DNA of 36,635 bases. Origin: Chlorobiota bacterium. Its GTDB lineage: Bacteria; Bacteroidota; Ignavibacteria; OLB7. The stretch is from contig JAGWAZ010000013.1 in the NCBI GenBank assembly GCA_021296135.1, positions 1 to 36,635 of the forward strand, in the 5' to 3' direction. Below, one piece after another: positions 1-36,635 of the stretch. The position numbers and the translations under genes were made by a program. Within the stretch, counting starts at the first letter, position 1; every line of letters starts with the position of its first letter. The notes beneath the pieces are model-generated. The model was not told the DNA's origin, did no database searches, and saw nothing but the letters and a program-made list of their open reading frames with translations.

Positions 1-1
1 T

Positions 2-70
2 CTGGGGTGGAAGACACCCTGGGAAGTATATTGTGGTAAAGCTCCTCCACCTGTTGCACTTCAGACTTGA
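2..70 (+). pseudogene. 3' end of an IS30-like transposase (cut by window edge)
   Basis: An open frame runs from the window edge to a TGA at 68-70. It reads LGWKTPWEVY followed by PPPVALQT, which resembles the extreme C-terminus of IS30-family transposases (a KTP.EVF motif and a VALQT-like end). Only 22 residues are visible, so it could be the end of an intact gene outside the window or a scrap. Another IS30-like remnant lies at the opposite end of the window (about 36303-36396). The family call rests on motif resemblance only. Confidence 0.4.
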
Positions 71-79
71 ATGTGGGAT

Positions 80-300
80 TCGAACATCGTTAATCGACAT
101 TCTGACATCGAATACTGACATTTTGACACCAGATACTGTCATTTTGACATCATACACCGACATTCTGACATCATCGATCGTTAATCGAGGTTCTGAAATC
201 GAACATCGTAAATCGTAAATCTGAGATCGAAGAGTCAAGAGTCTGTTTCATCAGTGTTTACCAGTGTTTTGTTTTAGCATCAGTGTTTATCAGTGTTCCG
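80..300. repeat. Dispersed short-repeat tract
   Basis: This spacer is built from near-repeats such as GACATTCTGACATC, GACATTTTGACACC, CATCGTTAATCG, CATCGTAAATCG and GAAGAGTCAAGAGTC, then two copies of CAGTGTTTAYCAGTGTT (about 252-272 and 281-297). The same word types recur at 24060-24130 and 36225-36300. Short frames through it have no protein-like character, so I see no gene here. Confidence 0.6.
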
Positions 301-330
301 AAATCTGAGATCGATCTGGCTATCGGTAGC

Positions 331-410
331 CCCGAGGTTTACGTCGGGTATGATGTTCTTGGCCGCTTGAAAGAGGCCAAGAATCCTGCTGGAGACGTGA
401 CGGCCTACTG
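331..410 (+). pseudogene. RHS/YD-repeat-like coding scrap
   Basis: One frame reads VGYDVLGRLKEAKNPAG and then DVTAYW, which resembles a single YD/RHS repeat unit (YD.lGRL....pxG..t.Y). Nothing else of an RHS protein is visible on either side, and the reading abuts the IS3 OrfA fragment on the opposite strand at about 405-410. I take it as a fossil of a larger repeat protein broken by an insertion. With only one repeat unit the assignment is weak. Confidence 0.3.
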
Positions 411-524
411 GAGGGCCGCCTTGCTGATGCCCCGGGCCCTTGAAAGTTCCTCAGCCGTCTTGCCTGATTCGTATTCCTTTAGAATACCTACGATCTGATT
501 GGGGGTAAACTTACTCTTCTTCAT
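405..524 (-). pseudogene. IS3-family OrfA N-terminal fragment
   Basis: Reading the minus strand from the ATG at 524-522 gives a 39-codon frame beginning MKKSKFTPNQIVGILKEY and continuing with ESGKTAEELSRARGISKAAL before a TAG at 407-405. This is the helix-turn-helix start of IS3-family OrfA (IS911/IS3-type proteins normally begin MKKSKFTeeQI..IL.E...G and run near 90-100 residues). The second half and OrfB are missing, so it is truncated at about position 405, where RHS-like sequence begins. It is a fossil and cannot encode an active transposase. Confidence 0.55.
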
Positions 525-565
525 GATTGAGAGTTTATTTTTGGGGAAGCTTACAAAGCGATTAC

Positions 566-1102
566 AAGGTCAAAACAATTATACGTTTCTTTTCTGCGGA
601 TGTCGATGTAACTAAGGCGAGCATCTTACTGGACTTTAACTGGAAGACTATGAACCGCTCTTATCCGATGTTCAGGGAGTGCATTTATATCAAGCAGCCG
701 GTTGATAAAGCACAGTTTTATGGCACAGCGGAGTTGCCTGCCTGCCGCAGGCAGGGATGAGGCTTATTTGGGGCACAATCGGATGGGGGGAGTGCCTATG
801 TCACCCAGGGGTGGTCGGAGCACTAAAAAGCAGCCGGTATTTGGTATCTTTGAGCGTTCAGGGGGGGTATACGGAGATCATCCCGGATGGAAAGCGGGAT
901 AGGCTGCGCAAAGTAATATCAGGAAAAGGTATCAGTTGCCTGTCTGCCGATAGGTAGAAAAGCCTTGTTATTACAGATGGTTGTAGGGGATATAACGGAT
1001 TGGTGGATGTAGGTTATGACAAAGACTTTCGAGTAAACAAAGCTCTGGGGTTCAGCAATAGCGAAGGCATTCATAATAATCCTTGCTTTTGTCTTGAACT
1101 TT
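566..1102 (+). pseudogene. Decayed IS1595-family element and transposase
   Basis: Pieces of an IS1595-type (ISXO2-like) transposase can be read in several frames in the correct order. They are KASILLDFNWKTMNRSY (about 630-665), DEAYLGHNRM (757-786), STKKQPVFGIFERSGGVY (818-871), YTEIIPDGKRD in the next frame (868-900), and ITDGCRGYNGLVDVGYDK and DFRVNK (970-1039). They match positions in the better-preserved IS1595 copy at 19520-20254, e.g. DESYFG, VVVFG, SDGFRSYNALVDLGYRK. The edges also correspond: AAGGTCAAAACAA at 566-578 and TTGTCTTGAACTT at 1089-1101 resemble that copy's inverted repeats. Frameshifts and a 19-bp palindrome insertion have killed the gene. At about 537 bp it is shorter than the 735-bp copy, so it has also suffered deletions. 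Confidence 0.62.
737..755. repeat. 19-bp palindromic insertion inside dead transposase
   Basis: The palindrome-like unit CCTGCCTGCCGCAGGCAGG lies between GAGTTG and GATGAG. Removing exactly these 19 bases restores an IS1595-like ...AEL-DEAYLG reading across the site, so it looks like an insertion into a formerly continuous coding sequence. Nineteen bases shift the frame. Confidence 0.6.
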
Positions 1103-1190
1103 AAAATCTTCTGGTCTAGAGCCTTCTGTTTACTCTTTACAGGCACCTTCTCTTCCACTATTGACAAAACAACACCGACCTACATCGTCT

Positions 1191-2837
1191 ATGGAATCCC
1201 CGAAAAACGTCAGAGGATGGATTCCCCGCCATCGCAAAGAGCCTCTACCGGATAATCGGATTGGCCTGGTCTTTTTCGGTCTCATCCTTGTTCTCTACCT
1301 GCTGACGATGCAGACCGGTCTTTTCTGGGGTGATCCGATTGAGGGGGTAAAAGCAGCCACTGCTACAGAACGATCCTTCCCACCTCAGCACCTTCTATCC
1401 TCGACAGTCAATGCCAGCATCCTCGCCCTTTTTGGCATTGACCGGGAACCTGCCACCTTTCTTCTCTTGCGAGTAGTGATGATCCTTGCCACGTTGTCCG
1501 GTACTTGGGGTTTCTTTCTTCTGTTGCGTCGATTCAGAGTGGATCGGGTTGTTCTCTTCGGTATTCTGAGTTTATACCTTCTTGCGAATGGTGTTTGGTA
1601 TCACTCCACCACAGTCGAGACCGGCGCAATCCCTCTTTCACTCCTTGTCTGGTCCCTCTACTGGTTGCTTCGTACTGATGTGTCAACAAGGCTTGAGCTC
1701 TTCTTTTCTTTCGCCCTTGTTTCGTTGAGTGTATTGTTCAATCTACAGCAGGCGTTGTTCATCCCGTTGTTTCTGGCCTATGCCCTGACGAGACTATGGC
1801 GTACCCCTGGGTTCTTCTACTCCGTTCTCTTGATAGGAAGTACTATCGTGGTGATCGGAATCTTTCCGTACCTGCTCATAGCTGTGCCGGCTCACGATAT
1901 CAGGTCGATTACGGACTTCGTTTCCTGGTTGACATATCATCCGAATGCCGAGGAGATCGGAAAGATGAGAACGATCGGTGTAGAATCGTTTGGGCGGAGC
2001 CTTTCCGGGCTCTTCACAATGGTTGTGGATGCGCAAGGGGCCACTTCGTGGCTCAAATTCAGGATGAGAGGAGAAGAAGGAATCGGGACGAACCTCGCGT
2101 TCATCGTCAGACTCGCAATGCCGGCTCTCATCCTCGCCGGTCTTGTTTTGCATGTTGTTTTTTCTGCCAGTGAGCGAAAGCAGATAGCCTTCCTCACAAT
2201 CCTTTCACTGTTCAGTTGTTTTCTCTTCGGCCTTGCCTGGCTTGGAAGCGATCCACAATTCTGGCTTCCAGTCTGGCCTTTATTACTGCTCTCGGCCGGG
2301 ATCGGACTTACAAAGTATGCCTGGAAGCGAACAAGATCACGAAGAATAATGGGAGTTATCTTCACCATCTGTTCCCTCCTGTTGTTTCTGATGAATGTTC
2401 CGCGCACATCACCCTCTCTCCTGTTCCCTAATGGAGGGACTGACTTTCAACATGCGCAGGTATTCGCAGGAATAGTGGAACGTGGAGATGTCGTTATTAC
2501 TGCAGGAGGGAAATGGAGCAACTATGTTGAGACCTTGCGTCCGGATGCAGAGGTAATCAACCTGGGACTTCGCATCAGCGAGGTTTCGGGAGCTAAGGGA
2601 GAGGAAGTTATCGCTATTCTTGAGGATCGGATTGAATGTTCCCTGGCAAGAGGAAGAGCCGTGTACATAGAGGGAACGGTAGATTCTCCCGATGTGTTGT
2701 GGTCAAGCGCCTGGGAGGGCTTCAGACTCAAGTATGATCTCCCTCGCCATGAGTTGATGGAAGGACTGAAAAAGTCATTCAGGTTCTCGAACGTTCCCGA
2801 TTACCAGGTCAGTGGCATGGCAAAAATTGAAAGATGA
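1191..2837 (+). CDS. Polytopic membrane protein, glycosyltransferase-39/DUF2723-like
   Basis: Of about 548 residues, the first ~390 are dominated by about ten hydrophobic segments, followed by a soluble C-terminal part of roughly 150 residues. After the first membrane segment comes QTGLFWGDPIEGVKAA, at the place where O-mannosyltransferase-type (GT-C fold) proteins carry an acidic residue in their first periplasmic loop. This suggests a lipid-linked-sugar-dependent glycosyltransferase or related envelope enzyme in the inner membrane, but substrate and acceptor cannot be told. A TTG at 1161 is in frame, but I prefer the ATG at 1191 because the upstream codons are polar and unremarkable. No good Shine-Dalgarno is visible. 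A second membrane protein of similar style lies at 4821-6278. Confidence in a real gene is high, in the family moderate. Confidence 0.8.
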   Translation: MESPKNVRGWIPRHRKEPLPDNRIGLVFFGLILVLYLLTMQTGLFWGDPIEGVKAATATERSFPPQHLLSSTVNASILALFGIDREPATFLLLRVVMILATLSGTWGFFLLLRRFRVDRVVLFGILSLYLLANGVWYHSTTVETGAIPLSLLVWSLYWLLRTDVSTRLELFFSFALVSLSVLFNLQQALFIPLFLAYALTRLWRTPGFFYSVLLIGSTIVVIGIFPYLLIAVPAHDIRSITDFVSWLTYHPNAEEIGKMRTIGVESFGRSLSGLFTMVVDAQGATSWLKFRMRGEEGIGTNLAFIVRLAMPALILAGLVLHVVFSASERKQIAFLTILSLFSCFLFGLAWLGSDPQFWLPVWPLLLLSAGIGLTKYAWKRTRSRRIMGVIFTICSLLLFLMNVPRTSPSLLFPNGGTDFQHAQVFAGIVERGDVVITAGGKWSNYVETLRPDAEVINLGLRISEVSGAKGEEVIAILEDRIECSLARGRAVYIEGTVDSPDVLWSSAWEGFRLKYDLPRHELMEGLKKSFRFSNVPDYQVSGMAKIER

Positions 2838-2879
2838 TCTGAAGCTGCCGGTCATCAGCGTTATGTCGATCTCTGAATG

Positions 2880-3118
2880 TAGAAGTCACCCCCATTCCTC
2901 CTTCTTTCTAAACACACCGTAACCACGTGGGCTACCGATCCGGAGCGTTCAACGATCTCAGTTCGACGTGTCGCCTTTGCTGGGTAAAAATTCGTCCCTT
3001 TCTTTCGTCAGACGGCACTTTATATCATATTGACATTTCTATTGAAACCTGGCCAAGCGGGTTGTATTTCTTGCTGATCAATAAATCATTCATCAAACCA
3101 GTTATTATTACGAGGTGA
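2880..3118 (+). pseudogene. Possible remnant of a T9SS-type C-terminal sorting domain
   Basis: The frame ending at the TGA 3116-3118 closes with DGTLYHIDISIETWPSGLYF and then LLINKSFIKPVIITR. This has the pattern of the last strands of type A type IX secretion sorting domains (...idis.lpsGvY.l.i..........k). About 50 bases upstream another frame gives QFDVSPLLGKNSSL, like the preceding 'lyd.lGk' strand, so a frameshift probably separates them. No long upstream coding sequence is present, so this would be the broken 3' end of a secreted-protein gene. The rest of the 365-bp gap shows no gene. The call rests on pattern resemblance. Confidence 0.4.
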
Positions 3119-3202
3119 CACTATGAACTCGGCTCGATTTTTTCCGTTGATCTTAGGATAAGATCCCGGTTTCCGGCCTAAAATTCGTATGATTACGCCC
3201 TA

Positions 3203-3910
3203 ATGAAAAGAAGAGCGCCTTCATATTACAATAGAGGGGCCTGGCCTTCTCGGCTTTGCACCATATCCATGTTCCTGATTCTTCTTGGTGGGTGCTCAAG
3301 CGCCTCTGAGGCTGAAAATGATTCTATCGAGATCCCTGGAGTTGGGAGTCAGTTTACATCACAGGTGACGCACAGAGTCGGATCGGATGGGAAGTTACGG
3401 CAAGAGGTTATGAAGTTCTCCGTTCAGGTTGCTGAGATGATCCTTGAAGGGAAGGAACAGGTCGTGCAGGTCGTGCAGTTCGCTACCGATACTCTTATCT
3501 CCCTGATCTCCTACGAATCGAACGGCGATCTCTCTCTCTACATGAGCCAGGGGAAGTTCGGAACATGTCAACGGGAACCTCTCTGGTTACTTCTTCGCTT
3601 TGGTGGAGGTCCATCGCTAACAGATACTCTTGTCATCTCTGACGAGTGTGTAGTAGTTTGGAATGGGCGACCTTCTGGTCAGGAAAGGGTCGTTATCGAC
3701 GGCGAGTCGTTCGAAACAACGAGGATTCTTGCCGAACTAAAAGTTTATGTTGCGCCTGGTGATGTTGAAGATGCCGGGATGCACGCAAGGGAATACAAGC
3801 TTTGGTATGCTCCAGAGCTCGGCTATGTTGTGCAGGAGCATATCACCAGTCTCCAGCGTGTCGGCGATCAGGTCGATACGATCGGAATTTCAGAACGGGA
3901 GTTGATGTAG
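3203..3910 (+). CDS. Putative lipoprotein, unknown function
   Basis: The 235-residue protein has a positively charged N-terminus, a hydrophobic segment (about residues 22-31) and the lipobox LLGGC, so it should be exported by Sec, lipidated on the cysteine and anchored in the envelope. The mature part is soluble, acidic and mostly beta-like, without motifs I recognise. It follows a 365-bp spacer with a decayed sorting-domain fragment and precedes a repeat-filled spacer and another lipoprotein gene. A possible internal start (Met23) would still leave part of the signal peptide, but the ATG at 3203 keeps the usual charged leader. Function is unknown. Confidence 0.75.
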   Translation: MKRRAPSYYNRGAWPSRLCTISMFLILLGGCSSASEAENDSIEIPGVGSQFTSQVTHRVGSDGKLRQEVMKFSVQVAEMILEGKEQVVQVVQFATDTLISLISYESNGDLSLYMSQGKFGTCQREPLWLLLRFGGGPSLTDTLVISDECVVVWNGRPSGQERVVIDGESFETTRILAELKVYVAPGDVEDAGMHAREYKLWYAPELGYVVQEHITSLQRVGDQVDTIGISERELM

Positions 3911-3924
3911 TACTCTTTACATTG

Positions 3925-4165
3925 ATAAAGAACGCAGATGGACACAGATAGTGCTACAGATGAATGCAGATAATAGATAGATGACCCGAGATAGTCGATT
4001 ATAGTACTTGTCTTACTGACGCTCGACTCATGGACTTCTACAACAACATAGTGAGCTATTAGCTATTAGTCCTCCTATGGCCGATGCAATGAACCTGACT
4101 CACAACTATTCAACCATTGCACCATTCAACAATATCAACGACTCTTGACTCTTAGACTTTTGTTA
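3925..4165. repeat. Spacer of dispersed ACAGATG-, CCATTCAAC- and GACTCTTGACTC-type repeats
   Basis: The spacer carries AACGCAGATGGACACAGATAG and CAGATGAATGCAGATAATAG (about 3932-3976), then CAACTATTCAACCATTGCAC and CATTCAACAATATCAAC (about 4103-4139), then GACTCTTGACTCTTAGAC (4140-4157). The same word families occur at 8271-8472, 24100-24175, 26860-27060 and 31740-32070. No coding frame is convincing. Confidence 0.6.
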
Positions 4166-4170
4166 TCTCT

Positions 4171-4617
4171 ATGAACTCTATAGGCTCACAACTTTATGTG
4201 CTCAAACCAGCCATCCTTCTGCTGCTTTTCCTCTTTCCTGCTTGTGGAGAGACTGAGGAGCAAGTTGAGCAGACACCCCCTCCGATTATCATGATTGACC
4301 CTCCTCCTCCGGATACTGGGTATAATCCCGAGAATGAAGATGCGTTTGAGTACACGGTCTGGAGAGAGTATTCTGAGTTAGCGACGCAGGTGCCAAGGCG
4401 TTCGGCAGACAGTGTGTTGCGTTCAGTCACCAGCTCTTCTCCGGATCCACGGGTGATAAAAAAGCGACTGAAGCAAGAACTTGAGAAGCTTAATAGGTTG
4501 CAGGATACCATTGCACGCTATACGCTTCACGACAAGTACAATATCTCCTACGATTCAATACAGGCGATTATTGAAGAAGTCGAAGGAAAGATCAAGCGGG
4601 GGGAGATTGAACGATAG
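4171..4617 (+). CDS. Small lipoprotein with C-terminal helical region
   Basis: The 148-residue protein has a short hydrophobic leader ending in the lipobox LFPAC (Cys near residue 25). A proline-rich linker follows (TPPPIIMIDPPPPDTGY, about residues 36-52), then a charged, probably coiled-coil C-terminal half (KKRLKQELEKLNRLQDTIAR, then IEEVEGKIKRGEIE). This layout of anchor, proline spacer and helix is typical of lipoproteins that reach from a membrane into the periplasm, but no family is recognised. A possible alternative start at a later codon is not supported because the leader is needed. It lies between two repeat-rich spacers, so an operon cannot be claimed. Confidence 0.7.
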   Translation: MNSIGSQLYVLKPAILLLLFLFPACGETEEQVEQTPPPIIMIDPPPPDTGYNPENEDAFEYTVWREYSELATQVPRRSADSVLRSVTSSSPDPRVIKKRLKQELEKLNRLQDTIARYTLHDKYNISYDSIQAIIEEVEGKIKRGEIER

Positions 4618-4639
4618 CCGGTTGTATGAAACCGTTCGG

Positions 4640-4817
4640 TAGAGTCTGGAACTGAATAGGGAGGAGCAGTTAACGGTCGAGGTAGAGATTATGCTATTGA
4701 GTTGACTAGTGTAGTAAGCAGAACAGAGCCAAACTGTGCATAAGAGTTGTTGTAGAGATCCTGCTACCTGTAGAGATCCTGCTACCTGTTCACAGACAAC
4801 CCTCCAAGAACTTCTGA
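4640..4817 (+). repeat. Intergenic element, copy A (homologous to 14122-14313)
   Basis: This spacer aligns along nearly its whole length with the spacer upstream of ftsH. Shared blocks in the same order are TAGAGTC..AACTGAA, GGAGGA..AGTTAAC.GT, GTTG, AGAGCCAA, TAAGAG.TG.TG.AGAGA, CTGCTA.CC, and TCCAA..AACTTCTG.AA. It has no open frame and both copies lie just upstream of a plus-strand gene for a membrane protein. It may be a decayed mobile unit, a structured RNA or a shared regulatory leader; the sequence alone does not decide. Confidence 0.55.
4751..4786 (+). repeat. 18-bp perfect tandem duplication inside element A
   Basis: The unit TGTAGAGATCCTGCTACC occurs twice back to back. Copy B at 14122-14313 has only one corresponding block, so the duplication is specific to this copy. 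Confidence 0.8.
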
Positions 4818-4820
4818 ACT

Positions 4821-6278
4821 ATGATACGTGGGAGATTCTACAGGTCTATTGTTGGACTCATCGTTGTCATGCCAATTCTTTACTGGCTGGTTCTGTTCAT
4901 CGCTCCTGAAACGTTCGACCACATCTGGTTCTGGTTTTGGTTTGCAAAAGTAACCCCTATTCCGCTCTGGTGGCTCGTTCTGGTGCCGCTCATTTTAATC
5001 CTTCTTCTGTTTTACACGGTTCCCCAGAACGTCCGTTCATCGTTCGTTGCCCTTCTTTTAATTGCACTGACCGGTTATGCTGTGCAGTGGTCGTTTGCGT
5101 TGATGGAGGGAAGGGGTGTCGAGGCGATGACAGAGAAGATGCTGGATGCACAGATCGGACACTCAGCCTTTGCGCGTGAGGCTATTAGCTCGGTTGACTA
5201 TGGGGAGACTATCAGAACCTATTATGGGCAGGTAAAAGTCGATTCATTGCCTCGCTTTCCCTTTGCAACCAAGCCTCCGGGACATTTTCTGCTCTACATC
5301 GCGACAAATCAGGTTGCTGAGGGTCTGCTCGGAAAGCAGAGAGGGCTCGAACAACAAGTAGAACAACTTGCGCTCTTCGCATCCTTCCTCTGGCCGCTCT
5401 TTACGTTCCTTGCTCTCTTTCCGATGTACGGTCTGGCTCGCTTCTTTCTTGCAGAAACAGAAAGTCGTGCCACGCTTATTCTCTATATCTTCTCCCCTAA
5501 CATTGTTCTCATGACAATGCACTTGGACCAATGCCTGCTACCGCTGTTGTTTCTGACAACGCTCTATCTATTTATGAAAGGAGTAACCGAGCGTATGCTG
5601 TGGCTTCATGGATTGGCCGGTATTGTTGCCGGTATTGCTCTTTTCATTTCATTCTCTATGATTACTCTTTTCCCACTCCTTGCTTTATGGCATGGAGGCC
5701 GGGAACTGTTGACAAAAAAAAGAAAGGGAGATAGCTGGGGCAGGGCTTTGAGGAGATCAGCCGTATCAATCCTGCAACCTCTCGTTCTCTTTGCTGTTGG
5801 CGTTCTTCTTGTGAACGGATTCTTCTCGATTGCATATGGCTACGATCCACTTGCAGCATATCAGCTTGCACACTCCGAGCATAGCCTTTGGAAGATTCAG
5901 GAGTGGGATATAGTACGCACTATCTGGGTCGGCATCCTCGATATTGTTGAGTATGCCGTCTGGATCGGTTTCCCAATAGTGATACTTGCACTTCTACGTT
6001 CTGCCATTTCGTTGAAGCGACTTCGGACTCTTCGACTTCGTTTTTCTGACCCGATGATCCTCTCACTTCTCGTTCTGTTCCTTCTCCTTTCGTTTTTCGG
6101 AAAGACTGTTGCGGAAACCGGCAGACTCTGGACATTTCTCTTACCATTGGTGCTGATTATTGCGGTCATGGGAGGAGGCCTGTTTCCAGTGAAGATACGG
6201 AAGAGGCTCTTTGTCGGAATTCTTGCATTGGGGCTTCTGCATACATTCTTCTTGAAGTGGTTACAGGATTTTGCTTGA
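4821..6278 (+). CDS. Polytopic membrane glycosyltransferase-like protein (GT39/ArnT-like)
   Basis: The 485-residue protein has about ten to twelve hydrophobic segments over its entire length. After the third segment a periplasmic loop contains FATKPPGHFLLYI; the KPPG/KPPL element is characteristic of dolichyl-phosphate-mannose/ArnT-like GT-C transferases, which move sugars from a polyprenyl carrier to protein or lipid on the outer side of the inner membrane. Donor and acceptor cannot be deduced. It shares its general plan with the 1191-2837 protein, but has no soluble C-terminal domain. The 203-bp spacer upstream is the homologous element A. The start is the first ATG after that element, with no strong ribosome-binding site. 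Confidence 0.82.
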   Translation: MIRGRFYRSIVGLIVVMPILYWLVLFIAPETFDHIWFWFWFAKVTPIPLWWLVLVPLILILLLFYTVPQNVRSSFVALLLIALTGYAVQWSFALMEGRGVEAMTEKMLDAQIGHSAFAREAISSVDYGETIRTYYGQVKVDSLPRFPFATKPPGHFLLYIATNQVAEGLLGKQRGLEQQVEQLALFASFLWPLFTFLALFPMYGLARFFLAETESRATLILYIFSPNIVLMTMHLDQCLLPLLFLTTLYLFMKGVTERMLWLHGLAGIVAGIALFISFSMITLFPLLALWHGGRELLTKKRKGDSWGRALRRSAVSILQPLVLFAVGVLLVNGFFSIAYGYDPLAAYQLAHSEHSLWKIQEWDIVRTIWVGILDIVEYAVWIGFPIVILALLRSAISLKRLRTLRLRFSDPMILSLLVLFLLLSFFGKTVAETGRLWTFLLPLVLIIAVMGGGLFPVKIRKRLFVGILALGLLHTFFLKWLQDFA

Positions 6279-6295
6279 TTAAACCAGAGAGTTCA

Positions 6296-6481
6296 ATGGA
6301 ACATAACCAGAGTAGCTACCAACTTCGTTGCGATTGGGGAGAGAACGGGATTCGCTCTCTGACTCCGATCAGTGACATCGTAGTGATTGTCGATCTCCTC
6401 TGGTTCTCTACGTGTGTTGACGTTGCAGTTTCACGGGGCCAACCATCAGTGAATTCAAGTCTAAATAGGACGGAGAAGTGA
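6296..6481 (+). pseudogene. Truncated comB-like gene (2-phosphosulfolactate phosphatase family N-terminus)
   Basis: From the ATG at 6296 the frame reads YQLRCDWGENGIRSLTP, then SDIVVIVDLLWFSTCVDVAV, SRG. This resembles the N-terminus of the ComB family, where a WG..G.......D.vVVVDvLsFsT.v..A..rGA pattern forms the start of the phosphatase fold (families about 230-260 residues). The frame ends after 61 codons at the TGA 6479-6481 and no continuation is visible in other frames, so about three quarters of the gene is missing. A 90-bp inverted-repeat element (6561-6650) lies just beyond. It could be a deletion remnant; a functional short protein is unlikely. Confidence 0.5.
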
Positions 6482-6560
6482 GAGATGAACTGACCATCCT
6501 TACTTACATCGACTGCATTGTGGTTGGCAAAGAAGGCACGTACATTGTTGGTACTGTGGA

Positions 6561-6650
6561 GTCGTCATCCTGAGCACGCAGCAGGCGTATCGAAGGATGG
6601 CGATGGTAGGGACTCATCACTACCGGGTCTTCTGTTTTGGGGATGACGAC
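6561..6650. repeat. 90-bp element with perfect 10-bp inverted ends
   Basis: GTCGTCATCC at 6561-6570 is exactly repeated in inverse orientation as GGATGACGAC at 6641-6650. The interior holds CCTGAGCACGCAGCAGG and CGAAGGATGG, in the style of the 'GTCATCCTGAGC...GAAGGATC' dispersed repeats seen in many bacterial genomes. It has no coding capacity and looks like a miniature non-autonomous element between the comB remnant and scpA. Confidence 0.6.
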
Positions 6651-6757
6651 AAAAGGAATGTTTTGAATTCTGTGCTCCCTGTGGCTCATAGATAGTTGCA
6701 GGGAGTGCATGTTTCTTCATCATGTTCTCCCGACCCTCTTTTCGTATCTTCCGGTCG

Positions 6758-7486
6758 ATGAATGCGAATCCGTTAGTTGTCTCGCTTGAACGATTTGAGG
6801 GACCGCTCGATCTGCTCCTCTTCTTTATCAAGCGAGATGAAATCGACATTTACGATATCCCGATCGCCCGGATTACCGAGGAGTTCCTCGAATACACCTA
6901 TACGATGCAGATGCTCAGTCTTGAACAGGCTGGCGAGTTTATCGTTATGGCCGCCGAGTTGATGCGCATCAAAGCAAAAATGCTCTTGCCGAAAGAAGAG
7001 CGTCCCGAGGAGGAAAGAGAGGAGGAAGATCCACGGGCTGATCTGGTAAGGCGACTCCTTGAGTATAAGCAGTACAAAGAGGTTGCTGAGTCTCTCAAAG
7101 AGCGAGAGAACGAGTTCCGGAATCTACGCTATAGGCAATTCTTCAAAGGAGATGAAAAGGTTGTTGAAGAACCTACGGCCGAGGAAATTCTCTCCAGCGT
7201 TACGCTCTTTCGTCTGCTGGAAGCCTATAAAAAGGCTGTTGATCGTGCGCCAAAACAGGAAGAGATGGTCATCGAGCAAATCTCCTGGACGGTTGAGGAG
7301 CAGGCTGAATACATCCTTGACGAAATCAATAAGCGCTATCAGATGACAATGGTAGAGCTCTTTGCAGCGAGAAGTCGTATGTGGATCACTGTAACCTTCC
7401 TTGCCCTCCTTGAGCTTATCAAGGACAGACGGGTAGGTTTTCATCAGGAAGATGACAGTGAGGAAGTCATCTTCTACGAAGTATAG
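6758..7486 (+). CDS. scpA: Segregation and condensation protein A (ScpA)
   Basis: ScpA is the kleisin subunit that bridges the heads of SMC in the bacterial condensin and acts on the nucleoid in chromosome segregation. The protein starts NPLVVSLERFEGPLDLLLFF, the hallmark N-terminal kleisin motif, followed by IKRDEIDIYDIPIARITEEF and a C-terminal winged-helix region (AARSRMWITVTFLALLELIK). At about 242 residues it has the family's usual length. An in-frame ATG at 6722 would add 12 residues of basic sequence, but the second ATG at 6758 places the conserved motif at the expected distance. scpB follows 37 bp later, the usual pairing. Confidence 0.93.
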   Translation: MNANPLVVSLERFEGPLDLLLFFIKRDEIDIYDIPIARITEEFLEYTYTMQMLSLEQAGEFIVMAAELMRIKAKMLLPKEERPEEEREEEDPRADLVRRLLEYKQYKEVAESLKERENEFRNLRYRQFFKGDEKVVEEPTAEEILSSVTLFRLLEAYKKAVDRAPKQEEMVIEQISWTVEEQAEYILDEINKRYQMTMVELFAARSRMWITVTFLALLELIKDRRVGFHQEDDSEEVIFYEV

Positions 7487-7523
7487 ATTCAATAATTGTA
7501 CATCAGGCGTATCACGTTCAGAT

Positions 7524-8570
7524 ATGGCAAGACCGTCTACACCAACAAAGCCCGAGTCGTTGAAACCGATTGTTGAGGCGATGATTTTTGCGGGTGAGGA
7601 ACCGCTTGGGCCCCGAACGCTTCTTTATCTTCTTTTTGGAGAGGAAACAAGGGAGAAGAATGGTTCAGGTCGGGATAAAGATGAGACTCTCTTCGATGGT
7701 GTCGAGAATCAATCGACCGAGGTAAACAAGAAAAAGAATGGGAAAAGAGCTAAGAAAAATAAAATTGGCCAGAAAGAGTTGCGGAAAATTATTGCTTCCT
7801 TAAATGATGAGTATGAGGAATCGGGACGGTCTTTCCGCATTATTGAGATTGCCGGTGGGTTCCATTTTGCTACGGTCAAGGAATACGGAGAATTTGTCGG
7901 AATGCTCTCGAAAGAGCGTTCTCGCCGCAGACTCTCGCCTGCAGCCCTGGAAACGCTCTCAATTGTTGCCTATCGCCAGCCCGTTACCAAACCGGAAATG
8001 GAAGCGATTCGCGGGGTCAATTGCGATCAGGTACTTCTCTCGTTATTGGAACGAAATTTGATCGCCATAACCGGTCGGGCAGACTCAGTCGGTAAACCGC
8101 TTCTCTACGGTACCACAGATGATTTCCTTAGGGCGTTTGGTCTGAACAGCCTGAGCGATTTGCCAAAACTCCGGGAACTTGAGGAGTTGATGGAAGATGA
8201 TGCCTATTCTCCTGCACGAACTCAAGGAATACCTGATGAGGTGACGCAGGAGTTGCTCGAACTTGGAAACACAGATGAACAGAGATTGGAAGACACAGAT
8301 GAACACAGATCAGAAAACACGGAAACACAGATGAACGCAGATGGGGAAGAAGAGATGGACACAGATGAACAGAGATTGGAAGACGTAGATGAACACGGAT
8401 CAGAAAACACGAAAACACAGATGAACACAGATGGGGGAGCAGAGATGGACACAGATGAACAGAGATTGGAAGGGGATGAGGGTAGTGATAGTGATTCGAA
8501 GGAAGAGATGAAGTCTGATGATGGGAATTCTGTGAGCTCATCGACGAGCTTTTGCGGGCATGAAAGATAG
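7524..8570 (+). CDS. scpB: Segregation and condensation protein B (ScpB) with repeat-derived acidic tail
   Basis: ScpB binds ScpA and completes the SMC-ScpAB condensin. Family features visible here are KPIVEAMIFAGEEPLGPRTL near the N-terminus, then FRIIEIAGGFHFATVKEY and the second winged helix LSPAALETLSIVAYRQPVTK, PEMEAIRGVNCDQVL, with GRADSVGKPLLYGTTDDFL. An in-frame ATG at 7452 lies inside scpA; I chose the ATG at 7524 (MARPS) because homology starts soon after. Typical ScpB is near 180-220 residues but this one is 348. There is a lysine-rich insertion (about residues 38-80) and a tail of about 110 residues after ELEELMEDD. Much of the tail is two and a third copies of a 30-residue acidic repeat encoded by a 90-bp DNA repeat. 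The core should work as ScpB; the tail is probably disordered. Confidence 0.92.
   Translation: MARPSTPTKPESLKPIVEAMIFAGEEPLGPRTLLYLLFGEETREKNGSGRDKDETLFDGVENQSTEVNKKKNGKRAKKNKIGQKELRKIIASLNDEYEESGRSFRIIEIAGGFHFATVKEYGEFVGMLSKERSRRRLSPAALETLSIVAYRQPVTKPEMEAIRGVNCDQVLLSLLERNLIAITGRADSVGKPLLYGTTDDFLRAFGLNSLSDLPKLRELEELMEDDAYSPARTQGIPDEVTQELLELGNTDEQRLEDTDEHRSENTETQMNADGEEEMDTDEQRLEDVDEHGSENTKTQMNTDGGAEMDTDEQRLEGDEGSDSDSKEEMKSDDGNSVSSSTSFCGHER
8271..8472 (+). repeat. 90-bp in-frame tandem repeat in the 3' end of scpB
   Basis: ACAGATGAACAGAGATTGGA begins at 8271, 8361 and 8451, giving an exact 90-bp period with two full units and a partial third. The encoded units begin TDEQRLED and contain TDEH, SENT, TQMN and a D-rich end. 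The building blocks (ACAGATGAACACAGAT, AACACAGATGAAC) are those of the intergenic repeats at 3932-3976 and 31945-32050. Confidence 0.85.
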
Positions 8571-8623
8571 AAGAGAAGGAGATTCGTATTGGGATTGTAT
8601 TAGAATCTGAAAATAGATTAATT

Positions 8624-9259
8624 ATGAGCGGTTATTATTTTTTGAGAATGGTTCGGCGATCAGCCTGGGTGATATTCACATCATTTGCGATTCTGCTAAG
8701 TGGGTGCGGAGAGGGAAAAGTTGACGATGCCGATAAGGAAGCTCTGAGAACTGCTGGATATGAGGAAGGAGCAGCGGCAGATCTGAGTATATTGAACTTG
8801 ACTGAGGAAGAGGTCGCACAGCTTGAGATTGCAAAGCGTGGAGGACTTGATGGGGCTGCTGCCAAAGAGATTGTTGAGTTGATGCATGATAAGGACTTGA
8901 AATTCGATATTGGGATGGAGATGCAGACCTTGAGCCTTGCCGGATTCTCGGCAACGGCCCTCGTCGAGCTTGTAAAGATGGGAGCTGTCCGGGTATGGGA
9001 GACGGATCTTCGCGTGATGAAACATGCCGGCATTGGCGAACCGACCATTGTGAGAATAGCAGAACGAAAATTTGTCGATGAGAAGGATGACCTGTTGCCC
9101 GGACGTGATTATACTGTATTAAAGGCCGCTGGCATGTCGGATGCTGGTATTGAATCCTTTGTGAAGAACGGGGGAACGGTGCTACAACTGCAAAAGGTAG
9201 AGTTGGCAATACGGATGGGTACATCAGAACAGGCTGCGTTGAAGGAAGTTGGTTTGTAA
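8624..9259 (+). CDS. Putative lipoprotein with repeated helical motifs
   Basis: The 211-residue protein begins with a basic leader and hydrophobic segment ending in the lipobox LLSGC (Cys near residue 28), so it is predicted to be an envelope lipoprotein. The mature region is helical and carries short recurring units around an 'L..AG.....' pattern (LRTAGYEEGAA, LSLAGFSATAL, MKHAGIGEPTI, LKAAGMSDAGI), each about 30-40 residues apart. I do not recognise a named family. A second in-frame ATG at 8648 lies closer to the hydrophobic segment and is an equally possible start. It follows scpB by 53 bp on the same strand but no functional link can be claimed. Confidence 0.72.
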   Translation: MSGYYFLRMVRRSAWVIFTSFAILLSGCGEGKVDDADKEALRTAGYEEGAAADLSILNLTEEEVAQLEIAKRGGLDGAAAKEIVELMHDKDLKFDIGMEMQTLSLAGFSATALVELVKMGAVRVWETDLRVMKHAGIGEPTIVRIAERKFVDEKDDLLPGRDYTVLKAAGMSDAGIESFVKNGGTVLQLQKVELAIRMGTSEQAALKEVGL

Positions 9260-9313
9260 ATGAGGATCGCAGGGGAGAGCACAATGCTGCTAACAGTCTC
9301 CGGGTACCGTCGG

Positions 9314-9553
9314 TTACGGCATATACCGGAACGGATAAGACTCGGAATGTTCTCCGACATGAAGCCGGATGATATAGACACCTGCCTCAAGTCCTCCATC
9401 AACAGTTGAGGGATCAAACTCAATACTGTGAGTACCTGGCTGGCATTCTCCACGATAGATTTCAGCAAGAACGTTTTGCTGTGAAAGATCGAGGAGTTCT
9501 ATCAGGCAGAGGCGTGGTTGTTCTTCGACAGAAAATGGAATAGAGTAAGTCAT
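9314..9553 (-). CDS. Small FlgD-like/T9SS sorting-domain-like protein or remnant
   Basis: On the minus strand an ATG at 9553 opens a frame of about 79 residues, with extensions possible to 9580 or 9688. It reads MTYSIPFSVEEQPRLCLIEL, LDLSQQNVLAEIYRG, then PGTHSIEFDPSTVDGGLEAG and VYIIRLHVGEHSES. That is the strand pattern of FlgD Ig-like and T9SS C-terminal sorting domains (l.lyd..g..v..l..g....G.h...wd.....l.sGvY..rl). Such domains normally end large secreted proteins; here the domain stands alone without a signal peptide. It may be a functional single-domain protein or the surviving 3' end of a deleted gene. It converges with the lipoprotein gene ending at 9259 and diverges from the OmpA-family gene. 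Confidence 0.5.
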   Translation of the reverse strand: MTYSIPFSVEEQPRLCLIELLDLSQQNVLAEIYRGECQPGTHSIEFDPSTVDGGLEAGVYIIRLHVGEHSESYPFRYMP

Positions 9554-9651
9554 AGCGTAATATCGCAGTCTTGAAACCATGCAAAGATAGCGATAACCGA
9601 TAGCGTTATCCCTGTTGAACAATTTGATGTAGTGTGAACACAGAGACAAGC

Positions 9652-11982
9652 ATGATGATACCAAGCTCAAAGAGACTCCCCGAGTCACATTTTCGTAATG
9701 TGATGCTCGTAGTGATTCTCGTCGCTCTTTTTATCCCTCTATCGAGTGCTGCACAGGAGGAACCTGTTGAGGATGATCCCCCATCATTTGGTTATGTGGG
9801 CCTCTTCGGAGGCATTACCCTCAACTCACATGCTGTAAGACTCGATCCTTCCCGACTGACAGGTGTGGCTTCAGTCCCGATTGATCCGTTGTTTACCGAA
9901 GGTTCGGGCAGAGGGTGGACAGGTGGACTTTTGCTGGAGTTCCCTCTGAGTGGTCTCTTTGGAGTTGGAGGACGACTTGCAATGCAGGAGCGCGGTGCAG
10001 AGATGACAGCACAGTATGAAAATCGCATTGATGTCATAACGTCAGGAGGGACTGTGCGGCCGGCAACCGTTGAGGTAACTGTCCCAAGCAGGTTAACATA
10101 TTTTGCCGCAACACCTCATATTCGGGTTACGCCCGAGTCTCTTCCTCTCTATCTTTTTGCAGGCCCTTCGCTTCTTTTTCCACTGACCACAACGTATAGC
10201 TATAAGGAGGAAATCATCTCCGAAAGGGGGCTGATTTTCCCCGGAGTTAACGGACCGCGAAGGACTCGCATTATAGATGGAGCTATACCTGAGGCGGTTG
10301 TCAAGCTCGGGGCAACGGTCGGTATCGGTGTTGAAATTAATCTGACTGACAAGCATGCTCTGCTACTGGACGCGCAATATGCCCCAATGATTGGCGATCT
10401 CTCGACTGGTATTGGATCAGAACGAGATTGGCGCGCTGATATTATCTCCTTTACCCTCGGCATAAAGACCGGTTTTGTTCGACGCAAAGCCGAGCCGTTG
10501 CCACCTCCTCCACCGCCGGATATAATAGTTATTGAAGTTGATACGGTCGAGATAATCGAAGCGAAAGTGGTTACTGATGAAGGCTTGCTCGACACACTTG
10601 TCGCTCGTTCGCAGAAGGTGCAGCAGACTGAGGTGCATGCTCTTCTTCCCTATATCTTCTTCGATCATGATTCGGCCACAATTCCTGACCGATATGCCCA
10701 AATTGAGCGACGTAATGTTCGCAACTGGCGGGAAGAGAGGATTGAGAGGGGATCGACCATGAACGTCTATTACGAGTTGCTGAATATTGTTGGCTATCGT
10801 CTGCGAGTCAACCGACGAGCGGAAATCAAGATTACCGGTTGTGTAGGAGAGTTCGAGACCGAAGATAGTACGTTGGCACTTCGCCGAGCTGAGGCTGTCC
10901 GGGACTATTTGAGAGATGTGTGGCGGATTCGAGAGAACAGAATGACCATTGTTACGCGGGAACTACCACAAAACCCTTCGCTCAGCGAGGTAGATACATT
11001 GGAGGGGGATGTAGAAAATCGACGTGTCGAGATCTATTCGGAAACGCTTTCGCTCCTTAAGCCGGTAAAACTTCCTGATACGCTTTTGCTTGAACCTGCA
11101 GGTGTGATTCGTCTCCTTCGGCCACCATCCGGTTCAACTGATTCGCTGGCGCAGCTTGAGTCGTGGCAGGTAAACGTTACCGTGGGAGATTCACTGATTG
11201 AGCGTGCAGCAGCAGGGTTTGGTCCACCGCCGGAGAAGATCGATCTTGAACTAAAATCACGACCCGATTTGAATCGCCGAGGACCAATCGAGATTACATC
11301 CGAACTCATTATTCTCGACTCACTTTACGTGAGAAAATTCGCGCTTCCCAGTACGCCGGTCTGGTTCGTAGAGGAGGGTGGGTTTGAAGTTGAACGAAAC
11401 GTCGAGAATGACATGTATGTTGATCGATATAATCTCCTTCTACACAGTTTCGATTCGGCGGGAATCTTTGATTTTACGCAGCAGGCCTCAACGATATTGC
11501 GAGAGCGCATTACTTCTGAGTCACAGGTGAAAATCACAGGTCATACCGACAGAATTGGTCTGCCATACTATAACAAACGTCTTGCAACTCGCCGTGCAGA
11601 GCTTGCTGCGCAGATTACCGACCTTGAAAACGCACAGATTGTTGGTGTGGGTGAACGTGATTCTCTCTATGATAATGATACTCCCGAGGGGAGATATTAT
11701 TCGCGTACCGTGGCTGTGGAAATCAAGACGCCGATAGTCCGAAAGGATATAAGCGACAAGGAGGCTGAAGAGGAGAGCGTAGAGCAGGTTAAGGCAGAGG
11801 TGGAGAGAGAAACTCAGGAGGCTTCAGCAACCGAACCGGTAACCTCAGAGAGTAACGAATCAGAGATAAAAGAGAGTGAGCCGACAGTAGAACAACCGGC
11901 GGAAGTTCCAACGAGAACAACAAAGAAAGAAGGGGCGGAAGGAATTCCAACAAGCGTTACGTTGCCTGACGAGGACGAATAA
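9652..11982 (+). CDS. Outer-membrane protein with two OmpA-like domains
   Basis: This 776-residue protein has a signal peptide (hydrophobic MLVVILVALFIPLSSAAQ). A beta-barrel-like region of about 250 residues follows (YVGLFGGITLNSH ... SRLTYFAATPHIRV ... LGATVGIGVEINL), then a proline linker (PPPPPPD). Two OmpA-type peptidoglycan-binding domains come next: about residues 328-460 (FFDHDSATIP ... LALRRAEAVRDYL ... ENRRVEIY) and 590-695 (ITGHTDRIGLPYYNKRLATR, RAELAA). The tail is glutamate-rich. It likely ties the outer membrane to the cell wall. Two OmpA domains in one chain are unusual. A GTG at 9634 is in frame; the ATG at 9652 is a better start because it sits directly before the signal peptide. 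A terminator-like hairpin follows at 12000. Confidence 0.85.
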   Translation: MMIPSSKRLPESHFRNVMLVVILVALFIPLSSAAQEEPVEDDPPSFGYVGLFGGITLNSHAVRLDPSRLTGVASVPIDPLFTEGSGRGWTGGLLLEFPLSGLFGVGGRLAMQERGAEMTAQYENRIDVITSGGTVRPATVEVTVPSRLTYFAATPHIRVTPESLPLYLFAGPSLLFPLTTTYSYKEEIISERGLIFPGVNGPRRTRIIDGAIPEAVVKLGATVGIGVEINLTDKHALLLDAQYAPMIGDLSTGIGSERDWRADIISFTLGIKTGFVRRKAEPLPPPPPPDIIVIEVDTVEIIEAKVVTDEGLLDTLVARSQKVQQTEVHALLPYIFFDHDSATIPDRYAQIERRNVRNWREERIERGSTMNVYYELLNIVGYRLRVNRRAEIKITGCVGEFETEDSTLALRRAEAVRDYLRDVWRIRENRMTIVTRELPQNPSLSEVDTLEGDVENRRVEIYSETLSLLKPVKLPDTLLLEPAGVIRLLRPPSGSTDSLAQLESWQVNVTVGDSLIERAAAGFGPPPEKIDLELKSRPDLNRRGPIEITSELIILDSLYVRKFALPSTPVWFVEEGGFEVERNVENDMYVDRYNLLLHSFDSAGIFDFTQQASTILRERITSESQVKITGHTDRIGLPYYNKRLATRRAELAAQITDLENAQIVGVGERDSLYDNDTPEGRYYSRTVAVEIKTPIVRKDISDKEAEEESVEQVKAEVERETQEASATEPVTSESNESEIKESEPTVEQPAEVPTRTTKKEGAEGIPTSVTLPDEDE

Positions 11983-11999
11983 AAGCTCTTTTAGAGTAA

Positions 12000-12040
12000 G
12001 GGAGGCAAACAACTCCTGTTCGCCTCCCCTCGTTCTGTTT
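12000..12040 (+). terminator. Hairpin after the OmpA-family gene
   Basis: GGGAGGC (12000-12006) pairs with GCCTCCC (12022-12028) with AAC/GTT pairing inside. It is followed by CTCGTTCTGTTTC, a weak T-rich stretch. It lies 18 bp after the stop codon, which is right for intrinsic termination. Confidence 0.55.
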
Positions 12041-12088
12041 CAGCCTGTCCGGTGTTCTGATTCTGTTCCGTAAATTCTTCGCGTAGTT

Positions 12089-13501
12089 ATGTCCAAGGCA
12101 CAAGATAGTGTCGATTCCTTTGTGGAGTCAGTGCGTCGTTTTATGCGTTTGCATGAAATGGCACATAGTGGTGAAAGCATATTGTTAGGAGTTAGTGGTG
12201 GCATTGACTCCGTTGTGATGCTTGAGGTCATCGCATGTCTTGCCCTTCCCTTACGCTATGAGTTTGCTGTTGCTCATTTCGACCACGGCTTGCGTGAATC
12301 TTCGGCAGCGGATGCTGATTTTGTACGGGAATTGGCTTCGCGGTATCGAGTGAAGGCATTTGTGGCAAGTGCAAATATTCGTCGCATTGCAGATGAAGAA
12401 GGACGATCTCTTGAGGAGACGGGACGCCGTGGACGCTATGCGTTCCTGGAACGTATCGCTCGACGCCATCGCTATGACACAGTGATGACTGGCCACACAG
12501 CCGACGACAACGCAGAGACGCTATTGGTAAATCTCTTGCGAGGAAGCGGCGTAACCGGACTTGCAGGTATACCCTCAACACGGCGACTTGGAGGAAACGT
12601 GATTGTTGCCCGTCCGATGTTGGGCCAACGGCGGTCGGAGATTGAGAAATATGCCGTGGATCGGGGACTGAAGTGGCGTGAAGATGAGACGAATCAATCT
12701 GAAGAATTCACACGAAATCGTATCCGGCACGAACTTTTGCCACTGCTTCGAGAATTCAATCCGAACGTTATCAGCACGTTGAATACTACTGCTGAGTTAA
12801 TGCGCGATGTCGATCGGTATCTTTCGAATGCCGTTGAGACCGCTGTTCGGGTGGTGACAAGGGAGAAAGCAGTCCCGGGCGAACGTGTGGTGCTTGATGT
12901 TAAACAGTTGCGACATCTTCAGCCTGCTATTCGGGGAGAAGTACTACAGCGTGTGATGACCGTGACGTTTGATATACCTCCAATTTCCTATGCAGCGGTC
13001 AAACGGGGACTTGGGTTGATCTGGAAGGAGACCGGTACCCGCGTAAATCTGGGAGGGCGATTTGAAGGATTGCGAGATCGCGATACCATCGTGCTGCTGA
13101 AAAATCCGCCAATTTTACGCGATGTAGACAAGTCCTTTGATCTTGGCGAATCAGTTGAAGTGGGAAATATAACGCTGAAGACCGAAGTGCTTGAAAACAA
13201 GTCGGTCAAGTTTGCCTCTAATGGCAAAGTTGAGTACGTCAGTGCCGACAAGCTGCCGGAGAAATTGATTATCCGGTCCTGGCAAGAAGGAGATCGGTTC
13301 CACCCGCTTGGAATGAAAGGGGAAAAGAAGTTAAGTGATTTCTTGATTGACAGGAAAGTGCCTCTCGATCAAAAACGACAGGTTATGGTCGTTACCGACG
13401 GTGAAAGCATCGTCTGGGTCTGTGGGATGAGGATTGATGAACGGTACAAGATCGACAGCAAAACCAGGCGGATTCTGAAGCTGGAGCTGCAGTCTCTATG
13501 A
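12089..13501 (+). CDS. tilS: tRNA(Ile)-lysidine synthase
   Basis: TilS uses ATP to attach lysine to C34 of the tRNA-Ile with CAU anticodon, so that it reads AUA instead of AUG; it is essential and cytoplasmic. The N-terminal PP-loop motif LGVSGGIDSVVML (about residues 33-45) is complete. It is followed by VAHFDHGLRESSAADADFV, TGHTADDNAETLLVNLLRGS and the ..GL.GI.....G family block. The C-terminal part (IRSWQEGDRFHPLGMKGEKK, LSDFLIDRKVP) is the tRNA-binding domain. At 470 residues the length is normal. Its stop overlaps the hpt start (ATGA at 13498-13501), and tilS-hpt-ftsH is a gene order shared across many phyla. Confidence 0.95.
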   Translation: MSKAQDSVDSFVESVRRFMRLHEMAHSGESILLGVSGGIDSVVMLEVIACLALPLRYEFAVAHFDHGLRESSAADADFVRELASRYRVKAFVASANIRRIADEEGRSLEETGRRGRYAFLERIARRHRYDTVMTGHTADDNAETLLVNLLRGSGVTGLAGIPSTRRLGGNVIVARPMLGQRRSEIEKYAVDRGLKWREDETNQSEEFTRNRIRHELLPLLREFNPNVISTLNTTAELMRDVDRYLSNAVETAVRVVTREKAVPGERVVLDVKQLRHLQPAIRGEVLQRVMTVTFDIPPISYAAVKRGLGLIWKETGTRVNLGGRFEGLRDRDTIVLLKNPPILRDVDKSFDLGESVEVGNITLKTEVLENKSVKFASNGKVEYVSADKLPEKLIIRSWQEGDRFHPLGMKGEKKLSDFLIDRKVPLDQKRQVMVVTDGESIVWVCGMRIDERYKIDSKTRRILKLELQSL

Positions 13502-14079
13502 GCCGGTTGTATTCTCCTGGAGAAGTCGTTGTTAAAGGGAAGCGATTTGTCCCTTTTATCCCTGCCGAGGAGATTGAGCAGGCTGTGCAAAGCATAGGAG
13601 CGACGCTAAGTCAGGAGTTGGATGACCAAAAAAATGGGTTGCCATCCTTGTTTGTTTGTGTTCTGAAAGGGGCAACACTCTTTTGTGCCGATCTTCTTCG
13701 CAGCCTGAGGGGACCAATTCATCTGGAATTCGTGCTTGCTTCAAGCTACCGTGACGGCATAGTCTCCTCCGGTTCACTCACTTTTACGGCTCCATCAGGC
13801 ACTGAAATCAAGGGAAGGAACGTCATCGTCGTCGAAGATATTATTGATACCGGAACAACTGTTACAGCCCTTCGTGACTACTTTGCCGAACATGCTGCTG
13901 CTTCAGTGAAAGTCGCGGCGTTACTTTACAAGCCCGATGCCAACAGAAATGGCGAACGACCCGAGTATTTCGGGTTTGAAATACCAAACCGTTTTGTGAT
14001 AGGATATGGTTTGGACTATGCCGAAGAAGGACGAAATCTTGCCGGGATCTACGTTCTGGATGAAAGGGAAGAAATGTGA
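13498..14079 (+). CDS. hpt: Hypoxanthine phosphoribosyltransferase
   Basis: The enzyme salvages hypoxanthine and guanine by joining them to PRPP. The diagnostic PRPP-binding loop VIVVEDIIDTGTTVTAL lies at about residues 109-125. An upstream LKGATLFCADLLRSL block and the C-terminal IPNRFVIGYGLDYAEEGRNL, AGIYVLDE block complete the family pattern. The 193-residue length is usual. The ATG overlaps the tilS stop by four bases, so the two are probably translationally coupled in one transcript. The ftsH gene lies 308 bp downstream beyond element B, so whether it shares the transcript is uncertain. Confidence 0.95.
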   Translation: MSRLYSPGEVVVKGKRFVPFIPAEEIEQAVQSIGATLSQELDDQKNGLPSLFVCVLKGATLFCADLLRSLRGPIHLEFVLASSYRDGIVSSGSLTFTAPSGTEIKGRNVIVVEDIIDTGTTVTALRDYFAEHAAASVKVAALLYKPDANRNGERPEYFGFEIPNRFVIGYGLDYAEEGRNLAGIYVLDEREEM

Positions 14080-14121
14080 AGTTAGAAGTGAAAAAGTTGG
14101 AAGGTCAAAGAGGTTGTTTTC

Positions 14122-14313
14122 TAGAGTCCGAAACTGAACGAGGAGGAAAAGTTAACAGTAGATAGCAGAAGTAAGGAGCAAACTTCTCAGTTGGCCAACG
14201 TAATACGTAGGATAGAGCCAATTTGGTCTGTAAGAGCTGCTGAAGAGACTCTGCTAACCACTTATCTGTACACTGATAACCTTTACGTTCTCCAAACAAC
14301 TTCTGGAAGTGAG
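14122..14313 (+). repeat. Intergenic element, copy B (homologous to 4640-4817)
   Basis: This hpt-ftsH spacer shares ordered blocks with the spacer upstream of the 4821 gene (TAGAGTC, AACTGAA, GAGGA, AGTTAAC.GT, AGAGCCAA, TAAGAGCTGCTGAAGAGA, CTCTGCTAACC, CTCCAA..AACTTCTGGAA). It contains a GTTGGCCAAC palindrome at about 14190-14199 and TTGGC/GCCAA pairing around a ~20-base loop. No open frame is present. The remaining bases of the 308-bp gap show nothing recognisable. Confidence 0.55.
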
Positions 14314-14387
14314 TGGTAGTTTTACATTCCGGTTGATTGCTACTACTTGAAGAATTAACTGAAATCAGACATAAGATAGTATAGTAT

Positions 14388-16421
14388 ATGAGTAATGAAA
14401 TCAATCCAGGTGGGCCTGAGCGTCGTCCTGGCAAGCGACCAGGAAATGAGGAACCGGGTATCAGCCGTATGATGCGTACGGTGGTGGCATGGCTGGTGAT
14501 CATTGCCGGGTTTCTCCTGATCCTGATGCTTGTTGGTCAACGGTCCTCCCAGGCTGTGACGGTCAGCTACAACGAGTTCGAACGACTCTTGGAGGCGGAG
14601 GTGATCAGCGAAGCCAAGTTTGTCAAATCCCAGGAAAACAATTGGGAGTTTCAAGGAACATTGACTGAGTCGATGGAGGTGAAGGTCGCCGGTGGTAAGG
14701 GAGAGACGCAAAAGACAGAGAACATCTTTACAGAGTTGCCTCCGGTAACCGAGGAAATATTAGCTACCTGGAAGGAAAAAATCAAAGGTGATAGTGACAT
14801 TGTCGAGGATACCGGATTTTTCCTTGGATTCCTCCTCACATTCTTCCCCTGGCTGATTCTGATTGCGATAATGATCTTCTTCTTCCGTAGAATGCAGGGA
14901 GCAGGTACACGAGGCATTTTCAGTTTCGGCAAATCTCGCGCAAAGATGCTCAGCGAGACCTCTCCTCGTGTGACATTCACCGACGTTGCAGGAGCCGAGG
15001 AAGCAAAAGAAGAGTTACATGAGATTGTTGAATTCCTGCGTGATCCTGTAAAGTTTCAGCGTCTTGGGGCGAAGATCCCTCGTGGTGTGCTGTTGCTGGG
15101 CAGACCCGGAACCGGAAAAACATTGTTGGCAAAGGCCGTTGCAGGAGAGGCAGGCGTACAGTTTCTCTCGATCTCCGGAGCTGACTTCGTGGAGATGTTT
15201 GTAGGCGTGGGAGCATCGCGGGTTCGTGACCTTTTTGAGCAGGCCAAGAAGGTTGCTCCGGCAATTGTCTTTATCGACGAAATCGATGCTGTTGGTCGTC
15301 AGCGCGGAGCAGGACTCGGTGGTGGACATGATGAGCGAGAGCAGACGCTGAACGCACTTCTGGTGGAGATGGACGGCTTTGAGCCGAATACCGGCGTCAT
15401 CATCATCGCTGCAACCAACCGTCCCGATGTTCTGGATCCCGCGCTTCTGAGGCCGGGCCGTTTCGACCGCCAGGTAGTCGTTGACCTTCCCGACCGTCGT
15501 GGTCGTGAGGGAATATTGAACGTACATACACGGAATTTGCCTCTCGCCGAGAACGTTAACCTCGAGGCCCTTGCGAGGGCAACGCCGGGTTTCAGTGGCG
15601 CTGATCTTGCCAATCTTTGCAACGAGGCGGCCATCTTCGCGGCCCGTCGCAACAGTGATCGCGTGACGATGTACGATTTTGAGACGGCAAAGGACAAACT
15701 CATGCTTGGCCTTGAGCGTCGCACAATGGTTATGACAGAAGAAGAAAAGAAGATGACAGCTTATCATGAGTGCGGTCATGTCATTGTCGGCAAGTTCGTT
15801 CCACACGGCGATCCGCTTCACAAGGTGACAGTTATTCCGCGTGGTCGCGCTCTTGGTGCCACCCACTTTTTGCCAGAGGATGATAAGCACTCCCGTTCCA
15901 AGAAATGGTTCGAGGCAAAGATCGCTATGGCTCTTGGAGGCCGTGCCGCCGAACTGCTTGTTTTTGGAAACCTGACAAGCGGTGCACAGAGTGACATCAA
16001 GTCGGTAACGCAGATGGCTCGCCAGATGGTCTGTGAGCTTGGCATGTCGGATAAACTTGGTCCTGTCAACTATTCTTCCGGCGACGGCGAAGTTTTCCTG
16101 GGACGCGACTTCGCGGTCCACAAGGATATCAGTGAGGCGACGGCTGAGTTGATTGACGAGGAGGTCCGGAACATTGTTGACGAGGGAGTGGAGCGTGCCA
16201 ATAAAGTATTGAAAGAGCACGAGGAGCTGCTTCACAAAATGTCGGCTCTTCTTATGGAACGCGAAACTCTCGATGCCGATGAGATCGATATGGTCATCAA
16301 GGGGGAAGAATTGCCGCCTCTGGAAGTAAAGCAGATGTTGCTGGCAAGATTGGCATCCGAAGATAGTTCAGGAGGCACAAACGGTTCTTCAGTTGTCCCG
16401 GTCGATGATGAGCAGGGGTAG
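14388..16421 (+). CDS. ftsH: ATP-dependent zinc metalloprotease FtsH
   Basis: FtsH is a hexameric AAA+ protease of the inner membrane that pulls out and degrades damaged membrane proteins and short-lived regulators. The 677-residue chain has two membrane segments (about 26-48 and 141-165) flanking a periplasmic domain. Then come Walker A GRPGTGKT (about 238-245), Walker [12 protein letters not shown], the pore and second-region block [20 protein letters not shown], and the arginine-finger region [10 protein letters not shown]. The protease domain carries HECGH (about 460-464) in place of the common HEAGH. The metal-binding H-E-x-x-H is retained, so activity is expected. The start is the ATG at 14388, giving the usual short cytoplasmic leader. 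Confidence 0.96.
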
Positions 16422-16502
16422 AGATTATGAGTCAGGAATCGGTTGGGAGGAAGGACAAGGAGAAGGGAAGACAAACAGGAAAAATGTGAAGCAGGAATCG
16501 CA

Positions 16503-16518
16503 CGCCCCGTAGGGGGCG
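16503..16518. repeat. GC-rich hairpin repeat
   Basis: CGCCCCGTAGGGGGCG forms a hairpin with a three-base loop followed by AACCCCCGGGATGG. It resembles the hairpins at 26218-26237 and 36119-36546 and is probably a member of the same dispersed family. Confidence 0.5.
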
Positions 16519-16613
16519 AACCCCCGGGATGGAAGTCCTTCTCCTACAACCCGATCCGTGTTGATGGCTGACAATCATACTGTTATGATTTCATAAATCC
16601 GTACATTAACCTA

Positions 16614-16645
16614 CCCTCAAAAGATGTTGAGGGGGCTTTTATTTT
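16614..16645 (+). terminator. Rho-independent terminator downstream of ftsH
   Basis: CCCTCAA (16614-16620) pairs with TTGAGGG (16627-16633) across AAGATG, followed by GGCTTTTATTTTAT. It sits about 190 bp after ftsH and overlaps the earliest in-frame ATG (16624) of the next gene, which argues for a later start there. Confidence 0.7.
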
Positions 16646-16722
16646 ATCTGTACGTAATGGCAATCATTAAAGAACAAGCAACATCGGGTCACGGATTGAG
16701 TCAGATTCCCGGACAGATTTCG

Positions 16723-17352
16723 ATGTCGAATGAAATTCGACGGAAGCTGATTCATCTCGGTTCGATCAGCATTCCGGTGGTTTACTGGTTTCTCTCACAA
16801 GAGACGGCGCTGTCGATACTTGTTCCGATGACTCTGATTGCCATCGTGACTGAAATTCTGCGACGCGCCTTCCCGGGATTTGAACGATGGTTTCGCTCCT
16901 TTTTTGGGCCGCTTCTTCGGCCTCATGAGTCGTCTACGCGTCCTGAAATCAACGGCGCAACCTTTGTCTTGATCTCGGCTTGTCTGTGTATAGCGATTTT
17001 TCCCAAAATTATCGCTATCACATCGTTTGCCGTTCTTATTATCAGCGATACTGCCTCAGCTTTGTATGGTCGCCGTTTTGGTAAACGGGAGTTTTTGCGC
17101 AAGAGCGTGGAGGGTTCGGGTGCCTTCTTTGTGACGGCGGTGATTGTCGTCTTTGTAGTTGCATATTTGTCCCATGCACCCAGGGAGTTTGTTGCTTTTG
17201 GCGGGCTTGCTTCGCTCGTTGCGATGGTCGTTGAAGGGCTGAGCGAAGGGGGGAGTTCGATCGACGACAATATGACGATACCTATGGCGTTCGGAGCTGT
17301 GATGTGGGGAGGGCTGGAACTGTGGCAAACCGGGCTGATCCCGGTGTTGTAG
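16723..17352 (+). CDS. SEC59/DGK1/VTE5-family polyprenol/phytol kinase-like membrane protein
   Basis: Members of this family are CTP-dependent kinases for dolichol, phytol or diacylglycerol in the membrane. The 210-residue protein opens with MSNEIRRKLIHLGSISIPVV, the family's conserved RK.iHl element. It continues with NGATFVLISACL, the catalytic-region block ISDTASALYGRRFGKREF with KSVEGS, and the closing DDNMTIPM. About six to seven membrane segments fit the family. Earlier in-frame ATGs at 16624 and 16657 exist, but the first lies inside a terminator and the leader they would add is not conserved-looking; 16723 puts the motif at the normal place. The substrate in this organism is unknown. 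Confidence 0.85.
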   Translation: MSNEIRRKLIHLGSISIPVVYWFLSQETALSILVPMTLIAIVTEILRRAFPGFERWFRSFFGPLLRPHESSTRPEINGATFVLISACLCIAIFPKIIAITSFAVLIISDTASALYGRRFGKREFLRKSVEGSGAFFVTAVIVVFVVAYLSHAPREFVAFGGLASLVAMVVEGLSEGGSSIDDNMTIPMAFGAVMWGGLELWQTGLIPVL

Positions 17353-17518
17353 AGAGTAGCAAATAGTCCCTAAACAAGTGTGATTGATGAGATTTTTCTG
17401 CTCTAAAAGGCCGGAAGGGTCTACCTTGGCAGGTGTGGTGAGTGAAATTATGAGTACTATACCAAGAAAACTAGTCCTCCAATTCAATTATACAGCAGGT
17501 TGCAACTGAGAACAGCAG

Positions 17519-18484
17519 ATGCAAGATCTAAGAAAGTACCTGCCAAAGTCCATCAAGACGGAAGTAGACCTGGACCGACTCATTCCGACATTGGCAAAGT
17601 CCAGCTCTATAAACGCCATAGAAATGGCTCTAAGAAAAGTGCCCACAAAGCACGTACTCCACCTAGCGAACTCGACACAGCTTGATTTCGCAGAGCCCAG
17701 TACCGTCCATCTAGCCGTAACCTCCCCTCCGTACTGGACCCTCAAGCGGTATCGAGAGGGACCGGGTCAACTTGGTCATATTGAGGATTATGAGGAATTC
17801 TTGGAACTACTCGATTCCGTTTGGCAGAAGGTGCTGACAGCGTTGGTTCCCGGCGGTCGATTGATTTGCGTTGTGGGGGACGTATGTTTATCTCGGCGAA
17901 AGAACAAGGGCGAGCATACATGTGTTCCTCTTCATTCCTCAATCCAGGAACGCTGTCGTCGCATGGGATACTCGAATCTTGCCCCGATCATCTGGCATAA
18001 GATCGCAAACGCTTCCTATGAAGTGGATGGCAACTCCAGATTTTTGGGCAAGCCTTACGAGCCAAACGGCGTAATCAAGAACGACATCGAATACATTCTT
18101 ATGCTCAGAAAACCAAGTGGTTACAGAAAACCCGACAAAGCAGCTCGCCTGCTGAGTATGATTTCAGACGCCAACCATAAGCGGTGGTTTCAGCAGATTT
18201 GGCACGATGTTACAGGTGAGTCTACCAAGAAGCATCCGGCGCCGTATCCACTAGAGCTGGCAACTAGGCTAGTGAGGATGTTCAGCTTCGTCGGCGATAC
18301 AGTTCTTGACCCCTTTATGGGGACAGCCACGACGAATCTAGCGGCGGCGAACTGGGGTAGACACAGTATAGGAATCGAACTGGACGAACACTATTTCTCT
18401 ATGGCAGAACGTAGACTTAGAAATGCTGGACAGGATATGTTCTCCACCATAGAAGTGCGTGTCCAGAAACCTGTGGTAGCATAG
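17519..18484 (+). CDS. Beta-class N4/N6 DNA methyltransferase of a type II restriction-modification pair
   Basis: The 321-residue enzyme transfers methyl groups from SAM to an exocyclic amino group in DNA. The catalytic motif IV, TSPPYW (residues 68-73), comes first, and the SAM-binding motif GDTVLDPFMGTATTNLAA (about 258-275) lies near the C-terminus; this order defines the beta class. The SPPY form is frequent in N4-cytosine enzymes but also occurs in adenine enzymes, so the base is not certain. The gene is followed 16 bp later by a nuclease gene on the same strand, which it presumably protects against. It is the first gene of the accessory island; no control-protein gene is visible upstream. 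The recognition sequence cannot be deduced. Confidence 0.88.
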   Translation: MQDLRKYLPKSIKTEVDLDRLIPTLAKSSSINAIEMALRKVPTKHVLHLANSTQLDFAEPSTVHLAVTSPPYWTLKRYREGPGQLGHIEDYEEFLELLDSVWQKVLTALVPGGRLICVVGDVCLSRRKNKGEHTCVPLHSSIQERCRRMGYSNLAPIIWHKIANASYEVDGNSRFLGKPYEPNGVIKNDIEYILMLRKPSGYRKPDKAARLLSMISDANHKRWFQQIWHDVTGESTKKHPAPYPLELATRLVRMFSFVGDTVLDPFMGTATTNLAAANWGRHSIGIELDEHYFSMAERRLRNAGQDMFSTIEVRVQKPVVA

Positions 18485-18500
18485 TTCACAAGGCAGTAGT

Positions 18501-19313
18501 ATGTGCTCAGACTACAGTTCACACGCAGACTATCTGGGGGCGGTGCAGGGAAACGCTGCCAGAAGGAAGTTGCAAGTGGAGCGAGCGCTCTCCGAGGCGT
18601 TCCCCGACTTCATAGAAAAGCGTGAAGTAAGTGTAATTCTGTTCTCATCAATGACCGCTTTTGATTTGGCTGAGGGTATTATACAGTACCCGGTCGTTCT
18701 CAAGCCTTTGATAGCTGCTTGCAACATAGCGGCTAGAGCGATTGAGAGAGATATAGGCATCAAGAATCTGAACACGTACGAGCCACGCCTAACCCGTGAG
18801 TCCGCTAACATTATTGCTGGTTATATCAAGCCATTCTTACCCGAATATTTGGAGATCCCTTCTCTTGGCACGGTTGATCGCGTCGCCTTTGTAGACAAGG
18901 AAATGCGGAAGAATAAGGGGAACTGGGAAAGGAAAATCTCGTCCAAGCTCAAAAAGCATGCAGGAAAAGACTTCAAGAAACGCAAATTCACCATCGGCGG
19001 AGAGGTATTTGAGCTTGACGCGGCCTATCCCGCAACGGGCGATGTTCAGGTGGGAATTGACGTCAAGCGAATAGAGGCAAGACGGGACATCCACAAGAGA
19101 TGTGACGAAATAGTAAACAAAGCACGAAAATTGAAAGAGGCCTTTCCAGATTCCAAGTTCGCTGCCGCGATTTATTATCCTTTCATAGATGAACATGTAA
19201 ATATCCAGCACCGCCTTTACTCCGACGATGTCGACTGTGTAGTTTTCGCGTCTGACGGCGCAGATTCAATCAGAAATGCCGTCTGGAATATGATCGGGAC
19301 GCTGAAGATCTGA
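18501..19313 (+). CDS. Putative type II restriction endonuclease (PD-(D/E)XK-like)
   Basis: The 270-residue protein is probably the partner nuclease of the preceding methyltransferase. A candidate catalytic site is E171-L-D173 followed by D187-V-K189 in the block GGEVFELDAAY ... VQVGIDVKRIEARRD. This has the spacing of the PD-(D/E)XK fold: a metal-binding Asp, then a D/E-x-K strand 10-20 residues on. The N-terminal two thirds are helical and not recognisable, as expected for fast-evolving restriction enzymes. Evidence for function is the position 16 bp after a methyltransferase plus this motif; no named family is claimed. An attC-like site begins about 30 bp after the stop. Confidence 0.72.
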   Translation: MCSDYSSHADYLGAVQGNAARRKLQVERALSEAFPDFIEKREVSVILFSSMTAFDLAEGIIQYPVVLKPLIAACNIAARAIERDIGIKNLNTYEPRLTRESANIIAGYIKPFLPEYLEIPSLGTVDRVAFVDKEMRKNKGNWERKISSKLKKHAGKDFKKRKFTIGGEVFELDAAYPATGDVQVGIDVKRIEARRDIHKRCDEIVNKARKLKEAFPDSKFAAAIYYPFIDEHVNIQHRLYSDDVDCVVFASDGADSIRNAVWNMIGTLKI

Positions 19314-19340
19314 CAGCAATCAGTGAATATGCCTTCGCAT

Positions 19341-19424
19341 ATCACCCAGTTACCACTACGGCGCATTCGCGCCTTGGCCTTTGGCAACCTGCTGCGCGGG
19401 TTGGGCAACTTGAAAACGTTAAAT
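19341..19424 (+). other. attC-like site 1 (integron-type recombination site, left arm degraded)
   Basis: The right arm has L'-like GGGCAAC (19403-19409), spacer TTGAAAAC and R'-like GTTAAAT (19418-19424), fitting GTTRRRY. The left arm has L''-like GTTACC (19349-19354) preceded by ACCCA, but the expected R'' box is absent (GCATATC instead). The centre shares a 29-bp identical block with site 2 (19369-19397 here, 23099-23127 there). Cassette cleavage would fall between G19418 and T19419. Confidence 0.55.
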
Positions 19425-19519
19425 GACATTGGGATGAAATGAGCCACATCCTTATCAGAATATCCCCTAGGATAGGATGAAATATACTGCATTTTCGTGA
19501 TTCATTTATTTTGATTAAA

Positions 19520-20254
19520 GTTCAAGACAACTTAAGAGCTTTGTGATAGACTCCAAGCCCAGTAATGACGCGGAAAAACAGGTATTTCATTCGTTCAAGA
19601 ATCAGTGAGGCCAAACTCAGGCAAAGTATTTGGTTGTTTGCTCTGGATCTGGAGGCGACAACAATTGCTGAATTCTCCGGTATTAGTCGCAATTCGATGA
19701 ATACAATATTGAAGGCTGTCAGAAACATTATTGCCCAGGAGTCTGAAAAAGAAGCCCCTTTTGAAGGATCGGTAGAAGTCGACGAAAGTTACTTTGGAGC
19801 GCGCAGACAGAGAGGCGTACGTGGAGGTGGTACCAAAGGTAAAGTGGTCGTCTTCGGGTTGTAGAAACGCAATGGGAAGGTTTATACCGAAGTCGTGCCC
19901 AATGTCTCTAGAGCCGCTCTGCAAGGCATTATCAAAGGAAAAGTGGCTCTTGAGAGCGTCATTGACTCGGATGGTTTTCGTTCTTACAACGCTCTAGTGG
20001 ATCTTGGTTACAGGAAAGACTACCGGGTCGACCATGGTGGCAATGAATTTGCAGACGGAGCAAGCCCCATCAATGGGATCGAGAACTTCTGGGGCATTGC
20101 AAAAGTCAGGCTGGCCAAATGTAGGGGGCTTTCCAGAAGCACCTTCAATTTGCATTTGCAAGAAGCGGAATTTAGATTGAATCACAGAAAAGAAGACCTC
20201 TATAAATTGATACTCAAACTAGTCAGACAGAACCCTCTTAAGTTGTCTTGAACC
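19520..20254 (+). mobile_element. IS1595-family insertion sequence, 735 bp
   Basis: The element is bounded by perfect 19-bp inverted repeats GTTCAAGACAACTTAAGAG (19521-19539) and its complement (20235-20253). It is flanked by TTGATTAA (19512-19519) and TTGATTGA (20255-20262), an 8-bp target duplication with one mismatch, the size expected for IS1595. It carries one transposase gene with a premature amber codon and sits between attC-like site 1 and the second restriction-modification pair, i.e. inside the second cassette-like unit. Confidence 0.88.
19565..20251 (+). pseudogene. IS1595-family transposase interrupted by an in-frame TAG
   Basis: The frame is continuous over about 229 codons apart from TAG at 19862-19864. 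The first part contains ISRNSMNTILKAVR and VEVDESYFGARRQRGVRGGG and ends KGKVVVFGL. After the stop the same frame continues KRNGKVYTEVVPNVSRAALQ, then VIDSDGFRSYNALVDLGYRK, DYRVDHGGNEF, INGIENFWGIAKVRL. These are the DDE-type ISXO2-like catalytic blocks (DES..., SDG..., HINGIE-like INGIENFW). Relatives normally read 'FGilKR.GKVY' here, so TTG to TAG is the simplest cause. Unless suppressed, no full transposase is made, though the intact inverted repeats could still be mobilised in trans. Confidence 0.85.
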
Positions 20255-20303
20255 TTGATTGATTGTGACCACCATGAGCAAGCGTTAAGACGCCAATGAC
20301 CCG

Positions 20304-21836
20304 ATGGTAATGCGGCCGAAGTCGATAGAATGGACACTTGAAAGGCTACGTAAGCCAATGCAACTCAGTTTTGATTTCGCACGTGAACCCACGGCGGTTA
20401 CGCCCAAGAAAGCAAGTAGCCCAAAAGGCTACACAGGGCTCTATGGTTTTCACAAGTACTGGGGCAAGAAACCTTACGAACCGCTGGCATTCGTGATCGA
20501 ACAATTGACCGACGAAGGCGACACTGTATTAGACCCATTCGTTGGTTCGGGTACTTCTGCGCGTGAATCTCTCATTCGCAATCGCCGATTCATCGGGTTT
20601 GATGTCAACCCGGTGGCGGTCGAGTTGACCAAACTTCTAATTTCGCCGCCTGATTATGACAGCGTGCGTAGCGCTTTTCGTTTCATTGAAAGATCCGTAA
20701 AGGACAAGATTAACGGTACCTATCGTCTAAATGATGGCCGGATTGCTTCACATTATCTCTGGGAAAACGACACACTTACACAAGTGTGGTTACGAGGCGT
20801 TCGTGGAGGTGGACGTGAGGAACTAGCACCCACGGCCCAAGATATCGACCTCGTTGAAGAATATGCCTCCTACCGTTCAGAGCACATCCGTGCGCCCCGT
20901 TTTTTTTCCAACGGCAGAATCAACGCCCACGCAAATCTGTCGATTTCTGACATCATGACGGGCCGGGCTCAGCGAAACTTGGATCTTCTATTGTCCTATA
21001 TCAACGAACTGCCCCCAAATGTTCAGATGCCGATGAAATTGTGTCTGACAGCAGCTTCTGGCCAGATGACCAAGATGGTTTTTGCTGTTACTGGTCGTGG
21101 AAAAATGACAGGAAAGAATTCAGCGAAAGTCGAGGTTGGCAGTTGGGTGATCGGTTACTGGCGTCCGAAACTACATTTTGAGGTCAACGTTTGGAATTGT
21201 TTTGAACGGCGGGTGTCAAAACTCTTAAAGGCCATCAAAGAAGGTGATCCCCTCCAAGGTTCCATAATCTGCGACTCGATGGCACGTTTCTATGAAGCCA
21301 GCTCGCGTTCGTGGGTTGAATGTGCACCCTCTCAGACGGCCATCAGAAGTGTCCGAGAGAAATCGGTAAACCTCATATTGACCGATCCTCCTCACAGCGA
21401 CCGCGTCCCCTATCTTGAACTGAGTGAATTGTGGAATAGCATCCTCGGTTTTGAATCACACTTTAGTTCAGAAATTGTGATTTCTAACGCAAAGGAGCGA
21501 GGCAAAACACCGGACGTGTACAGCCAGGCCATGAACGGCTTCTTCGGCATATTGTCCAGTGTTATGCGAGACGACGCATTTCTTGTGTTGTTATACAACG
21601 CTCGCCAAGCGGCACGCTGGAGGTTTGTCTCCCAGATCATCGACAAATCGGGAGGGTTGAAGTATTTCGGGAAGTTTCCCTGCAATTACTCAGCTGGTTC
21701 CGTGGTCCAAGACAACAGAAAGGGTGGCCTGAAAAACGATATAGCTTTGGTATTTGGAAAACCCGACGCCGATTCCCGTAGGCTTTGTCAACTTGCGAAC
21801 ATTCCGAACTGGTCCAAAGATGCACCGACCAAATAG
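20304..21836 (+). CDS. DNA methyltransferase (N4/N6-type) of a second restriction-modification pair
   Basis: The 510-residue protein has the SAM-binding motif GDTVLDPFVGSGTSARESLI (D77 of DPFVG) near its N-terminus, with FIGFDVNPVAVE as motif II. The catalytic-type motif LILTDPPHSDRVPYLELSEL lies at about residues 357-376. Motif I before IV with a long intervening region suggests an alpha-like order with an internal target-recognition segment. The DPPHSD variant with the following PYLE..ELW element resembles adenine/N4-cytosine methylases often encoded beside nucleases. A DPPY tyrosine is replaced by His here; the consequence is unknown. The next gene begins 6 bp after the stop, and the IS1595 end lies 50 bp upstream, so the native promoter may have been displaced. 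Confidence 0.82.
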   Translation: MVMRPKSIEWTLERLRKPMQLSFDFAREPTAVTPKKASSPKGYTGLYGFHKYWGKKPYEPLAFVIEQLTDEGDTVLDPFVGSGTSARESLIRNRRFIGFDVNPVAVELTKLLISPPDYDSVRSAFRFIERSVKDKINGTYRLNDGRIASHYLWENDTLTQVWLRGVRGGGREELAPTAQDIDLVEEYASYRSEHIRAPRFFSNGRINAHANLSISDIMTGRAQRNLDLLLSYINELPPNVQMPMKLCLTAASGQMTKMVFAVTGRGKMTGKNSAKVEVGSWVIGYWRPKLHFEVNVWNCFERRVSKLLKAIKEGDPLQGSIICDSMARFYEASSRSWVECAPSQTAIRSVREKSVNLILTDPPHSDRVPYLELSELWNSILGFESHFSSEIVISNAKERGKTPDVYSQAMNGFFGILSSVMRDDAFLVLLYNARQAARWRFVSQIIDKSGGLKYFGKFPCNYSAGSVVQDNRKGGLKNDIALVFGKPDADSRRLCQLANIPNWSKDAPTK

Positions 21837-21842
21837 AGGCTG

Positions 21843-22949
21843 ATGATGGAGTTCGATACTGCAATGGCATTGTTTAGCGATGACTGCGTCAGAGAGCTTG
21901 CGGAATCTGATGATGGATTGCGATTCCTCAAGCTCCGTTCGTTATCGCGGCGAGAACATCTGGAGACATTATTTGAGGTGGCGTCTATCACGCCTCAGGC
22001 AAGTTCAGCTCGAGGCATGTTTAAAGAGGCCTTTGAAACGATCGCTGTGGATCAAGAGATTATCAATGAGACTATTTCCCAGATCTACGCATCGGAACGG
22101 AAAGAACGCCGAGCGAAAGAACCGGAACTCGTGAATCAGCTTTACCGTTTGGATGTTTTCGATTGGGGTGGCCTCCATCAAAACAGCTTAGAAAAGACGA
22201 TCGTAGATAACTACGTAAAGAAAATTCGTGATTACGATCACCTATCTCAGAGCATTGAGAACGAGTTGCATAACAGTATGCGAGGCTACGTCTTGTGTTC
22301 TTGGTACAACCATTGGACCTCGATCCTCATTGAAGATATTTTTCGTGACCATGCTGCCGTATTGCCTGCCGTAGGTTTAATCAAGAAAATCGACTTCTTT
22401 CTTAACGGAGTGCCATTCGATTTGAAGGTTACCTATTTTCCAGAGGGTTACATCAAAGATTGCCGTCGTGAAAACAACCAACGACCAGAACTGACGCTTC
22501 TCAGACAATGGGCTCGTAGGAATAGAGTGCCTTTCAGTACCGATCTGCCCGACAGTCGCTTACTTTCAGACTTGTGGAATAAAGCGAGTGACGATCCGTC
22601 GGATGATGGGCAGCAGGTACTGGTCGAGTTGAATACTTTTCGGCAGAAGCTTATCCAGGATGGACAGGTCAACCCATCTAACCTGATAAGATGGCTCTAC
22701 GAAAATCAAGGTGTGCGCCGTTTCGATGCGTCCAATCGGTTATTCCTTGTTCTGATTGATTCATCCAATTTCTTTGAGTCGTGGAAACTAAAACGTGCAA
22801 AACCGCTGCTGGATTCGGAGATAACACGCTTTCTAGATAACGTGTCCTCATCCCCAGGCAGATCTCTTAAGTTCACCTGGGAAGGGTCTACCTATACCGT
22901 AGTCTCCGACGCTATAATCATTACTAAACCGCAAGGCCAGCGCACATAA
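21843..22949 (+). CDS. Putative restriction endonuclease paired with the preceding methyltransferase
   Basis: The 368-residue protein is encoded 6 bp downstream of the methyltransferase. A PD-(D/E)XK-like site is visible in LIKKIDFFLNGVPFDLKVTY: D184, then D193-L-K195 at the right spacing. E164 in WTSILIEDIF is a possible extra acidic residue on the preceding helix. The N-terminal half is charged and helical; the C-terminal region ends in beta-like strands. No named family is recognised, so the function is inferred from the motif and from tight coupling. A second ATG directly follows the first, making the exact start ambiguous by one codon. An attC-like site begins 115 bp after the stop. Confidence 0.72.
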   Translation: MMEFDTAMALFSDDCVRELAESDDGLRFLKLRSLSRREHLETLFEVASITPQASSARGMFKEAFETIAVDQEIINETISQIYASERKERRAKEPELVNQLYRLDVFDWGGLHQNSLEKTIVDNYVKKIRDYDHLSQSIENELHNSMRGYVLCSWYNHWTSILIEDIFRDHAAVLPAVGLIKKIDFFLNGVPFDLKVTYFPEGYIKDCRRENNQRPELTLLRQWARRNRVPFSTDLPDSRLLSDLWNKASDDPSDDGQQVLVELNTFRQKLIQDGQVNPSNLIRWLYENQGVRRFDASNRLFLVLIDSSNFFESWKLKRAKPLLDSEITRFLDNVSSSPGRSLKFTWEGSTYTVVSDAIIITKPQGQRT

Positions 22950-23064
22950 TTCTTGAACGGCATTACAAAGGCCTGCACCTGACCGTTATTCCCCTGCGGT
23001 CCATAGCAGCACGTGAGCTTTTATCGTTAACAGATTCAGCTAGATAGTAATAGTATCCCATATC

Positions 23065-23155
23065 ATTTAACACCCAGTTGCCACTGCGCTGCCCTGTGGC
23101 GCCTTGGCCTTTGGCAACCTGCTGCGCCAGGTTCGCAAACCGGAAAACGTTACAC
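23065..23155 (+). other. attC-like site 2
   Basis: The left arm is canonical: R''-like ATTTAAC (23065-23071, fits RYYYAAC), spacer ACCCA and L''-like GTTGCC (23077-23082). The right arm ends GGAAAAC followed by GTTACAC (23149-23155). CAGTTGCCA on the left also pairs with TGGCAACCTG in the middle with one unpaired base. R'' is the exact reverse complement of GTTAAAT, the start of the upstream unit at 19418, as required if that unit circularises. Confidence 0.6.
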
Positions 23156-23198
23156 GCAAATCATGGCTTCGAAAGCACCTTTCTTAGTAGGAGGTAGA

Positions 23199-23567
23199 AT
23201 GATTACAGGTTTACACCACGCACAGATCACATGTCCCACAGGAATGGAAGACGAGGCCAGAGACTTCTACTGCCGCGTTCTGCAGCTTGAAGAGGTGGAG
23301 AAGCCCGGTGTCTTAAAGAAGCAGGGAGGTTTGTGGCTCAAGGTTGGGGATCGAGATCTCCATATTGGTACCGAAGATGGGGACAATCCCCAGCTGACAA
23401 AAGCACATTTGGCTTATGAGGTCACTGACATTGCATTCTGGAGATCACGCCTGGTGGCGGAAGGCATTGCACTAGAAGATTCAGTTCCTATTCCCGGTTT
23501 CGAGCGCTTCGAGTTTCGTGATCCGTTCGGGAACAGAGTTGAAATGATAATGTCAGTCGGGAAATAG
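23199..23567 (+). CDS. VOC-superfamily (glyoxalase/dioxygenase-like) protein
   Basis: The 122-residue protein has the single-module VOC fold pattern: ITGLHHAQITCP at the N-terminus with a metal-site His, DFYCRVLQLEEVEKP, the central strand LHIGTE, a second half beginning HLAYEVTDI, and the closing RFEFRDPFGNRVEMIM with the last metal-site Glu. Family members include glyoxalase I, ring-cleaving dioxygenases and antibiotic-binding or -modifying proteins; the substrate here is unknown. GGAGGT at 23189-23194 lies 4 bp before the ATG at 23199, deciding that start over the in-frame ATG at 23163. The gene fills its own short unit between attC-like sites 2 and 3, the usual size of an integron cassette. 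Confidence 0.85.
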   Translation: MITGLHHAQITCPTGMEDEARDFYCRVLQLEEVEKPGVLKKQGGLWLKVGDRDLHIGTEDGDNPQLTKAHLAYEVTDIAFWRSRLVAEGIALEDSVPIPGFERFEFRDPFGNRVEMIMSVGK

Positions 23568-23611
23568 TCCATTTGCTATGCTCCAAGCAATCGGATCGAA
23601 GCCACGGCAGC

Positions 23612-23694
23612 ATGTAACATGTCCGTGCACGGCTTCGGCTACGCCCTTCACCCAACCGCTGCGCGGTTCAGGGGCACTGAAACGCTGGCTAAAT
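23612..23694 (+). other. attC-like site 3
   Basis: R''-like ATGTAAC (23612-23618) complements six contiguous bases of GTTACAC at the start of the upstream unit (23149). Then follow spacer ATGTCC, L''-like GTGC, a central hairpin CAACCGCTGCGCGGTT resembling the middle of sites 1 and 2, L'-like GGGGCAC (23671-23677) and spacer TGAAAC. The R' box is imperfect: GCTAAAT at 23688-23694, one base off GTTRRRY. TAAATGACAT after it matches the sequence after site 1. Confidence 0.45.
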
Positions 23695-23751
23695 GACATG
23701 GGGAACCCAAACCATCACCTGGGTGAATCGTTTGTCGGAGGCTGACTACCA

Positions 23752-23970
23752 ATGAGAAAGCCATTTGGGGAAGACGCTTATTCAGATATGAATGCTTCCG
23801 CATTTGGTGGACCGAGCCAGGAGGTTCGGGACGTCGCGTTGTGCCTACTAACTGGTTCGAGCGTCCTTGACCTGGGATCAGGTGAAGGACGAAACGCTCT
23901 CTTCCTGGCAGAACGCGGTTCTGATGTGACCGCCGTGGACATTTCGGAGGTTGGGGTTCGCAAGTTGTAG
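23752..23970 (+). pseudogene. Truncated class I SAM-dependent methyltransferase
   Basis: From the ATG at 23752 the frame contains SSVLDLGSGEGRNALFLAER and GSDVTAVDISEVGVRKL, the SAM-binding motif I (DLGSGEG) and motif II (DIS) of small-molecule methyltransferases related to tellurite-resistance TehB. It stops after 72 codons, where about 190-200 are expected, and the following sequence is non-coding repeat material with no continuation in other frames. The break near 23968 marks the right edge of the accessory island. The next downstream attC-like site, if any existed, has been lost with the 3' end of the gene. Confidence 0.7.
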
Positions 23971-23984
23971 GTTTCTGCGTAGTA

Positions 23985-24184
23985 TCTATCCATGTCAAAC
24001 GTCCCATTCTTTACACGAGCCCGCGAGATGCTTCTACGCCTCTAGGGAGAAGCATGACAGTCATCATTCTTCCGCCTTCGTCAATCGTAAATCGCCATTC
24101 TCACCCTACCGACCCTCGACTCTTGACCCTCGACGCTACTAAGCATTCAACTATTAAACCAATGGAACCATCAACCAATGTCCC
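23985..24184. repeat. Dispersed repeat spacer at island edge
   Basis: The spacer contains GTCAATCGTAAATCGCCATTC, CGACCCTCGACTCTTGACCC, and TTCAACTATTAAACCAATGG, word families also found at 100-240, 4098-4160, 26880-26990 and 30625-30660. No gene is visible. Confidence 0.55.
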
Positions 24185-26197
24185 TTAATACCTCATCAGT
24201 TTCTCAACTATTTCATGCAGCCGATTCTTTGCCATAAACTGATCCTCCAGTCCTTTGTTAAACGGAACCGGCGTGTCGAGTGAGCCACAACGCATTACCG
24301 GAGCATCGAGTTGATCAAACAGATGTTCGCCAATAACGGCCCCAATCTCTCCACCGAAACCTCCGGCCAGTGTTGCCTCATGCACGATGAGAGCACGCCC
24401 AGTTTTTCTCACCGATGCGAAGACTGATTCACGATCCCAGGGGATCAGCGTACGCAAATCAATTACCTCCAGATCATACTCCGGCAGGACTTCGGCAACC
24501 TCCAATCCCCAAACCACCCCGATCCCCCACGTAATAATGCTTGCTCCGGATCCCTCCCGTGCTATCCGTGCCTGACCTAATGGTATCGTATAGTATTCTT
24601 CCGGTACAGGGCCTCGTCTACTGCGGTAGAGGTATTTATGTTCGAAAAACATGACCGGGTTTGGTTCACGAAGTGCCGATGTAAGCAAGCCTTTGGCATC
24701 GTACGGCGTTGACGGAAAAACAACTTTCAGGCCGGGAATGTGAGTAAACCATGCTTCGATGCTTTGGGAGTGAAATGGGCCGGCAGCAACGCCCCCACCT
24801 GTCGGCATACGAATTGTTGTGTTGATAGAGGTTCCCCAACGGTAATGGGTCTTTGCAAGATTGTTGGCGATCTGATTGAATCCTTCGGAAGCGAAGTCCG
24901 CAAACTGCATCTCCACAACCGAAGGGATGCCCCTGATTGAAAGACCAAGAGCGGCGCCGATGACCGCGGCCTCACATAAGGGAGTGTTTCGCACCCGGTC
25001 AAATCCGAAGCGATCGGCCAGTCCCTCGGTTACCTTGAAGACGCCACCATAGTGAGCAACATCCTGTCCCATAAATACGAGCGAAGGATCGTGCTCCATT
25101 CCCTGTCGTAATCCCTGAACGAGGGCGTCGACCAGGCGGAATTCCGGTCCTGCTTCATGGGGAAGGGCATTCCAGACGGCAGGAGATGGAGCATGGACTT
25201 CGGCAAGCTCGGTCTCAATTACCGGTGTTGGTTCGGGTGCGTTTATCATGTGTTCGACACCCGCTTCAATCGCCTCGGCGTGTGCTTCACGTGTTATTCT
25301 CATCTTCTCATCGGAAAGTACTCCCCGAGCAATCAGCCAGTGTTCAAAGGTTGATACGGGATCTTTGCGTTCCCATTCCTCAATCAACTCTTTGGGGATG
25401 TATGCCACACCCGAAGCCTCTTCATGCCCTCGTCGTCGGAACGTCATTGCCTCGATAATGACCGGACGTCCCGTCTCTCGTACTTCCTTTGCCGTGCGAC
25501 TGACAATTTTGTGGACCTCAAGTACGTTGTTCCCATCGATGGTAATTCCTTCAATGCCGTAGCCGATTGCTTTGTCTGCGAGCTGCGAACAGCGGTATTG
25601 TTCGTGTACCGGCGTAGAGAGTGCATAGCCATTGTTTTCGATCATGAAAATGACCGGAAGGTCCCAACAAGCTGCGAGGTTCACCGCTTCATGAAAATCC
25701 CCCTGGCTTGTTCCTCCATCGCCGATAAAGGCAAGTGTGATTGAGTTGTCATGCAGGAGTTTACCGGCAAGAGAAATGCCATCGGCGACCCCAAGCATCG
25801 AGCCGATATGCGAAATCATTCCGATCACACGATGCTCCGGAGCTCCAAAATGGAAAGAGCGGTCGCGGCCCTTGGTATATCCATCCGACTTCCCTTGCCA
25901 TTGGGCAAACAGCTTGTTAAGCGGGAAGTTGCGTGTTGTGAAGACTCCAAGATTCCGATGAAGAGGAAGTATCCAGTCAGTCTCCCTCAAGGCCGAAGTT
26001 GCTCCAACAGAAATTGCCTCCTGTCCGATACCGGAGAACCACTTGCTGATCCTTCCCTGGCGAAGCAGAAGAAGCATCTTTTCTTCGATCATACGCGGCA
26101 ACAGAAGGCGACGGTACATCTCACGAAGTGAGAAATCATCGTGGCCGTTTAGATCGAAGTGAATTGTCGATTGAGGCTGACCTGTCACGATACTCAT
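24185..26197 (-). CDS. 2-oxoacid dehydrogenase E1, fused alpha and beta subunits
   Basis: E1 is the thiamine-diphosphate enzyme that decarboxylates a 2-oxoacid (pyruvate or branched-chain type) and loads lipoyl-E2. The 670-residue chain joins an alpha part (residues 1 to about 330) to a beta part (about 345-670). The alpha part has GIGQEAISVGATSAL, HRNLGVF and the TPP motif FIGDGGTSQGDFHEAVNLAA ... IENNGYALSTP. The beta part has FMGQDVAHYGGVFKVTEGL, NTPLCEAAVIGAALGLS, EMQFADF and GGVAAGPFHSQSIEAWFTHI. Single-chain E1 of this kind occurs in Bacteroidota and relatives. An in-frame ATG 48 bp upstream (26245) lies inside a hairpin repeat, so the ATG at 26197 is preferred. No E2 or E3 gene is nearby, so the substrate stays open between pyruvate and 2-oxoisovalerate. 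Confidence 0.9.
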   Translation of the reverse strand: MSIVTGQPQSTIHFDLNGHDDFSLREMYRRLLLPRMIEEKMLLLLRQGRISKWFSGIGQEAISVGATSALRETDWILPLHRNLGVFTTRNFPLNKLFAQWQGKSDGYTKGRDRSFHFGAPEHRVIGMISHIGSMLGVADGISLAGKLLHDNSITLAFIGDGGTSQGDFHEAVNLAACWDLPVIFMIENNGYALSTPVHEQYRCSQLADKAIGYGIEGITIDGNNVLEVHKIVSRTAKEVRETGRPVIIEAMTFRRRGHEEASGVAYIPKELIEEWERKDPVSTFEHWLIARGVLSDEKMRITREAHAEAIEAGVEHMINAPEPTPVIETELAEVHAPSPAVWNALPHEAGPEFRLVDALVQGLRQGMEHDPSLVFMGQDVAHYGGVFKVTEGLADRFGFDRVRNTPLCEAAVIGAALGLSIRGIPSVVEMQFADFASEGFNQIANNLAKTHYRWGTSINTTIRMPTGGGVAAGPFHSQSIEAWFTHIPGLKVVFPSTPYDAKGLLTSALREPNPVMFFEHKYLYRSRRGPVPEEYYTIPLGQARIAREGSGASIITWGIGVVWGLEVAEVLPEYDLEVIDLRTLIPWDRESVFASVRKTGRALIVHEATLAGGFGGEIGAVIGEHLFDQLDAPVMRCGSLDTPVPFNKGLEDQFMAKNRLHEIVEKLMRY

Positions 26198-26217
26198 TAT
26201 CTGGATAGTAGACCTTT

Positions 26218-26237
26218 CCCCGGCGTGAACGCCGGGG
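26218..26237. repeat. Perfect hairpin repeat followed by CTA
   Basis: CCCCGGCGTGAACGCCGGGG is a near-complete palindrome and is followed by CTATGCACGCC. It is of the same design (stem, then GGGCTA) as 36397-36416 and 36527-36546. It sits just upstream of the E1 start codon. Confidence 0.65.
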
Positions 26238-26345
26238 CTATGCACGCCTGCTTTTTCTTATGTCCCCTTGTCTCCTTGTCTTCCCCCTCCCCTTGTCCCC
26301 CTGTCTTTGACTCTCGACTCTTTAACCCATACTCAATAGACTAAA

Positions 26346-26372
26346 CCCCCGGCTCACGTGATGAACCGAGGG
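26346..26372 (-). terminator. Terminator-like hairpin downstream of trxA
   Basis: CCCCCGGCTCA (26346-26356) pairs with TGAACCGAGGG (26362-26372) allowing G-U pairs. In the minus direction it is followed by TTTAG. It begins about 30 bp after the thioredoxin stop codon. The T tract is short. Confidence 0.5.
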
Positions 26373-26400
26373 CTCGCTCTCATGCTACATTTTTCATTTC

Positions 26401-26733
26401 TCAGGCTGTGACTCCGGCAAGATTGTTTAGCTTATCAGCCAGATCTCCTTTGCGCACAGTGCCTCCAACCAACTGTTCGGCGACCTCACCGTTGTTGAAG
26501 ATCAACAGTGTCGGGATTGCACGAATGCCATAATTAACAGCGACGGTTGGATTGTTGTCGATATCTACTTTCCCAACTTTGGCAGTTCCTTCCATTTCGG
26601 TTGCCAGCTCATCAATCATCGGAGCAATTGCGAGACATGGTCCGCACCATGCAGCCCAGAAGTCAACGAGAACTGGCTTATCAGACTGAAGAACCTCTTG
26701 CTCGAAGTTTGCGTCGGTGATTTCCAATGCCAT
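26401..26733 (-). CDS. trxA: Thioredoxin
   Basis: This is a small cytoplasmic dithiol oxidoreductase that reduces protein disulfides and is itself reduced by thioredoxin reductase. The 110-residue protein has [18 protein letters not shown] with the active-site WCGPC at residues 29-33, the buried Asp24, [20 protein letters not shown] with the cis-proline, and the closing [16 protein letters not shown]. In-frame codons continue upstream to 26847, but the ATG at 26733 starts the protein exactly as in other thioredoxins ([10 protein letters not shown]) and is preceded by AGGAGAAAGAACT, a good ribosome-binding site. It appears to be monocistronic between two repeat-rich spacers. Confidence 0.95.
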
Positions 26734-26859
26734 AGTTCTTTCTCCTACTTGTAATAGTGGTTTTGTAGTTCTAAAATTTACCCTGTTAAGATAACGAACA
26801 AGAGGGGGAATCATTATCCTTGTCACGAACCTTGACGGTCTGGTCAATTCAAAACTAAA

Positions 26860-27060
26860 AATGAAAAATTCAAAAAGGAGTCGAGGGTCAGAGGAGTGGT
26901 TGAATCGTTGTTAGGTCGAGAAAGGGAAGGCTCTGGCCATGAAAACGAGCGTTGTGTCAACCAATCAACTATGTAACCATTGAACTAACAACTAAAGTTA
27001 CTACTATCTACTAACCAAGTACCAAGCTCTAAGTTCTACTATCTTCTATCCAACCCTCGC
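26860..27060. repeat. Dispersed repeats in trxA-SDR spacer
   Basis: This 336-bp gap contains AAATGAAAAATTCAAAAAGG, GAGTCGAGGGTCAGAGG and CCAATCAACTATGTAACC / ATTGAACTAACAACTAAAG, in the style of the other spacers. No open frame of coding character is seen. Confidence 0.5.
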
Positions 27061-27069
27061 ACCTCCGAA

Positions 27070-27834
27070 TTACAACGTCTCTCCACCATTCACCCGCAAA
27101 ACATGACCGTTAATGAAGCCTGCCTGTCGTGAGGCGAGGAAAAGGACTGCTGAGGCGACGTCTTCTGGGGTTCCGATGCGACGTAGCGGAATTCGTCCTG
27201 TGATTGTCTCGCGCATTCCATCTTTTGCAAGATGTTCCGTTGTCATATCTGTCTCAATCCACCCTGGTGCAACAGCGTTAACGGTGAAACCGTGAGGGGC
27301 CAATTCAACTGCCAATGATTTCATCATTGCAATCATTCCCCCTTTGCTGGCGGCATAATGTATATGTTCCGCTTCACCACGGATACCGGCCGATGAAGCG
27401 ATGAAGACGATCCGTTTTGGCACTGTGGCCTCTTCTTCAAGCATTAACCGGACACATTCATTTGCAACGATGAAAGCCCCAGTGAGGTTGGTGTTAATCG
27501 TATCGCGCCAGTCGGCAAGATTCATCTGACCTAAAATTCCTTCTTCCCAAATGCCGTGGTTGAGCACCAGAAGGTCAAGTCCTTTCCAGGACTCACTAAT
27601 CCGTTTCAGCATTGTACCGACTGCTCGTTCCTGCGTTACATCGGCACGGAGCATCATGTGCTCAAAGTGACGTTCTCCCAGGATGCGACTCAAATCATCT
27701 GCCGGACCAGATTTGCTCTTGTAGTTAATTGCCACGCGTGCTCCACCGGCCGCAAGCATTTGCGTGATCGCTTTACCGATACCGCGAGTGCCGCCGGTAA
27801 CAAGTGCACGAACTCCAGTAAGATCAAGAATCAT
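27070..27834 (-). CDS. SDR-family oxidoreductase, FabG-like
   Basis: This is a short-chain dehydrogenase/reductase of the 3-oxoacyl-ACP reductase type, using NAD(P)H to reduce a carbonyl. The 254 residues include the cofactor motif TGGTRGIG (13-20), NHG in place of the usual NNAG, Asn116, Ser148, and the catalytic Y160-x-x-x-K164 in HYAASKGG. The VNAVAPGWIETDMT block and the C-terminal GHVLRVNGGETL complete the fold. It looks fully functional. Whether it works in fatty-acid synthesis or on another substrate cannot be said, because no other fab gene is near. Its start (ATG at 27834) lacks a strong ribosome-binding site. Confidence 0.85.
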   Translation of the reverse strand: MILDLTGVRALVTGGTRGIGKAITQMLAAGGARVAINYKSKSGPADDLSRILGERHFEHMMLRADVTQERAVGTMLKRISESWKGLDLLVLNHGIWEEGILGQMNLADWRDTINTNLTGAFIVANECVRLMLEEEATVPKRIVFIASSAGIRGEAEHIHYAASKGGMIAMMKSLAVELAPHGFTVNAVAPGWIETDMTTEHLAKDGMRETITGRIPLRRIGTPEDVASAVLFLASRQAGFINGHVLRVNGGETL

Positions 27835-27840
27835 GGGGGA

Positions 27841-27920
27841 TCAATTAAAAAGTAGAAATGCAGAATTCAAAAAGACGAGAGCTTCCCCGTTCAAAAAGGT
27901 GAATTTCATGTCCTCTTTTT
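27841..27920. repeat. AATTCAAAAAG-type repeat spacer
   Basis: AGAAATGCAGAATTCAAAAAG and GTTCAAAAAGGTGAATTTC lie between the SDR gene and the unknown gene. The same AATTCAAAA word occurs at 26870. No other feature is seen. Confidence 0.4.
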
Positions 27921-28355
27921 TCATTTTGGATTTTGCCTTTTGAATTTGTTGTCGTTCTGTACTTGCTTGGCTACTCTCAGGTCATATGCCAGATCGATCA
28001 GGTTGCGCAAACTTCCCTGTGTCATTGCGTAGTAGGTAGTCTCGAAACGTTCTACGTGAATCTCCTCCGCATCAACCAATGCCTTTGCCATAAGGTCGCG
28101 CAGGTGCTCGGTCGCGTTCGTAAACTCTTTCTCCAGATTCTTGTATCCTTCGGCATTGGAAGTTGCATGGCGTAGCGTGTGGTAAGTATTGAAGAGGTGT
28201 GTACCGTGGAAGAGAAGATCATTCATCTCTTCGTGGGCATCACGCGAGGCGGTCAGTTCAAACAGTAACCCGAGATCACTCCGTTTCCGAAGACCGTTCG
28301 GGCTGAATTCATCGAGAAAATTAAGAACATTAATCGTGTCGGTGGAAAGCTCCAT
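27921..28355 (-). CDS. Unknown helical protein coupled to dnaB
   Basis: The 144-residue protein is predicted to be almost entirely helical and charged, with neither signal peptide nor membrane segment. Its ATG (28355-28353) overlaps the dnaB stop codon by one base, so the two are probably co-translated. Recognisable stretches are LNFLDEFSPNGLRKRSDL, THLFNTYHTLRHATSNAEGY and TTYYAMTQGSLRNLIDLAYDLR. I cannot assign a family. The coupling might suggest a role near replication, but that is inference; it could be an unrelated passenger. Confidence 0.75.
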   Translation of the reverse strand: MELSTDTINVLNFLDEFSPNGLRKRSDLGLLFELTASRDAHEEMNDLLFHGTHLFNTYHTLRHATSNAEGYKNLEKEFTNATEHLRDLMAKALVDAEEIHVERFETTYYAMTQGSLRNLIDLAYDLRVAKQVQNDNKFKRQNPK

Positions 28356-30019
28356 TAGAAAGGATCCTGATCAGCTGCAGGAGGCAAATACTGGTCGCCT
28401 TCCTCGCCTGCATGCAGGGCGTCAACATGGAACTCATCGAGGTTTTCGAACCGCGCAAATTCTTTGATGAAGGCAAGGCGGACTTCACCGGTAGGGCCGT
28501 TTCGCTGCTTGCTGAGGATAACTTCGGCAACCCCTTCGGTCGAACGATTCCCTTCGTCGGTAGAGAAACCATAGTATTCGGGCCGGTGAATAAAGAGCAC
28601 AACGTCCGAGTCCTGCTCGATAGATCCCGATTCGCGGAGATCGCTAAGCATTGGTCTCTTGTCGCTACGTGCTTCAACCGAGCGGTTAAGCTGCGAGAGA
28701 GCGACGATCGGAATGTTCAACTCCTTGGCAAGCTGTTTCAGTCCACGGGAAATTGTGGAGATTTCCCTCTCACGACTCTCGGCCTTTGGTGCGTGCATCA
28801 ACTGAAGGTAGTCGACAACAAGAAGCTCTATATCATGCTCCCGTTTCATCAAGCGAGCGCGGGCGCGCAAATCCATGATGCTGAGCGCAGGGGTGTCATC
28901 GATGTAGATTGGCGCTCCGGCAAGTCGGTGGATGGTCGAAACAATCTGCTGCCAATGTTGCTGTTTGAGATCGCCCGTCCGTAGTCGATGAGCGTTGACT
29001 TTTGCCTCGGCCGAGATCAATCGTAACATCAACTGAGTAGCCGACATTTCCAGTGAGAAGAAGCCAACTGGTTTTTTGTAGTCAATAGCCGCATTGCGTA
29101 TCATTGACATGGCCATTGCGGTTTTGCCCATCGAAGGTCTTGCCGCAAGGATAATCAAATCGGATTTCTGGAAGCCACCGGTCAGCCGATCAACCTGCAC
29201 GAGACCAGTCGGTGTGCCAATGACACCAACCCCTTCGGCACGCCGCTCGGAAATCTCCTCCAGCATGTCGATAGTCTCTTTTACCAGACGCTCCATTGAA
29301 CTGGAACTTGTACGGTTGCGACTTTCCGAAATCTCGAAAATAGTCTGTTCGGCTTTGTCCAGTTCCTCAAAGGCATCGGTTGAATCGGAGTAGCAGGAAC
29401 CAATGATTGCCATCGCTGCGGCGATCATCCGACGCTTTAACGCCCTTTCAAAAACGATGCAAGCGTGGTGTTGGATATTAGCAGTGGTAGGAGTCTTTCG
29501 ATTAAGCTCAGCCAGGTAGTGAGAACCACCAATCTCCTCCAGCTTTTCGCTCCGTCGCAACTCTTCAGTGAGCGTAATAATATCAACCGGTTGGTTGCGC
29601 TCTGAAAGGGAGAGCATGGCCTCGAAGATAATGCGATGTGCTGCCCGGTAAAAGGCAGCTGGGGTGAGCAGACGAATTGCCTCGTTGGCAGCATCTTTGT
29701 CGAGCATCATCGCTCCAAGAACTGCCATCTCGGCTTCGTTGCTGTGTGGAGGAACGCGATCCCCGGCTACGTCCATTGATACGACGTTGCGCCGGGAACG
29801 ACCGATCATTTTATCAAGCGGATATTGTCCACTTCCTTCGTTCAGTATGTGACCCTCACGAGCTGACACAGCCGTTGGTGCTTCCTTTTGTTGTAGTTCC
29901 AAAAAGGATGTAATGTTCGAAGCGAGAGTAGATTGAAAACTATGAGTTTGTTCCCGGTTCTCAAAACGATCAAGTGATAATTCTTTCCACTCTTTATCCA
30001 CAGGGATTCGGAGGAACAC
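28355..30019 (-). CDS. dnaB: Replicative DNA helicase DnaB
   Basis: DnaB is the hexameric 5'-3' helicase that unwinds the fork. The N-terminal primase-interacting domain starts VPPHSNEAEMAVLGAMMLDK. The RecA-like domain has ILAARPSMGKTAMAMSMIRN (Walker A Lys near residue 299), IELLVVDYLQLMHAP (Walker B), VALSQLNRSVEARSDKRPML, and SDLRESGSIEQDSDVVLFIH. The first possible start is GTG at 30019, but the first 80 or so residues look unlike DnaB. The ATG at 29809 (MIGRSRRNVV) or one 33 bp further in would give the standard length of about 480. An IS3 transposase fragment begins 80 bp upstream. No intein is present in the motifs. Confidence 0.93.
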   Translation of the reverse strand: MFLRIPVDKEWKELSLDRFENREQTHSFQSTLASNITSFLELQQKEAPTAVSAREGHILNEGSGQYPLDKMIGRSRRNVVSMDVAGDRVPPHSNEAEMAVLGAMMLDKDAANEAIRLLTPAAFYRAAHRIIFEAMLSLSERNQPVDIITLTEELRRSEKLEEIGGSHYLAELNRKTPTTANIQHHACIVFERALKRRMIAAAMAIIGSCYSDSTDAFEELDKAEQTIFEISESRNRTSSSSMERLVKETIDMLEEISERRAEGVGVIGTPTGLVQVDRLTGGFQKSDLIILAARPSMGKTAMAMSMIRNAAIDYKKPVGFFSLEMSATQLMLRLISAEAKVNAHRLRTGDLKQQHWQQIVSTIHRLAGAPIYIDDTPALSIMDLRARARLMKREHDIELLVVDYLQLMHAPKAESREREISTISRGLKQLAKELNIPIVALSQLNRSVEARSDKRPMLSDLRESGSIEQDSDVVLFIHRPEYYGFSTDEGNRSTEGVAEVILSKQRNGPTGEVRLAFIKEFARFENLDEFHVDALHAGEEGDQYLPPAADQDPF

Positions 30020-30099
30020 CGGAATGAGGGTTGGACAGGAGATCGTGAAGAGTAGAGCTTAGTTAGGAGATAGTAGGTGTGTAGTAGAGATGCTCATGA

Positions 30100-30594
30100 A
30101 AATGGGTGAGCGATATCACCTACATTCACAGAGCAAAGTGGTGGGCTTACTTGACCATTATTATTGACCTGGCCGATCGCATGGTCATGGCCTGGAACCT
30201 GAGTAAAGAGCTAAGCAGCGAGCAAACGACAATAAAAACGCTTCATATTGCTTTAGAGCGAAGGAAGATTGATCAGCCTTTACTATTTCACTCTGACAGA
30301 GGCGTTCAATATGCTGCAAGCACCTTCAGAAAAGGGTTGAAGAAACATCGATATATCACGCGAAGCATGAGTCGTACAGGTAACTGCTGGGAGAATGCCG
30401 TATCAGAAAGCTTCTTCAAAACACTAAAGACGGAGCGTACGAATAAGCACAAATACAGGAGTTTAGAAGAGGCAAAAAAGGCTATTTTTGACTATATCGA
30501 ACGTTGGTATAATACGCAAAGAGTGCATAGTTCAATTGACTATTTGTCGCCTTTGAAAAAGCATTATTTATTAACTAACCGGACCGCAGCTTAG
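30100..30594 (+). pseudogene. IS3-family OrfB transposase, C-terminal part only
   Basis: The frame reads KWVSDITYIHRAKWW, LTIIIDLADRMVMAWNLS, HSDRGVQYAASTFRKGL, and SRTGNCWENAVSESFFKTLK, ending in the family's YNTQRVHSSIDYLSPLK block. These are the rve/DDE core motifs with D (SDITYI), D (HSDRG) and E (ENAVSESFF). A TGA lies in frame at 30097-30099 and the preceding half of OrfB and all of OrfA are missing, so the element is cut at about 30100. GTG at 30106 could start a 162-residue product, but without the DNA-binding part it is not expected to transpose. Confidence 0.85.
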
Positions 30595-30720
30595 TGAGAC
30601 ATTGTCCATTTTTTGAGTATGTCCCGACTCTTCGACCCTCGACTCTTGCTACGCTACGAGACGACACTTATATCTCCTACCTCCTTAGCTCCTTGAGAAT
30701 CAGCTACCCGGTACTGTTTC
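30595..30720. repeat. Repeat-bearing spacer between IS3 fragment and mdh
   Basis: GACTCTTCGACCCTCGACTC (from 30627) belongs to the GAGTCGAGGGTCGAAGAG family. TGTCCATTTTTTGAGTATGTCC just before it may be the right end of the IS3 remnant, but no matching left end is present. Confidence 0.4.
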
Positions 30721-31701
30721 TTACAACATCTCCTTTACGGTATCTTTTTCCCACTGAAGCTCCTCAACCGATGCATTGAACTTTCCCTGTGCCCATTCAT
30801 TATGTTCTACTCCCTGAACGATTTCCCACGATCCCTCTTCGTTTGTGCGAATCGGGAAGCCGATGATAAGACCCTTGGGTGTGCCGTATTCACCGTTGGA
30901 GCAGACAGCAACCGAGTGCCAGTCTCCATCCGGAGTTGGACTGATAAGCGAAACAACGGTGTCGAGCACTGCGTTGGCTGCCGAGGCTGCTGAGCTTGCA
31001 CCGCGTGCCTGAATAATTGCAGCCCCCCGCTTCTGCACTGTGGAGAGAAAATCTCCCTTGAGCCAATCATGATCCTCGATCACTTCTGTGGCGGACTTCC
31101 CGTTGATTTTTGTGGCAAAGAAATCGGGATATTGGGTTGAAGAATGGTTACCCCAGATAGCCATATTCGTTACGTCGCCTACGTGAGCTCCAGCCTTTTG
31201 TGCAAGCTGTGACATAGCACGGTTCTGATCCAGCCTTGTCATTGCAAAGAAGCGGTCGTTCGGAATGTCCGGGGCATTGTGCATTGTAATCAGCGCATTG
31301 GTGTTGCATGGATTACCAACAACAAGGACGCGGATATCGGATGCTGCGTTATCGTTGATTGCCTTTCCCTGCAGAGTGAAGATGCCACCATTTTTCATGA
31401 GCAGATCATTCCGCTCCATCCCTGCTTTGCGTGGAGCGGACCCCACCAACAACGCCCAGTTCACGTCCTTGAAGCCAACGTTTGGATCGTCCGTGGCAAC
31501 AATTTCACGAACGAGTGGGAATGCACAGTCATCAAGCTCCATCACAACACCTTGCAAGACGTTCATTGCGGGCGGAATCTCAACCAGATTCAGTGAGACC
31601 TCAGTCTCTGGTCCAAACATTTCCCCGGATGCAATTCGGAAAAGAAGAGAATAACCGATCTGTCCTGCCGCTCCAGTGACAGCAACGCGTACGTGATTCA
31701 T
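30721..31701 (-). CDS. mdh: Malate dehydrogenase
   Basis: The enzyme interconverts malate and oxaloacetate with NAD in the citric-acid cycle. The 326-residue protein has the NAD motif [19 protein letters not shown], the substrate-binding loop [13 protein letters not shown], the NPCNTNALI block, [15 protein letters not shown], and the catalytic [11 protein letters not shown] with the active-site His. This is the cytosolic-type (MDH type 2) sequence pattern, as in many bacteria. Start and stop are unambiguous and the length is normal. It lies alone on the minus strand between repeat-filled spacers. Confidence 0.95.
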
Positions 31702-31739
31702 AGTTGAATTGAGTTAGATATAGTTATAAAGTTCTTAGA

Positions 31740-32070
31740 GTTTATAGTGTTATGAGTTTTTGAAGTCTGAGAGTCAAGAGTCTCTATGGTCGAGAGTCAA
31801 GAGTTCAAAGCTGAAAGCCGTTAGCCAATGGCAAATAGTTTACCACTCACAGTCCGCTGCAAGCATAACGGTTCATAAAATTCAGAAGAACAATCGTTGT
31901 AGAGTTGTTCCTGAAAGAAATGAACAACCGAAAGATAAGAAGCACAGAGGAACACAGAGAGATGAACACAGATGGACACAGATAGAGGAACACAGATGAA
32001 CGGGGATAAGGGAACACAGATGAGCGGGGATGGTGAGAGATGAACACAGAGAGGGTCCGTGTAAATCCGT
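31740..32070. repeat. Dense dispersed repeats upstream of mdh
   Basis: The 375-bp gap holds GAGAGTCAAGAGTCTC and GTCGAGAGTCAAGAGTTC (about 31769-31806), then a run of AGAGGAACACAGAGAGATG, AACACAGATGGACACAGATAG, GGAACACAGATGAACGGGG and further variants up to about 32055. The second family is the one found inside scpB. Translated on the minus strand it gives HPRSSVFPYPRSSVFLYLCP-like low-complexity frames, which I do not take as genes. Confidence 0.7.
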
Positions 32071-32076
32071 GATGAT

Positions 32077-33333
32077 CTACGCTAGCCTATCTGAGACGCC
32101 TCCACGTCGTAAGGTGTAGATCGGTACTTCTCGTGGGACACCGAGGCGGAAGGGGAGCCAATGTCCTGCGCCCGCAGTTGTATAGAGCTTTGAGTTGCCA
32201 CCATTTTTCTCGTAGTATCCCCAGAGATACTTGCCGATCCCGAGCCAGGTCTCGAAAAAGCTGCGTCCGTTCCAGCCGATCTGTCCACCGGCATGCATGT
32301 GACCGGCAATAGTCATCTCCAGTCCGAGTGCGCTCGCCGGATCAAAACCTTCGGGGCGATGGGTCATAAGAAGATGGAAGGCATTTGAAGGAGCACCATC
32401 AAGCCCTTGCTCTATCGATTCCCTGAGAAATTGTCTTTTCCCACTTCCTTCAGCGTTTCCGCCAACAGGATCATCCGCTCCGGTAATTATCAGATCGGTA
32501 TTGTTGACCTTCAGCGTTGCATTCTTTTCAACGAGCAGAGGAATTGGCCCTTTATCGAAGATACGTAGTACGTCGCCGATACCACGATAGTATTCGTGAT
32601 TTCCTAATGATGCAAACGTGCCGTACCGGGGGCGAAGCTCTGAAATCATTTGCAAAGCATCTGGAAGAAGAGAGAGATCATCAGAAATATCTCCGGTTAT
32701 CAGGACAAGGTCTGGACATAGTGCCTCGGCGCCGATCAAGATCTCCTCAACGTGCTCTAATCGTATGTAGTAACCGAGATGGAGATCAGAGATATGCAGA
32801 AGACACAGACCGTCAAGGTCAGGATGGAGGTTATCGAAGGCCATTTCGATGTTCGGAAAAACTGGTGAAGCGCTGGATCGGACAAGACCCAAGGTTCCAG
32901 TTCCGATCGCCAACATCGGAAAAGCAGCAGCTCCGGTTGTTATAATAGAGCGACGCTGCTGGTCAACCGGAGCCTCTGCTTCGATCTCTCCATTCTTTGT
33001 TGTCCCCTTCTTCTTCCGGAGACTTCGCACAGACCGTTCGATGGAAAGAGTGACCCCACTGAAGGGGAGAAGAATGGTTAGAATCAGAAAAGAGAGAAAA
33101 AAGAAAGCAGTAAGAAAGGCAAAAAGACGTTCAATAGGGAAAAAATCTATCATCCTGCCAATTGCCCAGAAAAGAGCGGAACCGATTCCAACCAATGGAA
33201 CTATCCATGTTGCAAGACGAACCCCTCGAATTTTCCACCACTGTCGGTGAAGCGCCCATATCAGAAGAGTGTTTATGGCTCCCAGGAGAACAAGAACAAT
33301 CGAGCTGAAAATCTGGCTTATATACTCACCCAT
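32077..33333 (-). CDS. Membrane-anchored metallophosphoesterase
   Basis: The 418-residue protein starts with about three membrane segments (residues 8-105). A linker with QRRSIITTGAAAFPML follows, which resembles a twin-arginine or fourth membrane element, then a calcineurin-like phosphoesterase domain. Metal-site motifs are in order: LLHISDLHLGYY (about 178-188), VLITGDISDD (about 211-220), FASLGNHEYY, LLMTHRPEGFD and IAGHMHAGGQIGW. Relatives include YkuE-type enzymes and UDP-diacylglucosamine-like hydrolases acting outside or at the membrane; the substrate is unknown. The stop lies directly beside the repeat tract. Divergent transcription with the lipoprotein gene at 33514 implies promoters in 33334-33510. 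Confidence 0.87.
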   Translation of the reverse strand: MGEYISQIFSSIVLVLLGAINTLLIWALHRQWWKIRGVRLATWIVPLVGIGSALFWAIGRMIDFFPIERLFAFLTAFFFLSFLILTILLPFSGVTLSIERSVRSLRKKKGTTKNGEIEAEAPVDQQRRSIITTGAAAFPMLAIGTGTLGLVRSSASPVFPNIEMAFDNLHPDLDGLCLLHISDLHLGYYIRLEHVEEILIGAEALCPDLVLITGDISDDLSLLPDALQMISELRPRYGTFASLGNHEYYRGIGDVLRIFDKGPIPLLVEKNATLKVNNTDLIITGADDPVGGNAEGSGKRQFLRESIEQGLDGAPSNAFHLLMTHRPEGFDPASALGLEMTIAGHMHAGGQIGWNGRSFFETWLGIGKYLWGYYEKNGGNSKLYTTAGAGHWLPFRLGVPREVPIYTLRRGGVSDRLA

Positions 33334-33399
33334 GAATAAGGATAACGTTCAGAAGATGGATGATGTTGCTTACGGGAAGGTGTCAAGGGGAAACAAAAA

Positions 33400-33431
33400 C
33401 CAGAGTCCAGAAAAAAATGAGTTTGCTCTGG
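33400..33431. other. Hairpin in the divergent spacer
   Basis: CCAGAG (33400-33405) pairs with CTCTGG (33426-33431) around an A-rich loop. In the minus direction CTCTGG is followed by TTTTTGTTT, which resembles an intrinsic terminator, but no minus-strand gene ends there. Its role is unclear. Confidence 0.3.
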
Positions 33432-33513
33432 AATAAAAATATCGGTTGGTGTAATAGTACGTAGGTACATCAGCCATTTTCTAACAACATTTACAACAAA
33501 AGGAGCCGTGAAA

Positions 33514-34398
33514 ATGAAACGATCGACCTTATTGGTTGCTTTTCTGGCAACGATCTTGATGATTGGGTGCTCCGAGAATGAGTTGCCGACAGAAACAAAC
33601 GGTACGCTCAAGCTTAATGTTACCGGCCTTGAAGACCTCGGCGCCAATGCGATATATGAGGGCTGGATTATAGTTGACGGATCACCTATCAGTACTGGCA
33701 GGTTTAGCGTTGATGCCAACGGTGATCTCTCGCAAACTGACTTCGAGGTAAAGGCGGATGATCTTATAGCCGCAGCCACGTTTGTGCTAACCATCGGGCC
33801 GGTACCGGATGATGATGTTGCGCCAAGCACTGTTCATATTCTTGCCGGAGATTTTTCGGGGGGGTCGGCAGGGCTTACCATTGGCCATTCCCCCGCTCTC
33901 GCAACAGATTTCTCTTCAGCTTCCGGAGGATACATTCTTGCAACTCCTACCAACGGTGAGAACACCAATGAGAATAGTGAGGTCTGTTTCCTTGACCCTT
34001 CAGGGAACGCTCCGGTTGGGGGCTTGAATTTACCAACGCTTCCTGCGGGATGGAAGTATGAAGGCTGGGCTGTCATCAACGGAACACCTGTCACTACCGG
34101 CACGTTTACAAGCGTTGATGGAGGAGTTGACGATGCTGCTCCATATAGTGGTGCACAGGCTGGGCCGCCATTCCCTGGCGAGGATTTTCTGGAGAACGCT
34201 CCTGCTGGCGTAACCTTCCCGACTGACCTTTCAGGCTCAACGATTGTTATCTCCGTAGAACCTGATCCGGACAACAGTCCTGCACCTTTCACGTTGAAAC
34301 CGTTGACTGGCTCTGTTCCGGCGAGTGCTGCCGATCATACTCTCTATTCGCTGACGCAAAGCAGCGCCTTGTTCCCCACAGGAACAGCTACCCGATAA
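33514..34398 (+). CDS. Lipoprotein with duplicated anti-sigma-like (RskA C-terminal-like) unit
   Basis: The 294-residue protein has a leader ending in the lipobox LMIGC (Cys near 19) and should be anchored in the envelope. The mature part contains two copies of a unit: LGANAIYEGWIIVDGSPIST with GRFSVDANGD, and LPAGWKYEGWAVINGTPVTT with GTFTSVDGG. The y.gW.i.dG.p...G.F pattern resembles the extracytoplasmic domain of anti-sigma-K-type proteins. No anti-sigma helix or membrane segment is present. AGGAG at 33501-33505 selects the ATG at 33514 over a GTG six bases earlier. An ECF sigma/anti-sigma pair follows 174 bp downstream, so it may belong to the same regulon; this is inference. Confidence 0.75.
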   Translation: MKRSTLLVAFLATILMIGCSENELPTETNGTLKLNVTGLEDLGANAIYEGWIIVDGSPISTGRFSVDANGDLSQTDFEVKADDLIAAATFVLTIGPVPDDDVAPSTVHILAGDFSGGSAGLTIGHSPALATDFSSASGGYILATPTNGENTNENSEVCFLDPSGNAPVGGLNLPTLPAGWKYEGWAVINGTPVTTGTFTSVDGGVDDAAPYSGAQAGPPFPGEDFLENAPAGVTFPTDLSGSTIVISVEPDPDNSPAPFTLKPLTGSVPASAADHTLYSLTQSSALFPTGTATR

Positions 34399-34572
34399 GG
34401 TTGGCAAAGCAAAAGAGAAAGGATGAATCGGACCATTTGTGATATTTACCTGATGTCGATACCACATCGGTCGGTATCGGCCTCGGATTATTCTTCTGGA
34501 AGAATTGTAGGGAATGGGATAACGAGGTAATTTCGGGCAAGTAAAGAGACTTGCATCGGAGAGAATACCTCA

Positions 34573-35139
34573 TTGCTGTTTCGTAAAGATCATAAAAAAC
34601 GTGAGTTCGAATCGGAGGCGCTTCCGCATATCGATGAGTTGTATCGTACGGCAGTCCGTCTGCTGAACGGCAACCGCGAGGGAGCAAGCGATCTTGTCCA
34701 GGATGCCTTTGCGCAGGCATGGAAATCGTTTGACCGCTATGAGAAAAGGACGAATTGTCGTGCCTGGCTCTATTCGATTCTGATGAACAAGGCAAAGCAT
34801 TACCATCGCCGTGCTGCGACGCGTAAAGTGATTCCGTTGAGCGATCATAGCGATGAGAATGTGTTGGATAATCTTGAAGGGAAGATCATACGGCCCGAGA
34901 CTATCCGCGATGAAGAGATACTCGACGCGCTCAACCGATTGTCTGGTGAGTTTAGGGAAGTTATTCTTCTTGCTGATGTACAAGAGTTTGCATACAGGGA
35001 GGTGGCTGAAATACTCGAGATACCTATAGGAACGGTGATGTCTCGTCTGAGCAGGGCTAGAGCAAGTCTACGCGAGGCTCTGCTACATTATGCCAAAGAG
35101 TATGGTATTAATACGGTGAGAGTTAAAAAGACAGAATGA
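34573..35139 (+). CDS. ECF-type RNA polymerase sigma factor
   Basis: The 188-residue protein is a group 4 sigma factor. Region 2 is LPHIDELYRTAVRLLNGNRE, GASDLVQDAFAQAWKSF, with the -10-binding NCRAWLYSILMNKAKHYHRR. Region 4 is ILDALNRLSGEFREVILLAD and YREVAEILEIPIGTVMSRLS, RARASLREALL, which reads the -35 element. The frame opens with TTG at 34573, about 12 bp after GGAGAG; no good ATG is available before region 2, so a TTG start is likely. Its last bases overlap the anti-sigma start (ATGA), the usual arrangement for a sigma held inactive by its partner until an envelope signal arrives. Confidence 0.93.
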   Translation: MLFRKDHKKREFESEALPHIDELYRTAVRLLNGNREGASDLVQDAFAQAWKSFDRYEKRTNCRAWLYSILMNKAKHYHRRAATRKVIPLSDHSDENVLDNLEGKIIRPETIRDEEILDALNRLSGEFREVILLADVQEFAYREVAEILEIPIGTVMSRLSRARASLREALLHYAKEYGINTVRVKKTE

Positions 35140-36035
35140 ACAGGTCTGAAAACGATAATGACACTATGCGTCTCTTGCTCGACAAGCATCTAAGCCGAGA
35201 GACTACGGTTGAGGAAGACCGCCAGATAGAAGCCTGGCTTGCAGAGCATCCGGAGGCAGAAAAAGAGCTTCGGGAGATGGAACAGATTCGCTCTGTCTTG
35301 CGCAGGGCTGTCTCGAACGCTCCTCTCCCCGAAGGCCTGCCTGCCGCGGTCAAGAGCGATATAATTGGCTCGAACCTGATTCCTTCTCAGTCCTCCTCTT
35401 CGTTTCGCTGGTATTATGCAGCAGCTGCCACCCTTCTCATTTTGGTTGGAGGATGGTTCTTCTTGCAGGAGCTTCAGAATGGAGGAACGAACGATCTGCC
35501 TTTAATTGTAGAGAATGTAGATGACCAGTTGAAGTCAGTTGATCAGGTGCTTCAGGTTGGTTTTAACGATCACCTGCGTTGTGCCGTAACACACTACAAA
35601 GGTGATGTGCCGAACTATGGACTGAAGAAAATGCGAGAAAAACTGTCGAAAGATGGCGCCGGCATCAAGGGTGATTTCTCGGATCTTGTCCCAGTGGTAG
35701 AAGAAAAAATCAAAGAGGGAAAACTTCTTGTAGCACACAAGTGCAGGTTTGGTGGTCGGTACTATGTACATATGTTATTGAAAGATGAAGGGCAGATGAT
35801 CTCCGTTGTAATCACACGAAAAGAGGAGGGGGAGTCATTGGTGAACAGGCAAGGAGTTGCTCGTACAGTCTCCGACATTCAGATTTACCAGACTGCCATG
35901 GAAGGGTATGAGATTGCAGGGTTTGACGCAGATAAATTTCTTGTCTTCGTTGTATCTGATCTTTCTGAACAACTAAACCTGCATGTTATGTCATCGATTG
36001 CCGAGCCGGTAATGGGAGTGTTAAAGACTATCTGA
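35136..36035 (+). CDS. Membrane-bound anti-sigma factor (zinc-less)
   Basis: The 299-residue protein has a cytoplasmic N-terminal region (LLDKHLSRETTVEEDRQIEA, WLAEHPEAEKELREME) of the type that binds ECF sigma factors. One membrane helix follows (about residues 89-109, WYYAAAATLLILVGGWFFLQ), then an extracytoplasmic domain of about 185 residues with two cysteines (in LRCAVTHYKG and VAHKCRFGGRYYVHM). The H-x3-C-x2-C zinc motif of many anti-sigma proteins is absent. The start overlaps the sigma stop by four bases, implying coupled translation. The domain outside probably senses the stimulus, with regulated proteolysis as the usual release mechanism in this class. The two cysteines could be redox- or metal-responsive, which is speculative. 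Confidence 0.85.
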   Translation: MNRSENDNDTMRLLLDKHLSRETTVEEDRQIEAWLAEHPEAEKELREMEQIRSVLRRAVSNAPLPEGLPAAVKSDIIGSNLIPSQSSSSFRWYYAAAATLLILVGGWFFLQELQNGGTNDLPLIVENVDDQLKSVDQVLQVGFNDHLRCAVTHYKGDVPNYGLKKMREKLSKDGAGIKGDFSDLVPVVEEKIKEGKLLVAHKCRFGGRYYVHMLLKDEGQMISVVITRKEEGESLVNRQGVARTVSDIQIYQTAMEGYEIAGFDADKFLVFVVSDLSEQLNLHVMSSIAEPVMGVLKTI

Positions 36036-36310
36036 TAGAGAGTCGAGGGGTCGGGAATTAAGGGTTGGGAGTCGAAGAGTCGAGAGTCAAAGGGTCGAAG
36101 AGTCGAGAGCATATTTTCGCCACAGAGTGGCGGCCTGTCGCTAGTCCTGTGCGGAAGCGCAGGGCTAGCAATGGGCTTGGCTTGTACAAGCTCCATAGGA
36201 GCGACCCGTTTCCTTCTGATCTCTACATCGCACATCGTTAATCGTTATTCTGAAATCAAAGAGTTGAAGAGTCGGAAGTCGAAGAGTCAAGGGTCGAGGA
36301 GTGATCTCTA
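36036..36310. repeat. GAGTCGAGAG-type and CATCGTTAATCG-type dispersed repeats
   Basis: The spacer starts with GAGAGTCGAGGGGTCGGG and continues through GTCGAAGAGTCGAGAGTC and AAGGGTCGAAGAGTCGAGAG up to 36109. It resumes at 36226 with CACATCGTTAATCGTTATTC and GAAGAGTCAAGGGTCGAGGAG. Between the two lies a block of hairpins. No gene is seen. Confidence 0.65.
36119..36202. repeat. Cluster of three REP-like hairpins
   Basis: CGCCACAGAGTGGCG (36119-36133), the imperfect palindrome from GCTAGTCCTG to CAGGGCTAGC (36141-36170), and GCTCCATAGGAGC followed by GACCCGTTTCC (36190-36213) lie in 84 bp. They match in design the units at 36397-36546. Confidence 0.6.
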
Positions 36311-36396
36311 TTTCAGTGAACTGTACAGCCCTTGGCAGCATGGCAGCAATGAGAATGGTAATAGGATGGTTCGTCGGTTCTTTGCAAAGACATCGT
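36303..36396 (+). pseudogene. IS30-family transposase remnant
   Basis: The frame gives DLYFSELYSPWQHGSNENGN and RMVRRFFAKT, matching the C-terminal catalytic block of IS30 transposases (yf.dPYsPWqRGsnENtNgliRqyFPKgt), where the E of SNENGN is the third acidic residue. The reading ends where a palindrome begins (36397), and no upstream or downstream transposase sequence is present, so it is a fossil of about 30 codons. Confidence 0.6.
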
Positions 36397-36546
36397 CCCA
36401 GCCGTAAACGGCTGGGCTATCATCATCAGCTCCGTAGGAGCGACCCGTTTCCCTGCTTCAATGTTAGGGCTGTGCACAGAATCAAGATCGCACCGATGGT
36501 GCTTGGATATCAGGTTCATCCCTCTTCCCCATGCTTCGGCATGGGG
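36397..36546. repeat. Second cluster of REP-like hairpins
   Basis: CCCAGCCGTAAACGGCTGGG (36397-36416, perfect 9-bp stem) is followed by CTATC. GCTCCGTAGGAGC (36429-36441) is followed by GACCCGTTTCCC, and CCCCATGCTTCGGCATGGGG (36527-36546) by CTACC. A further GGAG..TCGC/GCGA..CTCC hairpin lies at about 36555-36576. The rest of the window to 36635 shows no gene. Confidence 0.65.
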
Positions 36547-36635
36547 CTACCAACGGAGCGTCGCTACGCGACTCCCATAGCCTCCGGGAATTTAGAAAAA
36601 GAGACACGTGATAAACTCAGGCAACTGCTTCCGTT

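Follow-up and report, generated by a model that had tools for sequence, protein, structure and literature searches.

A copy of a mostly intergenic repeat family within the acidic C-terminal tail of ScpB

How a repeat whose words fill intergenic spacers could come to stand, in an open frame, inside the gene of a housekeeping protein is the question raised by scpB of a Chlorobiota bacterium (GCA_021296135.1, contig JAGWAZ010000013.1). The gene lies in a stretch of 36,635 nucleotides, the whole of which was analyzed and is referred to here as the window. A preliminary description, made from the sequence alone, had proposed that an intergenic repeat has invaded scpB and become an acidic protein repeat. 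The gene assignment made there is confirmed; the product of 7524-8570 matches the Pfam family SMC_ScpB with an E-value of 1e-47 and 162.1 bits versus a curated cut-off of 27.4, which places it in the ScpB family, and solved ScpB structures are found among its relatives. With the most upstream ATG as its start, the ORF would extend from 7452 and overlap scpA; the upstream ORF at 6722-7486 reads as ScpA, as judged by its sequence. The gene is composed of the following parts.

7524..8570, plus strand: scpB coding sequence, 348 amino acids plus stop (ORF list, translation, Pfam SMC_ScpB, solved ScpB relatives)
7761..8171, plus strand: conserved ScpB domain, residues 80-216 (Pfam match; confident part of the structure prediction)
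8202..8269, plus strand: tail section before the repeat, AYSPARTQGIPDEVTQELLELGN (tail comparison; partial alignment with the AFSxERxxVITVD segments of relatives)
8269..8358, plus strand: 90-bp repeat unit 1 (TRF; unit comparison)
8359..8448, plus strand: 90-bp repeat unit 2, six codons differing from unit 1 (TRF; unit comparison)
8449..8472, plus strand: partial third unit, 24 bp (TRF; unit comparison)
8473..8570, plus strand: tail end after the repeat, GDEGSDSDSKEEMKSDDGNSVSSSTSFCGHER, plus stop (translation; low coding score)

The array at 8269-8472 is reported by TRF with a period of 90, 93% matches, 0 indels, and 2.3 copies, a copy number possibly distorted by assembly, the genome being in 132 contigs. 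As had been stated, the scpB frame is open throughout, with 0 stops, while the other two forward frames contain 3 and 5; also correct was the remark that the reverse strand, with 0, 2, and 0 stops in its frames, gives open SVFICV-type strings. The repeat, which had been described as giving an acidic repeated tail, encodes residues 250-316 of the 348-amino acid protein and thus lies inside the tail, with 32 further residues following. The core of ScpB is predicted confidently, and from residue 249 onward the structure prediction is of low confidence (about 44-56) and devoid of secondary structure. No inverted repeats are found in 8240-8640, the array folds no better than shuffled sequences (z 0.73), Rfam yields no match at gathering score in 8000-8800, and a plasmid search with the array as query yields no match.

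The words of the array recur elsewhere. With up to two mismatches, ACAGATGAACACAG occurs 15 times in the window versus 0.34 expected from shuffles, and these occurrences are confined to 3934-3969, 8271-8464, and 31944-32049. The two spacers that had been said to be filled with the same words are confirmed by word search.

3933..3971, plus strand: intergenic word-family copy in sense, 22 bp past the stop codon of the ORF preceding it
31943..32050, plus strand: intergenic word-family array between two minus-strand genes (TRF and word searches)

Over the whole genome, the CRCRGATGRACRCRGAT word pair (at most two mismatches) gives 77 matches in 49 clusters, with 1 match for the reversed control. 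Its building blocks are degenerate words, each some 10 bp long (ACACAGATGA), and the family is dispersed and mostly intergenic. A more uniform unit, CACTGATAAACACAGATGCTAAAACATTGATGGAACAGACCC, with adjoining GACTCTCGACTC-type repeats, is seen in the spacers of L144-L146, L154 (near 2307), and L156; a string similar to it is located on the opposite strand at window positions 240-300, and at 36038-36106 the window contains a spacer tandem repeat of the GAGTCGAAGGGTC type, of the same kind as the repeats beside the CACTGATAAACACAGATGCTAAAACATTGATGGAACAGACCC unit.

The preliminary description had suggested counting the repeat genome-wide in coding and non-coding positions. Nine of the 49 clusters are located inside an ORF, as called around the fetched sites with our own hexamer score and no standard gene finder, and two more (purD, clpP) overrun an ORF end. 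Given a coding share of 72% in the sampled DNA, about 35 clusters would be expected in ORFs versus the 11 observed (P(≤11) ~9e-13). Some of the nine are probably chance matches. The single weak matches in L147, L148, L153, L159 (at 2606), and L161 were judged to be probably due to chance and were left out of the insertions; that of L147 lies in an iron-dependent repressor gene, at the end of the FeoA domain.

These figures bear on a coding origin of the repeat, which had been offered as the alternative and according to which the unit was born in scpB and pieces of it were copied to spacers. The longest array with 90-bp periodicity does sit in scpB. However, intergenic copies share the 10-bp words and not the 90-bp unit, the best full-array matches elsewhere span only parts of the scpB array, and other lineages carry the same words at sites other than scpB. 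With the majority of copies lying between genes and none in the scpB genes of relatives, such an origin is most improbable. On the sequence comparison, scpB looks like the recipient and not the source.

Among relatives, the 16-base word, searched with one mismatch, has no match in four genomes of the same family (G001-G004), the comparison being at family level and showing no empty site by which the event could be dated. The exact 17-base word is found, among 396 genomes of the phylum, in the own genome and G202 only, and with one mismatch in one of the 36 genomes reached via ScpB matches; occurring in so few genomes, it is therefore uncommon among named relatives. Related words are present in other arrangements elsewhere in the class and phylum, for instance as alternating facing copies in G050 and as 47-bp tandem units in G202, where one locus (L283, G202:C30:40800-45000) carries long 47-bp tandem arrays of ACAGATG words. 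The exact 17-base word is also contained in 41 stretches of a viral collection.

The ScpB proteins of G001-G004 have tails of 59-201 amino acids with 25-44% Asp plus Glu and without the repeat. Since such tails occur in four genomes that lack the repeat, the acidity of the tail is the older feature, and the idea that it arose from the repeat is not supported; comparison of sequences and predicted structure indicates that an acidic, disordered tail predates the repeat, which is an addition to it. It had been argued that relatives with the same tail encoded by non-repeat DNA would point to an ancestral protein feature. This applies to the acidity, which is ancestral; the TDEQRLED sequence itself was not found in the tails of same-family relatives. 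Acidic ScpB tails of widely differing length are common across the class; those of the relatives L034, L035, L042, and L051 comprise 179-380 amino acids with 32-54% Asp plus Glu, some being visibly repetitive at the protein level. The literature searched contained nothing pertinent to an acidic ScpB tail. In the window, the tail comprises 122 amino acids with a net charge of -30, of which the repeat contributes 67 amino acids and -21, leaving a non-repeat remainder of 55 amino acids, a length near that of the tails of G002 and G004 (59 and 66), the nearest relatives.

Four other genes of the genome end in the repeat.

purD (L154), in sense: repeat over the stop codon, encoding the last 10 residues
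SpoU-family methylase gene (L178), in sense: repeat over the stop codon, encoding the last 17 residues
Flavin reductase gene (L172), in sense: repeat over the stop codon, encoding the last 13 residues
Short-chain dehydrogenase gene (L160), in sense: repeat over the stop codon, encoding the last 10 residues

For the first three, the Pfam domain does not reach into the repeat, and homologs in related genomes end differently, without these ends; the short-chain dehydrogenase has no good homolog in the related genomes compared. A further candidate, clpP (L166), was left out of the four, its gain being one residue at most. Together with scpB, five out of five such genes carry the repeat in sense (p = 0.06), and the other four show in milder form what is most pronounced in scpB.

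That spacer-type repeat DNA has turned coding in scpB is supported by the sequence data, with 77 matches lying mostly between genes and the repeat missing from G001-G004; this part of the preliminary description stands, though to call it a clear case of non-coding repeats feeding protein evolution was too strong. A normally intergenic member of the repeat family would have come to lie towards the 3' end of scpB, within or bordering a disordered acidic tail already present in this family of bacteria. Tandem duplication of the 90-bp piece would have followed, its length, divisible by three, preserving the frame. Read in sense, two of the three repeat frames are stop-free and would give a hydrophilic, acidic peptide (TDEHR, QMNTD); the insert may have been tolerated because such a peptide fits a flexible, acidic tail and, in that terminal position, disturbs nothing folded. 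The 67 added residues probably drift neutrally. We infer the order of insertion and duplication, as well as neutrality and translation. Taken as a whole, the account of an intergenic repeat that entered an existing acidic scpB tail, was duplicated, and is now tolerated and drifting is the best explanation, and we regard it as probable.

Repeats at or on the stop codons of several genes suggest a different route, in which the repeat already lay just past the scpB stop and loss of that stop fused the spacer repeat and downstream sequence to the gene, replacing the old tail end. Such a capture would fit the low coding score of the segment following the repeat, which could be decayed repeat. Yet this segment (GDEGSDSDSKEEMKSDD) resembles an old tail in its acidity, and the acidic tails of all four same-family relatives are longer than the 23 residues that precede the repeat in the window. 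Capture is thus conceivable but rather unlikely, and 8473..8570 may be either old tail or decayed repeat or spacer.

Returning to insertion into an existing tail, six codons distinguish the two complete units (T/V, R/G, E/K, A/T, E/G, E/A), all six differences being non-synonymous, for which the probability without selection is about 0.23. Because all six differing codons are non-synonymous, there is no sign of selection on the insert; drift can account for the count, which reveals no constraint, six codons being too few to exclude weak selection. The same comparison weighs on the idea that the insert was retained because ScpB works better with a tail of greater length and acidity, for instance through altered DNA or partner binding. 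Length and charge may matter, as acidic ScpB tails are widespread in the class and vary greatly in length, and the insert adds a net charge of -21. Against this, synonymous-only differences between the units are missing, and three of the six differences fall on glutamates of unit 1 (E/K, E/G, E/A; direction of change unpolarized). We consider adaptive recruitment improbable, and there is no sign so far of a separate function for the added piece.

Within the genome, the gene ends located -40 to 60 bp from non-ORF clusters comprise 13 of the 3' sense, 4 of the 3' antisense, 9 of the 5' antisense, and 1 of the 5' sense type. The left end of the repeat is directed towards the gene in 22 of 27 cases (p = 0.0015), in a count where one cluster may score at two gene ends and the decaying right side of the element is unmeasured; part of this bias may stem from the search pattern. 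With each cluster assigned to its nearest gene end alone, the numbers are 14, 9, 14, and 3, respectively. Six spacers, as read by eye, contain a plus copy followed by a facing minus copy (L152, L159, L164, L165, L172, and L178), L159 having in addition a minus copy followed by a plus match, the latter in an ORF. The facing order recurs in four stretches of the viral collection (L210, L211, L214, L216). This arrangement is a lead and not a test. Long hairpins are formed by L210 (z -13.5) and L274 (z -7.2) and none by the scpB copy; scpB would hold one stop-free arm only. Extending this, the words could be palindromic elements at gene ends, common to unrelated bacteria, of which one stop-free arm repeatedly gives housekeeping proteins new hydrophilic C-terminal ends, that of ScpB being the longest, a generalization we regard as doubtful.

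Summarizing, scpB offers a small and verifiable instance of spacer DNA turned protein sequence. A suggested reason for its location in the tail is that the sense-read repeat is mostly stop-free and acidic and would do little harm at a disordered acidic end. With purD and three further genes as milder cases, gene ends are a place to count such events. The scpB insertion is a known type of event; a description of its word family was not found in the literature searched, the coverage of which is incomplete.

Among known systems, disordered acidic C-terminal tails of ScpB are the setting; the repeat sits in one, and the tails of relatives, where read, are without it. REP sequences are palindromes of 20-40 bp, most with a tagged end (PMC3733652, PMC2817692); the present family resembles them in being dispersed and extragenic, and some of its members form hairpins from facing copies. 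MITEs, including RU-1 and Correia elements, have a fixed unit, terminal inverted repeats, and target-site duplication; L210 and L274 form long hairpins, whereas the scpB copy does not. The enterobacterial RU-1, RU-2, and RU-3 and other MITE-like repeats are intergenic, contain open frames, occur as in-frame fusions with genes, and have been proposed as suppliers of new peptide, RU-1 to RU-3 being units of defined extent (103-168 bp) that show MITE features (PMC2759123, PMC2229807); the present unit, in contrast, is degenerate, without fixed ends established. Rickettsia palindromic elements (RPE), of 105-146 bp and with terminal inverted repeats, are dispersed repeats that occur between genes and also, read in frame, within protein genes, many of which are conserved (PMC2229807). 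The present family likewise occurs in spacers and in frame in protein genes, namely in scpB and at the ends of purD and three others; it differs in its host lineage and in that the scpB array is built of short tandem words, without inverted repeat or long stem-loop. Without claiming membership in either family, we regard the scpB event, by analogy, as one of a known kind, acting like an RPE or RU-1 insertion.

What the first reader, a model, noticed from the sequence alone, without database searches (positions are those of the whole stretch)
17400..23970. Integron-like cassette cluster without a visible integrase, carrying two restriction-modification systems
Three related sites separate consecutive plus-strand units: methylase+nuclease; IS+methylase+nuclease; VOC protein; truncated methyltransferase. 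In integrons, a cassette's first bases (TTRRRY, after a shared G) and the R'' box (RYYYAAC) near its 3' end are complementary because they meet in the excised circle. That is what is seen. The unit starting at 19418 begins GTTAAAT and its 3' site starts ATTTAAC (23065), complementary in 7 of 7 bases. The unit starting at 23149 begins GTTACAC and its 3' site starts ATGTAAC (23612), complementary over six contiguous bases. L''/L'-like boxes are spaced 5-8 bases inside. No tyrosine recombinase is in the window, so it would be a CALIN-type cluster. Two complete R-M pairs in such a cluster, in this likely phylum, would be noteworthy.
Basis: partly seen in the sequence, partly recalled or inferred. 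Interest (0 to 1): 0.82.

Follow-up and report, generated by a model that had tools for sequence, protein, structure and literature searches.

The report
Integron-like cassettes with divergent recombination sites
A bacterium with no integron integrase gene carries two candidate DNA-defence gene pairs in what look like mobile gene cassettes, bounded by recombination sites of a kind that the integron-site model built here does not recognise and that recur in other genomes.

Summary
The three sites are real and related, and the cassette reading largely survives, with corrections. S1 (19337-19424) and S2 (23065-23155) are 81% identical; S3 (23612-23690) is a weaker relative. An attC covariance model that I built from 147 sites in integrase-bearing integrons does not recognise them (at most 3.7 bits). 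That methylase/nuclease pair has homologues inside a true integron of a related genome. The S sites are a separate, divergent attC-like family. It recurs on another contig of the same genome and in genome G504, with probable members in G178. Across these four contigs, each unit's first bases are complementary to the R'' box of its own 3' site (10 links, 67 of 70 bases). Several sites fold as attC-like bottom-strand hairpins. No integron integrase was found in this genome. The G178 array lies beside a broken XerA-like tyrosine recombinase that lacks the IntI-specific domain. Best reading: a degraded CALIN-like cassette cluster built on divergent attC-like sites. Which recombinase acts on them is open.

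The parts
17519..18484 (+). Unit 1 DNA methylase (N6_N4_Mtase)
   Evidence: PF01555 E 7e-36; PADLOC Type II methyltransferase; homologues on plasmids up to 52% identical
18501..19313 (+). Unit 1 candidate restriction nuclease (inferred)
   Evidence: No family match; 53% identical homologue on a viral contig near a homologue of the methylase; conserved D...DVK motif by eye
19337..19424 (+). Site S1: divergent attC-like site; R' GTTAAAT at 19418, R'' position GCATATC not consensus
   Evidence: 81% identical to S2; profile and cross-genome matches; not hit by the attC model
19514..20259 (+). IS1595-family remnant, transposase reading frame broken
   Evidence: Inverted ends, arms 19514-19552 / 20221-20259; NF033547 and PF12762 fragments
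20304..21836 (+). Unit 2 DNA methylase
   Evidence: PF01555 E 4e-14; 38% identical homologue inside an integron of G179
21843..22949 (+). Unit 2 candidate restriction nuclease (inferred)
   Evidence: 45% identical homologue beside the methylase homologue in G179; conserved IDFF...FDLK motif; no fold match
22960..23031 (+).
   Evidence: R2 22.7 bits, E 0.0036; R1 10.3 bits; 80% identical over 54 nt to an attC in L143
23065..23155 (+). Site S2: divergent attC-like site; R'' ATTTAAC at 23065, R' GTTACAC at 23149
   Evidence: R'' exact complement of S1's R'; 81% identical to S1; consensus fold with S1 and 504B
23163..23567 (+). VOC/glyoxalase-family protein, cargo of the third unit
   Evidence: PF00903 E 2e-10
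23612..23690 (+). Site S3, the most degraded of the three; R'' ATGTAAC at 23612, R' degenerate (GCTGGCT)
   Evidence: 6/7 complementary to S2's R'; profile trained without it only E 1.6; 42 bits with the model that includes it
23752..23970 (+). Truncated class I methyltransferase (TehB-like N-terminus)

Best explanation
This is a degraded, integrase-less cluster of gene cassettes. Its boundary sites (S1, S2, S3) belong to a divergent attC-like family. In each unit the first bases after the previous site's G (TTNNNN) are complementary to the R'' box of the unit's own 3' site, as expected if a tyrosine recombinase joined circular cassettes at G/TT on a folded bottom strand. Unit 2 is composite: a methylase/nuclease pair with its own decayed ordinary attC lies inside a unit bounded by S1 and S2, so it most likely entered as an ordinary integron cassette and was later carried in a divergent-type unit. 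The cluster can probably no longer rearrange by itself, because the genome has no integron integrase. Shown: the sites, their relatives in other contigs, the complementarity rule, absence of IntI, and the integron context of the R-M homologue in G179. Inferred: single-strand recombination, the order of events, restriction activity, and the identity of the recombinase.
For: S1, S2 and the G504 sites 504A and 504B form one sequence family by leave-one-out profiles. A profile trained only on this genome's sites finds three G504 sites at E 1.5e-4 to 5e-3; the full profile hits no integrase-bearing locus at E<=1. Ten unit-to-site links in four contigs match 67 of 70 bases, permutation p 5e-6. An unguided scan of the G178 contig gives 4 links against 0 in the reversed-order control. 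Ordinary arrays obey the same rule, as a positive control. 504B, 504C and 178a fold on the bottom strand better than shuffles, z -4.1, -4.0 and -2.4. S1, S2 and 504B share a fold with 7 compensated pairs. Cargo in the other contigs is cassette-like: sulfotransferase, GNAT, APH, nucleotidyltransferase, cupin, beta-lactamase fold. A decayed ordinary attC follows nuclease 2, and the same R-M pair sits in a true integron in G179.
Against: No S site reaches significance with the ordinary attC model. S1, S2, S3 and C126b alone fold no better than shuffles. S1 and S3 share sequence beyond the predicted crossover point (AAATGACATNGGG). Some box positions in the other contigs were chosen with the rule in mind, so p 5e-6 is optimistic. 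The looser chain test does not exceed chance for the window or G504 alone. No related genome with single units missing was found.
Confidence: 0.72

Rival explanations
1. A refinement of the best explanation: S1-S3 are ordinary attCs of an unsampled integron lineage and were moved by a normal IntI, now lost; my model simply lacks that lineage.
For: The arm layout overlaps that of ordinary attCs: L-helix offsets are 1-3 and 4-5 in most S-type sites, and ordinary sites range from 5/5-6 to 2/5. Clade-specific attC models exist because attCs differ between taxa (PMC8352920; PMC9024848). G001, a genome of the same family, has one IntI over the cut-off and one below it.
Against: None of about 100 held loci around integron integrases has an S-type site at profile E<=1. 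The strongest S-type stems are nearly perfect L helices without the usual bulged bases (178a, 178b, 504C, by inspection). The one recombinase next to an S-type array is not IntI.
Confidence: 0.45
2. A second refinement: the S-type sites are recombined by a different tyrosine recombinase, of the XerA-like kind seen in G178, not by IntI.
For: The G178 array of four sites lies about 650 bp downstream of such a gene. Ordinary IntI loci carry no S-type sites. The S-type sites score poorly with the ordinary model.
Against: Single co-occurrence; the gene is broken by a stop codon; the G178 sites are only probable members by sequence. The window genome has no similar recombinase among its TIGR02249 hits. 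A published statement holds that the IntI-specific domain is necessary for integron recombination (PMC9668308).
Confidence: 0.2
3. S1-S3 are dispersed palindromic repeats (REP or MITE-like), and the complementary ends are chance or palindrome ends.
For: S1 and S3 share bases beyond the predicted crossover. The sites contain GC-rich inner hairpins. Short complementary chains are common by chance.
Against: R'' boxes match the preceding site's R' (67/70) far better than the same site's R'. The sites are not dispersed: the own genome holds only the three here and two on C126. Units carry typical cassette cargo.
Confidence: 0.12

Closest known systems
CALIN (cluster of attC sites lacking integron-integrase; IntegronFinder, PMC9024848)
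   Same: Tandem units in one orientation, bounded by sites with R''/R' boxes, no intI in the genome, one decayed attC recognised by a covariance model
   Different: The three boundary sites are not recognised by the ordinary attC model; CALINs are now reported by default on at least two attC sites, and here only one is model-supported
Integron gene cassettes carrying restriction-modification systems
   Same: The second methylase/nuclease pair has homologues inside a true integron of G179 with IntI and attCs
   Different: Here the ordinary attC is decayed and the pair lies in a larger unit bounded by S-type sites, with an IS remnant in it
Taxon-specific attC families (PMC8352920)
   Same: Sequence families of attC-like sites with the R''-spacer-L''-loop-L'-spacer-R' order
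   Different: Not found beside any IntI here; strong members have nearly perfect L stems; the family is present in very few of about 400 genomes sampled in the phylum

Membership tests
Integron / CALIN | IntI present (complete integron) or absent (CALIN) | tested here: met
   Absent: no TIGR02249 match over cut-off in a 99.8% complete genome; the two best candidates are Xer-like and lack the IntI region. This fits a CALIN, not a complete integron
Integron / CALIN | Two or more attC sites recognised by an attC covariance model | tested here: not met
   One recognised (22960-23031); S1-S3 at most 3.7 bits. Model built here, not IntegronFinder's
Integron / CALIN | Cassette start complementary to R'' of its own 3' site | tested here: met
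   7/7 and 6/7 in the window; 10 links in four contigs, 67/70 bases; some box positions chosen with the rule in mind
Integron / CALIN | Bottom strand folds into the attC hairpin | tested here: inconclusive
   S1-S3 alone no better than shuffles; consensus with 504B supported by 7 compensated pairs; 504B, 504C and 178a fold well
Integron / CALIN | Extrahelical bases that set strand choice | tested here: inconclusive
   Strong S-type stems look bulge-free; S1 and S2 show a mismatch or single bulge by inspection; function not testable here
Integron / CALIN | attI site | not tested
   No integrase gene in the genome to anchor a search
Type II restriction-modification system | DNA methylase gene | tested here: met
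   PF01555 in both units; PADLOC Type II methyltransferases
Type II restriction-modification system | Cognate restriction endonuclease | tested here: inconclusive
   Conserved pairing and PD-(D/E)XK-like motifs but no family or fold match

The most novel reading that the evidence does not exclude
The S-type sites belong to a second cassette-capture system, distinct from IntI integrons. It would use attC-like hairpin sites but be served by an XerA-like tyrosine recombinase without the IntI-specific domain, as in the G178 contig, and would be missed by integron software that relies on IntI and ordinary attC models.
Probability: 0.2. Interest if true: 0.88.

Novelty: new variant of a known kind. 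Interest (0 to 1): 0.64.

Why it matters
If these sites recombine, cassette arrays exist that ordinary attC models do not see, so cassette-borne defence and other genes are under-counted. The G178 array beside a non-IntI recombinase makes testable whether the IntI-specific domain is always needed to capture cassettes at folded single-stranded sites. The composite unit 2 also looks like an ordinary integron cassette carried inside a divergent-type unit.

Tried and rejected
Rfam scan of the window: no match. The inner 20-mer CCTTTGGCAACCTGCTGCGC in viral contigs hits only a phage transposase coding sequence, which I take as coincidence. Further S-type patterns in viral contigs gave only coding coincidences or nothing. 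Plasmid searches with S2, the decayed attC and the G504 sites gave nothing convincing. The inner motif across the class of G504 gave only G504 as genuine. Structure prediction of the two candidate nucleases was uninformative. The plasmid methylase H84 has no homologue of nuclease 1 directly beside it. The N-terminal part of the G178 recombinase has no relative in viral contigs. TnpF of pHH1107 has no S-type array around it. Synteny with relatives did not define insertion ends. A generic attC search of the whole own genome returned nothing, but its first-look filter also lost the known 22960-23031 site, so it says little.

Full report
What is in the window. The window is bases 1-36635 of a 47.3-kb contig of a 2.86-Mb genome assembly in 132 contigs, 99.8% complete. 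Between the gene at 16624-17352 and a dehydrogenase gene on the other strand (24185-26245) lie, all on the plus strand: a DNA methylase and an unassigned gene; site S1; an IS1595 remnant; a second methylase and an unassigned gene; a decayed attC; site S2; a VOC gene; site S3; and a truncated methyltransferase. The methylases are secure (PF01555; PADLOC Type II). The two partner genes match no family. They carry PD-(D/E)XK-like motifs by eye, and homologues lie beside or near methylase homologues elsewhere, so 'restriction nuclease' is inferred.

The sites. S1 and S2 are 81% identical over 85 nt. S3 resembles them more weakly. S1's own R'' and S3's R' are not consensus, and no left boundary of unit 1 was found.

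Test against ordinary attC. I collected 80 named loci around integron integrases and 19 stretches from relatives. From 28 seed attCs I built a covariance model (R1), and from its 147 hits a second one (R2). In the window, R2 finds one significant site: 22960-23031, 22.7 bits, E 0.0036. It starts 11 bases after the second nuclease's stop codon and is 80% identical over 54 nt to an attC in a cyanobacterial integron (L143), so it is a decayed ordinary attC. S1, S2 and S3 score at most 3.7 bits and, folded alone, are no more stable than shuffled sequence. IntegronFinder's model could not be run.

The second R-M pair is an integron passenger elsewhere. In G179, a genome of the same class, both genes have homologues side by side (38% and 45% identical). 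They lie about 10 kb from a true integron integrase (414.7 bits), among attCs found by R2.

The S family elsewhere. A DNA search of 396 genomes of the phylum led to contig C64 of genome G504, where S-type sites separate small units. A sequence model of the family (R3) then found two more sites on contig C126 of the window's own genome (32.6 and 27.5 bits) and one on contig C33 of G178 (21.3 bits). Leave-one-out profiles recover S1, S2, 504A and 504B (E 1e-15 to 6e-3), with 504C and S3 weaker. A profile trained only on this genome's sites recovers three G504 sites at E 1.5e-4 to 5e-3, but the G178 site only at E 1.2; in the other direction, training without this genome finds S1 only at E 0.06. 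No integrase-bearing locus is hit by the full profile at E<=1. The G178 sites are therefore probable, not proven, members by sequence. None of these contigs' sites is significant with R2.

The cassette rule. In the four contigs I could read ten links from one site's R' to the next site's R''. Seven are exact and three are 6/7: 67 of 70 bases, permutation p 5e-6. Boxes match the preceding site's R' much better than their own site's R'. This is what circular cassettes inserted at G/TT produce and what plain palindromes do not. Caveats: some boxes were located knowing the rule, and a looser unguided chain test gives no clear excess over shuffles for the window or G504 alone. An unguided scan with an arm requirement gives 4 links against 0 control links in G178. 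Ordinary arrays score up to nine-link chains against about two in shuffles.

Folding. 504B, 504C and 178a fold on the bottom strand into the R-spacer-L hairpin, z -4.1, -4.0 and -2.4; C126b does not, z +1.65. S1, S2 and 504B share a consensus fold with 32 pairs, 7 of them kept through changes on both sides. At most 4 of 500 shuffles do as well on any measure, but this rests on only three sequences, and adding 504A weakens it.

Which recombinase? No IntI was found in the window's genome. Its TIGR02249 hits are well below cut-off, and the two best are Xer-like proteins that lack the IntI-specific region. The G178 contig has, about 650 bp upstream of its first site and in the same direction, a tyrosine recombinase at 898-1635 of L253, broken by one in-frame TGA. 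It matches NF040815 (XerA-like, 163 bits, cut-off 220), lacks the IntI insert when aligned to an IntI, and is 44% identical to TnpF beside tet(X3) on pHH1107, around which I saw no S-type array. One co-occurrence does not prove function. The literature searches found attC diversity and clade-specific models (PMC8352920, PMC9024848) and the statement that the IntI-specific domain is necessary (PMC9668308), but no description of these sites; most subscription journals are not in the library.

Verdict. The locus looks like a degraded cassette cluster. It is not a standard CALIN, because only one site meets the attC model and the other three belong to a divergent attC-like family. Unit 2 looks like an ordinary integron cassette nested in a divergent-type unit. 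Whether the family was moved by an unsampled IntI or by a different recombinase is the open question.

Noticed in passing
L252 (G000:C126), 487-2050: A second S-type array in the window's own genome, with a sulfotransferase, GNAT and APH-family genes; two exact 7/7 unit/R'' links (GTTAGGC/GCCTAAC and GTTAAAT/ATTTAAC), the last site truncated.
   Followed up: yes
L253 (G178:C33), 898-5490: XerA-like tyrosine recombinase with a single in-frame TGA stop, followed by four attC-like sites and three units (DUF3800, cupin and beta-lactamase-fold cargo).
   Followed up: partly
L175 (G504:C64), minus strand: Array of four S-type sites with APH, nucleotidyltransferase and a reversed sigma-factor-like gene; from memory the cargo looks foreign to this phylum, so the contig might be a binning contaminant.
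   Followed up: partly
window 19418-19432 and 23688-23702: S1 and S3 share AAATGACATNGGG beyond the predicted crossover point, which simple cassette insertion does not explain.
   Followed up: no
L230, 3890-7855; L231: A viral contig has homologues of both unit 1 genes plus a DUF262-like gene between them; a plasmid of Paraburkholderia terrae pairs the methylase with DUF262 and HEPN genes. The window's unit 1 lacks these partners.
   Followed up: partly
L050 (G034:C7) minus strand; L056 (G016:C5) minus strand: Integron arrays with long (about 150-nt) attCs whose arms look ordinary; default cmsearch with my first model reported only one weak hit in L050 (16.8 bits) and none in L056 at E<=1, so long loops reduce its sensitivity.
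   Followed up: no
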